Program-made: the position numbers and the translations under genes
Notes under the pieces: model-generated
Database searches by the model: none
Told to the model about the DNA's origin: nothing
What the model saw: only the letters and a program-made list of their open reading frames with translations
NCBI RefSeq assembly: GCF_014529625.1
Contig: NZ_CP076039.1
Location: forward strand, 1,860,001-1,924,000
DNA length: 64,000 bases
Reading direction: 5' to 3'
From: Candidatus Pelagisphaera phototrophica
GTDB taxonomy: Bacteria > Verrucomicrobiota > Verrucomicrobiia > Opitutales > Opitutaceae
Shown: piece by piece, positions 1 through 64,000 of the stretch
How the letters are laid out: every line of letters begins with the position of its first letter
Numbering within the stretch: the first letter of the stretch is position 1

Positions 1-462
1 GATCTAGCTCGACACTATGCGTCGGCAGACGTTTTTCTATTTTCCAGCTTAACCGAGACTTTCGGCAATGTGGCGATCGAAGCTATGTCGAGCGGATTGT
101 ATGTGTTGGCATATGATTACGCAGCGGCAAGTCGTTTCGTGCAGTCGGGCACGAGTGGACGTACTGTAGGTTTCGGCGATCGGATGGAGTTTCTGAAAGC
201 GGCCCGAGAGATCGCGAGTAATCGCGGCGATTGGGACGAAATACGAGCAGCGGCTCGCGCAAGCGTACTTGGCTATTCGTGGAATTCGATTGTGGAGCAA
301 TACGAACAACTGCTCGATCAGATAGTTGCCAAGCGAAACGGAGTTCCCGCTCCCTCTAAGAAAACGAGACCATCATTGCTCAATCCTGTTCGCGGTAGAC
401 CGAAGTCTGCCCCTGCGAAAACGCTAGCATCCGTACCCAAGGGCGAAACGCTCCCAATGTAA
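1..462 (+). CDS. GT4-type glycosyltransferase, C-terminal part (5' truncated by window)
   Basis: The reading frame is open from base 1 and ends at a TAA at 460-462, so only the C-terminal ~153 residues are present. The segment SSLTETFGNVAIEAMSSG is the E-x7-E donor-sugar motif of GT-B glycosyltransferases of family GT4, which transfer a nucleotide-sugar residue at the inner membrane. A C-terminal extension of about 45 residues rich in K, P and A follows the fold and looks disordered. The next gene, 48 bp downstream on the same strand, is a PlcP/LpxH-type phosphoesterase. This pairing resembles the agt-plcP lipid-remodelling genes described in marine and rhizobial bacteria. The family is clear; the acceptor is not visible. 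Confidence 0.85.
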   Translation, partial: DLARHYASADVFLFSSLTETFGNVAIEAMSSGLYVLAYDYAAASRFVQSGTSGRTVGFGDRMEFLKAAREIASNRGDWDEIRAAARASVLGYSWNSIVEQYEQLLDQIVAKRNGVPAPSKKTRPSLLNPVRGRPKSAPAKTLASVPKGETLPM

Positions 463-510
463 AAAAGTAGTCCTAATACCGCTAAGAATTTCCTCCCAAT
501 TCTTCACGCC

Positions 511-1389
511 ATGAAAAAAGTCACCTTGCCATTCAAAACTATCATCCTGTCGGACATCCACCTCGGCAGTCCCTATTGCCAGATCGAAAAGGTCAATAAG
601 TTCCTCAAGCACTCTAGCGCTCGAAAGATCATCTTAAACGGCGACATTATCGATGGCTGGTCCCTGAAGCGGCAGGGAGGGTGGAAGCCGGACTACATGA
701 AGTTCATTCGCATCCTACTTAAGCGGATCGAGCAAAAGGGCGTGGAAGTCATTTATGCGAGGGGTAACCATGACGATATCCTCGAGTGTTTCATTCCGGT
801 TACTTTTGGCGGGCTTCGTGTAGTGGAGGAGCATATACACCAAGGTCGGAAGGGTAAGTATCTGGTGATTCACGGAGACATATTCGACTCGGTTACCCAG
901 AACACTAAATGGATATCCGTGCTCGGCGACGTGGGATATCAGTTGCTTATGGCGATGAATCGCCTCTACAATCGATACCGCTCATGGCGAGGCAAAGAGT
1001 ACTACTCGCTAAGCAAGAAGATTAAATCGAAGGTCAAGCAAGCGGTTAGCTTTATTAGCGACTTCGAAACGGAAGTCGAGAAGCTAGCTAGAAAGCGGGG
1101 GTGCCACGGGGTTATGTGTGGTCATATTCATACGCCTGATAACAAGATGATCGGTGATATCCACTATTTGAATTCTGGAGATTGGGTGGAGTCGAACACA
1201 GCCTTGGTCGAGCACTTTGATGGTAGTTTCGAGATTCTAGAATACGACGAATTCTGCCGTCGCTTGGAAGCCCAAGAGAAGGAAATTAAGAAGAACAAGG
1301 TATCCAGCAGGACGTATTCTCCGACTCGCGAAACCGCAACCGACTGGGACATGGCCGATTTCGAAATCGTCGTGGACGAAGAATTGTAG
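511..1389 (+). CDS. LpxH/PlcP-family metallophosphoesterase (UDP-2,3-diacylglucosamine diphosphatase-like)
   Basis: This 292-residue calcineurin-like phosphoesterase shows the di-metal motifs in order: SDIHLG (D15, H17), NGDIIDGW (~43-50), GNHDD (~85-89), VIHGDIFD (~118-125) and CGHIHTP (~206-212). The motif NSGDWVES and the long basic central insert match the PlcP branch (phospholipase C-like, phosphate-starvation lipid remodelling) better than classical LpxH of lipid A synthesis, which is ~240 residues. It starts at the first ATG and lies close behind a GT4 glycosyltransferase, as in agt-plcP operons. The substrate (glycerophospholipid or UDP-diacylglucosamine) is inferred only. Automated annotation would call it UDP-2,3-diacylglucosamine diphosphatase. 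Confidence 0.85.
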   Translation: MKKVTLPFKTIILSDIHLGSPYCQIEKVNKFLKHSSARKIILNGDIIDGWSLKRQGGWKPDYMKFIRILLKRIEQKGVEVIYARGNHDDILECFIPVTFGGLRVVEEHIHQGRKGKYLVIHGDIFDSVTQNTKWISVLGDVGYQLLMAMNRLYNRYRSWRGKEYYSLSKKIKSKVKQAVSFISDFETEVEKLARKRGCHGVMCGHIHTPDNKMIGDIHYLNSGDWVESNTALVEHFDGSFEILEYDEFCRRLEAQEKEIKKNKVSSRTYSPTRETATDWDMADFEIVVDEEL

Positions 1390-1401
1390 CGGCTAACAGG
1401 T

Positions 1402-1426
1402 AGGGCTGGCGACGAATCGCAGCCCT
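1402..1426 (+). terminator. Strong hairpin after the phosphoesterase gene
   Basis: AGGGCT pairs with AGCCCT, and an inner GCGA/TCGC stem closes a CGAA loop with one bulged G. It lies 12 bp after the stop codon. There is no U-tract, so it may be a rho-dependent end or an RNA 3' stabiliser. Confidence 0.45.
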
Positions 1427-1630
1427 GCCATCACCATCTTGAGACAAGGTGCGCTTCCCTTGAATTCGAAAAGCGGTACTAGCCCTATCAAAGAGTTCTT
1501 CCATGCCAGATTGCGTAATCTTGAACTAGGGTGAGACCTCGATGGCGTAGTAGCTCAGATTGTATAAGCTATGGGATTGGATTATTGACGCGAGGACGCG
1601 GGAGGCTACAGGCAAAGAGTGTCGGAAAAA

Positions 1631-1773
1631 ATGTCCCATGATCAAATCATCGAAGCCGAAGAATTAGCCGCTTCCTGGATTTACAAAATAAAAAACAAGA
1701 ATGACCCTAGTTATAACCTCTTTAATCGACTGTGCGATTCTTCCGCATCGGAAGAGACCACACCGAAACCATA
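1631..1773 (+). CDS. Small unidentified ORF (47 aa)
   Basis: ATG to TAA, encoding a 47-residue peptide beginning MSHDQIIEAEELAASW. It overlaps the apparent 5' end of the FAD oxidoreductase gene in another frame. The EAEELAASW stretch faintly recalls the N-terminal helix of FecR-type anti-sigma proteins, but it is too short to assign. It may be the remnant of a gene truncated when the downstream oxidoreductase arrived, or it may be chance. Confidence 0.2.
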
Positions 1774-3554
1774 ATCAAAGGAATTACATCAAAGCACTTT
1801 TCCTAACCACACACATCGCTCTTTGTCTTACCCTGCATCAAGCTCAGGGTAAGGAATCGATCATCCACAAAGCTGATATTTGTGTCTACGGCGGTACGGC
1901 GAGTGGCGTCATGGCGGCCCTGGCAGCGGAGAGAGAGGGAGCGAAGGTCATCCTGATCGAGCCCAGCCGCTGGCTGGGTGGCATGACCGGCGGTGGAATC
2001 AATCATCTGGACTGGGGCAAAGGCAGCACCGTGGGTGGCTCGACCTTCAAGATCCTAATGGAGGGCGTGGAGGTTAAGGAACAGAAGCATCATGGCGGAA
2101 ATGCCATCAAAGGCATCGGCAACAAAGAGTATCGCGAGCGCTTTAAGAAACTGGTCGAAGACCAGAGCATCACCGTGATCTACGAGCACCGCCTCGGCAA
2201 ACTTCAGGTTGGTGACGCTACTATCGACGCACCGACGCGCCTGCGGCCGATCGCCATGAACGAAACTTACGAGGAGAAGAAGGAGGGCCAATCCATCCAA
2301 TCCATCACACTCGACCACGCCCCTTTCGACAAAAAAGGCTGCCCCATTCCCGAGCCCAATAAAAGCGACGCCATAACGGTTTCGGCGAAGGTGTTCATCG
2401 ACTGTTCCTACGAGGGCGACGTGCTCGCTATGAGTGGGGCCAGCTACACCTGGGGCCGCGAGTCGCGTGAAAAATACGGCGAATCGCTGGCCGGCGTGCG
2501 TCCCAATCTGTGGGTCCATGACATCGACCCCTACGTCGAGCCGGGGAATCCTGAGAGTGGCGTGCTTCCCTTCGTTCAGGATCGGAAGATCGGCCCGTTG
2601 GGCAGTCCGGATGACTTAACGATGGGCTACTGCTTCCGCTACGAGTTCGACATGAGCGGCAAGGGCATACCGGTCCCCGAACCTGAGAATTACGATCCAG
2701 TCGAATTTGAAGTCTATCGCCGGGCCATTCGCGATGGTGTCGACATTTTCTCCAATCGACACATGAGATCGACGCTCAAGAAGTTCTCGGTGCATAAGAA
2801 AGGGCCATTCGTCGGAGGTGCCCAACTTAATCGCAACCTGATGGCGTCCACTGTTCACGGAATCAACGATGACTATCCGAATGGGGACTGGGCGACGCGG
2901 TCGGGGATCTGGAAGTTCCACCAGGAGTTTCTGAGCAAGTCGATTCACTTCGCCAAAACGGATCCCATGGCCCCTGAAAGCATGAAGCGGCAAGCCAGCC
3001 AGATTTCCTTCAGGAGGGGAGTCTTCGACGAAACCGGTGGCTGGCCGCACCAGTTGTACATTCGCCAGGCTCGCCGGATGGTCTCGTCCTATGTCGTGAC
3101 CCAGAATGACCTGGAGGGGAAAACCGATCCGCCGCACACCGTCGGCCTCGCCGCCTATGGGGTTGACGATTTCCCATACACCGTGGTCGCTCAGGATGGA
3201 AAAATCGCGGTGCAGGGCGGCGGCTTTTCCATCATTTACCTAGACGACGGGAAGTACAACGGCAGCTACAAGATCCCCTACGAAGCCATCGTCCCGCACA
3301 GGGGAGAGTGCGACAACTTGATCGTGCCCGTCTGCGTTTCGGCCAGCCACATCGCCTTCACCTCATTGCGCATGGAGCCGGTCTGGATGGTTCTTGGCGA
3401 ATCTGCCGGCGTGGCCGCGACCATGGCTCTGGATGCCAAGATCCCCGTGCAGGACGTTCCATACCAGGAGTTGCGCAAGAAGCTGGACGCCCTGGGCCAG
3501 ACCCTGGAGCGGATTCCGCCACAACCTCTGAACGCACCGGATGTGCCACAGTAG
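1701..3554 (+). CDS. Secreted FAD-dependent oxidoreductase (FAD_oxidored family)
   Basis: The product is 617 residues if the first ATG is used. The FAD dinucleotide-binding loop VYGGTASGVMAA lies at ~62-73, followed by the acidic end of beta-2 (IEPSR) and WLGGMTGGG (~91-99). A C-terminal second FAD contact, RMEPVWMVLGESAGVAA, is typical of this family of putative xanthan-lyase/dehydrogenase-like flavoproteins. A hydrophobic segment at ~30-45 ending HQAQGKE looks like a Sec signal peptide but sits behind a long basic stretch, so the true start is uncertain; no ATG, GTG or TTG lies closer. An AAAGGAA at ~1777 points to a displaced start. The gene is visibly richer in G+C than its AT-rich flanks. 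Substrate unknown; oxidation of a sugar or cyclitol in the periplasm is a guess. Confidence 0.85.
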   Translation: MTLVITSLIDCAILPHRKRPHRNHNQRNYIKALFLTTHIALCLTLHQAQGKESIIHKADICVYGGTASGVMAALAAEREGAKVILIEPSRWLGGMTGGGINHLDWGKGSTVGGSTFKILMEGVEVKEQKHHGGNAIKGIGNKEYRERFKKLVEDQSITVIYEHRLGKLQVGDATIDAPTRLRPIAMNETYEEKKEGQSIQSITLDHAPFDKKGCPIPEPNKSDAITVSAKVFIDCSYEGDVLAMSGASYTWGRESREKYGESLAGVRPNLWVHDIDPYVEPGNPESGVLPFVQDRKIGPLGSPDDLTMGYCFRYEFDMSGKGIPVPEPENYDPVEFEVYRRAIRDGVDIFSNRHMRSTLKKFSVHKKGPFVGGAQLNRNLMASTVHGINDDYPNGDWATRSGIWKFHQEFLSKSIHFAKTDPMAPESMKRQASQISFRRGVFDETGGWPHQLYIRQARRMVSSYVVTQNDLEGKTDPPHTVGLAAYGVDDFPYTVVAQDGKIAVQGGGFSIIYLDDGKYNGSYKIPYEAIVPHRGECDNLIVPVCVSASHIAFTSLRMEPVWMVLGESAGVAATMALDAKIPVQDVPYQELRKKLDALGQTLERIPPQPLNAPDVPQ

Positions 3555-3567
3555 CAGGCCTGCTTAA

Positions 3568-3699
3568 AGTCTCAGGCCGACTGGAACCAGGGAGGCCAGA
3601 GACAGCATCTCCAAAGAAATGCCATCCGATCAACTCGCCGAAGCGCAGAAAATGGCCCGCGAGATGGTGGAGGCCAACCCCAAGCTGATGGGTGAGTAG
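3568..3699 (+). pseudogene. Orphan Sel1-repeat protein C-terminus
   Basis: After an in-frame stop, 43 codons run to a TAG at 3697-3699. The last part, SDQLAEAQKMAREMVEANP then KLMGE, looks like the closing segment of Sel1-repeat proteins, which often end in a QxAEAQ-x-xA-RE-type helix. No repeat units precede it. The NPKLMGE-stop coding end recurs at 16031-16056 and in altered form at 9725-9742, so it belongs to a dispersed segment rather than a functional gene. Confidence 0.5.
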
Positions 3700-3710
3700 A
3701 GGATGTTTGT

Positions 3711-3900
3711 GTAACCGCCATCTCAAAAATTGGGCAAAAACTAGGGTTTATCTACGTTTTTGGCTGGTCATTAATCGTTCCTTAGGTTTTTGTAACTAGT
3801 TGGGAAAGAGCGAAATAGGGCCAAATAAAACGTAAAGGAATATCAACTACGTTCACTCGTAATGAATAGGTCGTCGGTTCGATTCTGGTGGGCGGATCCA
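3711..3900. repeat. 190-bp direct repeat, copy A, ending in a tRNA-Thr 3' half
   Basis: This block begins GTAACCGCCATCTCAAAAAT and aligns without gaps to 13664-13853. I count about 23 mismatches by eye, so ~88% identity. Its last 50 bases form the 3' half of a tRNA. It directly follows a Sel1-type protein tail. Both copies lie in the same orientation and bound a ~9.95 kb accessory segment. Confidence 0.85.
3851..3900 (+). pseudogene. tRNA-Thr(CGT) 3'-half fragment
   Basis: The bases GTTCA CTCGTAA TGAAT form an intact anticodon arm with anticodon CGT. They are followed by AGGTC, a T-arm with TTCGATT loop, a 3' acceptor strand and encoded CCA (3898-3900). No acceptor 5' strand or D-arm is present upstream. 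This is what remains at one end of an element that integrated into the 3' half of a tRNA gene. Confidence 0.75.
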
Positions 3901-4368
3901 TTACGCGATCTGGTTTAGGTGGCACAAATCCAACCACATTAGGATCGGGACTGGAGTTGCCTGGCCGCGTCTACGTTAATGGGGCTACAATTCAGATTTA
4001 AATGGTTCATTCGTCGAGACATTATTATCAACGGTTATCCCGCTTGGAATTTATGCAAAGACCCACGACGCAGGTTCCGCGGCAGCACTCCACGAAGCGG
4101 GTGTAATCCTCATAGTTAATGATGTGCGAAGGATGGGTAGAGCGATAACTATTTTCAAGGCAACTGATACAAGGCCCAACGAGCTTTTTTTCCCCTGAGG
4201 TGCCGGTCCCTTTCAGAAAGGGAATCAAAGTTTTCGACAGTGTTTGAACGGGCTACAAAGTCAGAAAAATGCCGTTCTGAGCCTAAGATTTGTATTCACC
4301 TATACCACCAATCGGTCCTTCCTGCCGTATTTGAGATACAGCGATCAAGGAAGTTTGTATCGCTCATA
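3901..4368. other. AT-rich intergenic stretch without a supported gene
   Basis: Only a 66-codon minus-strand frame (4028-4228) is open. It has two clustered cysteines, no recognisable domain and poor coding character. I see no further tRNA parts, terminal inverted repeats or CDS. Confidence 0.5.
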
Positions 4369-5979
4369 CTAGTAACTAATTTTTTCAATTCCCAACAAAG
4401 GCGTCGATGATGGTAGCTTGCGCTGCGGATGAGCTTGCTCAAAAGCATAAGCTATTCTAATTATGGTCTCTTCGTCAAAGTGCCGCCCTAGGAATTCAAT
4501 CCCGACCGGGATTCCGTCCACATTAAAACCTGCTGGAACGGTAAGCGTTGGAAGCCCAGTCACGGTAGAAAGACGATTACCTTCACCTCTTCTTCTGTCA
4601 CGTGGCGGGTTCGGCGAGTTGCCCTCATCCGCAATAGCCTCCTGAAGAGTTCTAATTGGCTTAGTCTCATGCGGATAAACGATTGCATCGAGAGACCAAC
4701 GATCCATTAGATTATGAATAAATTCCCGCATTGTATCTCGTCCTTTAATAAGATTTATGTAGGCAGGATTGTTAGTCATTTCGGGGGCCGCTTGCTCCTC
4801 CGCATAACGCTCTTTAAGCCGACCAAGGATACCTCCAGAGGAGGTTATGTCCTCTAATGTTTGGTATGGGAATGAGGGTTCGCGCATAGAAAAATAAACC
4901 TCCATCGCGGCCCTGTTTTCGAATCGCCCGTAGCTTGTGTCGCGGATTATTTGCCAAAGATCTACGGCAACTGTTATTGGGTCGATGACTATGGCTCCTT
5001 CGCTTTTCATTTTACTTATTGCTGATTCAATAAGTTTGACGGCAGGAACATCCTCAGGCTCACTCCCGAAAAGTGCCCGTAAAACGCCTATTCGAGCTCC
5101 TTTTAAACCTTCCTGATCCAAAGCGGACAAATAATAGTCAGACGAAGTTTGGCCAAGTCCTTTAAAAGTGAAAAGATCTGCGGCGTCTGTACCAGAAATC
5201 ACGCCCATCGTAATTGCAGCATCAGTTACGTTGCGTGCCATGGGCCCGGCTCTGTCGTAAGTAATCGAGATTGGAATTATTCCACCCCGAGAAACAAGTC
5301 CCTCTGATGGTGAGAACCCGACTAAATTTGCTTTTGTCGAAGGATTCCGAATTGATGAGCCTGTCTCGGTTCCCATCCCAATCCATCCGAAAAGTGCTGC
5401 GACGCCAACACCCGAACCTCCAGATGAACCACCCGGAATCTTATTAAGATTATAAGGATTCAGCACTTGCCCACCAAGGGAGCTCGTTCCCGTTGAGCCT
5501 CTGGCGAATTCGTCGAGATTGGTCTTCGCTAGGATAATCGCTCCAGCCTCACGCAAACGTCCTATTGTGAAAGCATCACGCTCAGGAGTCATTCCTTCCA
5601 AAGCGATTGCTCCACCGGTCGTCGGCATGTCGAAAGTATCGTAATTGTCCTTAATAATGAAAGGAACTCCATGGAGGGGTGACCTGGGTCCAGAAGTCCT
5701 TCGCTCAAGATCAAGTTTGCGGGCAGTCGCCAAAGCGTTGGGATTGATCGTCAGAATTGCATTTAATTCAGGACCTTTCTTGTCAAAAGCCTCAATTCTT
5801 TTGAGGTAAATCTCGACAATTTGTTCCGATTCGACGCCGGCGTCATACGCATTCTGTAGATCCAGAATTGTTGCGGTGCTAATATCAAGCACACCGCCGA
5901 ACGAACTAACATTACAAAAAATGCAAAAAAGGGGGACTGCTCTCGCAAGCAGATTACTATATAAATCTACAAATCTCAT
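4369..5979 (-). CDS. Amidase (amidase-signature family), probably exported
   Basis: The product is 536 residues from the ATG at 5979; an upstream in-frame GTG at 6006 is possible. The Ser-cisSer-Lys triad is visible: Lys in GVPFIIKDNYDT (~110), cis-Ser in PGGSSGGSG (~185) and nucleophile Ser in GTETGSSIRNP (~209). The N-terminus VPLFCIFCNVSSFGG looks like a short signal peptide, so this is a periplasmic or secreted amidase rather than GatA of the Glu-tRNA amidotransferase, which it resembles in sequence. It lies alone between two gene-poor stretches inside the repeat-bounded segment. Substrate not predictable. Confidence 0.9.
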   Translation of the reverse strand: MRFVDLYSNLLARAVPLFCIFCNVSSFGGVLDISTATILDLQNAYDAGVESEQIVEIYLKRIEAFDKKGPELNAILTINPNALATARKLDLERRTSGPRSPLHGVPFIIKDNYDTFDMPTTGGAIALEGMTPERDAFTIGRLREAGAIILAKTNLDEFARGSTGTSSLGGQVLNPYNLNKIPGGSSGGSGVGVAALFGWIGMGTETGSSIRNPSTKANLVGFSPSEGLVSRGGIIPISITYDRAGPMARNVTDAAITMGVISGTDAADLFTFKGLGQTSSDYYLSALDQEGLKGARIGVLRALFGSEPEDVPAVKLIESAISKMKSEGAIVIDPITVAVDLWQIIRDTSYGRFENRAAMEVYFSMREPSFPYQTLEDITSSGGILGRLKERYAEEQAAPEMTNNPAYINLIKGRDTMREFIHNLMDRWSLDAIVYPHETKPIRTLQEAIADEGNSPNPPRDRRRGEGNRLSTVTGLPTLTVPAGFNVDGIPVGIEFLGRHFDEETIIRIAYAFEQAHPQRKLPSSTPLLGIEKISY

Positions 5980-6006
5980 AATTACATCACGCTCGAAAGG
6001 TCTCAC

Positions 6007-6892
6007 TCGGACAACTTATACGGACAACCCTATTCAAATAGAAACGTAATTATGTGATTTGAAAATTTTTCAAAAGTCGCGATGTCCTTTTTAAAAAAAG
6101 ACAACTAACGGCGAACCCTATCGTAGTTATAAATAGGTTACCCTAAGTGCGTTTTCTCGATCCATTATTTCGATACTAGCCTGAAGTAAATGCAATATGT
6201 TAAGGAATTGAAAAGGCCAATCTTTAGGACAAAGGAAACACTTTTAATTATGATAATTTAAACAAAGGTGAGTTTGGCCTCTCCTTATCTTTCGACCGAT
6301 AATTGAATTCAGCCGCCAGCAAAGATTGCTTGAAACCCTCTTGCTTTGTAAAACGTTCAATCGCGGCAGCAAATTCAGGGTTCGGAGAAGCGATATTTAA
6401 CCGCTCCCAAAGAGGAAGTCTAATCGGCAGATATTGCGAGACTGAATTCACAAGCAGAATGATCAATCAACCCTTGCTTATGATGGAAGAATACGTTCTC
6501 CAAACGTGCATGTCTTACCGGTTACAAGTCGCGTATTCGATTCCACTCATATTTGGTAATCTAATCAAAATCTCCGTCCATTATTGCTCTAGTTTTCAAT
6601 TCGTTAAACTCTCGATTCTGAGCATAAGCGGAATATTCCTGGATAACGCTTAATGATTTCTCTTGCCTAATTTGGGGTGGGGCGATGGTCGAGTTCTGTC
6701 TCAGTTCAAAGATAATAAATTCTAGTCCAACAAGGACCCCGACGTTGGGAGTCGCTGTGCTTAAGGTATTTGTTTTCAGAATGCCGCGTTAGATAATAAT
6801 AAGCCGCATTAAGGGCAAGAGCTACAAAATTGGGGCTATCTTTCAACTACGCGAAGACTTGCGCAGAATGGAGAATTTTTAAAAGGAGTACG
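6007..6892. other. ~0.9 kb AT-rich region, probably decayed sequence
   Basis: No convincing intact gene. A minus-strand frame at 6248-6466 reads LPIRLPLWERLNIASPNPEF and looks protein-like (regular hydrophobic spacing, plausible C-terminus). I do not recognise it and it lacks a good start, so it is probably a fragment. No tRNA, terminator or repeat was seen. Confidence 0.4.
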
Positions 6893-6895
6893 TGA

Positions 6896-7246
6896 ACGAA
6901 GCTAAGGTTCTTACGGAGGCTAGAGAAGCCGAAAAATTACCTGAGGCTTCATGCCACGGGTCGAATTGGAAAAGTTACAATCCAGCCGGAAAAATGGGAG
7001 AGAGATCGCAAAGAGAAAGCGTTGCAGCTGAGTGGCTATCAATTGGAGGTGGATTTGTATCACAATACATTCAAAACCAAGGGGCGCCAGTTCAAAGAGG
7101 GCCATCATCTATTTCTAAGGGGAGCTCAGGTTTTTCTGATGGGCGTTGTAGTCGATTTTGCCGTCGCGAAAAACGACCGAGGAATGGTGGTTACGGAATC
7201 GTGGGATTCTAAGAGCTCAAAATTATTCATTTCGGTAGCGGGTTAG
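6896..7246 (+). pseudogene. Unidentified decayed gene fragment
   Basis: This frame is open from a TGA at 6893 to a TAG at 7244-7246. It gives a protein-like sequence (YLRLHATGRIGKVTI, then FLRGAQVFLMGVVVDFAVAK) with no ATG until 7022. An AAAAGGAG at 6881-6888 sits in front of a GTG (6892) that belongs to a different, low-complexity frame. This suggests a gene that lost its start through a frameshift. No family recognised. It converges on the sulfatase gene and overlaps its last 20 bp. Confidence 0.3.
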
Positions 7247-8756
7247 CGGCACTTACCGCTTGGGAATTGGGCGTGTTGCGTATGGCCCTCAAAAGTTCTG
7301 CCATGCGAGCGACCCGTTTAGGGTGTTGCTCAAATAGATTGTCCCGTTCCTGCAGATCGGATTTGAGATTGTAGAGTTGGCCAATGGGTTGCCCGGGATC
7401 GTAGTCAAATGGGCTCCAACCGATGCCTCCACCGCCTTGAATCATGAGAAGCTTCCAGTCGCCAACGCGAATGCCATAACCGCCCCGATAATTGTCGTGA
7501 ACGAGGATTTCGCGATTAGGTCGTTCCGCTTTTCTCCCCAATAGTGCACTCAGAAAGCTTATGCTATCAGGTCCAGCGTCCTCGGCGAGCTGGATATCGA
7601 GCAACTCTCCCAGGGTCGCCATAACATCGGTTAGGGCGACCAATTCGTCGGAGGTCGAACCCGGTTCTATCCTACCTGGCCAGCGAGCAAGAAGCGGAAC
7701 ACGATGGCCCCCTTCCAGCGATTCCGTTTTCTGGCCGCGCAGCGAGCCATTGGTCATGTGGCCGTTGTGATCGACGAAGGTGGCGGGCTTGTGGCCCATT
7801 TGGACGCCCCCGTTGTCACTGGAAAAGAATACGAGGGTGTCATTGGCGAGTTTCAATCCATCGATGGTATTGAGGATTTCCCCAATGGACCAGTCTAGCT
7901 CAAGAAGAAAGTCCCCGTACACGCCAATCTCGCTCGTACCTTTGAACCGCTCGTTGGGGGCGTAGGGACCATGGACGTTGCGGTGAGCGAAGTAGAGAAA
8001 GAAGGGCTTTTTGGCTTTTTGGGCCGTGCCCTCTAGCCACTCTACAGCTTTCTCCGTCAAAACCAGAGCAACGTCTTGTTGTCGGTATTTGGCTCCCTCG
8101 CCGCCTTTGAAGTGATGACGGGGCGGATACATGTGTCGTTCGAAGTAGGAGGAGCGGTGAAGCCAGCGTTCGTCCATGATCAGCTCGAGCGGAGAACTTT
8201 CCGTTAAGCCGACAACATGGTGATTTTCGATAAAGACATGAGGCTGCTGCCCGACGTGGGGAATGCCGAAGTAGTAGTGAAATCCGGCTTCCAAAGGTCC
8301 TGGAGCGATTTTCCCGTTGTAGTCTATCCCTTTGAGGTCGTCCCAGCCGGGGGTTCCCGGTCGGCCGTAGCCGAGGTGCCACTTCCCAATCAGCGCAGTT
8401 TTATAGCCTGCTTCGCCCAGCATTTTTGGGAGAGTGTACTGATGGTCGTCGATCAGCATCGGGTCGGTTGACCAGACGTTGGCCGTCTTCGCCCAGGTAC
8501 GCCAGCTATAGCGCCCGGTCAGCAGACTATAGCGAGTTGGGCAGCAAACTGGATGGGGCGAATGGGCGTCGGTGAACTTTATTCCCTCGATTGCCAGCCG
8601 ATCAATGTTGGGCGTCTGTACTTTGGTGGCCCCGTAGGAACTTAAATCTCCGTAGCCAAGGTCATCAGCTAGGATAAATACGATATTGGGTCTGTCAGCC
8701 GCGACCGAGCACAGTGCCGCTGAGAGAGTGACCAGACAAAGAATACTAGCTCTCAT
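7227..8756 (-). CDS. Arylsulfatase (family S1), secreted
   Basis: A 509-residue sulfatase with a Sec signal peptide (cleavage near ALCSVAA-D). Metal-binding ADDLGYGDL is at ~30-38. The formylglycine motif C-C-P-T-R has its modified Cys at ~71 and satisfies CxPxR. GKWHLG (~124-129) and SSDNGG follow, then the GGHRVPLLARWPG stretch common to S1 enzymes. It should hydrolyse sulfate esters of polysaccharides in the periplasm and needs a formylglycine-generating enzyme, which is not in this window. It is monocistronic, on the opposite strand to the fragments on either side. S1 subfamily not assigned. Confidence 0.95.
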   Translation of the reverse strand: MRASILCLVTLSAALCSVAADRPNIVFILADDLGYGDLSSYGATKVQTPNIDRLAIEGIKFTDAHSPHPVCCPTRYSLLTGRYSWRTWAKTANVWSTDPMLIDDHQYTLPKMLGEAGYKTALIGKWHLGYGRPGTPGWDDLKGIDYNGKIAPGPLEAGFHYYFGIPHVGQQPHVFIENHHVVGLTESSPLELIMDERWLHRSSYFERHMYPPRHHFKGGEGAKYRQQDVALVLTEKAVEWLEGTAQKAKKPFFLYFAHRNVHGPYAPNERFKGTSEIGVYGDFLLELDWSIGEILNTIDGLKLANDTLVFFSSDNGGVQMGHKPATFVDHNGHMTNGSLRGQKTESLEGGHRVPLLARWPGRIEPGSTSDELVALTDVMATLGELLDIQLAEDAGPDSISFLSALLGRKAERPNREILVHDNYRGGYGIRVGDWKLLMIQGGGGIGWSPFDYDPGQPIGQLYNLKSDLQERDNLFEQHPKRVARMAELLRAIRNTPNSQAVSAANPLPK

Positions 8757-8984
8757 AGAACGCTATCGAATTTCAGACTACTGTGTTCGGGTCGATAGCG
8801 ATCGCAATCGCGAGGATGACCCAAGGAACTTGAGCCGATAAACTTATAATTTTTTTCACGAGTTCTTATTTGACTAAATTACTTTGCCAGATTCGAACGA
8901 AACACCTCAGTATGTACTCCATTCGCTTATTTTGGTTTTCTATTGAAACCTAAGTCCTATGGGAAGCTTCTAATAGTCATCTAA

Positions 8985-9053
8985 GGCTCCACAGCAGCCC
9001 TTCTTGGAGCTGGGGTTGCGGCTCTAGCCTTTGCAAGGTGCAGGCTGGGATAG
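8985..9053 (+). pseudogene. Lone VPDSG/PEP-CTERM-type C-terminal tail
   Basis: 23 codons encode GSTAALLGAGVAALAFARCR followed by LG and a TAG. This is the GST-x-hydrophobic helix-R-x-R pattern of VPDSG-CTERM sorting signals. Its DNA closely matches the tail of the intact gene at 11362-11976. The codons before it are interrupted by stops, so it is a relic of a lost surface protein gene. Confidence 0.6.
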
Positions 9054-9212
9054 GGTATCTATATTTTAGTTCGTTTAGTCGATCGTCCCTTTCTTTTTTG
9101 CAAGGAACCTGAATAGTCTCAACATTGTTAAATCCATTCCACGATGAGAACTGATTGTATCTGATTACTTCGTTAAGTTATCTACCTTTAGTAAATTACC
9201 CAAAAAGATCTT

Positions 9213-9584
9213 TTAAGACTTTACCATTTTGGCAATGGTCTGGGTATCCTCAAAAGCCTCAAAGGTTTTCAATTTATTGTCCTGCACAGACCACATATGG
9301 ATACTCTCAGTTTTTAGGCTACCATCAGTGAGAAGCACCCTTACAAAAATGGTATCATCGCACTCCCAGTACCTGATTGGTTTGAGGGATAAAGTAGGAA
9401 TGCTCTGAGCAAGAATCGAAAAGTTCTTTTCGATGATTTCACTTGGACCAATGTAGCTCCCGGCGAAAGCGTAGTCGCCATAGGAGATAAATGAGATCTG
9501 GTCATCCATTAACTGTCTTAAACTCTCAATGTCACCTTCTCCAAATAATTGATATGCCTTCTCAACGGTTTCTAAATTTGTCAT
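9213..9584 (-). CDS. SnoaL-like / NTF2-like family protein
   Basis: A 123-residue protein from the ATG at 9584 (MTNLETVEKAYQLFGEGD). A further-upstream in-frame start would add 21 unlikely residues. It fits the SnoaL-like cone fold: an N-terminal helix with the aromatic/acidic pattern AYQLFGEGDIESLRQLMDD, then WECDDTIFVRVLLTDGS and an IHMWSVQDNKLKTFEAFED strand pair. Members bind small hydrophobic ligands or act as isomerases, hydrolases or stress proteins. No catalytic residue can be assigned. It stands alone, next to an SMP-30 fragment on the other strand. Confidence 0.75.
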   Translation of the reverse strand: MTNLETVEKAYQLFGEGDIESLRQLMDDQISFISYGDYAFAGSYIGPSEIIEKNFSILAQSIPTLSLKPIRYWECDDTIFVRVLLTDGSLKTESIHMWSVQDNKLKTFEAFEDTQTIAKMVKS

Positions 9585-9724
9585 AGCAAGAAAAAGAGTT
9601 AGTTTTGTTGAAAATGTACAGTGCAAACGACTCTTCGAAGACAGCAATTTGTTTCGGAATCCCGCTGGCCTAGAATTGGGTCAAGTTTGGAAGATTTACC
9701 CTTTGGCTTAGCCGGAATAATGCT

Positions 9725-9742
9725 TAACCCCGAGCTGATGGG
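9725..9742. repeat. Short copy of the Sel1-tail junction sequence
   Basis: AACCCCGAGCTGATGGGTGA matches the NPKLMGE coding end at 3677-3696 with one or two changes and lies exactly where the SMP-30 fragment begins. It marks a recombination junction rather than a gene. Confidence 0.5.
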
Positions 9743-9745
9743 TGA

Positions 9746-10084
9746 GAAGGGGAGCACGACATCAAGGTATGGGACGTGGACAACGCCAATTTGAAAAATG
9801 GCAAGCGTTTTGTCTCCATGCATATGGATGGGTTTGATTTCATTGGCCATTCAGATGGAATCAAAGCAGACACAGACGGCAATATTTGGTCAAGTGCAGG
9901 GTGGGTTGGAGATGGCTACGATGGGGTGCACGTGTTTGCCCCTGATGGCGATCGCATAGGGCAGATAATGTTGCCGGAGAATTGTGCTAACCTATGTTTC
10001 GGCGGAAAAAAGCGTAACAGGTTGTTCATGACAGCAAGCCAAAGCCTTTACGCCGTATACACGGATGCCGTAGGCGCTTATTGA
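9746..10084 (+). pseudogene. SMP-30/gluconolactonase C-terminal fragment
   Basis: The frame starts directly after a TGA and reads EHDIKVWDVDNANLKNGKRF, then DGIKADTDGNIWSSAGWVGDG and GVHVFAPDGDRIGQIMLPE. These are the later blades of SMP-30/gluconolaconase-type six-bladed propellers (lactone hydrolysis in sugar oxidation). The N-terminal two-thirds and a start codon are missing; a GTG at 9776 is in frame but internal to a blade. The truncation coincides with the Sel1-tail repeat at 9725-9742. Confidence 0.75.
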
Positions 10085-10183
10085 TCGCTTACAATATCTC
10101 TTACCCGGGAGGCTCAATAGGTTATTCGGTGTGAGCATCTTTGCTCAAATCTCACCCAAATATTTCAGAACAATCCGCTTAAA

Positions 10184-11047
10184 TTAATAGCCAATCCTTT
10201 TCAGGAAGGCAAATGCATCCGCCAAGCGAGCGTTGAGAGTGCCGTCGCTGTGGCCAGCCGCCAAAACACGACGGTACTCATGGCTTACCTCGTTTTTGAG
10301 TAATGTGCGGTGTAGAAAATATGCACCCCGATCGAGTCCGAATTCGTCATCTCCGCCTACCTCAAAATATATCCTTAGCCCGGAACTTTTTATAAAGTCG
10401 GCATTTTGTTTAGCGATCGAGGGTGGGTGGTTTTTTCGCCAGTATTTGTGATCAAAAGGCTGTCCGAATTTCTCCTCGTAGACCTCGACAGATCGATGTT
10501 CCCTATCCATCGATTTTATTTTCACAAACTTGTAAGCTGGTTCGATGGCTGGAGCGATCGCCGCGATTGCTCCAAACTTTTCGGGATATTTAAATGCCAT
10601 TCTGAGACTTCCCATGCCTCCCATCGAATAGCCTCCTATAAGTGTCTTCGCTTCGGCCTTTAATCGATATTTTTGTCTCAGGTGAGGAATAAGCTCCTCC
10701 ATGATGAAGGTCTCCCATTTTTCTGAGCCGTCTTTGTAGTCCATGTAGAAAGACCTTCGAGCAGATGGTACGGCAACGATCAAAGAACTGAGGGCGTTTT
10801 TCGCCCAAAACTTTTCTAGTACTGGTTTAAGTTTCCGATTCAAATAAGAGTTATCCTGACCATTGCCATGCAGCCAAAGAATCAAATGATTTTCATCTTT
10901 CTCTAGGGCGAAAGCAGGCGGAGTTACAACAGAAACCATTACCGAGCTGGGTACTAATTTCGTATTGATTTCAAAAGTTTCCTCGGAACCGTAAGTGAGA
11001 GACGCGAATACAGAACACGCCAACAGGTTCAACTTTGCGTAATTCAT
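10184..11047 (-). CDS. Secreted esterase, esterase-D/PHB-depolymerase-like alpha/beta hydrolase
   Basis: A 287-residue protein with a signal peptide (MNYAKLNLLACSVFASLTYG). The oxyanion strand LILWLHGNGQD is at ~55-65, the nucleophile elbow GGYSMGG at ~138-144 (Ser ~141), Asp in the VGGDDEFGLDRG segment, and His in AAGHSDG near the C-terminus. This is the layout of the esterase D / feruloyl-esterase-like family (PF00756). In this genome type it probably releases acyl groups from polysaccharides in the periplasm; that role is inferred from lifestyle. No operon partners. Confidence 0.85.
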   Translation of the reverse strand: MNYAKLNLLACSVFASLTYGSEETFEINTKLVPSSVMVSVVTPPAFALEKDENHLILWLHGNGQDNSYLNRKLKPVLEKFWAKNALSSLIVAVPSARRSFYMDYKDGSEKWETFIMEELIPHLRQKYRLKAEAKTLIGGYSMGGMGSLRMAFKYPEKFGAIAAIAPAIEPAYKFVKIKSMDREHRSVEVYEEKFGQPFDHKYWRKNHPPSIAKQNADFIKSSGLRIYFEVGGDDEFGLDRGAYFLHRTLLKNEVSHEYRRVLAAGHSDGTLNARLADAFAFLKRIGY

Positions 11048-11361
11048 AAAGTCTCTAGATTAATGGAGGCACCACCTAAGCACAAATTTTTTCGGAAGAA
11101 GCTGTGGCTTTATTCGAAAACAAATGGGGAGTCTAGGCCTTTAAAGGGGCGTGGGCATTGGCTCTTCCTCCTTTGGCTCCGTTGAGTGTTTTGAGCAGCC
11201 GACTGACAATGAAAATGAAAGGACAAGGAGAGCTTTGAATGCAAAAACCACAAATCAATGAATGGCAGTTTTGGAGATTATGCAAGAATCCCTGACAGCG
11301 CGACAAGGGGTAATTTGGCCTTGCTTTAACCCTTAACATCGCTAGCATATTTTCATTGTGG
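11048..11361. other. Intergenic stretch
   Basis: It separates two divergent genes and should contain both promoters, though I see no clear -35/-10 pair. A 90-codon minus-strand frame (11133-11405) is low-quality and overlaps the next gene's start, so I do not call it. Confidence 0.4.
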
Positions 11362-11976
11362 ATGTTCGTAAATACTATCAAACTTAGCCTCGTTTGCACT
11401 TTCATTCCCGTCTATGCACAGGCGGTATCAGTTACAGATTTCGATGTCACGTCAGTGGGCGACTTGAATTCCATTTTCTATAGGTCCGCCCAAGGCACAA
11501 GCAATAGCGTCGGGTGGTCCATAAATAATACAGGAGCTTCTGGATTCCAGACGGCGGCATATCGTACGACGACCAACGGTCTCTTCGAGGGGTTTGGCGG
11601 CTCTACTGACCGGCTGCATACTTTCGGTGGAACATTCACCATCAATTTCAACGCCCTCATTACGAGCATCAGATTTTATATGCTCAACGACAATGACGGT
11701 GGCGCAAGTCTAGACTTCGGAATCACTCCAACCGCTTCATCCGGGGGCGTAAGCATTAATGGTACAAGAGTTACAAGTGGCAGTTTAGTAGGATGGGTTG
11801 AATTCTCTGGTATATCTACAAACTCCCTGACCACCACTCCGTCGATGGCTGATGGAACCGATGCAGCTTGGGTTGTGCAATCATACGCTATCGATGCCCC
11901 CGATACAGGCTCCACAGCGGCTCTTCTTGGAGTTGCTGTAACGGCTCTAGCTTTAGCGAGACGCAGGCTAGGTTAA
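11362..11976 (+). CDS. Exported beta-rich protein with VPDSG-CTERM sorting signal
   Basis: A 204-residue protein from the ATG at 11362. The signal peptide (LVCTFIPVYAQA) is followed by ~160 residues rich in G, S, T and N with alternating hydrophobic residues, as in beta-sandwich surface proteins. The tail APDTGSTAALLG, then a hydrophobic helix ending ARRRLG, is a VPDSG-CTERM sorting signal. Such proteins are expected to be processed and anchored by an exosortase-type system and are often linked to exopolysaccharide or outer-envelope assembly. No function can be given to the body. Homologous tail relics lie at 8985-9053 and 61552-61866. Confidence 0.85.
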   Translation: MFVNTIKLSLVCTFIPVYAQAVSVTDFDVTSVGDLNSIFYRSAQGTSNSVGWSINNTGASGFQTAAYRTTTNGLFEGFGGSTDRLHTFGGTFTINFNALITSIRFYMLNDNDGGASLDFGITPTASSGGVSINGTRVTSGSLVGWVEFSGISTNSLTTTPSMADGTDAAWVVQSYAIDAPDTGSTAALLGVAVTALALARRRLG

Positions 11977-12046
11977 GGTTTTCTCAAAAAACCCTAACAC
12001 CGTTCGCCCTTGCCATTAATCGCGGACTTGGTTTGTTCGGCAAAGC

Positions 12047-13537
12047 ATGATTCGGGACGCTACCATAATAGGAATCCTTATACTTATCTCTTCAATGCTT
12101 AAGGCCAATGAAGAAGAGAGCTCACCAAACGTTATTTTTATTTTGGCCGATGATGTCGGTATTGGCGACATCAAATGCTTCTATCCTCCCTCGAAGGTAA
12201 CGACCAACAATATCGATCGTTTGGCACTTGAGGGTATCAAGTTCAATCAAGCATATTCGCCTGGTGCTACTTGTTCGCCTTCACGTTATTCTTTGATTTC
12301 TGGTTCTTACCCCTGCCGCGGTCCTTTAAGAAGCGAAGCCGTGAACGCCACAACTCCACTTACTATAAGAGAGAATGAACTCTCGCTTCCCAAATTTTTT
12401 AAGCAACAGGGCTACCGAACTGCTCATATCGGCAAATGGCACTTGGGTTATGGAGGTGAGGGTGGAGTCACTAACTGGGCGGGAGAAATTAAGCCGAGCG
12501 CAAATGAGATTGGCTTTGATTATCATTTTGCGTTGCCTACCAACCATAACGATGGCTTCAAGACCTACGTTGAAAACCATAGCCTGCTGTGGTTGAAAGA
12601 TGGTGTCGACGAACTTCCTGGCAAACCAGCGGTTGAACAGCTAACTCAGATTCGCTTTGATGACCTTGTGGAGAGTACACTAACCGAGCAGGGTATCGCC
12701 TTTATAAGAGAGAACCACGATCATCCCTTTTTTCTCTATCTTGCTTTTACCGCTACGCACACTCACATTACCCCTCACAAGAAGTTCCGTGGAAGCAGCG
12801 AGATTGGTCAACTGGGGGACTACATTAACGAGTTAGACTTCCATGTCGGTGAGATCATGCACACACTTGAAGAGCTTGGTATTGACGAGAATACTATTCT
12901 TTTCTTTTCAAGTGACAATGGAGGCTCACCAAGGGATCACAGAACGGCAGGAATCAACCTCAGTTTGTATGACTCTTCTAAAGGTGTTAGAGAAAAAGCG
13001 AAGACAGCGAAGGCTGATGCAAACAAGAAGTTTGGGCACCTGACCAATGGGATGTTAAGAGGAAGTAAGGGATCGAACTTTGAGGGTGGCCATCGGGTGC
13101 CATACATAGTTCGTTGGCCGGGGAGAATTGCTGCAGGCAGTGAGAGTGATCAATTAATTACGCTAGCAGATACATTGGCTACTTGTGCTGGATTGTTGAA
13201 TACGAGAATTCCTTTTCAAGCAGGAAAAGATTCTTTTGATTTGAGTCCTGTGATGCTAGGAAAGGAGATTGAGAAGCCTAGAGCCGAAGTTATTTTACAG
13301 ACAAACGATGGAACCCTAGCTTTTCGGCAAGGGAGCTGGAAGCTTCATTTTTTAAAGCCAACGGTTTGGCAAGGAGAAGAGCCTTGGCTCTCAGCAAATT
13401 GCGAACTTTACCATTTGCTGACAGACCCGAGAGAAGAGAGGAATCTCGCTGCAGAACAGAATGAGCGAGTAAAAAAGATGAAGGAACGTTTGATGAACCT
13501 TCTCAGAGCGGGGAGGAGCTCCACTTTACTGCGTTAA
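12047..13537 (+). CDS. Arylsulfatase (family S1), secreted
   Basis: A 496-residue sulfatase with a signal peptide (~1-20). ILADDVGIGD (metal Asp pair) is at ~32-41, the canonical formylglycine motif C-S-P-S-R has Cys ~76, GKWHLG is at ~126-131 and FSSDNGGSPRDH carries the second metal site. A ~40-residue Lys/Ala-rich insert follows the DNGG motif before the NFEGGHRVPYIVRWPG block. It is similar in layout to the sulfatase at 7227-8756 but on the other strand and clearly diverged. It lies 70 bp after the VPDSG-CTERM gene, with which it could be co-transcribed. Confidence 0.95.
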   Translation: MIRDATIIGILILISSMLKANEEESSPNVIFILADDVGIGDIKCFYPPSKVTTNNIDRLALEGIKFNQAYSPGATCSPSRYSLISGSYPCRGPLRSEAVNATTPLTIRENELSLPKFFKQQGYRTAHIGKWHLGYGGEGGVTNWAGEIKPSANEIGFDYHFALPTNHNDGFKTYVENHSLLWLKDGVDELPGKPAVEQLTQIRFDDLVESTLTEQGIAFIRENHDHPFFLYLAFTATHTHITPHKKFRGSSEIGQLGDYINELDFHVGEIMHTLEELGIDENTILFFSSDNGGSPRDHRTAGINLSLYDSSKGVREKAKTAKADANKKFGHLTNGMLRGSKGSNFEGGHRVPYIVRWPGRIAAGSESDQLITLADTLATCAGLLNTRIPFQAGKDSFDLSPVMLGKEIEKPRAEVILQTNDGTLAFRQGSWKLHFLKPTVWQGEEPWLSANCELYHLLTDPREERNLAAEQNERVKKMKERLMNLLRAGRSSTLLR

Positions 13538-13663
13538 AGCCGAAACTTTTGAAAACAGATAGGCTTCTGGAGTCCTCTCAATATTAGATCTATGAAGGAG
13601 AGCGGTTAATCGACATCGGTGACAAGGCCTACGATGTGTCCCAGTTTGGGAAGCTAGGTTTCC

Positions 13664-13853
13664 GTAACCGTCATCTCAAAAATTGGGCAAAAACTAGGGT
13701 TTATCTACGTTTTTGGCTGTTCATTAATGGTTCCTTAGGTTTTTGTAACCCTTTGGGAAAGAGCGAACTAGGACCAAATTAAACTTATTAGAACATCAAC
13801 TACATTCACTCGTAACGAATAGGTCGTTGGTGCGATTCCTATGGACGGCTCCA
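13664..13853. repeat. 190-bp direct repeat, copy B, ending in a tRNA-Thr 3' half
   Basis: Gap-free match (~88% by eye) to 3711-3900, same orientation. The first ~90 bases are almost unchanged, while the tRNA part has drifted more. The sequence upstream differs from copy A: no Sel1 tail, instead an open stretch reading LIDIGDKAYDVSQFGKL of unknown origin. Confidence 0.85.
13804..13853 (+). pseudogene. tRNA-Thr(CGT) 3'-half fragment, second copy
   Basis: ATTCA CTCGTAA CGAAT keeps the anticodon loop with CGT. The T-loop is mutated (TGCGATT instead of TTCGATT) and a CCA closes the fragment at 13851-13853. The 5' half is absent. The T-loop change suggests this copy is older or unconstrained. Confidence 0.7.
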
Positions 13854-13958
13854 TTTAAACCAATAAATGAGAGAGCTGGACGAGCAAAGGCTATAATTCA
13901 GTCAAATTTAAATTGATCGTATACTTTAAAATAAAGCTATAGCTTAAAATATTCAACC

Positions 13959-15980
13959 ATGAATTCTCAAGTTTTCGTCAGTTATGCATCTCAAGATCGA
14001 AAAAGGGTATTGGACTTAGTTGATCGATTAAGTGCACAGGGGGTGTCGGTTTGGATCGATAAAGTGGGTATCGAAGGCGCCGCTATGTGGAGCCAAGAAA
14101 TCGTAGCGGCGATTCGCGATTGCAAAGTGTTTATTCTAGCCATTTCGAAAAACTCGGCCGGATCAGAAAACGTCGCAAAAGAAGTGGCTTTAGCTTCAGA
14201 AGGGAGAAAGCGTATTTTACCCGTTTTTTTGGAAAAAGCGGACATCCCGGAGTCGATGGCTTATCAGCTAGCGGGCATTCAACGAGTTGATTTCTTTGAG
14301 GACGATAAGGACGCTAGTCAGCAATCAGTAATCAGAGCATTAAAAACACTTGGAGTGGATGTAATCGGAGGAGCTAGGGGAAATACTACGACTAGCCACC
14401 ACAAAGTGCGGGAGACTAATTCAGGAAATAGTCGAACGATTAAAAAACGTATTTTTACGAAGGGTAAATTTGCGTTGGCTATAGCCGGTTTGACGTCGGT
14501 TGTAATCGCCTTACTTTTCTCTGGAAGAATTGGAGAGGTCAACAAGGGAGCTGAAGCAGAAACGCAAAATCAGTCTTTCGAAACAGCCCAACCGTTAGAC
14601 ACAAACCGATTGGTTGTTTTGCCTTTTAAAACGCTTGGGTCCCCAGATATAAACGATCTTGGCTACGGACTTGTGTCGACATTGACTAGCAAGTTGCAGC
14701 CATTGCGAAGTCTAGTTGTTATTGCAAACGAATCGGCCCGACGGTTTGCGGATACTGAGCTTTCTGCAAATGAAATTGGTAAAGCTCTAAGAGTTGGAAC
14801 AATCGTTACTGGAGAAGTCCAGATCAGTGGCGAAGTTGTCCAAGTCAATATTCGATTAATTGATGCGAACACTGAGGCTCTCAGTTGGGCAGGAACATTT
14901 AAGAGATCATTTGTCGAATTCCTCGATCTACAAAACGAAATTGCGACCCAGTTGGCGTTTGAGCTCAAAGGCGGTTTGGATGCAGCCGAAAAACAGCAAC
15001 TTTCTCAAAAAGAAACAGAGATCCAAGAGGCTCAGAAAGAATATCAAATAGGTCGGCGCGAATGGAACAGAAGAAACAAAGAAGGTTTTGAGAATGCCGT
15101 ACTACATTTCGAGAAAGCAATTAATCTGGATGCAAGCTACGCCGCCCCTTATGCTGGTTTAGCTGATACCTACGCAATGCTTCAAATCTACAACTTTGGT
15201 GCACCTGACGATGTAATGCCAAAAGCTAAGGAATACGCCGAAAGAGCAATCGAGATAAATCCCAGAGGTGCTGAAGCTTATGTTTCGCTAGCATTCGTAT
15301 TATCGATGTACGAGCATAACTTCAGTCTTGCCGAAAAAAAATTCGAAACAGCTCTCCAAATTAATCCCAACTATGCGACGGCATATCATTGGTACGGAAA
15401 CTTCCTCAACCACATAGGAAGATCTGATGAGGCTATTGAGATTCTAATAAAAGGCACGCAGTTGGATCCAAACGCAATGATTATCAAAAATGGGCTCGCA
15501 ATTGCTTATTGGTGTGCAGGCGAAAGGGGCATGGCACTAAAGGCTGTTGAAGAGCAATTTAGGTTTGATCCGTATTTTCCGCCGGCTATCCTCACAAAAT
15601 ACACTTGGCTGCTTGCAGATACCTCACCAAGTGCAATAAAGTACCTAAACGAAGCGATCGAGGTTTATCCAGATCAGCCATTGATTCGATCAGCTCTTTT
15701 CAGCGTTCATTGGGCTGCGGGCAACCGTGAATTAGCGAAGGATCAGCTGATCGAACTGCACGCTCGTTTTCCTGATTCACTAGCCAAAGCAAGATTCGCG
15801 GAATTATATTTTATGATGGGAAGGGAAGATCTCGCTTATCCGTGGCTTCAAAAAGGAATCGAAGCGAAAGAGGGAGTAGTGTTATTTACATCGGTTATAC
15901 CTTCGACAAAAAAATATCAGAAGCAGTCACGTTTTCGAGAGCTCTTTAGGGACATCAACCATCCGCTTTATCAGTTCTAA
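13959..15980 (+). CDS. TIR domain - TM - TolB/FlgO-like - TPR protein
   Basis: A 673-residue protein in four parts. Residues 1-~135 form a TIR domain: it begins QVFVSYASQDR and has VWIDKVGI, VFILAISKNSAGS and a conserved Glu at ~75 in NVAKEVALA, the position of the NADase Glu in TIR enzymes. A transmembrane helix spans ~171-188. Residues ~217-345 are a FlgO/TolB-N-like domain (LVVLPFKTLG, then GTIVTGEVQISGEVVQVNIRLIDA), as found next to adenylate-cyclase and TPR modules. About seven TPR-like units fill the rest. The topology puts TIR in the cytoplasm and the TPRs in the periplasm. It sits between the tRNA-Thr repeat and another repeat copy, in accessory DNA. A sensor, signalling or defence role is plausible but unproven. 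Confidence 0.85.
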   Translation: MNSQVFVSYASQDRKRVLDLVDRLSAQGVSVWIDKVGIEGAAMWSQEIVAAIRDCKVFILAISKNSAGSENVAKEVALASEGRKRILPVFLEKADIPESMAYQLAGIQRVDFFEDDKDASQQSVIRALKTLGVDVIGGARGNTTTSHHKVRETNSGNSRTIKKRIFTKGKFALAIAGLTSVVIALLFSGRIGEVNKGAEAETQNQSFETAQPLDTNRLVVLPFKTLGSPDINDLGYGLVSTLTSKLQPLRSLVVIANESARRFADTELSANEIGKALRVGTIVTGEVQISGEVVQVNIRLIDANTEALSWAGTFKRSFVEFLDLQNEIATQLAFELKGGLDAAEKQQLSQKETEIQEAQKEYQIGRREWNRRNKEGFENAVLHFEKAINLDASYAAPYAGLADTYAMLQIYNFGAPDDVMPKAKEYAERAIEINPRGAEAYVSLAFVLSMYEHNFSLAEKKFETALQINPNYATAYHWYGNFLNHIGRSDEAIEILIKGTQLDPNAMIIKNGLAIAYWCAGERGMALKAVEEQFRFDPYFPPAILTKYTWLLADTSPSAIKYLNEAIEVYPDQPLIRSALFSVHWAAGNRELAKDQLIELHARFPDSLAKARFAELYFMMGREDLAYPWLQKGIEAKEGVVLFTSVIPSTKKYQKQSRFRELFRDINHPLYQF

Positions 15981-16030
15981 GAGTACTTGTCATAAACTCC
16001 AGTTTTTCCCTAAAAATGATAGTTACGAAA

Positions 16031-16100
16031 TCACCCCCAAGCTGCTGGGTGAGTAATTTATGGTTTCCGTAACCGTCATCTCAAAAATTGGGTAAAAACT
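16031..16100. repeat. Third partial copy of the Sel1-tail / 190-bp repeat
   Basis: CCCCCAAGCTGCTGGGTGAG then TAA (coding end PKLLGE-stop) is followed by the GTAACCGTCATCTC...GGGTAAAAACT block (16069-16100) shared with both long repeats. Homology then stops abruptly, so the tRNA part is missing here. It shows that the Sel1 tail and the 5' part of the repeat form one unit. Confidence 0.75.
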
Positions 16101-16121
16101 CGTGCGGAACTGAGGAAACTA

Positions 16122-16880
16122 TCATTCGATTTCTGCCTTCAAAAATAGTATTTCATGATCGGAGTTAACGGAAGTCTCGTTTATCAGGTTCCAATCAAGC
16201 ATATTTTGACTGCTGAAAATCCGTAACTTATAGTTGCGGAGAGAGGTTTCTGCATTAAAGAATTGTATAGTATCTGTGAATACAGAATCAGACTTTTGTG
16301 GCAAGAAGTGCCCTGAACTTTCGCTGATGATTTCTGTGAAATTGGCAAATTTTGATTTAAGGGATAGACCCAACTCGAAGAAGATGTCGTTTCGTGCTAA
16401 GAAGATCATTGTTTGTTGTTCAAAAGGCTTCGCCTCATCGATCAGCTCTAATAATCCCAAATGTGTTTCAGGAAGGTAGCCGTTAAAAAGGAAAATCTTA
16501 TCAAAATGCGTTTCCGACTGAGCCAAGTATACAAGGGCCATCGGTACTCCTTGGGAATAACCCAAGAGCCCGTAAAATGGACCATTAGCTTCGACGAAAG
16601 AATCTAAAAATAGTATCGAATCATTTGCCCAAGAGCGATCTTGCGTCGGATTTTCTTTGGACGGTGGGTCGTCGTACCAAATTCCAGATGGCAGGGGCGA
16701 GTCAACGAATAAAAATTCAAGTTGAGGCAACTCATCTATCAAATCCTGCATACCAGGCATGGCATTGAAAGACGCTGCACTTCCACCGCCGCCATGAAGG
16801 CAAAGAATCTTTAAGCTAGAGTAGCTGTTACTGGAGATTATCAAGCTGACGGCTATTATGATTTTAAACTGTAACTTCAT
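16122..16880 (-). CDS. FSH1-family serine hydrolase, exported
   Basis: A 252-residue alpha/beta hydrolase with signal peptide (~1-21). The segment ILCLHGGGGSAASF (~25-38), nucleophile elbow LLGYSQG (Ser ~109), Asp in FLARNDIFF and His in SSGHFLP match the FSH1 serine hydrolase family. The last ~45 residues (YKLRIFSSQNMLDWNLI) resemble the short LDWxxL-type C-terminal beta segment seen after catalytic domains in many Verrucomicrobial secreted proteins. Substrate unknown. It is the last gene before the tRNA-Lys fragment. Confidence 0.8.
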   Translation of the reverse strand: MKLQFKIIIAVSLIISSNSYSSLKILCLHGGGGSAASFNAMPGMQDLIDELPQLEFLFVDSPLPSGIWYDDPPSKENPTQDRSWANDSILFLDSFVEANGPFYGLLGYSQGVPMALVYLAQSETHFDKIFLFNGYLPETHLGLLELIDEAKPFEQQTMIFLARNDIFFELGLSLKSKFANFTEIISESSGHFLPQKSDSVFTDTIQFFNAETSLRNYKLRIFSSQNMLDWNLINETSVNSDHEILFLKAEIE

Positions 16881-17113
16881 AATTCTTCGATAGAACTTAC
16901 TTTAGGTTAAAGCGAACTAGTTCATCAATAGACAATTGGTCTGAGGGCCGCCAAAATGTATCCCCCAAATGTATCCCTAATCTTCAACATCAGCCGAGTT
17001 CTACCTTTTAAGCTTGTTTCTGGAGGTTGTAGATTCTTTAGGAACGTTTTTTTAAACTACTGAAGGTCAAAAAGTTTAAAAAAGCTGAGACGTAGTTAAA
17101 CGCTAATTTCTTG

Positions 17114-17160
17114 GCCTTTTAAGCAATTGGTTCTGGGTTCGAGTCCCAGTCGACCCACCA
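17114..17160 (+). pseudogene. tRNA-Lys(TTT) 3'-half fragment
   Basis: GCCTTTTAAGC is the inner part of an anticodon arm with anticodon TTT. It is followed by variable loop, a perfect T-arm (CTGGG TTCGAGT CCCAG), 3' acceptor strand TCGACCC, A and encoded CCA at 17158-17160. The T-arm is identical to that of the intact tRNA-Lys(CTT) at 56918. The outer anticodon stem pairs, D-arm and 5' acceptor strand are missing upstream. It is unrelated to the two tRNA-Thr fragments and so marks a separate integration. Confidence 0.8.
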
Positions 17161-17169
17161 GTTCCCCCC

Positions 17170-17190
17170 AACCGCCAATTGGCGGTTTTA
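17170..17190 (+). terminator. Intrinsic terminator of the original tRNA-Lys gene
   Basis: ACCGCC-AATT-GGCGGT followed by TTTATTG, 10 bp after the CCA end. Its presence suggests that the sequence to the right of 17114 is the undisturbed chromosomal flank. Confidence 0.7.
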
Positions 17191-17505
17191 TTGTTCCTAG
17201 AGTGGTACGAATTCCGATTGGATTAAGTTCAGAGCTATGTACCGAGCATATTCTGGATCAGTATTGGACAGGAAAGGGCTCTTTGGGGGAGTGATTTTAG
17301 CAACCGGAAATGATTTCTGTGCGTATTAGTGGGTAGATATATTGAATGAAGTGCCAACAGGGTGCGTCTTAAGGGTGTACATCTTTGGTTTAAGGCGAAT
17401 TTCAAAACGAGAAACGCTCGAAAAAGTCAGTTCACGGGAAAAAGGGATAGGAGGAAAAAGTTGGGAACTTTAATCAAAGAGAGACGTCAGAAAGGCCAAA
17501 TTGCT

Positions 17506-18108
17506 ATGTCAACTAAAGCGCAGGAAGTAGCCTTGGACAAAGTACTTGTTGCACGGTTCAAAGACGGGGACGAGGCTGCCTTCGAGGAGATGGTAAGCCG
17601 TTATTGGGATCGGATCTATGCAATGGTTCTGCAACTGCTTAGAAATTCGCAGGATGCGGAAGAAGTAACCCAAGACGCGTTTATTAGGGCCCACCGTGGG
17701 CTGGAAAACTTTCGTGGGGATTCCAGTTTTTCGACCTGGCTCTATCAGATAGCGACGAACTTGGCTCGGAATCGGTACTGGTACTGGTTTCGGAGAAAGC
17801 GGGATAAGTCTGTGTCTTTCGACCAGAAGGTCGGAGGAGATTCAGACACGACGCTGGCGGAAATTTTCCAGGCTGACATCGAGACGCCTCAAAATATCGC
17901 CGTCACTAATGAATTCCAGGAACGTGTTTCGGCCGCGATGGAGCTTTTGAACGTCAAACATCGAGAGGTTCTTGTGCTTAGGAACGTCAAAAGCCTTTCG
18001 TACGAGGAGATTGCCGATCAATTGGGAATTAGTATCGGCACGGTCAAAAGCCGTATCGCCAGAGCCCGCGAAAGCTTGCGTGATCGGCTCGGAAATGAAC
18101 TTTTATGA
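17506..18108 (+). CDS. ECF-type RNA polymerase sigma factor (RpoE-like)
   Basis: A 200-residue sigma-70 family factor with only regions 2 and 4. Region 2 runs LVARFKDGDEAAFEEMVSRY to the -10-reading segment (AEEVTQDAFIRAHRGL, FSTWLYQIATNLARN). Region 4 has the helix-turn-helix YEEIADQLGISIGTVKSRIARARESL. I start it at the ATG at 17506 (AAAGG 10 bp upstream), because the 48 codons in front are basic and low-complexity. Its stop overlaps the start of the next gene (ATGA), so the pair is translationally coupled, as is usual for ECF sigma/anti-sigma pairs. Confidence 0.93.
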   Translation: MSTKAQEVALDKVLVARFKDGDEAAFEEMVSRYWDRIYAMVLQLLRNSQDAEEVTQDAFIRAHRGLENFRGDSSFSTWLYQIATNLARNRYWYWFRRKRDKSVSFDQKVGGDSDTTLAEIFQADIETPQNIAVTNEFQERVSAAMELLNVKHREVLVLRNVKSLSYEEIADQLGISIGTVKSRIARARESLRDRLGNELL

Positions 18109-18800
18109 ATAAAAAGCGCTTCACAGAGTTGGTGAACCTGTACTTGGACGACGAAATCTGTTCTTGGGATCTTTCTGATCTTATGGAGGAGACTCGGATG
18201 AATCTGGAGCGGCAAAAGGTATTTCTCGACCACTGTCGCATACATAAAGCGTGCTCTCTTCTCGGAGATTCCTTCGAGGCGAGAAGAAGCAAGCGTAGTT
18301 TCAAGCAGGTCGCTTACGCTGTGGGTGGACTCGCGGCGGCATTTGCGCTTCTAGGAATGGCGGGTAGAAATCTGTTGCCCATGCTGGATGGTCCGACTGC
18401 GCCGCCTGCGATCGTTCAAAGTGGACCCTCGGGTGGCAGCACGCTTTTCTTTCCTGAAATTGCCTCGTCTGAAGTGGCGACCCCGCGATTCTTCAAGGTG
18501 AATGAGCAACCACGAAGTGAATACGTAGGAGTTTCTAGCTTTGGCAATTTGAGAAGCGAGAATACTGGAAACAGGAACGATCGACTCGTCTTAAGCCCTT
18601 CGCAGGACCAGTACGGATTGAATGCTGTGAATCTTTTTTCGGAAGAACTTTTGGATCTGGGAGCGTTAGAACTACAGGATCCTTTTAATGCCTTCAACGA
18701 AATGAACTCTGCTCCTCTCAGCTTTTCTAAAGCGGCCTTTTCTTTGGGGACTAGTTTTGAAAAAGCTACCGTACGAGATAGCCGCAAAAATATGAAGTAG
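18105..18800 (+). CDS. Probable membrane anti-sigma factor partner
   Basis: A 231-residue protein. Its N-terminus RFTELVNLYLDDEICSWDLS and the DHCRIHKAC stretch (~42-50) recall the zinc anti-sigma fold, although a full HxxxCxxC is not evident. One membrane helix lies at ~67-87 (VAYAVGGLAAAFALLGMAG). The rest is a ~145-residue Ser/Asn/Pro-rich extracytoplasmic part with no known domain. The 4-bp overlap with the sigma gene gives the main support for the role. What signal it senses is not visible. Confidence 0.7.
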   Translation: MNKKRFTELVNLYLDDEICSWDLSDLMEETRMNLERQKVFLDHCRIHKACSLLGDSFEARRSKRSFKQVAYAVGGLAAAFALLGMAGRNLLPMLDGPTAPPAIVQSGPSGGSTLFFPEIASSEVATPRFFKVNEQPRSEYVGVSSFGNLRSENTGNRNDRLVLSPSQDQYGLNAVNLFSEELLDLGALELQDPFNAFNEMNSAPLSFSKAAFSLGTSFEKATVRDSRKNMK

Positions 18801-18833
18801 GTAGCCTACGCCTTTTGGATAGGTTATCTGATG

Positions 18834-19451
18834 CTAGCCCAGTGCGGCTTTTATCATCGCTTCGGTACTAACGTTGGGACCGAGTTTCTCAACTACTTTG
18901 GAAATCGCTTTTTTGGCATCGATTTGCTTGTAGCCAAGTGCTTGGAGGGCTAGAGCCGCATCTTCGAGTTTAGATGATTCCTCTGATTCGGCGGATACAG
19001 ACTGGTTTCCTGAGGTTAGGTCTATCGATTGGCTAGCTGAAGCAAAAATAGTGAGCTTGTCCTTAAGCTCTATGATAATCCTCTCTGCGGTCTTTTTTCC
19101 AATCCCCGGTGTTTTTGCGAGGAGATTTGCGTCTTCGCTGGAAATCGCAGAAATGAGATTTCCGAGGGGAAGCTTGCTCATGAGGCTGATTGCCACTTTG
19201 GGTCCGACACCGGAAACTTTCTCGATTACAAGCGCAAAAAAGTCGCGGTCATTTTCTTCCCAAAATCCGTAGAGCGCTTGCGAGTCTTCGCGGTAAACTG
19301 CGTGCGTGTGGAGGATTACGATCTCCCCATTTTGAGGAAGCTTCTCAGCTGTGGTAACGGGAATATTGACTGCGTATCCAATTCCTCCTGCAGAGATAAT
19401 CGCTGAAAGAGGTGTTGCTTTGAGCAGTTTGCCTTCAATAAGGACAATCAT
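18834..19451 (-). CDS. ruvA: Holliday junction branch migration protein RuvA
   Basis: A 205-residue protein starting MIVLIEGKLLKATPLSAIIS. The N-terminal OB fold includes GGIGYAVNIP. The two helix-hairpin-helix DNA-binding motifs are VSGVGPKVAISLMS (~80-93) and TPGIGKKTAERIIIELK (~114-130). A flexible Ser/Glu linker leads to the RuvB-binding domain (EDAALALQALGYKQIDAKKAI). It binds four-way junctions and directs RuvB. It is the last gene of a tight dapA-dapB-ruvA cluster, 2 bp after dapB. Confidence 0.97.
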   Translation of the reverse strand: MIVLIEGKLLKATPLSAIISAGGIGYAVNIPVTTAEKLPQNGEIVILHTHAVYREDSQALYGFWEENDRDFFALVIEKVSGVGPKVAISLMSKLPLGNLISAISSEDANLLAKTPGIGKKTAERIIIELKDKLTIFASASQSIDLTSGNQSVSAESEESSKLEDAALALQALGYKQIDAKKAISKVVEKLGPNVSTEAMIKAALG

Positions 19452-19453
19452 GC

Positions 19454-20179
19454 CTACTTAAGTCCGAGAACATCCCGGATAGAGTATACGCCGGCTTCTT
19501 TACCGAATGCCCACTCAGCGGCTCTAATGGCGCCGCGAGCAAAAATTGTGCGACTGGATGCCCTGTGAATGAGTTCGACTCTCTCTCCGATATCCGCGAA
19601 TATGACGCTATGATCGCCCACTACGTCACCGCCTCTAAGTGAGTGCATGCCAACCTCTCGCTCTCCGCGTTCTCCTAGAATTCCTTCGCGGCCGTTTTGA
19701 AGATCGTCGTAGCTGAGGTTGCGTGGCCCCAGTACGGATTCGGCTAGCATGAGGGCCGTTCCACTGGGAGCGTCCTTTTTCATGTTGTGATGCATCTCGG
19801 TGATCTCCGCGTTACACGATAGAGGCAGAATTTCCGCGGCCTTTTCTGTAAGGTAGCAGAGCAGGTTGACTCCAATGGAATAGTTTCCTGCCCAGACAGT
19901 GGGCATAGCTTGGGCGATTTTAAGCAATTTCGCACGCTGTTCCTGGGTGTGACCCGTCGTTCCGCAGATCACGACTTTACCTAACTCCGCAGCAGCTTCG
20001 AAAACGCTTTGCGTGACGGTGTGAAAGGAAAAGTCGATCACGACATCAGAGTCGCTAAGCGCTGCCTTTAGATCGTCTCCGATATCCACTTCCCCTGTGA
20101 TTGTGTGACCCGAACTCGCGGCTTCATCCGCAATCGCGGCACCCATCCGACCTTTAAATCCGTTGATGCAAATGTTCAT
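19454..20179 (-). CDS. dapB: 4-hydroxy-tetrahydrodipicolinate reductase
   Basis: A 241-residue enzyme reducing hydroxy-tetrahydrodipicolinate with NAD(P)H in lysine/diaminopimelate synthesis. The NGFKGRMG dinucleotide loop is at ~6-13, the family GTTGHT at ~94-99, and the signature EMHHNMKKDAPSGTA (~151-165) contains the catalytic His pair and Lys. Three bp separate it from dapA upstream, so the two form an operon. Confidence 0.97.
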   Translation of the reverse strand: MNICINGFKGRMGAAIADEAASSGHTITGEVDIGDDLKAALSDSDVVIDFSFHTVTQSVFEAAAELGKVVICGTTGHTQEQRAKLLKIAQAMPTVWAGNYSIGVNLLCYLTEKAAEILPLSCNAEITEMHHNMKKDAPSGTALMLAESVLGPRNLSYDDLQNGREGILGERGEREVGMHSLRGGDVVGDHSVIFADIGERVELIHRASSRTIFARGAIRAAEWAFGKEAGVYSIRDVLGLK

Positions 20180-20182
20180 GTT

Positions 20183-21097
20183 CTAAGCGATTTGGTTTGC
20201 GTTCGCATTAGCGATTACGGACGAGAGGCTTTCCAATATTGTTTGCCGGTTTTCTGGACTTGCGTTGCAAAGGGGTAGGCGAACGCGGTCGGTGGAAAAG
20301 ATTTCGAGCTTTTTAAGACAGATCTTCACAGGAACAGGACTCGGCTCAATAAAAAGATCTCTGAATAATGGATACAGCTCGCGGTGAACCTCCGACGCTC
20401 CTTTCAGGTCTCCACTCAATGCGGTAGTGACAAGCTCAGTCACTTCTGCAGGTAGAACATTGGACGCTACTGAAATGACTCCATCGGCTCCAGATGCTAT
20501 GAACGAAAGAGTAAGTCCATCATCGCCACTGAGGACTGTGATGTCGTCCCCTAGCGCGGATTTGAGTTCATCGACTCTGCTTACTTCTCCGCCGGACTCC
20601 TTAATGTGGCGAATGTTCGGATGCTTCGACAAGAGCCTTTCCACAGTCGCGATTGAAATATCAACGATACAACGACCCGGAATTGAGTAGAGAATAATCG
20701 GCTTGTCCGTTTCTTGGGCGATTGCCGAGAAGTGTTGAAAAATTCCCTCCTGGGTGGGCTTATTGTAATAGCCGGTTACGTGCAGCGTGCCGTCAGCACC
20801 TGCGGCGTCAGCATGCTTTGTCAAAGAGATCGCTTCCCGAGTAGAGTTGGATCCGGAGCCTGCGATAACGGGCAGACGGCCTTTGGCGGATTCTACTACG
20901 ATTTCAACCACCTCACCATGCTCCTCATGATTAAGGGTGGGGGACTCGCCAGTGGTTCCCATGGGCAGCAAACCTTGGATGCCACCTGAAATTTGCCGTT
21001 CGACAAACTTTTGTAGATCTTCGATTGCGAGCGTGCCATCGTCATTAAACGGAGTGGCCATCGCAGTGATGGATCCTGTGAATCGTGTATCAGTCAT
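20183..21097 (-). CDS. dapA: 4-hydroxy-tetrahydrodipicolinate synthase
   Basis: A 304-residue class I aldolase of the DapA/NAL family. GTTGESPTL (~48-56) holds the Thr of the proton relay, YYNKPTQEG (~135-143) the Tyr and HIKESGGEVSR (~165-175) the Schiff-base Lys. It condenses pyruvate with aspartate semialdehyde at the start of the lysine/DAP branch. The direct neighbour dapB supports DapA over other family members. The gene starts at the ATG at 21097. Confidence 0.97.
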   Translation of the reverse strand: MTDTRFTGSITAMATPFNDDGTLAIEDLQKFVERQISGGIQGLLPMGTTGESPTLNHEEHGEVVEIVVESAKGRLPVIAGSGSNSTREAISLTKHADAAGADGTLHVTGYYNKPTQEGIFQHFSAIAQETDKPIILYSIPGRCIVDISIATVERLLSKHPNIRHIKESGGEVSRVDELKSALGDDITVLSGDDGLTLSFIASGADGVISVASNVLPAEVTELVTTALSGDLKGASEVHRELYPLFRDLFIEPSPVPVKICLKKLEIFSTDRVRLPLCNASPENRQTILESLSSVIANANANQIA

Positions 21098-21209
21098 TTT
21101 TCATCGCAGTATAGGAGGGGGGTTCCGAGTTCCAATATGATTTATATACTCGGTCAACTATTTAGGTCCTCAAAGGTTAGAATTATCAAAACTTAGTAAA
21201 AACAAAACG

Positions 21210-22313
21210 ATGTCCTTAGAAATATTCGATGAACTATTGCTGCTCACCGTGTAAAATGGAGCGAGTGACATAGTTATAAAGTCTGACAAGCCAATTTTAT
21301 CGCGAATAAATGGGGGCTAGAAGAAGTTGACATGCCTTCCATCGAAGGGGAAGACGCCCTCGCATTTGTGGAAGAGAGCTTACCTTCCAACTTTCGCGAG
21401 GTTTGGGATATGGAAGGACAGGTCGGTTTTGCGTACTTTCTCGTCCAAGCGGGTCGTTATCGTGTGAACGCCTTTTTGCAGTGTGGATCCGTTTCCATTG
21501 TGTTCCGCCATATCAAAAGCAAGATCCCAAATTTTGAAGAGCTGAATCTAGACAAGAAGACTCTCACCCAGTTTATCGAAGCGAAGGATGGGATCGTTCT
21601 ACTCTGTGGCGCTAGTGGATCGGGAAGGAGCGCCACGATGGCTTGTCTTCTGAATCATTTGAACCACACGGCGGAAAAGCATGTGGTCTCTCTGGAAGAC
21701 TCAGTTGAGTACAACTTCATCGACCATCAAAGCGTGTTCAACCAAAGAGAGATCGGCATGGATACGCTAAATTTCAAAAAGGCCCTTCGTGCGGTGCTGC
21801 TTAAGAATCCCTACATTATTATTATGGGGGAGACGCTTGAAGCGGGCACTTTCGATACGGCTATGTCTGCTGCGGAGACGGGTCACCTTGTTTTCACTAC
21901 ACTTCTCGCGGCCAGTGCGTAGCAGGCGATTCTTAGGCTTTTCGAATATTTTCCGCAGGAAAAGCAGGAACTTGTTTAGCGCGAGCTTTCCGATTCACTC
22001 CGATGCGTAATTGTACAAAAAAATACTTCCTTCGCTTGAAGAGGATAGCCGCGTTCCCGTGTAAGAAATCATGGTGGCGGACTCGGTTGTTCGCAGCACG
22101 ATCAAGGAGGGCAAATTTGATAAGATCCAAGCGCTTCTAGAGGTCTCCTCTGAAACGGGATATCGTTCCTTCAATAAGGACCTGTTCCGACTAGTGAAGG
22201 AGGTAAAGATCAGCAAGTGGGACGCGCTTAAAAAGTCTCCGAACCGCCAGGCTCTCGAAATGAATATAAAGGGGATCCTCCTTGGCGAAGGAAGCCGCAT
22301 TATTGGAAATTGA
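21210..22313 (+). pseudogene. PilT-type twitching ATPase pseudogene
   Basis: The full-length outline of a PilT/PilU-like ATPase can be followed: MSLEIFDELLLLTV, then NGASDIVIKSDKPI, the Walker A region GASGSGRSATMA, the Asp box SLEDSVEYNF, Walker B-like IIIMGET, and the C-terminal part GKFDKIQALL. It is broken by a TAA (21252-21254), a frameshift in the G-run near 21311-21316, TAG codons at 21920 and 21977, a frameshift in the A-run 22017-22023, and a TAA at 22062. The Walker A Lys is already Arg. It overlaps the 3' end of hemA by 14 bp, convergently. Confidence 0.9.
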
Positions 22314-23352
22314 CGATACCTCTGCTTTCAAGCATCTGCCAAATGGAAGCCGACTTCTGAGCCGCGATTTTTTCGCTGTGCTTGATGGCAGCTCTTCTTT
22401 CGCTTAAATTGTCCTTTGCGATTTTTGCGAGATCGTCTAGATTGTAGAGGTAGACGTTTTCAATCTCTTGGCAGGAGGCGTCCATATTCCTCGGGAGTCC
22501 GAGATCTATGAGAAAAAGGGGCCGGTTCTTTCGGGCGTCCATGTGCTTTGCAAGGGATCTTGCGTCTAGCAAAGGGGAGTCCGTTTCGGTAGAAGAAATA
22601 ATGATATCGTAGTCGTTCAGATAAGTTTCCAGTTCGCCTAATGCATGCGGATTTCCTCCCCATTTGTCCGCGATCTCATTGGCCCGTTCTGAATGGTGAC
22701 TAGCGACGCCGAAGTTGCTGGCTCCTCGGCTTTTCAATGCTTTAGCAGTCTTTTCCCCGATTTCGCCGGTTCCGACAACGAGAGCTGAGGTGTTCTTGAG
22801 CGATCCGAATATTTTCAGAGAAAGATCCACTGCCACATTGGAAATATTAATTTGACCCTCGCCGATTTGAGTTGAGTGGCGAATCAGCTTCGCGGCTTGG
22901 AATCCTTTCTGGACCATGCGATTAATCAATCGTCCTGAGTACCCAAGACGCTGGCAGGTGGCATAGGCCTTTTTAACTTGTCCGAATATCTCAGCCTCTC
23001 CGGTGATTTGCGACCGAAGTCCGGCGGAAACTTCGATTAAATGTTTTATCGCTTCCTGCCCAAATCGAATTCTAGCGTGGGATTCGATTTCTTCTCGTTG
23101 AACGTTATAAAATGAGGCCAACGTTTTGAATGCGATGGCACCGCCATTTTTTGGGTCGCTCGTTTTCGAATAAAGCTCGAACCGATTACATGTATTCAGA
23201 ATCAAAGATTCTTCTAGTAATGGTGAACGATGCAAGGCTTCGTAAAGCATCTTTATTTGTGCATCACCCAGTGAATACCGCTCCCGTTTCTCCAAGGATA
23301 CGGTTTCATGGTTGATGGTTATAAGCAATAGTTCACCTTGATACGTACTCAT
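22300..23352 (-). CDS. hemA: Glutamyl-tRNA reductase
   Basis: A 350-residue enzyme making glutamate-1-semialdehyde from Glu-tRNA, the first step of C5-pathway haem synthesis. The catalytic Cys is in LILNTCNRFELY (~51-62). The family motif ITGEAEIFGQVKKAYA is at ~116-131, and the NADPH Rossmann loop ALVVGTGEIGEKTAKAL at ~189-205. It is slightly shorter than the typical ~420 residues because the C-terminal dimerisation helix is shortened. Its ATG overlaps the stop of the upstream CcsA-like gene by 4 bp, as in many hemA/ccsA (hemX) pairs. Confidence 0.96.
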   Translation of the reverse strand: MSTYQGELLLITINHETVSLEKRERYSLGDAQIKMLYEALHRSPLLEESLILNTCNRFELYSKTSDPKNGGAIAFKTLASFYNVQREEIESHARIRFGQEAIKHLIEVSAGLRSQITGEAEIFGQVKKAYATCQRLGYSGRLINRMVQKGFQAAKLIRHSTQIGEGQINISNVAVDLSLKIFGSLKNTSALVVGTGEIGEKTAKALKSRGASNFGVASHHSERANEIADKWGGNPHALGELETYLNDYDIIISSTETDSPLLDARSLAKHMDARKNRPLFLIDLGLPRNMDASCQEIENVYLYNLDDLAKIAKDNLSERRAAIKHSEKIAAQKSASIWQMLESRGIVNFQ

Positions 23353-24212
23353 GGAGATCTAGCAGGTGGCGTGCTATCTAGAAGGAGCGACTCCTTTGCT
23401 TTGGGTTGATCAACTGCCTCAAGCGACAAGAGGGCTGTGGCAAATACGGCGATGCAGGTCCAGGAATATTGCTTGTAGGAAAGTGTCTGGCGGGATCTCA
23501 ATAGGATTAGGATTCCGTATGCGAACCAGACGACAATGGTAGTGCCTAGCTTGGAAAGATCCACGGATTCGGTTTCACGAAACCAGTAAACCGCTCCGAT
23601 TGCAAGTGACGCGGACAGTATGAAAAAACCGATGGCGAGCAGGCGGAAGTTGATCTGGGTTAGCTCGAATATCGAAGGCATGTAGGGGAAAAGACCCCCC
23701 ATCTTCTTTTGCTTCAAACTCCTGCTTTGCAGGAGGTACATGACGGAGGTAAGCGCTAGAATCCCAAATACTCCGTAACTGAAAAGGGCGAGGGCAGCGT
23801 GCGTCTCAATCCAGGGGGAATCTCCAAAAATCGTTACACGCGATGGACTATCCCAAGATCGGACTGTAAGTGAAAGTATAGAGAAAACGCTTGCGAAGGT
23901 GGATGTAAACATCCCCAGAAAACTGACGCGGAAAGCGGGTCCGACAAAGATGTAAAGAGCGATTGCGGACCATACCATGAACTGGACTAGCTCGAAGCGG
24001 TTCGAAAGTGGGCAGCCCCCATATTCGAGACCGCGTGTGTAAAGGCCGATCGTCTGAAGGATCCAGCCTAAGCTAACGAGCACGAGCGTGGAGGGCCGCT
24101 TCGCTTTTCGATGCAACTTAAGTGCAGTATAAGTCCTTAGCGCTGCGGCAACGACAAAAACAACAGTCGCTAGGAAAATCCACTGGCGGTCCTCAATTCC
24201 GAGAAGACTCAT
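23349..24212 (-). CDS. CcsA/HemX-type cytochrome c assembly membrane protein
   Basis: A 287-residue integral membrane protein with about eight hydrophobic helices. Family marks are WILQTIGLYTRGLEYGGCPL and the conserved His/Trp region ESLSLLVWSA-like FELVQFMVWSAIALY, then GDSPWIETHAALALFSYGVFGILA with the haem-ligand-type His. It belongs to the ABC-type/CcsA cytochrome c assembly family, often annotated HemX when next to hemA. It probably handles haem delivery for cytochrome c or tunes HemA; context supports either. Translationally coupled to hemA. Confidence 0.88.
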   Translation of the reverse strand: MSLLGIEDRQWIFLATVVFVVAAALRTYTALKLHRKAKRPSTLVLVSLGWILQTIGLYTRGLEYGGCPLSNRFELVQFMVWSAIALYIFVGPAFRVSFLGMFTSTFASVFSILSLTVRSWDSPSRVTIFGDSPWIETHAALALFSYGVFGILALTSVMYLLQSRSLKQKKMGGLFPYMPSIFELTQINFRLLAIGFFILSASLAIGAVYWFRETESVDLSKLGTTIVVWFAYGILILLRSRQTLSYKQYSWTCIAVFATALLSLEAVDQPKAKESLLLDSTPPARSP

Positions 24213-24244
24213 GGCAAACGTTCAGCGAGATTGGGAGTTTTCTC

Positions 24245-24346
24245 CTACTTGCTTTTTCTCGCAGCTTTCTGCTCCCGCTCAATTTTGCGAGATAGGTAGG
24301 CTTTACGCCTCTTTTGCTTCGTTTTTTTTCTGTGTTGTTGTCCCAT
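24245..24346 (-). CDS. Tiny basic MGQQH protein (33 aa)
   Basis: It reads MGQQHRKKTKQKRRKAYLSR then KIEREQKAARKSK and stop, so almost half the residues are K or R. I recognise this kind of very small MGQQH-starting basic protein as a recurrent conserved gene of Verrucomicrobia. Its composition suggests binding to RNA or the ribosome, which is inference. It is too short for most gene callers. AAGGACTGACC upstream on the minus strand gives a ribosome-binding site (AAGGA, 6-7 bp before the ATG). Confidence 0.75.
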   Translation of the reverse strand: MGQQHRKKTKQKRRKAYLSRKIEREQKAARKSK

Positions 24347-24532
24347 ATGGTCAGTCCTTTTGAAAGGTATCTAGATAATGATTAGAGTTGTTACGATGTG
24401 AAAGGCTTGGGTCAAGCTGCTAAGGGACCGGCACTTATCCTATCTACCAAAAAGGACGCTCAATAGTTCTAGCCCAGATTTCACCCGCACAAGGCAGCCT
24501 CCGCTATTTACTCATTCTTTTTCTAGAGGATG

Positions 24533-24925
24533 TTAGCTCGATTGCTCAGGAACTCGCATGGAAAACCGAGGAATCTGTACATGTACTCGCATCCCATCAT
24601 CGTCCACCCCGTGGAAACTGCCCATTGCTGAAGCATCGGTCGCTGACACATGAAAACTGTTGTAGGAGAAAGTTTCGCCCGGAACGAGATCTGGTTCTTT
24701 GCCTACGATCTTGTCCCCCTCGATGACCATCTTATCCCCGTCGGGTTTGTAAATAATCCACTTTCGGCCGAGCAGCTTCACCCTGCGGTCCGAATGGTTC
24801 GAAATGGTTAGATAGTAGACGAAAATATGAGGTGTTTCATCGGGAGTGCCAAAACTGCCATAGTTGTATTCCAGCTTGTCGAGGGTCACCTTGAGCCCGT
24901 CGAGGGCTAGCGATTGTTGACTCAT
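24533..24925 (-). CDS. apaG: ApaG domain protein
   Basis: A 130-residue ApaG-family (DUF525) protein with a fibronectin-III-like fold. Visible family blocks are FVYYLTISNHSDRRVKLLGR (~35-54), the WIIYKPDGDKMVIEGDKIVG stretch (~56-75), and PGETFSYNSFH followed by GSFHGVDDDG. ApaG has been linked to cobalt/magnesium homeostasis and Ap4A hydrolysis, but its biochemical role is unclear. It lies 7 bp after a thiG/thiS remnant on the same strand. Confidence 0.9.
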   Translation of the reverse strand: MSQQSLALDGLKVTLDKLEYNYGSFGTPDETPHIFVYYLTISNHSDRRVKLLGRKWIIYKPDGDKMVIEGDKIVGKEPDLVPGETFSYNSFHVSATDASAMGSFHGVDDDGMRVHVQIPRFSMRVPEQSS

Positions 24926-24932
24926 GTAGCGT

Positions 24933-25094
24933 TTAGCCGCCGGCGACGATCTTTACGATTTCCAGCGAGTCTCCCTCTTTAAATATGACGGCTTTCATCC
25001 ACTCTTTGCTGCTAAAATTGTCGGTGCCAATGAGCAGTCGTGAACTGAATTCGCGGTTTCCAATTGTGAGCGGTTCTGACAGATGAAAGGCCAT
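24933..25094 (-). pseudogene. ThiG N-terminus joined to ThiS C-terminus (remnant)
   Basis: From the ATG at 25094 the product begins SEPLTIGNREFSSRLLIGT, which is the start of thiazole synthase ThiG. After FSS it continues KEWMKAVIFKEGDSLEIVKI then VAGG-stop, which is the end of the sulfur carrier ThiS including its terminal Gly-Gly. About 53 residues in all, so neither enzyme core is present. An in-frame deletion between neighbouring thiG and thiS genes explains it. A few upstream codons extend the frame to 25139. Confidence 0.65.
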
Positions 25095-25226
25095 AAATTC
25101 AAGCGAGCATCGTATCGTGCCGTGGTCAGGGCAATTCAAATAGAAAAGTGAGAAGTATCACGGGCGAGGTAGAGCTGCAGTACGATTATGATTGAATGCC
25201 GTTCGAACTAGGGCGGTATTTCTGCC

Positions 25227-26651
25227 ATGGGCAAAATTGCGCTTTTGGCGACACGCGATACTTCCGGGCTCGATTCGCTTTCACGTAAGCTAGGGGACCT
25301 GCATGGGTACCAGTTGCTTAAAGTGTCGTCTGTCATGCCGGAAGGGTTGAATCACTGCGAACCAGTCGATTTTAAACAGGCCAGAGAAAAGCTTCAGAAT
25401 GGCGAAGTTTCTCTGCTGGTCGCCAACTACTTTGATCCTGCAAATGTCGGCAGGGATTTCCTATCTTGGAAGACCGCACTACAAGCGTTTGATCATGAGA
25501 TCGCCGACCTCATTCGCTCGGCTGCCCAAACGCCTCATTCGACAACTGTCCTTGGAAATCCGGATCTTTATGCACTAGCGGCAGGGTATTTGGAGAAAGG
25601 CGATGGAGGTTTTTCCCCTGCTTTTCGGATGGAGCAAGCTTGCAACGCATTGCACGCGGTATCTCAGTTCGATGCCTCGGTAGCCCAGTATCTCGAAGCC
25701 CAAGGGGGCGAGGTCCCCGATATCGACGCGCTTAGCGGCTTACCAAGGACGGTAACCTTTTCCTGGAAGCGATCACATTCGCTTCCCGGTGGCGAGACCC
25801 CTCGCCAGAAAGCGGGCCTCTATGGATCGTATGCGAATCATTTCGAAACGGTTGCGGGGCCCGAAGTTGACTATCGGGCGGTGGTGGACAGTTCGCTGGC
25901 AGCCTACGCGATCGGCGAGTTTGAGAAGACGACCGCGCTTATTACGCAAAGGAGTGAACTGATGTCGGCGGCCAGTTCGGATGACTTGGGAACCGCAATT
26001 GAGCATGCAATCGAGGCGACTGAACCGGATCTAGCCGGTGCGACATTAGCGGTAAACGCATCACTGGAGGGAGCCGATATTGCTAAGATTGACTCCATTC
26101 GATTCGCGACTTTCGTTGCGCCGTCTTTTATCAATAGGGAAACGCTGGAGGGAATTCGATTGCTCGAATCTCGCGAAGGCCTCGGATATGAGGCTCTACA
26201 AGAATTGAGGTCGGTTGTTGGGGGAGTTTTGATCCAAGACCGAAATCGTTCGGCGGTGAATCCGTTTTCCTGGAGAATGCCGAGTGCCAACCAACCTCTC
26301 GTAACCGATTGGGAAACTATGATTTTCGGGGTGAGGATTTCGAGGCATCTAAGATCAACCTCTTGCTTGGCCGTAAAGGGTGAGCGGATCATTGCCCAGG
26401 CCTCCGGACTTTCGCATCAACGGAGATTTAGCCAGCGGTTACGTGAAGACGAAAAATCGCTAGGAGACTCTATCTTGGTGTTTGACGAGGATATCGAAGA
26501 TCCAGACCTCTTGTCCGAAGTCAAAGAGCTTGGTGTCACGGTCGTAGTTCATCCGGGAACTGCCAGCTCGCGAGAAGGAGAATTAGTGGACCGAGCGAAT
26601 CAACTCGGACTGGCATTGGTAGCAACTGGGGTTTCCTTCACTAATTTCTAA
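25227..26651 (+). CDS. PurH-like protein with altered active sites (pseudoenzyme candidate)
   Basis: This intact 474-residue frame follows the PurH (AICAR formyltransferase/IMP cyclohydrolase) fold from end to end. KIALLATRDTSGL stands for the family's ALISVSDKTG, FDHEIADLIRSAAQ for the IDIGGPxxIRAAAK block, GGETPRQKAGLYG (~188-200) for YGENPHQxAAxYG, GVLIQDR (~333-339) for VLVQDRD, and a tail ending VATGVSF. The catalytic Lys-His of the KHANPCG motif is replaced (TALITQRSE, ~236-244), and the SDAFFPF block reads DSILVFDED. It is ~40 residues shorter than PurH. Both activities look lost, yet the ORF is clean. Monocistronic; role unknown. Confidence 0.75.
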   Translation: MGKIALLATRDTSGLDSLSRKLGDLHGYQLLKVSSVMPEGLNHCEPVDFKQAREKLQNGEVSLLVANYFDPANVGRDFLSWKTALQAFDHEIADLIRSAAQTPHSTTVLGNPDLYALAAGYLEKGDGGFSPAFRMEQACNALHAVSQFDASVAQYLEAQGGEVPDIDALSGLPRTVTFSWKRSHSLPGGETPRQKAGLYGSYANHFETVAGPEVDYRAVVDSSLAAYAIGEFEKTTALITQRSELMSAASSDDLGTAIEHAIEATEPDLAGATLAVNASLEGADIAKIDSIRFATFVAPSFINRETLEGIRLLESREGLGYEALQELRSVVGGVLIQDRNRSAVNPFSWRMPSANQPLVTDWETMIFGVRISRHLRSTSCLAVKGERIIAQASGLSHQRRFSQRLREDEKSLGDSILVFDEDIEDPDLLSEVKELGVTVVVHPGTASSREGELVDRANQLGLALVATGVSFTNF

Positions 26652-26820
26652 TCAATGTGGCGGCCGATCTCGGTTTTTGCGTTGTGCTGGTGAGAGTCTC
26701 TACCTTCGTCCTTCGATGAAATACCTGGGCGTCAATCGGGGGTTGATTGATTCCAATGAATTCTATCTCTCTTCCCATTCCTAAATTGCCAAACGGGATT
26801 GGGTAGTTTTGGGTGTTATC

Positions 26821-28191
26821 ATGTTCGACCCTATCGAAAAACTTAAAGAGCATTTGCGACACGCAAGTGTTTCAACGGATTCGCAATTCAAGGAGGGTAT
26901 GGCCGCGTCCCAGAACTTTTTGACTGGTCTATTTTCGGAAATGGGGCTCAGTGTCGAAGTCGTGGATACGGATCTGCATCCGATCTTATTGGCCAAGAGG
27001 GAGGGGGACCTCAGTTGGCCGCACATCCTAATCTATGGCCACTACGACGTACAACCTGCGGATCCTATCGAGTTGTGGAATTCGGACCCTTTTGAACCAG
27101 TGGAGCGTGATGGAAGGATTTACGCTCGTGGAGCGGCCGATAACAAAGGACCGCAAATGGCTCATGTCGCAGCGGTTGCCGAGCTGCTGGAGGAAAATCC
27201 GAATCTGCCGTTGAGAATTTCCTTTCTGTTTGAGGGTGAGGAGGAAATCGGAAGTCCCAGTCTACTGCCGTTTCTCGAATCTCGAAAGGGGGAGCTTTCA
27301 CAGGCAGACCTTGTGCTTCTGTCAGACACCTTAAGCCCCAGTGCAGACCAGCTCGTGGTTACGGTAGGCCTAAGGGGCATTGTGGTCATGGATGTCGAAT
27401 TTACGGGTCCGAATAGCGATCTTCATTCGGGATTGCACGGAGGATCCGTTTATAACCCGGTTCAGGCGCTTTGTGAAGTTTGCGCTTCTTTGCATGACAG
27501 TGACAATCGAGTCACTGTACCTGGATTCTATGATGGAGTTACGGAAGTTGAGGAATGGGAACGTGAAGAGCTTGCTCAATTGGGCAGTGATGAAGAGGCT
27601 TACAAACAATTTGTCGGTGTAAAGGCCTTGCATTCACTGTCTGGTTACACCGCTCAAGAGTCAGTTCGCTATTTACCTACACTCGAGTTTAATGGGATTG
27701 GCGGCGGATACCAAGGAGAGGGAAGCAAGACCATTGTGCCTTCCAAGGCCATGACCAAGATTTCTTGCCGCCTTGTTGGAAACCAGGATCCAAAGAAAGT
27801 GGGAGATCTGGTTAGGCAGGCGATTTTGGACCGGACTCCTGAGGGGATTATGGCCAAAATCGACATGGGTCATCAAGGGGCCCCTTACTTGGTTGTTCCT
27901 CCTGGAAAACCGAATTCGCCGGACAATGCCCCGGTGCTCCTAACGAAAGCATTCGAAGCGGCTAAAGTGGCCATTTCGGAAGAGTTTCCCAAATCCGCAC
28001 TGTTCCTCCGAGAAGGGGGAAGCATCCCGATTATCGCAGACATTAAGACGACGCTCGGACTCGATAGTGTAATGATAGGGCTCTTCCTTCCAGAAGACAA
28101 TTTGCACGCTCCGAACGAGAGTATGAATATCGATGTCCTCAAGAAGGGAATACGCGTTTCGAAATCTATACTAAGATCCTTGGCGGGTTGA
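26821..28191 (+). CDS. M20-family dipeptidase / metallopeptidase
   Basis: A 456-residue cytosolic zinc peptidase of the M20 family (dipeptidase/carnosinase-like). Metal and catalytic motifs: YGHYDVQP (~82-89; His ligand and Asp), GAADNKGP (~112-119; bridging Asp), EGEEEIGS (~143-150; catalytic Glu-Glu), LLSDT (~169-173), and the late His in PEDNLHAPNES (~430-440). The domain inserted between them mediates dimerisation. I start it at the ATG at 26821 rather than the in-frame TTG at 26809. Confidence 0.94.
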   Translation: MFDPIEKLKEHLRHASVSTDSQFKEGMAASQNFLTGLFSEMGLSVEVVDTDLHPILLAKREGDLSWPHILIYGHYDVQPADPIELWNSDPFEPVERDGRIYARGAADNKGPQMAHVAAVAELLEENPNLPLRISFLFEGEEEIGSPSLLPFLESRKGELSQADLVLLSDTLSPSADQLVVTVGLRGIVVMDVEFTGPNSDLHSGLHGGSVYNPVQALCEVCASLHDSDNRVTVPGFYDGVTEVEEWEREELAQLGSDEEAYKQFVGVKALHSLSGYTAQESVRYLPTLEFNGIGGGYQGEGSKTIVPSKAMTKISCRLVGNQDPKKVGDLVRQAILDRTPEGIMAKIDMGHQGAPYLVVPPGKPNSPDNAPVLLTKAFEAAKVAISEEFPKSALFLREGGSIPIIADIKTTLGLDSVMIGLFLPEDNLHAPNESMNIDVLKKGIRVSKSILRSLAG

Positions 28192-28338
28192 GGCTCAATT
28201 GATTCTAGCAATTGCCTTAGGTTATTTCGTCACAGCCTGTACGGTGTAAATATTTTATACGAGTATAAGAATCACTTTGAACTTGGATGCTTAGTTATTT
28301 TCCATACATCGGGCTTGAGGTGGAGGAATGAGGTAAAG

Positions 28339-28830
28339 TTACTCACTTCTTGCTCTAAAGCGGACTTGAAGGTGAGTGAGGATTGCGTTGGAAATTTTCT
28401 TTTTCTGATAGTTACGGAGGATAGTGAGCCGCATCAGGTCACCGTTCCTCGATCGGGTCATGAGGGGACTTATCAGACGCGATAGGCACGCCATCCAAAA
28501 GGCTTTTCCATTTAAAGAGACGACCGGTCGTCCCACATACTATAGCCTGCTTTAGAAGGGATAATGAGTTCGTTTCGGTATCCGGCTAGGTGCCTTCTTC
28601 AGAATTTGACCAAAATTGCGTTCGGCAAAACAGGGGGGTGGACCGGAGTTGTTAGCCAGATCGAAATGAGTGATGCCCAGATCGAAGGCCGTGAAAATAA
28701 TCTCTCGATGATCATCAGTTGGAGCGTCCCCGCCAAAATTATGCCATAGCCCGAGCGATAGCTCGGGCAGGCGAATCCCGCTTTGGCCACAACGGCGGTA
28801 AGTCATGGATTCGTATCGACTGGAAGAAGG
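28339..28830 (-). pseudogene. Aldo/keto reductase N-terminal pseudogene
   Basis: Starting near 28827 the frame reads SRYESMTYRRCGQSGIRLPE then LSLGLWHNFGGD, the N-terminus of YghZ-type aldo/keto reductases, up to NFGQILKK. A frameshift at about 28600 moves the homology (HLAGYRNELIIPSKAGYSMW) into another frame, and multiple stops follow. The catalytic core and the C-terminal half are missing. An unrelated aldo/keto reductase C-terminus occurs at 45436-45762. Confidence 0.8.
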
Positions 28831-28911
28831 AAACTATGTAGACACATAACTGGCGGAACTAATTGAATACAGAACTTTTTGAATTTAAGGCAAAGTTCTG
28901 AGAGATTTACC

Positions 28912-30066
28912 TCAAAGGCATTCTTCCAATATTTCGCGAAGGTCCGCACTTTCGAGATCGATCGGATTCCCTTTCATACTGCTGGATTGGGTGGATTTTT
29001 TGACTGCCTCTGGGATCATCGCCTCGGTAAAGCCGAGTTCGCTAAGAGGTGCTAGGGGGAGATCTTTCAGGAGTGACTCTATCCAGGCAATTGCGTAGCT
29101 TCCTTTTGCGGTCGGGTTCCCGGTTAAAATCTGAGCGACTTGGTCGAATTTTCTAGAAGTCTCTCCGTCGGATTCCCGTCGCATTACGATATCATAATTC
29201 ATCCTTAAAACGGGAAGTAGCAAACTCGCGCAGAGCGCTCCGTGCGGGGCTTCGATCATTCCTCCAATAGGGCCTGCGAATCCATGGACTGCACCCAGTT
29301 TTGCGTTCGCGAGAGCGATGCCGCCACAAAGGCTAGCGACGCAGAGATCTGATTTGGCCGCCTTATCTAATTTTGGTTGGCAAGCAGCTCGAAGGGAAAG
29401 AGAAGCCCTTTGGAGCCCTTGGAGAGCAATTCCATCGCTCAATGGATTTGCGTCGCGTGAAAGATAGGCTTCCAAGCATTGAATGAAAGCGTCCATGCCT
29501 GTGTAGGCTGATATTTCTGGCGGGAGGTCGTAGGTGAGCTCCGGATCAACGACTGCCCATCGTGGAATCATATACGGACTGCGCAGGCTCACCTTAACGG
29601 CAGAGTCGGGGACACCGATTACGCTGTTTCGCGTTACTTCAGATCCGGTGCCAGCGGTTGTAGGGATCGCCATGTAGGGGATTGATGGATGCAAAAGCGG
29701 TTTTCCTTTCCCCACTATTTCAAGGTAGTCTAGTAGCTCACCATCGTTGTTGAGCAAGGCGGCGAGGGCTTTTCCAGTATCGATGACACTGCCTCCGCCA
29801 AGTCCAATGACCGTATCTGGCTGAAAAGTTCTCGCGTTCTTAAGTGCGTTAGAAATCAGGTAGGTTGTGGGTTCGGATGTAACTGGAAACAAGGCGGTTT
29901 CGATATCATTTTCGGCGAGCCTGCCCATTAGAAATTGATGCCTCGCAGGTGTTTTCCCGGTAAGGATAAACGCCCGCTTTGTGCTTTCGGGAAGGAAGTT
30001 GCACAGGTTCTTTGCAATGCCATCGCCTAAGTGAATCGAGTTCGCGGTCGAGAATGAAAAGTTCAT
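28912..30066 (-). CDS. Iron-containing alcohol dehydrogenase
   Basis: A 384-residue group III (Fe-dependent) alcohol dehydrogenase. NAD-binding GLGGGSVIDTGKA is at ~93-105, PTTAGTGSEVTRNSV at ~134-148, and the iron-ligand His residues lie in GAVHGFAGPIGGMIEAPHGA (~257-276). It reduces or oxidises small aldehydes and alcohols with NAD(P). It lies 105 bp upstream of, and on the same strand as, a HAD phosphatase whose transcript ends towards it, so the two may be co-transcribed. Confidence 0.95.
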   Translation of the reverse strand: MNFSFSTANSIHLGDGIAKNLCNFLPESTKRAFILTGKTPARHQFLMGRLAENDIETALFPVTSEPTTYLISNALKNARTFQPDTVIGLGGGSVIDTGKALAALLNNDGELLDYLEIVGKGKPLLHPSIPYMAIPTTAGTGSEVTRNSVIGVPDSAVKVSLRSPYMIPRWAVVDPELTYDLPPEISAYTGMDAFIQCLEAYLSRDANPLSDGIALQGLQRASLSLRAACQPKLDKAAKSDLCVASLCGGIALANAKLGAVHGFAGPIGGMIEAPHGALCASLLLPVLRMNYDIVMRRESDGETSRKFDQVAQILTGNPTAKGSYAIAWIESLLKDLPLAPLSELGFTEAMIPEAVKKSTQSSSMKGNPIDLESADLREILEECL

Positions 30067-30150
30067 TGTGAAAATTCAGGGCCTGATTGAGAGGCGGTGC
30101 AATCCTTCAATGTAGCGGGACTAGCGAGATTTCTTAATGGGAGGTATTGA

Positions 30151-30807
30151 TTAGCCAAACCACTCTTGAAACTTTTCTGGGCCTCGCTCTAAGGACTCCC
30201 AGATCTCGTGAGCAAGGCCTCTGCTCTCGTCGTTGTGGGTGGCGAGATCGGGAACGAGTATCACGCGAGCTCCCGAAGCGGCCGCGGCGTGGATACCGTG
30301 ACGTGAATCCTCAAAGGCAAGGCAGTCTGACGGGTCGACTCCCATCTGTTCTGCGGCAGTAATGAAAATTTCGGGATGAGGTTTTCCGTTTGTAACTTGG
30401 TCTCCGCTGACGATAGAGTGAAAGTGGCAGATCAGATCGTGGTGCCCGAGCTTCTTTTGCGCGAGCGACTGTCTGGACGAAGTGGCGACACTTTGAGGAA
30501 TTCCCTCGTTGGACAGCCATTCGATGCAAATGCGGGCCCCTTGGTGCATTGGAACGCCGTGCGCGATTTTCTGGTGGTAGATCTTATCAGACTTCGCGAC
30601 TAGCTCCGGGACATCGACTTGGTCGCCAATTGCTTGGTGGAGAGCTTCGCGGAAGCTGGATTCGTTCATTCCGATGATCCTTCTGAACTCGACTACGTCG
30701 ATTTCGAGGCCCAATTCCTGAGAGGCTTGGAGCCATGACTCGTGCGAAATTCGCTCGGTATCAAGAAGAAGGCCATCCATATCCCAGATCACTGCTTTGA
30801 ATCTCAC
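30151..30807 (-). CDS. HAD-family phosphatase (beta-phosphoglucomutase-like)
   Basis: A 218-residue HAD subfamily IA enzyme. Motif I is WDMDGLLLDTE (~8-18) with nucleophile Asp and acid/base Asp. Motif II is the Ser in VATSSRQ (~112-118), motif III the Lys in NGKPHPEIF (~140-148), motif IV EDSRHGIHAAAASG (~165-178). The alpha-helical C1 cap and GxP pattern match phosphoglucomutase or sugar-phosphatase members. The substrate is a small phosphorylated metabolite of unknown identity. Confidence 0.93.
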   Translation of the reverse strand: MRFKAVIWDMDGLLLDTERISHESWLQASQELGLEIDVVEFRRIIGMNESSFREALHQAIGDQVDVPELVAKSDKIYHQKIAHGVPMHQGARICIEWLSNEGIPQSVATSSRQSLAQKKLGHHDLICHFHSIVSGDQVTNGKPHPEIFITAAEQMGVDPSDCLAFEDSRHGIHAAAASGARVILVPDLATHNDESRGLAHEIWESLERGPEKFQEWFG

Positions 30808-30888
30808 ACTTAGAATAGGTCAAAAAAACCGCCGAGGAAGCAACAGTTATCGTGACCTAGTGGAGTAAATCCGATTTCATTGATTCTC

Positions 30889-31060
30889 ATGAAAAGACCA
30901 TCTCGCAGACTCTGGATTCTCCTTTTGGTGATTGGCGATGTTCTTTTACATGCTCTATCTGCCAGTCGGGGTGTATCCCGTTCGGGAAAATACGAATACG
31001 GGCCACCTATCTAATCCACTTGATGGAAAACGAATTTTTAGTATCTTATTTCGTACATTT
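30889..31060 (+). pseudogene. Unrecognised N-terminal fragment with frameshift
   Basis: ATG at 30889 gives MKRPSRRLWILLLVIG, a typical signal or membrane anchor. Near 30935 the protein-like reading shifts by one base to AMFFYMLYLPVGVYPVREN followed by TGHLSNPLDGK and runs into the sulfatase frame. This looks like the 5' end of a lost gene. It would otherwise add an implausible 43-residue extension to the sulfatase. Confidence 0.35.
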
Positions 31061-32605
31061 ATGATAACTCGAATTAAGGGCCCTTTCTCAATTGGAAATC
31101 GCGTTTGGCGAATAGGCAGCACCGCATGGTACCTTTTGGCTGGATTGATGCTTCAGTCATTGAACGCCCAGGACTCCCGATCACCTGGGGTGAGCTCGTC
31201 GAAACCCAACATCGTCTGGATTATCGTGGACGATATGTCGGCGAACCTTTCCTGCTATGGAGAGACGTTGATCGAGACGCCGCATCTCGATCAGTTAGCG
31301 TCGAGCGGGATTAAGTTTACCCAAGCCTTTGTGACCGCCCCGGTATGCTCGACCAATCGCTCGGCATTCATCACCGGAATGTACCAGACCACAATTGGTT
31401 CGCATCATCATCGCAGCGGACGTGGAGAAATCAAAATCCGCTTGCCCGAAGGCATTCGTCCCATTCCGGAATACTTTCAAGAGGCGGGCTATTACACAGC
31501 GATAACGGGCTGGCCGAACAAAGACCGGTCGAACAACGGTAAAACCGACTACAACTTTGAATGGGATCGTTCCATATATGACGGTCCGGACTGGAGCAAG
31601 CGCAAGCCGGGCCAGCCGTTCTTCGCTCAGATCCAGCTCCGAGGTGGGAAACACCGGGGAGGGGATATCGAAGCTTCGAGAAGATTCGTTCAGAGAATAA
31701 AAGAAGAGTTTGGGTCCGTGACTGATCCCAAGGATGTAACGTTGCCTCCTTACTATCCCAATGATCAGGTACTTTTAGAAGACTGGGCTGCTTATTTGGA
31801 TACAGTGAGACTGACCGATAAGTTTGTTGGTGATGTCATTGCTCGGTTGAAGGGAGAAGGGGACTTCGAAAACACGGTTGTGCTTTTTATGACGGACCAC
31901 GGAATTAGTCACGCTCGTGGTAAACAGTTCCTATATGAGGAGGGGATTCATGTTCCTCTAATTGTTAGCGGACCTGGGCTTGCGGCCGGTGCAGTTCGAA
32001 CCGATTTGGTCGAGCATATTGATATCGCAGCCTTGTCTTTGGGACTGGCGAATATAGAAATTCCGGGACACATGCAGGCCAAGAATATCCTGAGCGAAGA
32101 TTACATTGAGAGGACTGCGATTTTCTCCGCTCGCGATCGTTGTGATGAAACGGTGGAGCACATGCGTTGCATCCGGACGGACCGCTACAAGTATATTCGG
32201 AACTTTCTTCCCAACCGTCCTCATATGCAGCCGAACCGATATAAGGATGGGAAATCGATTATCAAAGTACTGCGTGAGGCTAACGAGGCAGGCATGCTTA
32301 ACGAAGTTCAGGCACGTATTTTCGAATCAACTCGACCGAAAGAAGAATTGTACGATCTCCAAAACGATCCTTTTGAAATTCACAACCTAGCAGATGACCC
32401 GAAGCATCGGAAACGTTTAAAGGACCTGCGAAGTCGACTGGATAGCTGGATTAAAGCTACAGGTGATCGAGGACCGGAGCCGGTGGGAATGTATGATAGC
32501 GATATGGCGGTCTATTTGCAATCGCGAGGAAGCGATCCTAAACAGTTGCAGGTGTTGGCTGGAAATATCAAGCAGATGAAAGACTGGGCTGCTGCAGGGA
32601 AGTAG
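31061..32605 (+). CDS. Sulfatase (family S1) with CSTNR motif
   Basis: A 514-residue protein from the ATG at 31061, with signal peptide ending near LNAQ. WIIVDDMSANLSCYG is at ~53-67. The formylglycine position reads C-S-T-N-R-S (Cys ~96) followed by FITGMYQTTIGSHHHR, so the usual Pro/Ala of CxP/AxR is Thr. GWPNKD replaces the GKWHLG-type motif, and MTDHGISHARGKQFLYEEG is the second metal and sulfate-binding block. It belongs to the MYQTxIGxHxHR branch of heparan-sulfamidase-like S1 enzymes. It is followed by a DUF1080 lipoprotein (52 bp) and an MFS transporter, a likely polysaccharide-use operon. Confidence 0.9.
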   Translation: MITRIKGPFSIGNRVWRIGSTAWYLLAGLMLQSLNAQDSRSPGVSSSKPNIVWIIVDDMSANLSCYGETLIETPHLDQLASSGIKFTQAFVTAPVCSTNRSAFITGMYQTTIGSHHHRSGRGEIKIRLPEGIRPIPEYFQEAGYYTAITGWPNKDRSNNGKTDYNFEWDRSIYDGPDWSKRKPGQPFFAQIQLRGGKHRGGDIEASRRFVQRIKEEFGSVTDPKDVTLPPYYPNDQVLLEDWAAYLDTVRLTDKFVGDVIARLKGEGDFENTVVLFMTDHGISHARGKQFLYEEGIHVPLIVSGPGLAAGAVRTDLVEHIDIAALSLGLANIEIPGHMQAKNILSEDYIERTAIFSARDRCDETVEHMRCIRTDRYKYIRNFLPNRPHMQPNRYKDGKSIIKVLREANEAGMLNEVQARIFESTRPKEELYDLQNDPFEIHNLADDPKHRKRLKDLRSRLDSWIKATGDRGPEPVGMYDSDMAVYLQSRGSDPKQLQVLAGNIKQMKDWAAAGK

Positions 32606-32657
32606 CTCTGGTATTCAATCGCTCCCGCTATCAGCGGACTAGGAGAAAACTCCCATT

Positions 32658-33275
32658 ATGAATAAAATTTTCAGCTTTGTGATCGTACTCGCAACGAGTG
32701 CGCTTTTGTGTAGTTGCTCTAACTCGGGAAAGGTCGTTTCCCTCTTTGACGGAAAGAGTCTGGCTAATTGGGAGATTCAGAGTGGCGGGAGATTTTCAGC
32801 GGAAAATGGAGTGCTAAAAGTAGACAAAGGGGTGGGCTGGCTCCGTTCCGTGGATACGTTCGCCGACTATACTCTGACCATCGAATTTCGGTTCCTTGAA
32901 AAGGGTTCGAACAGTGGCATCTTTGTTCGTACAGGTCCGACTAGCAAAGATGATGAGAGCGGTTGGCCGGACAACGGGTACCAAGTGCAGTGTATGGACA
33001 CGCTGGATGGAACCTATCCCTTGGCGACGATGATTCCTTACGGTGCGCCGCCTTTCGATCACGAGTCGGATCTCGATGCCTTGCGCAAAGCGTATAAGCC
33101 TGCGGGTGAGTGGCATACTTATGAGATAACCTGTAGCGGAGAGGAAATGTCGATTTCGCTTAATGGCTCGCTCATTACAACTTGTACCAGTATTAAGAAT
33201 CTCTCGGGTCACATTGGAATTCAGTGTGAGCCGGGGTTACTCGAGTTTCGGAAAATCGAAGTGGACGTTTTTTGA
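32658..33275 (+). CDS. DUF1080 (3-keto-disaccharide hydrolase-type) lipoprotein
   Basis: A 205-residue protein with a lipoprotein signal (SALLCSCS, lipobox Cys ~19-21) preceded by AGGAGAAA at 32641. The DUF1080 concanavalin-like fold is evident from VVSLFDGKSLANWEI (~27-41), LTIEFRFLEKGSNSGIFVRT (~73-92), GWPDNGYQVQCMD and GEWHTYEITCSG (~149-160), ending GHIGIQCE-x-LEFRKIEV. Members bind or cleave glycans, some acting on 3-keto-glycosides. It lies between the sulfatase and the MFS gene on the same strand. Confidence 0.93.
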   Translation: MNKIFSFVIVLATSALLCSCSNSGKVVSLFDGKSLANWEIQSGGRFSAENGVLKVDKGVGWLRSVDTFADYTLTIEFRFLEKGSNSGIFVRTGPTSKDDESGWPDNGYQVQCMDTLDGTYPLATMIPYGAPPFDHESDLDALRKAYKPAGEWHTYEITCSGEEMSISLNGSLITTCTSIKNLSGHIGIQCEPGLLEFRKIEVDVF

Positions 33276-33395
33276 AGATTAAGAAGCCTCGCAGTAGATT
33301 TTAGGAATTAGTTGAAAAGACTTTGATAGTCCTTGGTCTTTGACTCGCGTCTCAGGGTCAATCGGTCTTCTTCTTCTCCATAGAATCCAGTCTTG

Positions 33396-34754
33396 ATGCT
33401 AAAACTACTCGCTCCAAACGTACCATTCCGACCCTCAGGGCTACCGTTTCACTACGGGTGGGTAATTGCCGTGGCAGCGGCCACGGGGATGGTCGCGAGT
33501 ATTCCCGGGCAGACCATCGGAATTAATGTATTCAACGATGAGCTGATAGTGGCCTTGGGCTTGACCCGGTCACAGGTGGCTTTGGCCTACTTTATCGGCA
33601 CGGCATTGAGTGGCACATTAATCTTCTGGGCGGGCAAGGTCTACGATATATTCGGATCGCGGCAATTGATTGTTGGGGCGAGTTTCAGTCTAGGAGTTTC
33701 GCTACTGTATTTGAGCGTAGTGGATTGGATCCCGGTTAAGCTTTCCGCGTTGGTAGGCTTGGAAACAGTTCCTAAGTGGATGCTGGTCACTAGCCTAACC
33801 GTGGGTTTCTTTCTGATTCGATTTACTGGCCAAGGCTTCGTTGCGATGGCGGGGCGAAACATGGTGGCCAAGTGGTGGAAGTATCACCGGGGTAAGGTAC
33901 TGCCATTTAGTGGAATTGGAGTGAGCGTTTGCTTTTCGCTGTCTCCCATAGTATTCTATGACTTGATACAATCGACGGGCTGGCGGACCGCCTGGCAAAT
34001 TTTAGGATTGGCGACTGGAGTCGGGTTTGCTCTGTATGGGTGGCTCGTCTTCCGGGACAACCCACAGGAATGTGGTTTGAGTGTAGATGCGGGAATCCGG
34101 CCGGGAGAATCGCAGAAAGACGATCCAGAGTTTTCTGTTGTCAAAGACCTAACCCGAGGAGAAGCGGTTCGAACGTTTTCGTTCTGGGTTTTCACTGGAA
34201 TCTTTGCCCTCCAAGCATTGCAAATTACCGCTTACGTTTTCCACGTATTGGATCTGGGCAAGCAACTCGGCCTGACTTCCGACATCATTTTGGGACTTTT
34301 CTTTCCGAGCGCGCTGATTGGAGGAGGCATCAGTGTCTTTGTGGGCTGGTTCAGTGATCGCTTTCGCCTGAAGTATTTCGCTGCTCTAATGGCCTCAGGG
34401 ATCGGACTGTCTTCATTCTCGCTTCTTACTCGAATTGACGGTCTGTTAATACCAATGCTCGTGGCAGGTCTGAGTATCACAAGTGGCTGCTTTGGACCCA
34501 TATCGGGAGCGTTTTCGGCCCGCTATTTTGGGATTAAACATATAGGAGCGATTAGTGGGGTTTTTATGTCTACTATGATTGTGGGAAGTTCGGTTGGGCC
34601 GCTCTTATTCAGTCTGGTGAGAGACCTCACGGGTTCTTACATTCCCGCTTTTGGTGGGACATTTACGCTTTCGATCTGCTTTGTCGTGGCTTCCTTTTGG
34701 GCCAATAATCCGCAACGGAAAATTAAGGCGGAAATGGAGAAGGCTGTGGATTAG
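33396..34754 (+). CDS. MFS transporter (OFA-like)
   Basis: A 452-residue polytopic protein from the ATG at 33396, with twelve predicted hydrophobic segments. The first, YGWVIAVAAATGMVASIPGQ, and the loop WAGKVYDIFGSRQ (MFS signature A, after TM2) are typical of the oxalate/formate antiporter branch (MCT-like) that exports or imports carboxylates. FVGWFSDRFRLKYF repeats the signature in the second half. It is third in line after the sulfatase and DUF1080 genes, so uptake of a released sugar acid is plausible. Confidence 0.93.
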   Translation: MLKLLAPNVPFRPSGLPFHYGWVIAVAAATGMVASIPGQTIGINVFNDELIVALGLTRSQVALAYFIGTALSGTLIFWAGKVYDIFGSRQLIVGASFSLGVSLLYLSVVDWIPVKLSALVGLETVPKWMLVTSLTVGFFLIRFTGQGFVAMAGRNMVAKWWKYHRGKVLPFSGIGVSVCFSLSPIVFYDLIQSTGWRTAWQILGLATGVGFALYGWLVFRDNPQECGLSVDAGIRPGESQKDDPEFSVVKDLTRGEAVRTFSFWVFTGIFALQALQITAYVFHVLDLGKQLGLTSDIILGLFFPSALIGGGISVFVGWFSDRFRLKYFAALMASGIGLSSFSLLTRIDGLLIPMLVAGLSITSGCFGPISGAFSARYFGIKHIGAISGVFMSTMIVGSSVGPLLFSLVRDLTGSYIPAFGGTFTLSICFVVASFWANNPQRKIKAEMEKAVD

Positions 34755-35021
34755 CGACAAGAGGTACAAAACGAGCGGCTCCCTGAGAGATTTACTTTGC
34801 CCTCTCCGCGGGGTGAGCAGGATGGTGTTGATGTATGCACCGCGCGAGCTCTGGCCCTACGGAGAGATTCGCTTGTTTTTAGGCGCAAATGGTCGGTGAG
34901 GAGTTGCTCAGCGATTGCCTAGCAGGGATTAGGCAACTATATGTAGTTTTACATAGCCATTAGCGTACTTAACAACGTGATCAACAAGGGGAAAAGATTC
35001 CCCAATAGGGATGCTGTTGAT

Positions 35022-35088
35022 GTAGGAGCGGCTTTACGCCGCGATAATTGCGGTTTAGACCTGCCCGGGCAAGTCGAGGCTCCTGTAC
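35022..35088. repeat. REP-like palindromic pair (BIME-like)
   Basis: The plus-strand unit GTAGGAGCGGCTTTACGCCG contains the hairpin GCGGC-TTTAC-GCCGC. A second, inverted unit (35061-35088) reads GTACAGGAGCCTCGACTTGC on the minus strand with a GCCCGGGC palindrome. Two GTAGGAGC-type units facing each other between convergent genes resemble REP/BIME elements. Confidence 0.6.
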
Positions 35089-35100
35089 TTAAAGATTGGC

Positions 35101-36426
35101 TCAATCGTTTTGCATCGTCGCCATTGCCCTCTTCAGTTTCGCGTGAGCGGCCTTGGTTTCGTCGTTGGCGTTTCTCAGATCGATGGGGTGCAGTAATTCG
35201 GGATCGGTGGTGTAGTCAAAAAAGTGGTGATGACCGGTTTCGTCGAAAAGCTGATACTGCTTGTTCTGTATCCAGCGAGAAAGACTACGCCCGATTTTGT
35301 TGTGCCCGGGTAGAGGGTCATGGTGGATGAAAACCCAGTCGCGCGGATTGCCCTTTTCCCCTTTTACCTGAGGCAGGAAAGAGCGTCCGTCGAAGATTTC
35401 GTTTTGGGGAAGTGGAATACTGGCTGCTTCAAGAAGAGTCGGAATGAAATCGGTGGTATCCACTAAATCGGAGACAACGCGCCCGCCCGCTTGCGATCCA
35501 GGCCAATTTACGATCAAAGGAACGTGGGTGCCGCGGCGATTGTTCAATCCTTTACCTCCGATTATCACGCGGCCATCCCGCATTTTAGAGGTTACCTCGC
35601 GAGGGGTCCCGTTGTCGCCATAGAAGATAAGGATTGTGTTCTCACGGATTCCAAGTTCGCCCAATTTCACATCGATAAGCCCGATGAGCTTGTCCATGTA
35701 CTCGACCATGTCTCCAAAATATTTGTCGGGATTGCTTTCGAAACGATTTCCGTTGAGCCAATCATCGCTATCGGGAGTTGGGTTGAAGGGGCCGTGAGTC
35801 AGTGCCATGGGGTAATAGACGAAAAAAGGCTCTTCGGAATTTCGCTCCATGAAATCATTGATGTAGTCCACGTATAGGTCTGGCCCGTATTTGCCTTTAG
35901 TGTCTTTGACGTAAGTCCCATTAGACTGAATACGAGGATCGGGATATCGTGAGGATTTATCTTCGGTATGCTCAGTGTGCCAAAGAAAGTACTCGTTGAA
36001 TCCGGAGTCTTCCGCTCTCATTCCCCGATTGCGCCATTCGGGCATATAGTCCGGGGGATTGTAGCTTCGGAGCTGCCATTTACCTGACATGCAGGTCTTG
36101 TATCCAGCATCTGAAAACCAGTGCCCAAAGGTTTTGGCCTCAGGGTCAAGAATTCCAAAGGCCAGCCAATTGCGGAAATTATACTTGCCTGTCATGAGAG
36201 CAACTCTTGTCGGCGTGCAAAGCGGCACGGCATGAGCGTCATCAAATCGTACACCCTCCTCGGCGAGTCGATCCAAGTGGGGCGTTTGGTAGGATGTACC
36301 CCCGTAGCAACCTAGCGCTTCCATTCCCAGATCGTCGGCCATGATAAGAACGACATTGGGTCGATCCGAAGCGGCGTGGTGAAACGATGTCAGGAAAACG
36401 GAAATGCAGAATATTCTTAGGATCAT
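35101..36426 (-). CDS. Arylsulfatase (family S1), secreted
   Basis: A 441-residue sulfatase with signal peptide (~1-19). The metal pair is in LIMADDLGMEALGCYG (~27-42). The canonical formylglycine motif is C-T-P-T-R (Cys ~70) followed by VALMTGKYNFRNW. SGKWQL and FYGDNGTPRE follow, then the NNRRGTHVPLIVNWPG block. The C-terminus (LKRAMATMQND) is short. It ends 13 bp past the REP-like pair, convergent with the MFS gene. Subfamily and polysaccharide not assigned. Confidence 0.95.
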   Translation of the reverse strand: MILRIFCISVFLTSFHHAASDRPNVVLIMADDLGMEALGCYGGTSYQTPHLDRLAEEGVRFDDAHAVPLCTPTRVALMTGKYNFRNWLAFGILDPEAKTFGHWFSDAGYKTCMSGKWQLRSYNPPDYMPEWRNRGMRAEDSGFNEYFLWHTEHTEDKSSRYPDPRIQSNGTYVKDTKGKYGPDLYVDYINDFMERNSEEPFFVYYPMALTHGPFNPTPDSDDWLNGNRFESNPDKYFGDMVEYMDKLIGLIDVKLGELGIRENTILIFYGDNGTPREVTSKMRDGRVIIGGKGLNNRRGTHVPLIVNWPGSQAGGRVVSDLVDTTDFIPTLLEAASIPLPQNEIFDGRSFLPQVKGEKGNPRDWVFIHHDPLPGHNKIGRSLSRWIQNKQYQLFDETGHHHFFDYTTDPELLHPIDLRNANDETKAAHAKLKRAMATMQND

Positions 36427-36674
36427 GATTATGCGATGAGAGATAATGGAAACGGAGGCCCAGCGTTTGCGCTATGCCGTGACCTTGGAGAGATTTGGGG
36501 TAGAGTCAAAGATGGTTTGGCTACCGGCAAGCTGGTGAATGTGTTATTCAGATTCAACCAGCATAGAAAGCATAATCTGTTTTTTGACGGTTCTATGGGA
36601 TACAGAAGTCGGGGCTGGTCCTACGAGGGTCTCGCAAGAAATTGTGGTCAAATTAAACCCGTGTTCTAACAGGC

Positions 36675-38384
36675 CTAGTTCAGATTCAAGTGCTTAGGCG
36701 CGTTTGGATTGGCGGCGAGGTAGTCGCTAATGTGCTTGACGATATTCGGGTACTCTTTCGAGACGTCTTTGCTCTCCGCGAACATTTCGACTTTGGGTCC
36801 GTATAGCATGAGTTTCGAGCCATCGCTGGGAACGACCGCTTTAAAGTGATCGTAGCGAACGAAATGGGAGTAGCTTTTGTCCTCGGGTATGGCGTTTCGC
36901 AGCCGTTTGGCGATGTTAGCCTGTTCGGGGTCGTCTATTCGATTGGTCCATTCGTTGGGGTCGTTCTGGTGGTCGTAAAGCTCTTCACTCCCGTCGAAGT
37001 AGCGAATATATCGCCAGCGGGGAACGCGAACGGTGTGGGTTCCGCGACCGACGGTTGACAAAGCCACGTGGGGCCAGTGGGCGTTTGGGTTGGCGAGAAG
37101 GGAAGTGAGCGAGTTACCGTCGAGATCGGATCGCTTTTTGAGTCCAAGCATGTCAATAACTGTTGGATACACGTCGATTAGAGAGACGGGTTTCTGGCTT
37201 CGTTTGCCAGGCAGGAAGCCTTTAGGCGTCGCGTTTTTTGGGGGGGTAATCATCAAGGGGACGCGAGTTGATCGTTCCCATGCAGTGAATTTTCCCCAAT
37301 GCTCTTTCTCGCCCAGTTGCCAGCCGTGATCGGACCAGAGCACGATCATGGTGTTGTTGGCGTGCTCCGAACGGTCGAGCGCATCGAGTACCTTACCCAG
37401 CTGCTCGTCCACGAAAGAAATACACGCAAGATAGGCGCTGACTGCGTTACGCCACTGACTGTTCTCGACCACCGTGGAATGAGCCCCACTGGTCAGAGCG
37501 TATCTTGCGAGTTCCCGGGCGGTAGGCGAGAGGTCGTCAAGATCGTCAGCGGGCTGCTTAGGCAAAACGACGGATTCAGGTGGATACATATCGTGAAAGC
37601 GTTTTGGCACCCAAAGTGGCTGATGCGGGCGATAGAAGCCGACCGCAAGCATGAAAGGTTGATCATATTTCTGGCTCAGCTTTTCAACCGCCCAATCTGT
37701 GCTTTCCGTATCCGTCCATTCCTCGTCGGGCCGGTCGATGGGTCCCCAGTCAAACGAATCGATGGTGCGGGACCCGCGTTGGCGGTCTCGAGGCATTTGA
37801 TTGAGCGGCATGGTAATGCCTAAGCGGGGAATTTCATGGCGCACGTAGGGACTGCTGTCCTTTAACTCTTTTTCGGAGATGGTTCGTTCATCAGGCAGGA
37901 TCGGCATCCACTTGTCGTAGTCGGGTCCATATTCATCAAACATTCGCTGGCTCTTGCCGTGGAGCAGTTTTCCCGTTCCCATGGTGTAGTAGCCCTGTTT
38001 CTTTAGATCTAAAGGCAGCAGCTCGGCGTCTGGCATGGTCCTTTCAATCTTCTGACCGTTACCGTAAACGCCGTTGTGAATAGGAAGCAGGCCGGACCAG
38101 TTAGCGGCTCGCGAACCGCTGCAAGCGGGTACGACACAATGAGCGTTAGTAAATAGGAGGCCCCGCTCCGCTAGGCGATCGATATGAGGCGTCTTGACTT
38201 GTGGATGCCCATCGAGGCAGCCGATCCAGTCATTCAAATCGTCGATTGTGATGTAGAGAATATTGGTTTGACTTGAAGCTCCCTTTGGACTCGCGGATGA
38301 AGGGTTCATGGCTAGAAACGAGGATAAGCATACGACAATTAGCGATAAGCAAAACGGAATTTTGTGGTGTGCGGTAGGTCTCAT
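36675..38384 (-). CDS. Sulfatase (iduronate-2-sulfatase-like) with CSGSR motif
   Basis: A 569-residue protein with a signal peptide (~1-31). ITIDDLNDWIGCLDGHPQVK (~45-64) is the N-terminal block of iduronate-2-sulfatase-like S1 members. At the formylglycine position it has C-S-G-S-R (Cys ~88) followed by AANWSGLLPIHNGVYGNGQ, so Gly replaces the Pro/Ala that the activating enzyme normally requires. MGTGKLLHG, VGFYRPHQPLWVP and WSDHGWQLGEKEHWGKF follow, all intact. Transcribed in the same direction as the sulfatase at 35101-36426, with 248 bp between them. Confidence 0.93.
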   Translation of the reverse strand: MRPTAHHKIPFCLSLIVVCLSSFLAMNPSSASPKGASSQTNILYITIDDLNDWIGCLDGHPQVKTPHIDRLAERGLLFTNAHCVVPACSGSRAANWSGLLPIHNGVYGNGQKIERTMPDAELLPLDLKKQGYYTMGTGKLLHGKSQRMFDEYGPDYDKWMPILPDERTISEKELKDSSPYVRHEIPRLGITMPLNQMPRDRQRGSRTIDSFDWGPIDRPDEEWTDTESTDWAVEKLSQKYDQPFMLAVGFYRPHQPLWVPKRFHDMYPPESVVLPKQPADDLDDLSPTARELARYALTSGAHSTVVENSQWRNAVSAYLACISFVDEQLGKVLDALDRSEHANNTMIVLWSDHGWQLGEKEHWGKFTAWERSTRVPLMITPPKNATPKGFLPGKRSQKPVSLIDVYPTVIDMLGLKKRSDLDGNSLTSLLANPNAHWPHVALSTVGRGTHTVRVPRWRYIRYFDGSEELYDHQNDPNEWTNRIDDPEQANIAKRLRNAIPEDKSYSHFVRYDHFKAVVPSDGSKLMLYGPKVEMFAESKDVSKEYPNIVKHISDYLAANPNAPKHLNLN

Positions 38385-38896
38385 ACGCTAGGAGTATGGC
38401 GTTGGAAACGGCACCGTTTCAAGTTAATTTGATTGGGCGGTCATTTGCGGTTGAGGAGCCAATGCTTGGGCGGTCCCCATTTGGGATCTAATCGCTTAGG
38501 GTGTTGTCGGTAAATGGCAGAGAATCGCCTGAAAGAGGCTTGCATTCAGCCCGCTCCATTTTTAGGGGTTCCAAAACGGGAGTCAGCGAAGAAATCATAT
38601 AGAAATAAAGGCACATAGCAGGGTATCCGTCTCACGAATCCATTATCTGAACCACTGTTTGGACTTCGCAGATTTTGAGAGAATGACCATGCTGACGCAG
38701 ATTGCGATTGTCAGGAGGGCTATCATGATGGCGGAAGCCCCTATTGAGCTAATTGGGTCGGATAAAAAATAGATGTGGAACGTCCGGAGGTCGTCACCCT
38801 ACCGGTTCAACATTTTATAAATGTATACCTAGAGAGTCACTTGGCAAGATCCGCAGAAATTTCTAAAACAAATAGGAATTGCCGCGAGCGTCGTCT
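38385..38896. other. Intergenic region with a decayed membrane-protein tail
   Basis: On the minus strand, the codons between ~38780 and the TAA at 38643-38645 read SDPISSIGASAIMIALLTIA then ICVSMVILSKSAKSK. This is one membrane helix with a basic C-terminus, typical of a transporter's last helix. An upstream stop and no start mark it as a fragment. Nothing else recognised. Confidence 0.4.
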
Positions 38897-39838
38897 CTAC
38901 TGTTCGCCTATTAGCTTGAATACCGCAGCAGTACAGGCGTCGAGATCGCTTATTGGCCTCCAGTCCCAGTCCTTTCGGGCACTGGAATCGACAAAAACAT
39001 TAGGGGCGGTGGTAAGAAGCGCTTCTACTATGGGGTCGGATTTGAAGTTGTATTGAAAATCTGGTTTCACTTTCTGAATAGAGTCTGCGATTTCTTGGGC
39101 GGTAGGGCAAAGAGCGTGAAGATTATAGGCGTGTTGACGGAGTTTATTCTTGGGAGCGAAGGCCAGCTGAACGAATCCTTCGACGAGGTCCTCAATGTAA
39201 ATAGTGGACATACCAATGTTCCGTGAGACCGGAAAGGTGAATGTCTCGCCCTTTGCAGCGGCGACGTAGGCATGGGAGGCATAGGCAGTCAGCGCGGCAG
39301 GGGGTGCATAGGGAGAAAGGACGAGTGGGGGCCGGAGACATCGAAAGTCTAGACCGTGTTTGAGCTTATAGTATACGCCAAGGCGTTCGTTCGCGACCTT
39401 TGTGACTCCGTAAATGTTCTCGGGCCATTGCGGATGGTTTTCCGGTAGGATTGATGGCACGTCGGATCCATAGGAGGCGCCCGTTCCTGGGAAAATGATA
39501 CTCGGCAAGCCATTGGCCAGCGCCATTTCAAAGAGATTGAAAGTGGCAAGAGCGTTTACATCGAACGCGCGGCGTCTATCGATTTCCGAGCTGCCAGAGA
39601 GAAGCGAAGCGAGATGGAAAATAATCTCGGTTTTTTTCGACTTGAGAGTGCTCTCAATGGTCGCTTCGTCACAAATGTCAGCAGTGACGTAATCGACTCC
39701 CGCAACCGTGGATTCGGATTGGGGCTCTGTGATGTCTAGGCAAGTGACGCGGTGATTGTCTTTGAGCAGCCGATTGGCGAGCAGCCGAGCGATGTTTCCA
39801 TTGCCGCCAGTGATGAGGATCGATTTGGGTCCAGACAT
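38897..39838 (-). CDS. NAD-dependent epimerase/dehydratase (extended SDR)
   Basis: A 313-residue extended SDR. The NAD loop ITGGNGNIARLLA is at ~8-20 and the acidic residue after beta-2 is in CLDITE. IFPGTGASYGSD (~113-124) holds the active-site region and YGVTK (~142-146) the YxxxK pair. The PPLVLSPYAPP loop and the late block ADSIQKVKPDFQYNF are typical of sugar-nucleotide or uronate dehydrogenase-like members. It converts a sugar or nucleotide-sugar; the exact substrate is unclear. It stands alone between two degenerate stretches. Confidence 0.9.
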   Translation of the reverse strand: MSGPKSILITGGNGNIARLLANRLLKDNHRVTCLDITEPQSESTVAGVDYVTADICDEATIESTLKSKKTEIIFHLASLLSGSSEIDRRRAFDVNALATFNLFEMALANGLPSIIFPGTGASYGSDVPSILPENHPQWPENIYGVTKVANERLGVYYKLKHGLDFRCLRPPLVLSPYAPPAALTAYASHAYVAAAKGETFTFPVSRNIGMSTIYIEDLVEGFVQLAFAPKNKLRQHAYNLHALCPTAQEIADSIQKVKPDFQYNFKSDPIVEALLTTAPNVFVDSSARKDWDWRPISDLDACTAAVFKLIGEQ

Positions 39839-39955
39839 AGAGGGTTGTTTAGTTCGAATCGAGTGGCACTTTGAAATGCGAGAGAGTTAATTGTGTTTGT
39901 TCGATTAGACTGACCCAAAGAGCGGGGCAAGAGATTTGGTTGAAACTAATTTTTT

Positions 39956-40297
39956 GCAGGTTTCACAATTTCCTATCTGATTATTGAAGCCCTCCATGGT
40001 TATCATCGCTTTTACGGTGAATCTTTAAAGGCGGAATTTCCCACGGGTTCTGGCAACTGGCTAACTTTGCAGGAATGCGCTGACGAAATTAGTCGAAGAA
40101 TGAGTGGACTTTTTATGCCGGACGGAAGTGGCAATCGTCCTTGTCATGGAGATTCGGATATCTATGCGAGTGATTCTCATTTCAAGAATTATTCCTTGTT
40201 CTACGAGTTTTTTCATGGCGAATACGGCAAAGGGCTAGTCGCCAGCCACCAAACCGGTTGGAACGCGATGGTGGCAGAACTGCTGCGCTGCAAGTAA
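39956..40297 (+). pseudogene. GH63-like glycoside hydrolase C-terminal fragment
   Basis: From ~39956 the frame reads YLIIEALHGYHRFYGESLKA, then CADEISRRMSGLFMPD, FKNYSLFYEFFHGEYGKGLV and ASHQTGWNAMVAELL. This is the C-terminal (alpha/alpha)6-barrel segment of GH63-type glucosidase and mannosylglycerate-hydrolase-like enzymes, including the ASHQTGW motif. There is no start codon and the sequence upstream is unrelated. Only ~110 residues of a normally 400-900 residue protein remain. Confidence 0.8.
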
Positions 40298-40351
40298 GAA
40301 AGAACCGCAAAAGGTCCCATACGTCGGATAGGACCTATTTGAAAGGCAGAA

Positions 40352-41275
40352 CTATGACAAATTCTTCTTAAAAAAAGCGACCGTGCGTTCCCAAGCCAAC
40401 TTGGCGGCGTCCTCGTCGTACCGTGGTGTGGTATCATTGTGGAAACCGTGATTCGTGCCGGAGTAGATGAACGCTTCGTAGTCTACGCCATTTTCTTTCA
40501 AAGCCTTTTCGTAATCTGGCCAACCCGCATTTACGCGCTGATCGAGTTCTGCGTAATGAAGTTGGATCTTTGCCTTTATCATCTTGGTGTCCTCTGCTGA
40601 CGGCTGGGCACCGTAGAATGGGGCTGCTGCTTTGATGATATTCGGGAGACGAACTGCTAATGCATTCGACATGCCACCGCCGAAGCAAAAGCCAACCACT
40701 CCTGTCGATTGGCTACTTAGGTCATGACTGTGCAAAAATTTTGCGGCCGCTACGAAGTCTTCCGTAATCTTGTTTCGATCAAGCTTACGTTGCATCGCAC
40801 GTCCTTCGTCATCGTTTCCAGGATAGCCACCTAGGGGAGCAAGGGCGTCGGGAGCGAAAGCGTGAAATCCCGCTAAGGCCGCTCTGCGCACCACGTCTTC
40901 TATGTATGGGTTTAGTCCCCGATTTTCGTGGACCACTAATACGCTCGGCAACTTCCCGCTAGTGTTTGCTGGTCGGGCTAAGTAGCCTCGCGTCTTGTCG
41001 TGGCCATTCGGCGACGGGTATTCTACGTATTCGATTTTTAAGCGCGAATCCGATTTGGAAACTTGCTCTGCCCAGGCGTAGTGGGGACTGAGGGACTCAA
41101 TCAGAGCCGCGGTAGTTAATCCGGCGACCGCGAATTTGGCGGCCTTGTTGAAAAACGTGCGGCGGTCGATGATCCCGTGCACATACTCGTCGTAAATATC
41201 CAGAAGCTCCTGTGGAAAGTCGGAGGCTTTTTTTCGTTCGATGTCAGCGAGGAGAATGTCTTCTTTGGAATTCAT
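40352..41275 (-). CDS. Dienelactone hydrolase family protein
   Basis: A 307-residue alpha/beta hydrolase. The N-terminal ~70 residues include [20 protein letters not shown], a Tat-like signal, as is common in this branch. The nucleophile elbow VGFCFGGG carries a Cys (~185), as in dienelactone hydrolases. Asp lies in [11 protein letters not shown] and His in [23 protein letters not shown] is the family oxyanion block. It is third in a tight minus-strand operon behind two small coiled-coil genes (12-bp gap). Confidence 0.93.
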
Positions 41276-41287
41276 ATATTAATGGGG

Positions 41288-41539
41288 CTAGTTGTTGATT
41301 GCATCTTCACCAGCAGCTTCCTTCTCGGAAGCTTCAGGTTTCGGAAATTCGGCGATAACGTCGGTCCGTTCGTAGCTGTTTTCTGAAGTTTTGGGATTAT
41401 CTCCTGCTAGTTGTTTTAGCAACTCGAGTAGATGATCGCTTTGTTCTCTCAGGGCTTCGATATCGGATTTCAGTCGAGCGCAAGAACTGGATTCCCAGTT
41501 CTGGTCCAAGTTTTCAAGTGTTTTATTAATGATGCTCAC
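41288..41539 (-). CDS. Small acidic coiled-coil protein (83 aa), unknown
   Basis: No family recognised. Residues ~20-45 (LKSDIEALREQSDHLLELLK) form a heptad-patterned helix, followed by a Glu/Pro/Ser-rich disordered tail. It lies 8 bp after the membrane coiled-coil gene and 12 bp before the dienelactone hydrolase gene, so it is part of the operon. It may interact with the upstream protein's coiled coil; that is inferred. Confidence 0.65.
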   Translation of the reverse strand: MSIINKTLENLDQNWESSSCARLKSDIEALREQSDHLLELLKQLAGDNPKTSENSYERTDVIAEFPKPEASEKEAAGEDAINN

Positions 41540-41547
41540 CGGCGTGT

Positions 41548-42213
41548 TCAGATCCTGGAAAATTGGGGAAACCAGATTGTATTGTAGGCTGACTCCTCAA
41601 CCGTGCGTTCCATTTGGGGGCAAATCTCGTCATTCCTTTTCTCGATCTCTGTGCCCACCTCAGCCTTCCGTTCATGCTCCAGATTTGCATCCAGACGTTT
41701 TGCTGCCTCCTCCAAGTGAATCTGCTCGAAGCGCATTTCTTTAATCAGCTTCGATTTTTCGGCGATCTCTGCTTTGGCTAGGCTTCCTTTTTGTTCAGCA
41801 GTATCGAGTTTGGTTCTGTAATAGACATTGCTTTCTTTCAGCTCTTCCAACTCCGCTTCAATTTTCTCGATCATGAGAGCCCGACTCTTCAGGAGGTTGC
41901 GGAAGCGATTCACTTCCATCAGTTTGGATTTCGGCGAGTACCCGCTGTTTAGACGGTTGGTTTCAGCTTGCTTTGTAAGGGCGATCAGTGGCTGTGAAGC
42001 GATTTGCTGGAATCTGAGCCAGAGAATCGCGAAGATAGCGATGATTGCGATCAGTACCCCTAGCACGAGCGCCGATTCCGTTATTCCGAGCTTAGAGAAT
42101 AAACTGGCCCGGCTTTCCTCGAGCCTAGGAAGGCAAAGATAAACGATCGTTGCCAGCGAGGTGATTAAGCCGGTGGCAAAGTAGCTAGCCGAGAGTGAGT
42201 TGGATGTATTCAT
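41548..42213 (-). CDS. Two-TM protein with long cytoplasmic coiled coil (221 aa), unknown
   Basis: Two hydrophobic helices (~10-28, LITSLATIVYLCLP, and ~46-66, ALVLGVLIAIIAIFAILWL) are followed by ~140 residues of coiled coil (IEKIEAELEELKESNVYYRT, then KLIKEMRFEQIHLEEAAKRL). No enzymatic domain is visible. The topology is like membrane scaffolds or RmuC/DivIVA-type organisers, but there is no sequence match I can name. First gene of the operon ending in dienelactone hydrolase. Confidence 0.75.
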   Translation of the reverse strand: MNTSNSLSASYFATGLITSLATIVYLCLPRLEESRASLFSKLGITESALVLGVLIAIIAIFAILWLRFQQIASQPLIALTKQAETNRLNSGYSPKSKLMEVNRFRNLLKSRALMIEKIEAELEELKESNVYYRTKLDTAEQKGSLAKAEIAEKSKLIKEMRFEQIHLEEAAKRLDANLEHERKAEVGTEIEKRNDEICPQMERTVEESAYNTIWFPQFSRI

Positions 42214-42409
42214 ACTGCGTAAACGAGCTCGTCTAATTCCTCAAATCGATAGTGCCCTAGAGTGTCGGAAGAGCCCACCAGATTATCCACAAAAATTGGG
42301 AATACCCCCACGCGATCAAGCGCTGCTGTTTCTCATGGCGTGCGGTTAAAGGAAACCTAATGCGATTCCATAGAGGCTCCGCCAGCAACCCCATTTTGGA
42401 ACTGCTTCT

Positions 42410-43054
42410 CTATGAAGGAATATCGGTTGAATCGTGCTTGGCTCGATTTTTCAGTGCGTGTTTTCCGTAAATCGCAATACGTACGGTTTGGAGTAATATG
42501 AGCGGGGCAAAAACCTTAGCGGTTTCGCGGTACCCGGTCTTCTCTTGGGTGGCTTGATGGTAAATTAGGAGAAGCATAATTAGGTAGGCTAGCCGGTGAA
42601 TCCGTTTCCAGTTTCTTCCACCTAGCTTTCTGACTGACCAATTGTTGCTGGTTGCGGCGAGCGAAAGCAAGAGAGCAAACCCGACGATTCCTGAGAGAAT
42701 GAAAAGCTTGTCCCAATCCTTCACGAATTCGCTCCAAGAACCCATATAGGCGAAATAGATGAGGAAATGTAGGAGGGAATAGAGGAATACGCTGACCCCG
42801 ATTTGGCGTCTGTGGATTGCGATACTTTTGGCAATCGCGAATTTTGGAAAGATCTTTCTGAGCGGCGTTATCATGGATAACGCTACAAAAAGGTAGGTAG
42901 ATGCTAGGCCAAAGTATTCAAGAAGGTATTTAGCCGGATCAGCAAGGTATGTGGTATCATTCTGTAATGTAGGCACAAATACATAGAAAACAGGAGTGCA
43001 AAGGAGAAGGTGGATGGACCACCGTTTTCGAAGGAAACGCGCGACTGGATTCAT
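42410..43054 (-). CDS. msrQ: MsrQ haem-binding membrane subunit of methionine sulfoxide reductase
   Basis: A 214-residue protein with six membrane helices of the ferric-reductase-like fold (YedZ/MsrQ). Haem-ligand histidines sit in LYSLLHFLIYFAYMG (~92-106) and KRIHRLAYLIMLLLIYHQA (~150-168, two His). It passes electrons from the quinone pool to MsrP. It lies 27 bp after msrP on the same strand, the standard msrPQ order. Confidence 0.95.
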   Translation of the reverse strand: MNPVARFLRKRWSIHLLLCTPVFYVFVPTLQNDTTYLADPAKYLLEYFGLASTYLFVALSMITPLRKIFPKFAIAKSIAIHRRQIGVSVFLYSLLHFLIYFAYMGSWSEFVKDWDKLFILSGIVGFALLLSLAATSNNWSVRKLGGRNWKRIHRLAYLIMLLLIYHQATQEKTGYRETAKVFAPLILLQTVRIAIYGKHALKNRAKHDSTDIPS

Positions 43055-43081
43055 GCGTTGGATCGACCGTCAATCGACTGA

Positions 43082-44041
43082 TCAGAAATTTCGCTTTAGG
43101 TTTAGTCCTTCGTAAAGATGGGAGACTTGCTCCTCGTATCCATTGAACATGAGCGTATCCTTGCGTTTACTGAAGAATCCTGAACCAATAATGCGTTCTG
43201 TCGCTTGCGACCAACGAGGGTGATCTACCGTTGGATTGACGTTGGCATAGAAGCCGTATTCCCTTGGCTGTAAGTCCTGCCAAGTATTCATGGGTCGGCT
43301 ATTGTTAAACTCGATCTTGACGATCGACTTGATGGATTTGAACCCGTATTTCCAAGGAACTACAAGGCGGATTGGGGCGCCGTTTTGGTTGGGGAGGGCT
43401 TTCCCGTAGATGCCGGTCGCGAGAAAACTTAACTCGTTTCTTGCTTCTTCAATCGTCAAACCTTCTACATACGGCCAATCGATGGATCCGCCGTTTTGCC
43501 CTGGAGCGTTATTGGGGTCGAAGAACGTCGAAAATTTCAAGTATTTCGCTTTTTCGGTAGGCTCGACCATGTCCATTAGGGTACTCAGCTGAAATCCATC
43601 CCAGGGGATGACCATCGACCAGGCCTCCACGCATCGAAATCGGTAGACCCGTTGCTCGATTCCGCCCGCTTTCTTTATAAGCTCATTGACGTCTATTTTC
43701 TGAGGCCTCTTTACATGGCCTTTTATTTCGATTTCCCAAGGCTCTGTTTGCCAGTCACGGTTAGCTAGGTCTTGAACTTCACCCTTGTCGTAGGAGAATT
43801 CGTAGAAGTTGTTGTACCCTTTTATCAGATCATACTCAGTCGGTTCGAGTCCGTCTGGTCGGAATTCTCGGTTCACTTCAGACGGAAACCCATAGGTAGC
43901 GGCTTGGGCGAGAGATTGGCCGAGCAAGGCTGAGGATCCCAGTCCAACGGCTTTCAGGAATCGCCTTCGATTGATGAAATCGGCTTCCGAGGTGGCAGCG
44001 GATTCAGGGAGGTTCCAGGGCTTGTTTTTTCTAATGTGCAT
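43082..44041 (-). CDS. msrP: MsrP molybdopterin catalytic subunit of periplasmic methionine sulfoxide reductase
   Basis: A 319-residue protein with a Tat signal (INRRRFLKAVGLGSSALLG, ~23-41). The sulfite-oxidase-fold core has the molybdenum-ligating Cys in RFRCVEAWSMVIPW (~137). GFKSIKSIVKIEF and NMxTxQ-like blocks follow. The enzyme repairs oxidised methionines of envelope proteins after hypochlorite or similar stress, using electrons from MsrQ. The pair is complete and likely functional. Confidence 0.97.
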   Translation of the reverse strand: MHIRKNKPWNLPESAATSEADFINRRRFLKAVGLGSSALLGQSLAQAATYGFPSEVNREFRPDGLEPTEYDLIKGYNNFYEFSYDKGEVQDLANRDWQTEPWEIEIKGHVKRPQKIDVNELIKKAGGIEQRVYRFRCVEAWSMVIPWDGFQLSTLMDMVEPTEKAKYLKFSTFFDPNNAPGQNGGSIDWPYVEGLTIEEARNELSFLATGIYGKALPNQNGAPIRLVVPWKYGFKSIKSIVKIEFNNSRPMNTWQDLQPREYGFYANVNPTVDHPRWSQATERIIGSGFFSKRKDTLMFNGYEEQVSHLYEGLNLKRNF

Positions 44042-44195
44042 AGCAAATCGAGATTGCGATTGTTAGATTAGACGAATGAGACCGCTCAGGGATTGGGAGG
44101 TTTCGCTAGTTGTTCCAGGAAATAGCGTCGAGGTCCTCGTTTTATGTCCAGAATATTTTAAATTCTCCGCCGTATCGGATCGGAAGGTAGGGGTT

Positions 44196-45010
44196 CTAGC
44201 CATCCTTTCGCGCTATTAGATGAACATCTCCTTGCGGGATTGGGATATCGGCATCTTTGAGCGCTTTGAATACTTCCAGATTGGCAGCGTATTGAATGGG
44301 GTAGTAGTCGTTGGTTTTCACCCAATAGCGGTATTCGGTATTTATGGACGAATCTCCAAATTCCTTGATGCCGATTTGTCCGGATCGATGCCAGTCACTT
44401 TTGCTAGAGCGTTTCTGACTCATTTAATCGCCTGCTCGGGATCGGAGGCGTATTCAACCCCGACGATACCCTCGACGACTAAAACCGTAAACGAGTTCGT
44501 CAAAATTTCACCGAGAATCTTCTTGTTCGGGATCGTGACGACCTGATCATCCTCGATCTCGAGTTGAGTGTAGCCAAGGCTGACGACAGAAACAATCCCC
44601 GTGCACCCGTGTAGGGTGAGCGGGTCGTGGACTTTGAATGGCCGAGTGAGAATTATCGCTATACCCGCTCCGTAGTTCGATATCGGACCTTGTATAGCTA
44701 AACTGAGACCGAGGGCTCCTGCACCGAGGAGGGCGATAAATGGGCTTATGTCTACGCCGATCTTTCTAATTGCGATGAATAGGAACAGCAGAACGATGAG
44801 TAGTTTGATGGAGCTCGCGAAAAACCGGGAAAGAGTGACGTCTATATCCCGCTTCGTGCAAACACGAAGAATGAGCTTTGAAAGCGAGGAGCCGAAAAGA
44901 AACCCAATAATCAAGATGATCATTCCCGCGATCAATTGAGGGGAGTAGTCGATCAGCTTGTTCGTATACGTTTCGAAGATGGACTGTAATTGGTCGACTT
45001 CTTCAGGCAT
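44196..45010 (-). pseudogene. Small mechanosensitive channel (MscS) pseudogene
   Basis: The first 196 codons read as MscS: membrane helices, then GAGALGLSLAIQGPISNYGA, ILTRPFKVHDPLTLHG and TQLEIEDDQVVTIPNKKILG. A TGA (44420-44422) interrupts where Trp is expected (EQAIK-stop-VRNALAKVTG). About 35 bases further on, a frameshift moves the remaining domain (IGIKEFGDSSINTEYRYWVK, then QGDVHLI) into another frame. The pore region is intact in sequence, so the loss is recent. Two mutations make sequencing error less likely. Confidence 0.85.
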
Positions 45011-45103
45011 AGAGTTGTACTATAGGAAACATAGAGTTTGGGACAAGCGCGAATCTCAGATGCTTGCGATTTAACTCTTAACCCTCACGGGTCCGACTCT
45101 GCT

Positions 45104-45358
45104 TCAATATTCGATACCGAGCTTAGTCAGGAAAGTTTCCAGTTCGCGAGTGTCGAAATCAGCTAATATTTTGCCGTCGATATCGATTGAAGGAGCGCTG
45201 GACTGCCCGGTAAGCTCACGCATCTCTTTTGCCGCAGTGGGATCCGAAGTGACATCCAATTGAGTGTACTCAAATCCGTGGGCATTTAGCCAAGCGATGG
45301 CTTCGTGGCACCATCCACAGTACGGTTTTATGTAGAGTCGAAGTGAGTTCGGTTTCAT
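45104..45358 (-). CDS. Glutaredoxin family protein
   Basis: An 84-residue thioredoxin-fold protein: LRLYIKPYCGWCHEAIAWL (~7-25) with a CGWC redox pair, the cis-Pro in QSSAPSIDIDGKIL (~53-66) and a C-terminal helix. The CxWC centre differs from the CPYC of classical Grx and is seen in UxxC/CxxC-type glutaredoxin-like proteins. It probably reduces disulfides in the cytoplasm. Monocistronic. Confidence 0.92.
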   Translation of the reverse strand: MKPNSLRLYIKPYCGWCHEAIAWLNAHGFEYTQLDVTSDPTAAKEMRELTGQSSAPSIDIDGKILADFDTRELETFLTKLGIEY

Positions 45359-45435
45359 AGATATTTCGTGACTAGGAGGTTACTACGGACAACAGGTCCT
45401 ATTGGCTGCAATAGAATTTTTAAAGAGATAACTCA

Positions 45436-45762
45436 ATGCAAGAGCTAGATTTGCCTACCTGGACCTCTTGGGCGCCCCTGTCCGACTCGACCACCCGGTT
45501 GACCGGGTCGATTGCGAAGTATTTCGTCGATTTCGATGCGGTATCAGTTGTCATTCCAGGAGCAACGAAGGTCGAACAAGTGAAAACGAATGCTGGGGTA
45601 TCTGATTTGCCGAAAGTAAGTTACGTGATACACAGCGATCTGGCAACTCTATACCGCGAGGAAATCGCGAAAAGCGTTCGAGGAGCCTATTTGGTTTTCA
45701 GCGGTTCCTTCCGAGCGAGTGACGAGATCTTTTTTGATTTGCGGATAGCAAATTCGTCATGA
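45436..45762 (+). pseudogene. Aldo/keto reductase C-terminal fragment
   Basis: Residues from ~23 on (GSIAKYFVDFDAVSVVIPGA then TKVEQVKTNAGVSDLP, ending with the EEIAKSVRGAY stretch) are the C-terminal third of aldo/keto reductases, including the VSVVIPGA strand of the cofactor site. The catalytic Tyr/Lys/His half is absent. The first ~20 and last ~25 residues are unrelated. Not a functional enzyme. Confidence 0.75.
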
Positions 45763-45866
45763 ATAGCATATAACTCCACCGATTAATGGATACCAGTTTG
45801 TATTGGCGCGCTGTGTAGCCAATTTTATAAGTTGCATTTTCCAAACACGTGTGTGAAAACTCGGCG

Positions 45867-46940
45867 ATGATCTCGCAGAAATCATCTAAAAAGGTGAATA
45901 CAACCCTCGCATTAGCTGATTATCTAGGGTTGTCGCGATGGACGGTCTCCAGAGCCTTGAATGGCCACGCGGGTGTTAAGGCAGAAACGGTAGAGCGGGT
46001 TAATGCAGCAATGAAGACGCTCGGTTTCAGCCCCAACGCGCTCGCTCGCGGCCTTCGAGGAGGGAAGACGGGAGCAGTCGGGATCTGTTTTCACACTTTC
46101 GGGACGCCGGTGTTCTCAAAAAAGTTGATCGCATTGCAAGATTCGCTTCGCAGGCGTGGGTACAGCGCTATCATCGAACTGATCGAGGATGATGCGGCAG
46201 CTGAAAATAGGGTGATTCGTCATTTTCTCTCACTAAAAGTAGAAGGCATTATTTTTGTGGGTGGGCCGCAGGCTGTAAATCTCGAATTCGTTAGAGAGCT
46301 TCGCAACAACAACTCGCTTTCGGTGCTAGTGATTGATCCCTTTTCCGAATCCGACCTGCCCAGAATTAGCCTAGATAGAGGTTACGCGATGAGGGTTTCG
46401 TTAGAGAAGCTTTATGAGTTGGGACATCGAAAGATCGCAGTGCTTGGAATTCGGCAGGATGTTATCTATGGAGCAGAGAGAGTGGCCAGTCTGGACAAAG
46501 TTTCCAAAGAGCTCGGACTGGAGTGGGGCAAAAGTGTAAAGCTTATTATCGATGAGGAAAGTCGGAGAATGGACTTTGATGCGGGACGGAAGCTAGGTCG
46601 CAAGTTTTTGGTGGAGGCCCGTGATTGTTCGGCGATCATGGCGATTAACGACCAAGTAGCGATCGGAGCGATGCGCGTGCTTCTGGAAAATGGCTTATCG
46701 GTACCAGGTAATGTTTCTTTGATCGGCTTTGACAATCTTGACTGCTCGTCGCACCTCCATCCCACTTTGGCGAGTGTCGATCAACGAATTGAGTACTTTA
46801 CTGAGGAAGCGGTTGAAATGCTGGTTCAGCAAATAGTGGAAGGCCTACAAGACGAGGTGGAGGCAAAACTTGTAGAACCAGAACTGGTGCTCGGTGAGTC
46901 GATGGCGCCAGCCGGAAAATCGCGTGATTTCGCCCAATAG
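45867..46940 (+). CDS. LacI-family transcriptional regulator
   Basis: A 357-residue repressor from the ATG at 45867. The N-terminal HTH and hinge (TLALADYLGLSRWTVSRALN, GFSPNALARGLRGGKTGAVG, ~10-70) resemble LacI/GalR proteins. The periplasmic-binding-protein-like effector domain includes KVEGIIFVGG, YELGHRKIAVLGI, AIMAINDQVAIGAMRVL and SLIGFDNLDCSSHLHPTLAS. It lies 136 bp upstream of an Ldh2-type dehydrogenase and an SDR gene on the same strand and probably controls them. Confidence 0.93.
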   Translation: MISQKSSKKVNTTLALADYLGLSRWTVSRALNGHAGVKAETVERVNAAMKTLGFSPNALARGLRGGKTGAVGICFHTFGTPVFSKKLIALQDSLRRRGYSAIIELIEDDAAAENRVIRHFLSLKVEGIIFVGGPQAVNLEFVRELRNNNSLSVLVIDPFSESDLPRISLDRGYAMRVSLEKLYELGHRKIAVLGIRQDVIYGAERVASLDKVSKELGLEWGKSVKLIIDEESRRMDFDAGRKLGRKFLVEARDCSAIMAINDQVAIGAMRVLLENGLSVPGNVSLIGFDNLDCSSHLHPTLASVDQRIEYFTEEAVEMLVQQIVEGLQDEVEAKLVEPELVLGESMAPAGKSRDFAQ

Positions 46941-47055
46941 TGTGAGAATGTCCTATTGCTTTACGGGCCCGAGAATCTGTGATGCCTCAGGAAGGATGGT
47001 GCCGAATTCCTTGCAGGACTCCAAATAGGAGCAAAAGTCATGATCCTGAGAATCC

Positions 47056-47067
47056 TTTCAATTGAAA
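47056..47067. promoter_or_regulatory. Palindrome upstream of the Ldh2 gene, possible LacI operator
   Basis: TTTCAATTGAAA is a perfect 12-bp palindrome ending 9 bp before the ATG at 47077. LacI-family regulators bind short palindromes and the regulator gene is directly upstream, so it could be the operator. A single short site is weak evidence. Confidence 0.3.
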
Positions 47068-47076
47068 CAAGCGAGT

Positions 47077-48171
47077 ATGAACTATTTTGTAGTATCTGAA
47101 AAAGTGCATAACGAAGTTGTTTCCGCGGCTTATTTGAAGCGCGGCTATTTTGAGGATGAAGGGAAAGATGCGGCCCGTATTTGCGCCGAAGCTTCGCGGC
47201 ACGGCATTCGTACGCACAATGCGATTAAGGCCCTCCACTTGGACGATATGCTTGGTAGTGGCTCCAAGGGCTGTGTGCCGGGAGCTGAAATTATCGAAAT
47301 GCCATCGAGGTTTCCTGCTGTTAAGATTTGGAACGCGCAGCAAAAACTCGGGCAATCCACAGGCTACCGGGCTCTGGAAAAGTGTATCCAACTAGCGGAT
47401 GAATTTGGAGTGGGGATTGTTGCGGTAGATAATGCTTTCCACTATTTGTGGGGTGGAGGATACATGTTAGAGGCGGCGCGACGAGGTTACCTAGCCTACA
47501 CCAATTGTACGTCAGCATTAACAGAGGTCGTTCCATATCAGGGCAAATATCCTACCTTGGGAACCAACCCTCATTCTTGGGGCTTTCCCACCACCGAGGT
47601 GGTTGGTTTTCCGATAGTAATTGATTGGGCCACCTCCGTGGTCGCCATGGGCCGGGTCGAGCAATTCAAGCGAGAAGGAATGATGCTGCCTCCAAATGCG
47701 GCGGTGGACAAGGACGGGAACGTAACTCAAGACCCCTTTGAAGCGGTGTCTCTGCTTCCATTCGGTGCCCACAAAGGGTATGGTCTGTCATTGATCAACG
47801 AATTGGTTGCCGGGCTTATTGGCGGCTCTCTGCCAACGATACGAAACCGGTGGATCGAGGAAGCCGATGCCGAAAAGAGGGGAACTTGTTTCTTTTTTCA
47901 ATTGATTCATCCCGAAGCGATTTCAAGTGGGCTCTTTGCCAAAGGGAGGAATCAGGCAGCTAATATAAAAGCGGTTATCGACGATATATTGGGTCACGGA
48001 AATGAGAATTGTCTATTGCCGGGTCAGCTGGAGGCGAATGCGGCGAAACTGACCGAGGAGCATGGAGGTTTGCTGTTTTCGGAGGCAGAGGTGAAGGAGT
48101 TCAGTGAATTAGCGGTGGAGTGCGGAAAATCGTCTTGGGATTTGGAATCGCTAAAAATGGTATCTTTATAA
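47077..48171 (+). CDS. Malate/L-lactate dehydrogenase (Ldh2) family oxidoreductase
   Basis: A 364-residue protein of the Ldh2/MDH fold (malate, ureidoglycolate, 2,3-diketo-L-gulonate and similar dehydrogenases). Family blocks are ASRHGIRTHNAIKALHLDDM (~40-59), VAVDNAFHYLWGGGYML, GTNPHSWGFPTTE (~165-177), PFGAHKGYGLSLINELVAGLI and the late DDILGHGNENCLLPG loop. The neighbours, LacI regulator and SDR, point to oxidation or reduction of a 2-keto sugar acid. I start at the ATG at 47077 instead of the TTG at 47062. Confidence 0.93.
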   Translation: MNYFVVSEKVHNEVVSAAYLKRGYFEDEGKDAARICAEASRHGIRTHNAIKALHLDDMLGSGSKGCVPGAEIIEMPSRFPAVKIWNAQQKLGQSTGYRALEKCIQLADEFGVGIVAVDNAFHYLWGGGYMLEAARRGYLAYTNCTSALTEVVPYQGKYPTLGTNPHSWGFPTTEVVGFPIVIDWATSVVAMGRVEQFKREGMMLPPNAAVDKDGNVTQDPFEAVSLLPFGAHKGYGLSLINELVAGLIGGSLPTIRNRWIEEADAEKRGTCFFFQLIHPEAISSGLFAKGRNQAANIKAVIDDILGHGNENCLLPGQLEANAAKLTEEHGGLLFSEAEVKEFSELAVECGKSSWDLESLKMVSL

Positions 48172-48184
48172 CTTAAAATAAAAT

Positions 48185-48967
48185 ATGAGCTCATACATCG
48201 AAAAACTATTTAGTCTCGAGGGTCAGGTTGCGGTCGTTTCTGGGGGAACGGGTGAATTGTGCGGAGCCATGGCTGAGGGGCTTGCCGGAGCCGGGGCATT
48301 TGTCTACCTCCTCGGACGCAGTGCCGAAAAAGCCGCGGATAAAATTGCCCGAATAGAATCCCTGGGCGGATCCGCTGCGTTTCTTCCGTTTGAGGCGACG
48401 AAGCGAGAGTCTATTCAGTCGGCTTTGGATTCGGTTCTTAAAGGTCATGGAAAAGTTGATATACTGGTGAATGGCGCAGGTGGCAACTCAGCTACTCCCT
48501 TTTTTGATATTTCTGATGAAGAGTTTCAGTCTCTAATAGAGTTGAATATAAAATCGGTTTTTTCCTCGAGCCAAATATTCGGTGCCCAAATGGTCGGGCA
48601 GGATGATGGGGGTTCAATTATTAATGTCGGCTCGATGTCTGGTTTAGTGCCTCTATCGAGAGTCTTTACTTACTCCCTTACAAAAGCCGCCGTGCACAAC
48701 CTCAGTAAGAATCTCGCCCGCGAATGGGCGCCGTATAATGTTCGAGTGAATACGATCGTCCCGGGATTCTTTCCAGCGGAACAGAACCGCAAAGTCCTGA
48801 CGGAAGACAGAGTGACAAGCATAATGAGGCATACGCCAATGAATCGTTTTGGAAATGCGGAAGAACTTATTGGGGCAACGTTGTTACTGGCTTCCAGTAG
48901 TGCGGGTTCTTTTATAACAGGTGAAGAGCTTGTTGTGGATGGTGGCTATGCATCCATGACGATATAG
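48185..48967 (+). CDS. Short-chain dehydrogenase (SDR), sugar-acid type
   Basis: A 260-residue classical SDR. The cofactor loop is [17 protein letters not shown] (~18-34), [11 protein letters not shown] holds the NAG-type motif, [20 protein letters not shown] (~150-169) the Ser-Tyr-Lys triad, and PGFFPAEQN the PG motif. Layout and neighbours resemble D-mannonate/fructuronate or gluconate oxidoreductases. It begins 13 bp after the Ldh2 gene, so they are co-transcribed. Confidence 0.93.
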
Positions 48968-49150
48968 TTTGAGTTAATATTACCCAAAAGAAATTCACGC
49001 TTGAAATATAGAAAATGCTGTAGGATGAATATAAATTCTTAAGGGATATCACCTAAATAGTGCCGGAGTGAACAAGAAATATGAGCTGATCTTTTAGCAC
49101 TATTGAAAAAATAGGTTGATTAATATAAAAAAGGGAATTTGGTGAGGGAC

Positions 49151-49594
49151 ATGATTTCAAACACGATTAAAGCAATACAAGAAACCAAGTCAAAACTTGC
49201 AGCTCTCGAAAAGAAAGCAGCAGTCGAACAAAAGGCAAGAATCCAAAACCTTCATAAAGAAGCTGGATTCGCAACTCGCCAGGAATTAATAGATGCGCTT
49301 CAGACTCTTGGTGGAACAGCTCCCAAGAAAGCCAAAGCCCGTGGACGCAAGGCGGCGAAGGCGACTAAAGCTTCAAAGCCAGCGAAAGCCCCCAAGGCAA
49401 AGAAAGCGGTTAAAAAGGGTGCGAAGAAAAGGGCCAAACGTACCGTAATAACCGCAGAATTGAAAAAGGGTATTATTGGGGCTCTGAAAGCAGGAGGGAC
49501 GGGCGCCGCTATCGCAGCCAAGTTTGGCGTATCGGTTCCGACCTTGCACAATATCAAAAAAGCGGCAGGCCTTACCAAAGCTCGCAAGAAGTAG
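49151..49594 (+). CDS. H1-like DNA-binding protein with C-terminal HTH
   Basis: A 147-residue protein from the ATG at 49151. An N-terminal coiled helix (TIKAIQETKSKLAALEKK) is followed by a Lys/Ala-rich tract (~60-105, AKARGRKAAKATKASKPA type) like histone H1 or AT-hook tails. A C-terminal helix-turn-helix (TGAAIAAKFGVSVPTLHNI, ~120-138) follows. This mix suggests a nucleoid-associated protein, with the HTH giving sequence preference. A strong terminator follows 26 bp after the stop. Confidence 0.8.
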   Translation: MISNTIKAIQETKSKLAALEKKAAVEQKARIQNLHKEAGFATRQELIDALQTLGGTAPKKAKARGRKAAKATKASKPAKAPKAKKAVKKGAKKRAKRTVITAELKKGIIGALKAGGTGAAIAAKFGVSVPTLHNIKKAAGLTKARKK

Positions 49595-49620
49595 ATTCTC
49601 GCTCAGATCAATTTCGTTGA

Positions 49621-49646
49621 GCCCACTCGATTGAGTGGGCTTTTTT
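49621..49646 (+). terminator. Intrinsic terminator of the H1-like gene
   Basis: GCCCACTC-GATT-GAGTGGGC followed by six T. An 8-bp perfect stem with 4-base loop. Confidence 0.9.
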
Positions 49647-49672
49647 GCACCTTGAGCAGATCGTGAAGTTAG

Positions 49673-49693
49673 GGCACGATGTTCCGGCGTGCC
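49673..49693. repeat. Short hairpin, possible interspersed palindrome
   Basis: GGCACG-ATGTTCCGG-CGTGCC forms a stem in a compact intergenic stretch, followed by GCGGCTTGCCGGGCCC. The run has the look of a REP-like unit, but only one copy is seen here. Confidence 0.3.
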
Positions 49694-49789
49694 GTGCAAA
49701 CCGATCAACAAACGCGGCTTGCCGGGCCCTACCTGCGGGGCTAGAGTTCTCTCACTCACACGGGCATGACCGACTAATTGAAAAATACC

Positions 49790-50962
49790 CTAGTACCGTC
49801 GTAAACTGGTATCAATCTCCCTGGCCCAGGCATCGATGCCACCCGCAATATTTATGGCATTGGGATACCCTTTTTGTCGGAGGTATTGGGTGACTTGCAT
49901 ACTTCGGGAACCGTGGTGACAGCAAAGCATAACGGGACCAGAAGTTGGCACACTGTCTAAATTGGCTGGGATCGTATTCATAGGAATGAGGCTTGATCCC
50001 TCAATCTTGCAAATATCGTTCTCGTAGGGTTCGCGAACGTCGATCAAAGCGGCCTTGCCCGTTTGCAGTATCTGATTCGCTTCGGACACGTCGATTTCGA
50101 TTGGGTAGGGTTCGTTTTCCATATTTTCGGTATCTGAATTATCAATGTCGCAATTGTATTGGTACGACTCTGATCGTATCATTTCGATTTCCGGGGCAGC
50201 GCCACAGAGGGGGCAATGTGGGTCTTTCTTGATTTTCAATTTGCGGGTTCGCATAGACAATGTGTCGAGTACGAGCAATTCGCCTGAGAGAGATTCTCCT
50301 ATTTGCAGAACTTGTTTGATGGCTTCGAGTGCCTGCATGCTGCCGATTATGCCGCACAGAGCGCCAAGCACGCCCGCTTCTCCGCAATTGGGAACGCTGC
50401 CTGGGGGTGGCGGATCGGGGAATAGGCATCGGTAGCAGGGTGCTTCGGGATTGTCGTTGAACACTGAAACTTGCCCCTCGAACTTGAAGATGCTTCCAAA
50501 AACGAGGGGTGTATTGGAGAAGTACGCCGCATCATTATTCAGATAGCGGGTGCCAAAATTATCCGAACCATCGACGACGATGTCGTATTGGTCAAAGAGG
50601 CTGGTCGCGTTTTCGGGTGTCACCCCAGAATTATGCAGAACAACGGAAACATGGGGGTTTATGTCGCCGAGCCGCGCTCGAGCGGATTCGGTTTTTAAAT
50701 TATCTACATCACTTGTGCCGTGCAGCAGTTGGCGCTGGAGATTGTGTAGCTCCACCTTGTCGAAATCCGCGATTCCGAGCGCTCCGATCCCTGCTGCAGC
50801 CAGGTACATTGCGGCTGGGCTGCCGAGACCGCCCGCTCCAATCACTAGAACGCGTGACCGCTTCAGTGATTCCTGTCCGTGCACGCCAATTTCATCCAGC
50901 AAAATGTGGCGACTGTATCGGGCCAGTTCCTCAGATTGGAGTGTGTTCGCGAAAGGGCTCAT
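49790..50962 (-). CDS. MoeB/ThiF-type adenylyltransferase with C-terminal rhodanese domain
   Basis: A 390-residue E1-like enzyme. ATP-binding VLVIGAGGLGSPAAMYLAA is at ~38-56, SDVDNLKTES follows, and the adenylation region DGSDNFGTRYLNN. Zinc cysteines occur as CYRC and CPLCG. A ~95-residue rhodanese domain follows from ~290 with active-site loop CCHHGSRS (~350). It activates the C-terminal Gly-Gly of a small sulfur carrier (MoaD or ThiS) and supplies persulfide sulfur, as in MoeZ/MoeBR. The ThiS-tail remnant at 24933 shows that the genome had a ThiS partner at some time. Confidence 0.94.
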   Translation of the reverse strand: MSPFANTLQSEELARYSRHILLDEIGVHGQESLKRSRVLVIGAGGLGSPAAMYLAAAGIGALGIADFDKVELHNLQRQLLHGTSDVDNLKTESARARLGDINPHVSVVLHNSGVTPENATSLFDQYDIVVDGSDNFGTRYLNNDAAYFSNTPLVFGSIFKFEGQVSVFNDNPEAPCYRCLFPDPPPPGSVPNCGEAGVLGALCGIIGSMQALEAIKQVLQIGESLSGELLVLDTLSMRTRKLKIKKDPHCPLCGAAPEIEMIRSESYQYNCDIDNSDTENMENEPYPIEIDVSEANQILQTGKAALIDVREPYENDICKIEGSSLIPMNTIPANLDSVPTSGPVMLCCHHGSRSMQVTQYLRQKGYPNAINIAGGIDAWAREIDTSLRRY

Positions 50963-51121
50963 GGATTTTGGTTGATAGGAATCACGAGAGAGAGATCAAT
51001 TGTAATCGCGTATCGCGTTGCCGAGCCGTTTTCGGAATTCTGTGTGAAAATACCGTTTGGAATGGAGAGTTGGGCTATTAATCGTTGACCTCAAATGTCT
51101 GGTATCCGATTTGGATGAGTC

Positions 51122-52195
51122 ATGGCAAACCGATTTGTAGTTATCATGGCAGGGGGAAAAGGGGAACGCTTCTGGCCTGCAAGCAGACTGAAGCGCCCAA
51201 AGCACTTGCTGCCGATCGTGGGCGATAAGCCAATGCTGACTCAGACAGTTGATCGATTAGAGGGATTTATTGAGCCAAAAAATATTTTTGTCATTACTAA
51301 TGTGGAGCAGTTGGACGGGGTACGCGAAGTTTGCCCTAGCTTGCCTAGGGAAAATGTTGTGGCAGAACCCGTAGGGCGCGATACCGCGGCGGCGGTGGGC
51401 CTAGCAATGCTCTTGATTAAGGAAAAAGATCCCGATGCATCTTTGGCGATGTTGCCGGCAGATGCCCTTGTACGTGACCTGTCAGGATTTCAAAAAGCGC
51501 TGGATGTCGCGTTTCTTGCCTCAGAGGAAAGGCCCCAACTTGTGACCATAGGCATCAGTCCAACGGATCCAGCAACCGGATACGGGTACATCCAAAAGGG
51601 GGATTCGACCGGTGATTATAATGAGACTGAAGTGTTTAAAGTAGTAGAGTTTAAAGAGAAGCCCGATCTGGAGACCGCGAAGGTGTATTTGGAAAGCGGC
51701 GACTACTATTGGAACGCGGGAATGTTTGTGTGGAGTGTGCGAGCGATTTCCGATGCGCTGGCTCAGTTTACTCCAAAACTTAAGTCGGGGCTCGACGAGA
51801 TAGAGAATCGCATCAAGGTAGGAGGCGACCTTAATGAGCTTTTGGCAGAATTGTATCCAGAGCTGGAAAAGATTTCGATTGACTTTGCGGTAATGGAGAA
51901 AGCGGACAATGTCGTGACACTGGCGGCAACATTTGATTGGGATGACGTAGGAGCATGGCCAGCGATTGAGCGTCACTTTCCGAGAGACTCCAATGACAAT
52001 GTCGCAAACGGGGAAGCGGTATTCGAGGATTGCAGAGGTAACATAGTAGTGGGTGAAAAAGGGCATTTGGTCGCGCTGATTGGAGTGGACGATCTCATCG
52101 TCGTGAATACTAAAGATGCTACGCTGGTGTGCAAAAAAGAGGAAGCCCAGAAAATCAAGGATCTTGTAAAAGGTCTGAGTCCAGATCGAGTTTAG
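51122..52195 (+). CDS. Mannose-1-phosphate guanylyltransferase
   Basis: A 357-residue nucleotidyltransferase. The signature VIMAGGKGERFWPASRLKRP (~7-26) with KHLLPIVGDKPM gives the GTP/Mg site. PTDPATGYGYIQ (~143-154) and VVEFKEKPD (~173-181) are the sugar-1-phosphate loop. VMEKADNVVTLAATFDWDDV is the later block of this enzyme class. It makes GDP-mannose for envelope glycans. It is the first of a plus-strand run that continues with ruvX, truA, comF, accD and folC. Confidence 0.94.
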   Translation: MANRFVVIMAGGKGERFWPASRLKRPKHLLPIVGDKPMLTQTVDRLEGFIEPKNIFVITNVEQLDGVREVCPSLPRENVVAEPVGRDTAAAVGLAMLLIKEKDPDASLAMLPADALVRDLSGFQKALDVAFLASEERPQLVTIGISPTDPATGYGYIQKGDSTGDYNETEVFKVVEFKEKPDLETAKVYLESGDYYWNAGMFVWSVRAISDALAQFTPKLKSGLDEIENRIKVGGDLNELLAELYPELEKISIDFAVMEKADNVVTLAATFDWDDVGAWPAIERHFPRDSNDNVANGEAVFEDCRGNIVVGEKGHLVALIGVDDLIVVNTKDATLVCKKEEAQKIKDLVKGLSPDRV

Positions 52196-52241
52196 ACCCG
52201 TTTGGGGCTATATATGTAAGTCCACCCTCCTGATTCATTAG

Positions 52242-52706
52242 ATGCGCTGTATTGGAATCGACTTTGGTGAGCGTCGAGTGGGGTTGAGCTATGGTGACGA
52301 AATTGGAGTTGCCATGCCGCTCGAAGCCGCGGTCGAAGATCTCGAAGCAGAGCGTATAGAGCACATAGCCAAAATTGCCAAAGAGAGAAGGGCGACGGAT
52401 CTCGTTTTTGGCTACCCCTACAATATGGATGGTTCCATCGGTTTTAAGGCCCGGGAAGTCGATGCGTTCATCGATAAACTTCTACGGTGTATTTCACTGC
52501 CCGTGCATCGGATCGATGAACGGTTGACATCAAGTGAAGCTTCCAAAGGGTTTGCAAAGGGGAGAGACGATGCCTTGAGACGATCGGGAAAACTCGATTC
52601 AGCTGCCGCTGCACTGATATTGCAGGACTTTCTGGATCAAAGGATAGACTTGCCTGAGCTCCAGTCCGATGACGATCTGGATGATTTTGACTGCGAAGAA
52701 CGCTAG
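52242..52706 (+). CDS. ruvX: Holliday junction resolvase RuvX/YqgF
   Basis: A 154-residue RNase H-fold nuclease: CIGIDFGERRVGLSYGDEIG (~3-22) with the catalytic Asp, DLVFGYPYNMDGS (~51-63), VHRIDERLTSSEA (~88-100) with the conserved Glu, and a late Asp in LDSAAAALILQDFLD. It is implicated in 16S rRNA 5' processing and junction resolution. The C-terminal tail is acidic (DDDLDDFDCEE). Confidence 0.94.
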   Translation: MRCIGIDFGERRVGLSYGDEIGVAMPLEAAVEDLEAERIEHIAKIAKERRATDLVFGYPYNMDGSIGFKAREVDAFIDKLLRCISLPVHRIDERLTSSEASKGFAKGRDDALRRSGKLDSAAAALILQDFLDQRIDLPELQSDDDLDDFDCEER

Positions 52707-52713
52707 AGTACGA

Positions 52714-52881
52714 ATGGTGGTTAGTCGGATTAGGGTATCAAGTGCTGAGCAAGACGTTTGGCCTATTCGCAGATTGCTCTTGAGCAAAAATTTCGTATCC
52801 AATTTGGAAATGTCACTAGCCACTCTCCTTACGCCCATCTCTTTCGATGTTAAAAACCATTGGAATAAATATTTCCGATGA
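52714..52881 (+). CDS. Small unidentified ORF coupled to truA (55 aa)
   Basis: ATG to TGA, with the stop overlapping the truA start as ATGA. The 55 residues (SSAEQDVWPIRRLLLSKNFV, then LATLLTPISFDV) are protein-like but match nothing I recognise. It could be a gene remnant that now serves to couple truA translation, or chance. Confidence 0.25.
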   Translation: MVVSRIRVSSAEQDVWPIRRLLLSKNFVSNLEMSLATLLTPISFDVKNHWNKYFR

Positions 52882-53609
52882 GATGGAAGTGTGGATGCTC
52901 CTATGACGGAACGGACTACTCAGGTTGGCAGACCCAGGATGGGCCTTTGTCTATCCAGCAGGTGGTAGAAGAGTGTCTTTCCGAAATTTTTAAGAAAGAG
53001 ACAAAAGCAATCGGAAGCGGCCGAACGGATGCTGGCGTACATGCGATGGAGCAAGTTTTCCATTTTGACTTTGAATGGAAACATGATCCGGGCTCACTAG
53101 TGGAAGCAATGCGGTCTCTTTTGCCTGATACTGTTACGCCGTTGTTTGTGGAAAAGGTTGAGGACGATTTCCACGCGCGATTTTCTGCAGTATCCAAATG
53201 GTACCAATATCGAATTTATATGGGACAGGCGACCGCATTGGAAAATCGATACAGTTGGTCGCTGCATGGAGATCTCGCTCTCGAGGCGATGGCGAAGGCA
53301 ACTAGCCTGTTAAAGGGGACTCACGATTTCGGAGCGTTTGCGGCGAATCGAGGTATAGAATACAAAACTACGGTTCGAAAAATGTTTCGATCAGAAATGC
53401 TTCAGGAGAAAGATTTCCTTTTACTCAATTTTCAGGCCAACGGTTTTATGTATAAAATGGTGCGGAGCCTTGCAGGTACGGTCGCCAACGTAGGGCTTGG
53501 GCGTCTGTCACTGGATGCGTTTTCGGAGTTACTGAAATCCACAGAGAGAACTCCTATGGTTTTTGTTGCTCCGGCAAAAGGCCTTTTTCTGAAAAAGGTC
53601 TTTTATTAG
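52878..53609 (+). CDS. truA: tRNA pseudouridine synthase A
   Basis: A 243-residue pseudouridine synthase that modifies U38-40 in the tRNA anticodon stem. SYDGTDYSGWQ is at ~7-17, the catalytic GSGRTDAGVHAMEQV (~46-60, Asp) follows, and the late FQANGFMYKMVRSLAGT (~190-206) block fits. Length is typical. The coding end doubles as a terminator-like hairpin. Confidence 0.96.
   Translation: MRWKCGCSYDGTDYSGWQTQDGPLSIQQVVEECLSEIFKKETKAIGSGRTDAGVHAMEQVFHFDFEWKHDPGSLVEAMRSLLPDTVTPLFVEKVEDDFHARFSAVSKWYQYRIYMGQATALENRYSWSLHGDLALEAMAKATSLLKGTHDFGAFAANRGIEYKTTVRKMFRSEMLQEKDFLLLNFQANGFMYKMVRSLAGTVANVGLGRLSLDAFSELLKSTERTPMVFVAPAKGLFLKKVFY
53581..53604 (+). terminator. Terminator-like hairpin overlapping the truA 3' end
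   Basis: GCCTTTTT-CTG-AAAAAGGTC followed by TTTTATT. It lies inside the last truA codons; the stem has one G-T pair. Confidence 0.5.
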
Positions 53610-53758
53610 GAACGTATCTAGCGGGTACTTGGTGCCTGTCGCGTTCACTCTCTCAACTCGAGTCAGGCATTCTCAGATAGTCTGAATCTGGGTTGGTTCG
53701 CGATAATGAATTGCCTGCGGAAATGGATTCAGTACATATTGAACTTGCTGTTATTGAA

Positions 53759-54496
53759 ATGAATCTGATTCAAAAAGCTTTGAATTTCGGAGCTGGAGTT
53801 CTTGATGTCGCATTTCCGTCGAGCTGCGTTAGCTGCGGTGGAATGGTTGATGGGGCCCCGTTGCCGCATGTTTGCGATCGTTGTTTTTCGAAGATCCATA
53901 TCGTCGAGGATCCTCGTTGTCTGACATGCGGGTATCCGTTTTTTGGAGAAGTTGAATCCCATACGCATTGCCAACACTGCTCGCGATTGAATCCTCGTTT
54001 CTATCAAGGCTGGTCGATCAGCCTTTTCCGAGGCCCCATTCGCGACTTGGTCTATGCTCTTAAGTACGAGAACGCTCGCTGGGCTCTCGATGATTTATCT
54101 AGAGTGGCGGAATATGCCGAGGGTCTGGGTGACTATCTCGAAGACGCTATTCTGGTTCCCGTTCCTCTACATGCCCGAAAACTACGAGAGCGGGGATATA
54201 ATCAGAGCGAGCTGATTGTTAAGGAAATCGGCAAACGCTTTAGTTGTGAAACCGCAATCAATCTGCTCAAACGCACGATCGACACACCGTCCCAAACACA
54301 GTTTAACCGGAAAGAGCGTTACCGTAATCTCAGAAACGCCTTTTCAATAGAGCCTAATGTAGCCGCTGAAACGAAAAAAAGGTATATACTTGTAGATGAT
54401 GTGTTTACGACGGGATCTACCTTGAACGCCTGTGCTTCGGTTTTACGAAAAGAGAGAGTAAAACAGGTAGACGTATTGACTATCGGCCACGGGTGA
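53759..54496 (+). CDS. ComF-family phosphoribosyltransferase-like protein
   Basis: A 245-residue protein from the ATG at 53759; earlier in-frame starts (53723, 53693) add unlikely residues. The zinc-ribbon N-terminus has CVSCG, CDRC, CLTCGYPF and CQHC. The PRTase domain has ILVPVPLHARKLRERGYNQS (~147-166) and the PRPP loop ILVDDVFTTGSTL (~216-228). It belongs to the ComF/GntX family, linked in some bacteria to DNA uptake. Next to truA and accD. Confidence 0.92.
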   Translation: MNLIQKALNFGAGVLDVAFPSSCVSCGGMVDGAPLPHVCDRCFSKIHIVEDPRCLTCGYPFFGEVESHTHCQHCSRLNPRFYQGWSISLFRGPIRDLVYALKYENARWALDDLSRVAEYAEGLGDYLEDAILVPVPLHARKLRERGYNQSELIVKEIGKRFSCETAINLLKRTIDTPSQTQFNRKERYRNLRNAFSIEPNVAAETKKRYILVDDVFTTGSTLNACASVLRKERVKQVDVLTIGHG

Positions 54497-54531
54497 GTAA
54501 GGAAATTTACTAAAGGTAACGAATTTCGACT

Positions 54532-55392
54532 ATGCCTATTTTCCATAAACCAAAGTACTCCACCGTTCAGGTGAAGAAAAAGGATATCCCGCAGGGCCTT
54601 TGGCAAAAGTGCCCGGCTTCGGGAGAGATCATTTACAACAAGGAGCTTGAGCAGAATCAGAACGTGGTTCCCAAAAGCGGATTCCATTTTCCGATCGGCA
54701 GCCGCAAGCGGCTCGATTTTCTACTCGATGAGGGAAGCTGGGATGAAAAAGATAGGGATCTGAAGCCGACGGATCCTTTGGAATTCAAGGATCAGAAATC
54801 GTACAAGGATCGGGTGGCAACCTATCAAAAGGCAACTGGCCTCAACGATTCAGTTATCGATGGATTAGGTAAGATCCACGGCATTCCCTTGTCGATTGCG
54901 GTGATGGACTTCAAGTTTGGGGGAGGCTCGCTAGGGTCGGTAGCGGGAGAAAAGATCACACGGGCGATTGAGCGTTCTTTAGAGCATAAAATTCCCTGTG
55001 TCATTATTTCGTGCTCTGGAGGAGCCCGCATGCAGGAAGGTATTCTCAGTCTGATGCAAATGGCGAAAACCAGTGCGGCCTTGGCTAAGCTCTCCAAAGT
55101 CAAGATTCCGTTTATCTCCGTTTTGACCAATCCAACGACGGGTGGAGTGACCGCTAGCTACGCAGCCCTTGGGGACGTCATCATTTCAGAGCCGGGAGCG
55201 TTGATCGGCTTTGCGGGTCGGCGCGTTATCAAGGAAGCGACCAATGAAGATCTTCCAGAAGGTTTCCAGACAGCGGAGTTTCTGATGGATAGAGGCTTGA
55301 TTGACATGATTGTGGATCGTCGCGAAATGAAAGATCGCCTGGGGGACATCCTTTCCGCTCTATATCTGAAGGTTCAACCCAAGAACGCTTAG
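54532..55392 (+). CDS. accD: Acetyl-CoA carboxylase carboxyltransferase subunit beta
   Basis: A 286-residue protein that transfers the carboxyl group from biotin to acetyl-CoA together with AccA, the first step of fatty-acid synthesis. Crotonase-fold marks are [20 protein letters not shown] (~124-143), [16 protein letters not shown] and [16 protein letters not shown], all well kept. The N-terminal zinc ribbon is unusual: [14 protein letters not shown] and [10 protein letters not shown] hold one Cys (27), while the other three positions are Ser, Val and Ser. The usual CxxC...CxxC cannot bind zinc here. Confidence 0.95.
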
Positions 55393-55486
55393 TTGGTCTA
55401 AGGCTGGGTAGTAGCGTCACGCTGTGCCATGGTTGTAGATCTGAAATTCACGACTTGCGACCTGCCATCAGTGCTGGCCCTTCTGA

Positions 55487-56791
55487 ATGGAGATGGAACT
55501 TAAAACCTACGAAGAGGCTCGCGATTGGCTCTACTCGCTGAAAAATCGGGGTTCGTCCTATGGGCTGGAGCGTATGGAGCATTTTGCCAAAGCGCTTGGA
55601 AACCCGCAGAATGCGTATCCCATTATCCATGTAGCCGGTACCAATGGCAAAGGGTCTACTGCCGCCATGCTCGAAGCGATCTTCCGCGCTCACGGGTTCA
55701 AGACAGGACTATCGACATCTCCCCATCTAGTGCGGCAGGGAGAGCGGATTCAAGTGAATCGCTCCATTTTGGATGAGTCGCAAATACTTGAATACACGCG
55801 TGAGTTGGTCGAAGAGGCGAATGTAATAGCGGAAATGAACCCGGAGATGCATCCCAGCTTTTTCGAATTCATGACGGCGATGGCCTTTCGTCACTTCCAG
55901 CGTGAAAACGTGGATATCGCGATTGTTGAAGTTGGCCTTGGGGGACGCTTGGACGCCTCCAACGTAGTGATCCCTGAAGTCTCAGTAATCACTTCTATCG
56001 GGCTAGACCACTGTGAAATCCTCGGAGACACACTTGAAGCCATCGCTCGAGAAAAAGCAGGCATCATAAAAGGAGGGCTCCCCACTGTGATTGGTCATTT
56101 GCCGCCTGAGGCAGAATCGGTCATTCGTTCTATATGCCAGAAACGAAAGAGCTCTCTGATTTCCGTTGCTGAGGAGTTTGGGAATGATGTTTCCACCTAT
56201 CCACAAACAAACTTAGTGGGTGGATGCCAGAGGCTGAACGCGGCAACGGCCCTAGCGGTCGCTCGTGTTTTGGAATCCCGGTTTAATCTCGACGAAGAGA
56301 TTAGCGTTTCCACTTTGAAGGATGTTTATTGGCCAGGTCGTTGGGAGGAGAGGGATCTCGAGCATCGCAAGATCATTTTCGATGTTACGCACAACTCGGA
56401 TGGGGCACAGTGGCTTGAGGAAAACCTTTCCCAAATGGCAGAGAAGGGGGTACCTAAACCGGATGTCATATTCGGAGTGATGGGAGACGACCGAGCGAAT
56501 CTTCTCGTGCCTTTGATCGCGAGATTTGCCAAGTCGATAACGTTCGTGGTGCCGCAACAGGCTAGATCTTCAACGTTCGAATCGCTGGAGTCCTTCGTGC
56601 CCTGCTCTTTTCCGGGCTCGGTCGCTAGGGGATCCGTTCCCGAACTCTTTCCCTCAAGAGGCGAGTGCTCCTTGGATGTACCGGGCACCAGTCCTATTCT
56701 TGTCACTGGCTCGATCTATTTGATTGGAGAAATTTGCGAGCGATTCATTGAAGACGGCCCATTAGGACAGGGAATTCTACAGGATTTCTGA
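55487..56791 (+). CDS. folC: Bifunctional folylpolyglutamate/dihydrofolate synthase
   Basis: A 434-residue Mur-ligase-like ATPase that adds glutamate to folates. The P-loop VAGTNGKGSTAAML is at ~47-60, SPHLVRQGERIQVN at ~78-91, VEVGLGGRLDASN at ~148-160, TSIGLDHCEILGDTLEAIAR at ~168-187, and the KAGIIKG motif carrying the carbamylated-Lys region follows. The C-terminal domain includes IIFDVTHNSDGA. accD-folC is a common bacterial order. A second ATG at 55493 could serve as start. Confidence 0.95.
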   Translation: MEMELKTYEEARDWLYSLKNRGSSYGLERMEHFAKALGNPQNAYPIIHVAGTNGKGSTAAMLEAIFRAHGFKTGLSTSPHLVRQGERIQVNRSILDESQILEYTRELVEEANVIAEMNPEMHPSFFEFMTAMAFRHFQRENVDIAIVEVGLGGRLDASNVVIPEVSVITSIGLDHCEILGDTLEAIAREKAGIIKGGLPTVIGHLPPEAESVIRSICQKRKSSLISVAEEFGNDVSTYPQTNLVGGCQRLNAATALAVARVLESRFNLDEEISVSTLKDVYWPGRWEERDLEHRKIIFDVTHNSDGAQWLEENLSQMAEKGVPKPDVIFGVMGDDRANLLVPLIARFAKSITFVVPQQARSSTFESLESFVPCSFPGSVARGSVPELFPSRGECSLDVPGTSPILVTGSIYLIGEICERFIEDGPLGQGILQDF

Positions 56792-56917
56792 ACGATACTT
56801 TAACCGAATTTTCTCCAACCGACTAGCTGTTGGTATTTTCGATTTCGGGTCCTCTAAAAAATCGATTGACATGGAAGCTCTAAACTAGATTTTCGGGGCC
56901 TCTTTTATTTGGAGGAT

Positions 56918-56993
<76 letters not shown>

Positions 56994-57042
56994 GATTTAA
57001 GAGGTTTTAAACTCTGTCGTTATCAATGACACAGGTGTTTTT

Positions 57043-57118
57043 GCCGGCGTAGCTCAATTGGTAGAGCAACTGATTTGTAATCAGTAGGTTGCGGGTTCGA
57101 GTCCCATCGCCGGCTCCA
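57043..57118 (+). tRNA. tRNA-Thr (anticodon TGT)
   Basis: 76 nt with CCA: acceptor GCCGGCG/CGCCGGC, anticodon arm ACTGA-TTTGTAA-TCAGT, T-arm GCGGG-TTCGAGT-CCCAT. It is followed within ~100 bp by integrase debris, so its 3' end was probably an attachment site. Confidence 0.95.
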
Positions 57119-57221
57119 CTTAAACCACTAAACAAGAGTGTTTTAAGGAGGAAACTGGTTTTCCCATTTCATTCTATTGTGATTTATTTTGTCTTGATCT
57201 CGCCTGTTTTTAGGGCAGGAG

Positions 57222-57500
57222 ATGCCAAAGTGACCTACACTAAAGGACAAGAAATTGCCAAACGGTAGCTGGCAGTTGAACGTTCCTGCGAGCCTCTCTA
57301 AGACCGGCTCAAGGGCCCGTCCGGAGTTCACACCCAAGCAGGAGGCTTCGGTGTAGGCTAAGAGGCTTCTGGGGCACATATCCAAGCACGGTGCTTCAAG
57401 CACGCAGTTCAAGAGTTCGGAGGCGAAGACGATAGACGTATCGTTCAATGCACTACAGATGCCCGAAAAGCGTTTGACGCGTATTATAACGAGCAGCTAG
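57222..57500 (+). pseudogene. Tyrosine-recombinase (phage integrase) N-terminal remnant
   Basis: One frame reads PTLKDKKLPNGSWQLNVPAS then LSKTGSRARPEFTPKQEA, the arm-binding N-terminal domain pattern of tyrosine integrases (W-x-x-xVP-x-xLS-x-TG-x-R-x-x-x-F-x-x-K-x-EA). It continues with AKRLLGHISKHGASSTQFKS. Stops at 57231, 57354 and 57498 interrupt it, and the catalytic R...HxxR...Y domain is not found downstream. Its position just after tRNA-Thr is where an integrase gene would sit in an element integrated at that tRNA. Confidence 0.6.
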
Positions 57501-57520
57501 ACCTGGTCGATGAGCTGGCA

Positions 57521-57919
57521 GTGACAGGGTTGGAGGAGCAAATGCGGCTAAGGTCTCGTGAAAAGGCTATCGCGTTCGCTTTTTTGCTCAGCGTTGCGGA
57601 CAATCCAAACAGTGAGACGCTGCCTGCAAGCGTGGCAAGTAGGGCAATAGCCGTTGAGAAATGGTTTCTGTTCTTAGGCCTGCAATTCGTTGGCACGCTG
57701 ATAGATCATAAGAGCGACGCTAACCTAAAGAAGATAGCCGATGTTGTTGGTCGCAAGGGTACCATCGCGCGAAGCCAGCTCCAGCATAGCCACAACTTCA
57801 CTGCCGTGCAGGTCAATGCCTTCGCCGAAGCGGTGGAGGACGGTAGGATGCGGGGTGTCTCGGTAAATAGGAAGATAGCCGCGAACAACCAGGAGGTTGT
57901 CAGCTTCGTTGCGACGTAG
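57521..57919 (+). CDS. Unidentified ORF (132 aa) behind the integrase remnant
   Basis: Open without ATG from 57362; a GTG at 57521 is the likeliest start. The product contains AIAFAFLLSVADNPNSETLP, AVEKWFLFLGLQFVGTLIDH and a Lys/Arg-rich middle part, and ends in a TAG. No family recognised. It lies in the same frame-shifted neighbourhood as the integrase debris, so it may be a decayed or phage-derived gene. Confidence 0.35.
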   Translation: MTGLEEQMRLRSREKAIAFAFLLSVADNPNSETLPASVASRAIAVEKWFLFLGLQFVGTLIDHKSDANLKKIADVVGRKGTIARSQLQHSHNFTAVQVNAFAEAVEDGRMRGVSVNRKIAANNQEVVSFVAT

Positions 57920-58055
57920 TTGAGGAATGAACGAGGGGAGGGCTTCCCCCTTCTCAGGCGTAAAGAGATTCTTAATGCATAAGAGAATCTTTTTTGGAAC
58001 ATTATCAGCAAAAGGTTATCTAATAAGGTATCATAGTTGTATTTGCCGACAAACT

Positions 58056-58073
58056 CGCCCTCAGGGCGGTTTT
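58056..58073 (+). terminator. Terminator-like hairpin
   Basis: CGCCC-TCA-GGGCG followed by GTTTTG. Short, tight stem. Confidence 0.5.
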
Positions 58074-58096
58074 GATGCGGTGAGAATAAAGGAGTG

Positions 58097-58130
58097 GGGC
58101 AGTCTTGGGGAAGGCTGCCCTTTTCTTTTC
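58097..58130 (+). terminator. Intrinsic terminator
   Basis: GGGCAG ... CTGCCC separated by 12 bases, followed by TTTTCTTTTC. Confidence 0.65.
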
Positions 58131-58301
58131 TTATTTGGTGCCAAGGGCCAAAATTAGCAGATCTTCTGTCAATACTCCCCAAAAGTGGTTCAGCTAATGG
58201 GAGTGCTTGATCTTTGAGAAGCGGGATGGAATCTTTCTCTCACACCTAAGCCAGCTTGTTCGGCGTTAACCTGTATAGCGATGTCGAAGGGGTGATTCAA
58301 A

Positions 58302-58334
58302 GGAGCAGTTCGGGAGGGCTGCTTCTTTTTTTTC
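58302..58334 (+). terminator. Intrinsic terminator
   Basis: GGAGCAG ... CTGCTTC with a 10-base loop and one mismatch, followed by an eight-T tract. Confidence 0.65.
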
Positions 58335-58666
58335 CCACTTGGCCACGCTCGCGGTGAGATAATACGCTCCCAAAACCCATCCCCCAAACAAGGGGCTTTT
58401 TGGTCCTCGGGAAACACGGCCTCGCCCCCACAACAAACAAAGGGGGGGCGGGGGCAAAAGCCCGAAAGGGCTTTGCACACATACGAGTAATCAGCCCCTC
58501 GAAAAAGTGGTCCTCCCAAACTAAGTCGTTGTTAGATCTTGAACATTTCTCATTTGTGGGAAACTTTTTTTCACTTAGTGCCAAGTCGTAAATATTTCTC
58601 AGGCCTTGTGGTGATATCGCTAGTAGGTGGCGGTTGATTCGGTAAGATAAAGACTCAATCGGAAAA

Positions 58667-58825
58667 ATGCAACCAACGAAAGCGATCTGCACGGTATGCG
58701 GAGAAACGTTCACCAAAAAGCAACCAACTCACAAAATTTGCTCTGACCCATGCAGAGTAACTGCTCAAAGGAAATATTACCCTACGGAGAAGCGGTACGC
58801 AGGGAATTTACAATTAAAATTATGA
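58667..58825 (+). CDS. Small zinc-ribbon protein (52 aa)
   Basis: ATG to TGA, reading AICTVCGETFTKKQPTHKIC then SDPCRVTAQRKYYPTEKRY. The CxxC and CxxxC pairs 13 residues apart form a treble-clef/zinc-ribbon knuckle, as in small phage and mobile-element DNA-binding proteins. The stop overlaps the start of the next gene (ATGA), so translation of the large secreted protein may be coupled to it. It may also be a remnant; short length keeps confidence moderate. Confidence 0.5.
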   Translation: MQPTKAICTVCGETFTKKQPTHKICSDPCRVTAQRKYYPTEKRYAGNLQLKL

Positions 58826-61551
58826 TTAAGTCTAGCAGGGGTTTTTTATGGGCGGTGGTTACGCTGTCTCTTCTGTTAGCATCAGCCTATTCCCAATCGC
58901 GCTTGGATTTCGCGATTGACGGACCTATCGCCGCCGATAAGCTCGGAGTCTCCTCCGAGTGGGCGATCGACGGCACCGCCCTCGTGCTTAGCGTCTCCGG
59001 CGAAAACGACGCCGCGGCAAGCAGTGCCGGAGACGTTGGCTCCCCCGGTCCGGCCGTTGATACCTCGGAGCCGCTTCCCCCAAGCATCGATCCGCCGCTG
59101 GTAGAATATGGTCGCGTTTACTTCGATATCGCCTACGATGATGGATTCCATATAAGTGCTTTGGATCCGAATCTTGGCGATACGATTTCTTTCACGACAA
59201 ACTACGCTCCAGCTTGGTTGACGACAACCGACAACGGTGACGGCACCCTCAGCTTTTCAGGAACTCCGACCCTAGCAGGGGTCTACAGCTTGGAGGTTAC
59301 TGCAACAGATGATTCGCCCGCTCCGCTATCCACAACCGAAACGGTCACGCTTCATATTGCGGATAATAATAATCCAGTCTTGCTCAATGAATACAATGCT
59401 GTCGATTCTGAAAACTTCCTGAACTCCGGCGACGCCACCCAAGATCAGGATGGTGGCACCGCAGCAGACAGTTTTTTTCAAAGAATCGAGGGTAATGGTG
59501 GCGATTGGTTCGAGCTCGTTGTGGTCGGCTACGGCGATGATGCAGATAATGACCCCTTGACGCCCGTGGTCCCACAGCCCGGAACATCTGTCGACATGCG
59601 AGGCTGGCAAATTGAAATCATTTCTGACGGCGGTTCCGAAACGATCGTGCTTTCACAAGTCGAATACTGGGCTGCTGTACCCGTGGGAACGCTCCTAACT
59701 TTTATCGAGGACAATAGTGCGGGCGGCGGGCTCGATACTGAGATCAATAAGACATCGGATCTGACCGGGGCCGGTTACGCATGGTCGAATATTTGGATTC
59801 ATGATCCGTTTTTCATCGATCAAGCGCTTTCGGACTTCGGTGATGGAATCGTCGTCGATAACGGTGGAACAAACTTTGTCATCCGCGACGACTCGAACGA
59901 GCCGATCTTCGGCCCTGTCGGCGAGGGAGTGAAGCCGGAATCCGGAATCGGATCGGACGAGATATTCAAACTGGAGCAGGACCCTGTCCCGGCGATTGAT
60001 CCGTTGTTTGGTAATTTTCAAGATGGCGAGTCGAGCACTTTTGGCAGTCCCAACCAGTGGTCAGGGGGCAATATCACCCAGTCTTTTGCTACATTTCAGA
60101 TCGCGAATACGCCTCCACAGTTCGATTCGGCACCGAACACTGAAGACGACTACAACACCGTTTCGACTGCAGGCACTTACAGTTACGCCGTCTCAGTGTC
60201 AGACCCCGATGGCACCACACCTAGCCTCTTAGCGGATTCATTGCCGTCCTTCCTGACACTCACGGGAAATACGTTGAGCAACAACCGCCCACTCACAATC
60301 GACGATGCCGGCATTTACCCTGTGGAGCTATCGGCGTTTGACGGAAACCTGACCACACCCCAGAAGTTTCACCTCACCGTTTATAATCCCGCTCCCGCAA
60401 TTATTCTGAACGAGTATAACGCTGTCAGTGGTAGCAGCTTTCTCAATGGAGGCGACGCCCTCGCGGACGACAGCAGCGGGACAGCTGCCGACGCGTTTTT
60501 TGACCGCGTCGCAGGAAACGGTGGAGATTGGTACGAAGTCGTGGTCGTGGGCGATGGTGGACCGGGTCATACGGACCTGCGCGGATATGTCATCGAGGTC
60601 GGAGCGAGCGCGTCCGATGGCAGTTTCGATGCAGGCAGCGAAATCGTGCTTTCCGGCGACGCTGCTTGGGCGACGGTCGAACACGGTACGATCCTTACTT
60701 TTACTGAGGATAACACGGCCAACGGCGGGCATGACAGTGGTTTGAAAATCACCGATAATCTCACCAGCGGTGGCTGGATTTGGACCAATATTTGGTTGGG
60801 CGACCCGACCTTACTGGATTACACGGATGAAGCGACCAACGGGTACGATCTGATTTCTCTACCAGACGTAAGCGGACTCGAAATCGACGAAGCCAACACA
60901 CAGATCCGGATCCTCGATGCCAGCGCCCGTATCGTCTTCGGACCGGCTGGGGAAGGTATTGCTCCGCTTTCTGGCGTGTCCGCAACGGACGTCTTTGAAC
61001 TGGAAGGGGATCCGTCTCCGTTGATTACGCCTTTGGATGACGCGCAACTAGCACCTGCGGGGGAAGGTTACGACGACGGAGCGAGTGGCTCCACCTTTGG
61101 CGCTCCGAATGAATGGAACACAGGCGGAGGCGGCGCACAGGTCTCTCAGGACTTCTCGGCGTTCATTCCTGTAGCCACGCCATTTGAGCAATGGACTGGT
61201 TCTTTCGGGCTCAGCGGTGCAGGTGCGCTCGCCTCGGCCGATACCGATGGTGATGGCTTTAGCAACCTTGAGGAATACTTGTTCGGCGGAGAACCCGACG
61301 ATGCTTTGGAACGCCCCTCGTTCTCCATCGACCCATCGGAGGTGGATCGATTTTCGGCAACCGCTCGGACGGATGATTCGAGTTTTTCGGTCTTTCCGCA
61401 GTGGAGTCGCGATCTCGAAAATTGGTTTTCCTCTGATTTCACGGAGATCGCTGATGCGCCTTCAAGCGAGGGTTCCAGCTATCGTGATCGAACCTGGGAA
61501 TTGACCTTGGGCGACGAACCGACCCTATTCTATCGACTCAAGGCTGAGTGA
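58822..61551 (+). CDS. Large secreted repeat protein (Ig-like and lamin-tail-like domains), 909 aa
   Basis: From the ATG at 58822 a signal peptide (FLWAVVTLSLLLASAYSQS) is followed by two duplicated modules. Each consists of an Ig/cadherin-like unit (GDTISFTTNYAPAWLTTTDN; second at ~455-530) and a ~250-residue unit beginning LLNEYNAVDSENFLNSGD or ILNEYNAVSGSSFLNGGD, containing GGDWFELVVVG or GGDWYEVVVVG and ending STFGSPNQW or STFGAPNEW. These look like lamin-tail-type domains. DTDGDGFSNLEEYLFGG near the C-terminus is a calcium-binding thrombospondin-type-3-like motif. The end FYRLKAE is a common close of Verrucomicrobial secreted proteins. G+C is visibly higher than in the neighbours. Function unknown, surface or extracellular. 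Confidence 0.85.
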   Translation: MIKSSRGFLWAVVTLSLLLASAYSQSRLDFAIDGPIAADKLGVSSEWAIDGTALVLSVSGENDAAASSAGDVGSPGPAVDTSEPLPPSIDPPLVEYGRVYFDIAYDDGFHISALDPNLGDTISFTTNYAPAWLTTTDNGDGTLSFSGTPTLAGVYSLEVTATDDSPAPLSTTETVTLHIADNNNPVLLNEYNAVDSENFLNSGDATQDQDGGTAADSFFQRIEGNGGDWFELVVVGYGDDADNDPLTPVVPQPGTSVDMRGWQIEIISDGGSETIVLSQVEYWAAVPVGTLLTFIEDNSAGGGLDTEINKTSDLTGAGYAWSNIWIHDPFFIDQALSDFGDGIVVDNGGTNFVIRDDSNEPIFGPVGEGVKPESGIGSDEIFKLEQDPVPAIDPLFGNFQDGESSTFGSPNQWSGGNITQSFATFQIANTPPQFDSAPNTEDDYNTVSTAGTYSYAVSVSDPDGTTPSLLADSLPSFLTLTGNTLSNNRPLTIDDAGIYPVELSAFDGNLTTPQKFHLTVYNPAPAIILNEYNAVSGSSFLNGGDALADDSSGTAADAFFDRVAGNGGDWYEVVVVGDGGPGHTDLRGYVIEVGASASDGSFDAGSEIVLSGDAAWATVEHGTILTFTEDNTANGGHDSGLKITDNLTSGGWIWTNIWLGDPTLLDYTDEATNGYDLISLPDVSGLEIDEANTQIRILDASARIVFGPAGEGIAPLSGVSATDVFELEGDPSPLITPLDDAQLAPAGEGYDDGASGSTFGAPNEWNTGGGGAQVSQDFSAFIPVATPFEQWTGSFGLSGAGALASADTDGDGFSNLEEYLFGGEPDDALERPSFSIDPSEVDRFSATARTDDSSFSVFPQWSRDLENWFSSDFTEIADAPSSEGSSYRDRTWELTLGDEPTLFYRLKAE

Positions 61552-61866
61552 TGTTTTAGCGCAGTTGGGCCGAAGCTCGCGGATCTCGGTGTTGGGTCGC
61601 CGCTTCCCAATCCGACTATGACGGTTTATAAGTCTCGATGGGACGGCAACCCGCCGGACGTCATAGCTACCATCGACGACTGGAAAGCTGACAATGACAA
61701 TGTCGCGGAAATCGTAGCTGCGATGAGTTCTGCTGGAGCATTCCCGCTAGAACCCACCGAGACTTTCCAGGGACGCCCTTTTATGACCGATGATACAAGT
61801 AGCGCTGCAGCCCTTCTTGGATTTGGGGTAGTTGCACTAGCTGCTGCAAGGGGGAGATTGGGATAG
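61552..61866 (+). pseudogene. In-frame relic: secreted-protein domain plus CTERM tail
   Basis: Directly after the TGA of the 909-residue protein, and in the same frame, 104 codons stay open. They read SAVGPKLADLGVGSPLPNPT, a fragment of a domain common in Verrucomicrobial secreted proteins (RAVGPxLxxFGV-type), then DDWKADNDNVAEI, GAFPLEPTE, and end SSAAALLGFGVVALAAARGR-LG, a VPDSG/PEP-CTERM-like tail. There is no start codon before the internal ATG at 61618. Most likely it is the truncated 3' end of another surface-protein gene; readthrough of the TGA would add the sorting tail to the large protein. Confidence 0.65.
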
Positions 61867-61870
61867 GGCT

Positions 61871-61914
61871 AGCTTCAGAAGCCCTCAGGGCGACATTTTT
61901 TTCTGGGGTAGTTA
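61871..61914. repeat. 44-bp imperfect direct repeat, left copy
   Basis: AGCTTCAGAAGCCCTCAGGG through TGGGGTAGTTAA matches 62503-62546 at roughly four of five positions. The two copies flank the ABM gene. Confidence 0.5.
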
Positions 61915-62004
61915 ACACAATCATAAGGCTTTGGGCGAAATATTGGTATTAAATTTACGGATGTTGGGATTTATTATTTCAATATGTGTTTCAGATAGAA
62001 CAGA

Positions 62005-62466
62005 ATGATAAAGGACGATGGCGTGAGATTGTTTAGATTAGTTAGTTCAATAATCGTTTCCGGTACGTTTCTTGTGACGGTCCTTGGTGGGCACCTCTCG
62101 GATCCGAACGACGAGCAGATTATATTTCTTCTTGATTTAATGGTAATCGAAGGAAAGGAAGCAGAGGCTGAGGATCTGATGGACAAACTTGTTGAGAACG
62201 TCAAAAAAACAGAACCTGGAACGATCGTTTACGAATATTACGCATCATCGAAAGACAGGTATGTCCTGTATGAAGTTTATAGCAATCATACCGCCGCGGA
62301 ATTTCACGTCGACAGCTTTATGAAGGGTAATCTAATGCCTGCCTTTGTCGAAACATTTGAGGTGATAACTTTTGAGGTTTTGGGTTCGACGAGTGATGAA
62401 CTAAAAAATAATATGAAGGACTTTACCACTGACCATCGTGCGAAAACGGATGGTTTTAAGCGCTAA
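62005..62466 (+). CDS. Exported ABM-domain (antibiotic biosynthesis monooxygenase-like) protein
   Basis: A 153-residue protein. The N-terminal hydrophobic part LVSSIIVSGTFLVTVLGG (~12-29) is a signal or anchor. The ABM ferredoxin-like fold follows: IFLLDLMVIEGKEAEAEDLM (~39-58), EPGTIVYEYYASSKDRYVLY (~71-90), EVYSNHTAAEFHVDSFMKG (~91-109). Such proteins include quinol monooxygenases and small heme-free oxygenases; the role here is open. It stands alone between two short direct repeats. Confidence 0.85.
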   Translation: MIKDDGVRLFRLVSSIIVSGTFLVTVLGGHLSDPNDEQIIFLLDLMVIEGKEAEAEDLMDKLVENVKKTEPGTIVYEYYASSKDRYVLYEVYSNHTAAEFHVDSFMKGNLMPAFVETFEVITFEVLGSTSDELKNNMKDFTTDHRAKTDGFKR

Positions 62467-62984
62467 GCACATTGCGGTACGACATTAGGTTGCACCATAA
62501 CGAGCTTCAACAGTCCTCAGGGCGAAAATTTTTCTAGGGGCAGTTGATGAATTCCAATTCACATCCCAGCTGCTGTCCGACCCCCTCCCGTGCCTTCCAA
62601 GTTCCTACCAAAATGCGTGCCTAAAGCTGCCTCTTGGCGCACTCAAAACAAATGGTGCGACTTGCCATAAAATCTTAAGTGCTGATGAAGAGCAACTTAA
62701 GTTCGTATGAATTTCGATAACGCGACTTCGAATCTCTCTCCTCCATTTAAAAGGCTGATTATCAGCAAAAAAGGATATTATGGAAAATTTTCCTACCGCT
62801 GGTCTAGCTACCCAACCTTAACCACACAATCATAACATCCAGACTAACGAATCACGTGGCCCAATTTGGGCAGCTAGACCACCCTTCATTGTATGGGTCC
62901 TTTCTAAAGGCCCAGACTAACTTTTCAAGTGGCACAGTTCTCGTGATCTCCACCGTATCCAAAATTTTGGGACTTTTTAGGCAG
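62467..62984. other. Intergenic region without supported gene
   Basis: It contains the right copy of the 44-bp repeat (62503-62546) and two similar stretches around 62838-62865 and 62910-62937 (CCAGACTAAC...AAxTGGCxCA). No CDS, tRNA or clear terminator. Confidence 0.4.
62503..62546. repeat. 44-bp imperfect direct repeat, right copy
   Basis: AGCTTCAACAGTCCTCAGGG through AGGGGCAGTTGA, paired with 61871-61914. Confidence 0.5.
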
Positions 62985-64000
62985 TCAGGATAGGCGAAGT
63001 GTTTCTCCTTGTCTTCTGAGGTCGGGATCGACCGCATTGACCATTGCTTTCTTGTCTAGTTCTGCTCCGATAAATTTTGAGATTTTGGACACGTTGCTCT
63101 TTGGATTTTGGATTACGTCGTCATAGTCAACGAAGATTACATCAATCTCGGGGCGACGAGTGAGTATTCTCTCAGCTGCTGCCACGTGCGCGTCCAAAAC
63201 TTTCATCATTTTTTCAGGCTGTAAATTGCCGCCTTTCCGCCCCATTCGATTAAGCATTGCGGTTTGGCTTTCTAATACCGCTTCCATATTTCTATCCATG
63301 AAGATCACCTTGTAGCACTCACCTGGAGGAAGAGCTGGCAAATGTTGGCATATAATTTTCACTGCGGAGCCTCTAGCCAAGGGCATCCAAGAGGAATCAC
63401 TTTCGATAAGCTTGCTGCTTGTGTGCTCAAAATAGCCTTTAGGATTGTCTGTATCCGCGGCTCTCCGGGAATCTGTAAAGGCTTTCAGCCCGCCCGCTTG
63501 AAGCATTTGCATTAGCATTGATGTGCCGGAGCGGGGCAAGCCGCTGACTATGGTAATGGGAGCATCCTCACCTTGAACTGGGTCCTGCGGCGTATCATTT
63601 TTTAACTTGGTGCGGCGCGTTCGCCTATTTTCGGCGATTTCATTAGCTATTGAGCCCAAATCTAGCTCCCCTTCGTGGCCAGAGCTTTCGAATCGCTGTT
63701 TGATCTGATCTATCTTTTGGCGCTCTTCTGGAGCCGTTGGATCGTCAAGGCGCAAGAGAACATCGTGGTATAATTCTCTCGCCTCAATTAGACCGGGTTC
63801 GAGCCTTATCGCGGTTTCCAATGCCAATCTGCCAGCGGATAAATCGCCGTCTCCGACAAGGGCTTGGCCCAAGCAAAAGTGGGCGAAAGGAGAATCGAAT
63901 TTTAGCTCCGTCGCGTTCAGCGCTAGGTCAACTGCTCTTTCCCATTCCTTTCTCTCTAATGCGGCTTTGCAGAGTCCGCAATTTGCCTCAACGCTTTGAG
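62985..64000 (-). CDS. TPR-containing sulfotransferase family protein (5' truncated by window)
   Basis: The frame is open to the window edge, so the N-terminus is missing. TPR-like helices (ALERKEWERAVDLALNATEL, FDSPFAHFCLGQALVGDGDL) precede a sulfotransferase domain. The PAPS 5'-phosphosulfate loop is GLPRSGTSMLMQML, the 3'-phosphate-type region follows (VIFMDRNMEAVLESQ, IDVIFVDYDDVIQNP), and it ends RRQGETLRLS. It probably transfers sulfate from PAPS to a glycan or peptide. It is the sulfating counterpart of the many sulfatases in the window. Confidence 0.9.
   Translation of the reverse strand, partial: QSVEANCGLCKAALERKEWERAVDLALNATELKFDSPFAHFCLGQALVGDGDLSAGRLALETAIRLEPGLIEARELYHDVLLRLDDPTAPEERQKIDQIKQRFESSGHEGELDLGSIANEIAENRRTRRTKLKNDTPQDPVQGEDAPITIVSGLPRSGTSMLMQMLQAGGLKAFTDSRRAADTDNPKGYFEHTSSKLIESDSSWMPLARGSAVKIICQHLPALPPGECYKVIFMDRNMEAVLESQTAMLNRMGRKGGNLQPEKMMKVLDAHVAAAERILTRRPEIDVIFVDYDDVIQNPKSNVSKISKFIGAELDKKAMVNAVDPDLRRQGETLRLS

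Follow-up and report, generated by a model that had tools for sequence, protein, structure and literature searches.

The window analysed here, a stretch of 64,000 nucleotides of the Candidatus Pelagisphaera phototrophica chromosome, carries a descendant of the bifunctional purine enzyme PurH that has lost both catalytic sites and is nevertheless retained under purifying selection at the ancestral purH locus. We call this gene PurHd. It stands about an even chance, in our judgement, of being a displaced pseudoenzyme, i.e., a protein that catalyses neither of the two PurH reactions and is kept as a ligand-binding or partner protein.

An intact gene homologous to purH over both domains

The host genome consists of a single contig of 4.09 Mb, of which the window represents positions G000:C1:1860001-1924000. 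The gene of interest was identified by its open reading frame, a Pfam match, a match to a protein of known structure and alignments:

25227..26651 (+): PurHd, 474 aa, a PurH descendant with both catalytic sites lost

An intact PurH-like frame had been reported at this place by a first-pass annotation made from the letters alone, and this was borne out by 474 codons without a stop and by homology to bifunctional PurH across both domains. The protein matched Pfam family PF01808 with an E value of 1.6e-31 (110 bits against a cut-off of 25) and the structurally characterised PurH 3zzm of the PDB with an E value of 1.9e-20, whereas it stayed under both cut-offs of the NCBIfam PurH equivalogs PRK00881 and TIGR00355, reaching 141 of the required 402 and 106 of the required 528 bits. 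The MGS family of Pfam (PF02142) was not matched by any of the 17 available PurHd proteins at an E value of 0.1. The closest named relative, Opitutales bacterium UBA5694, carries the same gene with 95% identity, and all but one of the 16 other copies share 37–57% identity with that of the window. Modelling of the structure, which the first-pass annotation had proposed, was carried out with AlphaFold from four alignment rows, but the model was too poor to be used (mean pLDDT 51, pTM 0.38), with blocks in residues 1–60 reaching 81–88.

Loss of both active sites

All 17 PurHd proteins were aligned with 11 canonical PurH proteins of the order. The PurHd set comprised the copies of the window, G001, G002, G004, G006, G008 and G010 (genus g1), G018 (g9), G022 (g13), and G029 and G221-G227 (g20); the G004 protein is truncated to 420 aa by a contig end. 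The presumed correspondence of residues to those of canonical PurH was taken from motifs and an avian alignment. Numbering follows the human enzyme, and the cyclohydrolase set of Lys66, Tyr104, Asp125 and Lys137 is the one named in PMC3261824. Two changes in the window's gene mark the former catalytic sites:

25403..25404 (+): deletion junction at about codon 59/60, in place of the canonical GRVKTLHP...HGG segment with Lys66 (32 alignment columns absent)
25947..25952 (+): QR instead of the Lys266-His267 pair of the AICAR formyltransferase (from the alignment)

On the cyclohydrolase side, the window's protein lacks the GRVKTLHPKIHGGLL... segment and carries Gln for Lys137, while Asp125 is retained. 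The deletion of the segment with Lys66 spans 30–32 residues in the different copies; it is found in 17 of 17 PurHd proteins and also takes in the positions of Arg64 and Thr67, whereas Lys66 is present in all 11 canonical sequences. The position of Lys137 is occupied by Q, R, L, W or F and never by Lys, Tyr104 is left in four of the 17 copies, and Asp125 is present in every one. On the formyltransferase side, the KH of the canonical motif KHTNPCG is changed to QR in the window's protein (TQRSE). Among the 17 proteins, Lys266 is retained in none and His267 in one, and Arg207, Tyr208, Asp/Glu339, Asn431, Arg451 and Arg588 are each absent throughout; His213 is still found in 11. From 217 columns which are invariant in the 11 canonical rows, only 24 are invariant and identical in PurHd, another 16 correspond to gaps throughout the PurHd copies and 79 show the canonical residue in no copy. 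The alignment with the canonical proteins thus confirms the replacement of the catalytic pair by TQRSE that the first-pass annotation had noticed, and the changes which it had seen in the cyclohydrolase motifs go further than it claimed, with the Lys66 segment deleted and Lys137 changed to Gln.

PurHd occupies the ancestral purH locus

Two neighbours of PurHd were identified by positional orthology with canonical purH loci, and three gene remnants lie close by:

21332-22299: remnant of a T2SSE-family ATPase gene
24533..24925 (-): apaG, divergent neighbour of PurHd
24933..25139 (-): thiG remnant, used as neutral control
26809..28191 (+): M20 peptidase gene, downstream of PurHd in the same orientation
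28552-28806: remnant of an aldo-keto reductase gene

Canonical purH is followed by an M20 peptidase gene in the same orientation at five of six loci and preceded by a divergent apaG at three (G013, G030 and G187); the exception, G015, shows neither gene within about 6 kb. At the PurHd loci, counting the window, a full M20 gene is found downstream in 14 of 17 cases and apaG upstream likewise in 14 of 17. The M20 exceptions are G224 with only a piece of the gene and G002 and G004 with none within the flank. The recurrent neighbours of PurHd are the M20 peptidase, ApaG, HemA and a CcsA-like protein, joined in some genomes by ThiG and a radical-SAM/BATS protein which we take to be ThiH. Seven relatives have an intact thiG close to PurHd, and in several relatives thiG and the gene for the presumed ThiH adjoin PurHd; of thiG the window has only the remnant. 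The apaG gene is an intact ORF of 130 aa in the window and occurs as three pieces in the closest relative (L052 7320-7699).

A tree of the kind proposed by the first-pass annotation was only partly conclusive. All PurHd rows formed one group in a quick tree (SH-aLRT 100), and the deletion is common to all of them, but their placement against canonical PurH was not settled: in a reduced tree with six of the 17 PurHd rows and long branches, placing PurHd with the remaining sequences of the order was not rejected (p-AU 0.744). The descent of PurHd from the local purH is therefore based on synteny. Rfam searches yielded no match in 10 of the 13 PurHd flank loci, in 11 PurO/PurV loci or in positions 18000-34000 of the window.

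PurHd is retained under purifying selection

Values of dN/dS were determined only for pairs with a synonymous difference below 0.62, which provided four PurHd pairs; wider pairs were saturated and left unused. The closest pair, consisting of the window's gene and that of G006, yielded a dN/dS of 0.137, based on 26.5 changes at 1075 nonsynonymous and 56.5 at 347 synonymous sites (Fisher P 4.9e-18), and the pairs G002/G004 and G223/G227 yielded 0.085 and 0.144, respectively. Fisher P values over the three pairs ranged from 4.9e-18 to 9.6e-67, and both domains were constrained in each of them. The fourth pair, G224/G227, gave 0.316 near saturation (dS 1.31, 53% identity) and was kept outside the main test. 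No stop interrupts the frame in any of the 17 copies, counting the truncated one of G004.

The value for the closest pair falls within the range of the intact genes of the same two genomes, namely 0.150 for HemA, 0.108 for the CcsA-like protein and 0.091 for the M20 peptidase, which were named from Pfam matches, as well as 0.088 for DapA, 0.210 for DapB, 0.202 for an alcohol dehydrogenase, 0.272 for a HAD protein, 0.264 for a sulfatase and 0.138 for PurO. The names DapA, DapB, alcohol dehydrogenase, HAD and sulfatase are our assumptions from reading the ORFs. With only 21 codons to compare, apaG yielded 0.559, its copy in G006 appearing broken; the gene, intact in the window, is 85.4% identical in G006, where gap openings or gapped bases number 11, and it looks broken in the closest relative, where it is split into three pieces. 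PurHd itself is 94.2% identical between the two genomes without a single gap, whereas the remnants beside it differ by 9–16%. The thiG remnant together with its spacer shows 87.7% identity and is gap-free, the T2SSE-family remnant 83.9% with gaps (610 of 968 bases matched), the remnant of the aldo-keto reductase gene 90.8% (98 of 255 bases matched), and two intergenic spacers about 91%. The damaged genes of which the first-pass annotation had spoken are real, and its argument that selection keeps the frame of PurHd is supported by a dN/dS in the range of intact genes next to drifting remnants; the check by dN/dS which it had suggested led to values far from 1 in three pairs (0.085–0.144). Nonsynonymous divergence in G223/G227 was higher in PurHd (dN 0.182) than in PurO (0.081) and PurV (0.023).

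A formyltransferase and a PurO-like protein in place of canonical PurH

A search for canonical purH had likewise been proposed in the first-pass annotation, and none was found in the whole host genome; it contains a formyltransferase-only protein, PurV, and a PurO-like protein instead. PurHd as a paralogue beside a canonical purH is thus ruled out. The first-pass annotation had considered that a missing second purH would speak against its view if a proper alignment also restored the motifs; the second purH is indeed absent, yet the motifs were not restored.

The only other PF01808 match of the genome is PurV, a protein of 387 aa encoded at G000:C1:2251933 (about 2.25 Mb), which scored 555.7 bits against NCBIfam PRK07106 (cut-off 415) and retains the motifs RYG, KH, SN and GAGQQSR. 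Its best chains in the PDB, those of avian and human ATIC, reached about 390 bits, and the first bacterial-type PurH followed with 93 bits. Judged by its sequence, PurV is a complete AICAR formyltransferase. The PurO family PF07826 has a single match in the genome at G000:C1:933271 (about 0.93 Mb), scoring 127.5 bits (cut-off 28.1), but this protein remained far under the cut-offs of the NCBIfam IMP cyclohydrolase equivalogs (32.2 bits where 150 are required, and 21.1 where 158.35 are). A profile of 17 PurO-like proteins matched the solved PurO structure 2ntk weakly (E 0.00065, positions 18–135), with the motifs GR, RS, SNG and TPRI aligned. The genes for PurHd, PurV and PurO lie far apart on the host chromosome. 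Among the 14 PurO-containing genomes in a sample of 57, PF02142 was matched once in 13 and not in G002, and never at PurHd; 12 of these matches lie in frames of 1079–1128 codons, the length of CarB, and one in a frame of 367.

Distribution of PurHd, PurV and PurO

Within the family, which belongs to the Opitutales, PurO was found in 22 of 252 genomes, all of them in the genera g1, g9, g13 and g20. PurHd is present in 17 of these 22 genomes; if only the 18 with a completeness of 90% or more are counted, 17 contain it. PurV was found in 18 of the 22; the searches yielded none in G004 and G006, both of which contain PurHd. The PurO genomes without PurHd are G003, G005, G007, G009 and G168. In G007 and G009 the contig breaks off within the M20 gene, towards the expected position of PurHd, which is therefore cut off by the assembly there, while in G003, G005 and G168 searches for M20 at an E value of 1e-60 found nothing, so that either a missing locus or a lost PurHd is possible. 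The weak PF01808 match of G168 appears from reading of its ORF to be a LacI-type regulator. Among the matches listed for the family, PurHd is restricted to the four genera, the order and phylum having been covered by samples. The 43 genomes without PurO in the sample of 57 comprise 37 with a full-length PF01808 match and six without any, and among the matches listed some PurO-less genomes of the family have weak best matches (e.g., G063, G174, G182 and G231). G044 probably has two canonical PurH, as PF01808 is matched there twice over its full length, each time with about 397 bits.

PurC, which acts earlier in the pathway, was found in 20 of the 22 PurO-bearing family genomes. A divergent PurC (about 120 bits, frame of 372–381 codons) occurs in six g1 genomes including that of the window, where it lies outside the window at G000:C1:971110-971841, and a PurC type of 237–255 bits occurs in G001, G005, G007, G009 and the other genera. 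Remodelling of the purine pathway seems to have taken at least two steps.

Outside the family, PurO of the archaeal type is widespread in Verrucomicrobiota (134 of 387 genomes). Each of the 36 such genomes tested contains a single PF01808 match; 34 of these frames have 372–439 codons, the size of a formyltransferase without a cyclohydrolase domain, and those of G349 and G500 are longer. A formyltransferase and PurO therefore need no PurHd as such. The proteins concerned belong to other subfamilies, as only one of 12 outside PurO loci matched the PurO of the window's genome (28% identity), and 30 outside PurV loci match its PurV at 20–30% identity.

Newly conserved residues

Conservation within PurHd peaks at residues 61–100, 141–200 and 321–360, corresponding to three stretches of the gene:

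25446..25496 (+): conserved stretch VGRxFxSWKxALxAFD in the old cyclohydrolase domain, residues 74–90, with D89 as the Asp125 equivalent
25647..25826 (+): conserved core 1, residues 141–200 (conservation profile)
26178..26357 (+): conserved core 2, residues 318–377, GLGYEALQELRSVVGG..QD....NP..W......QP....W...RH..S (alignments and conservation profile)

In the common alignment, 53 columns are invariant in PurHd if the truncated G004 row is skipped where absent; 45 of them hold the majority residue of canonical PurH, and eight are specific for PurHd, including W349 and R182. A separate alignment of the 17 PurHd proteins contained 50 invariant columns. The pattern GRxFxSWKxALxAFD is absent from canonical PurH.

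Possible functions of PurHd

Because both catalytic sets are gone and two candidate replacements are present, PurHd most likely carries out neither PurH reaction. Purifying selection in both domains and the new conserved residues in turn indicate that a folded PurHd protein matters. The loss of catalytic residues and the purifying selection that characterise a pseudoenzyme are thus both found in PurHd. The preferred course of events is a double displacement, in which PurV would have taken over the AICAR formyltransferase step and the PurO-like protein the cyclohydrolase step, with the sites of PurHd presumably lost in a single event that preceded the divergence of the four genera. PurHd may have kept the PurH fold and, no longer catalytic, may sense a ligand or serve as a partner subunit, thereby adjusting the final part of purine synthesis from AICAR to IMP; we put this forward tentatively and with less than even confidence. 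The narrower proposal, in which PurHd is a sensor of AICAR, FAICAR or IMP, or a binding partner that PurV or the divergent PurO would require to be fully active, is a doubtful one. A regulatory or nucleotide-binding role, which the first-pass annotation had offered as an example, is possible. Several observations count against a regulator or partner: the PurHd gene is not linked to those for PurV and PurO on the chromosome, Rfam searches revealed no RNA switch nearby, the 36 PurO-bearing genomes tested outside the family have no second PF01808 protein, the PurO-like protein stays under the NCBIfam cut-offs, PurHd evolves faster than both PurV and PurO, and PurV was not found in two genomes that contain PurHd.

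It is unlikely, though well worth considering, that PurHd is an enzyme for a different reaction, with the old folds binding a related nucleotide and the new conserved residues forming a new active site. The invariant columns, the PurHd-specific ones such as W349 and R182, the near-invariant GRxFxSWK and the constraint on both domains would all fit an enzyme, and the PurH-domain relative ForH (6nko) with its solved structure offers a parallel; however, the recurrent neighbours suggest no reaction, and the 45 invariant residues shared with canonical PurH may be structural. A moonlighting role unrelated to purines, already present in the ancestral PurH and surviving the takeover of its enzymatic jobs, appears improbable to us. 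It would agree with the ancestral neighbourhood being kept although the enzyme residues were lost and with PurHd being retained where the adjacent thiG was lost, but we know of no second role of a bacterial PurH, and PurV, PurO and PurHd occur in the same four genera.

Very little speaks for PurHd still performing one of the two PurH reactions via a rearranged site, which we consider highly improbable. The Asp125 equivalent is present in all copies and the PurO-like protein is so divergent that its identity as a cyclohydrolase is only putative, but every one of the 17 copies lacks the Lys66 segment and has another residue for Lys137, Tyr104 remains in four, Lys266 in none and His267 in one, and PurV is predicted to be a complete formyltransferase. 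Least credible of all is a pseudogene that by chance has not yet been hit. Although the fast divergence of the copies, 15 of 16 being only 37–57% identical to the window's, and the adjoining gene remnants could be read in this way, the low dN/dS values in three pairs with their Fisher P values, the lack of stops in 17 of 17 copies and the gap-free divergence of 5.8% in the closest pair, against 9–16% in the remnants, speak against it. A decaying PurHd was rejected by the selection test and the drift of the adjacent remnants.

Comparison with known systems

Dead enzyme relatives as such are already known, and dead duplicates are common. PurHd resembles bifunctional PurH (ATIC; PF01808 and PF02142) in its homology over the whole length and in sharing the locus of its relatives' canonical purH, but differs in staying under the NCBIfam cut-offs, lacking an MGS match and having lost both catalytic sets. 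ForH, which we take to belong to formycin synthesis, is likewise a relative of the PurH cyclohydrolase domain outside ordinary PurH; it is, however, a single-domain protein of 216 aa and was matched by a canonical PurH query, not by PurHd.

According to PMC6797443, organisms other than archaea use PurH almost uniformly for the last two purine steps, and the common occurrence of PurO in Verrucomicrobiota contrasts with this near-uniformity. Archaea combine PurH1, PurH2, PurP and PurO, as stated in passages of PMC3261824. The genomes studied here are similar in that a formyltransferase without a cyclohydrolase domain and a PurO-type protein are found instead of PurH, but a full-length, doubly dead PurH alongside them is not described in those passages. 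Trypanosomatid deoxyhypusine synthase (PMC3663545) and the AdoMetDC prozyme (PMC5201418) are presented as dead paralogues that activate a partner. PurHd shares with them the retention of a dead relative of a biosynthetic enzyme, and its partner role is proposed by this analogy; the trypanosomatid proteins, as described there, are dead paralogues of an active enzyme, whereas PurHd is the original gene beside its distant homologue PurV and the unrelated PurO.

In the open literature that we searched, no account of a doubly dead PurH turned up. PurHd also serves as a warning for annotation, as it passes the PF01808 cut-off yet is hardly able to perform either reaction, while the NCBIfam cut-offs exclude it. 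Under the narrower and doubtful proposal of a sensor or binding partner, a displaced enzyme would have been converted at its own locus into a dedicated non-catalytic regulator or component of its displacers. A dead original which is still selected at its own locus represents a natural experiment on the roles of enzymes beyond catalysis, and what is new in it, to our knowledge, is that the dead protein is the original one, kept in place beside two replacements.
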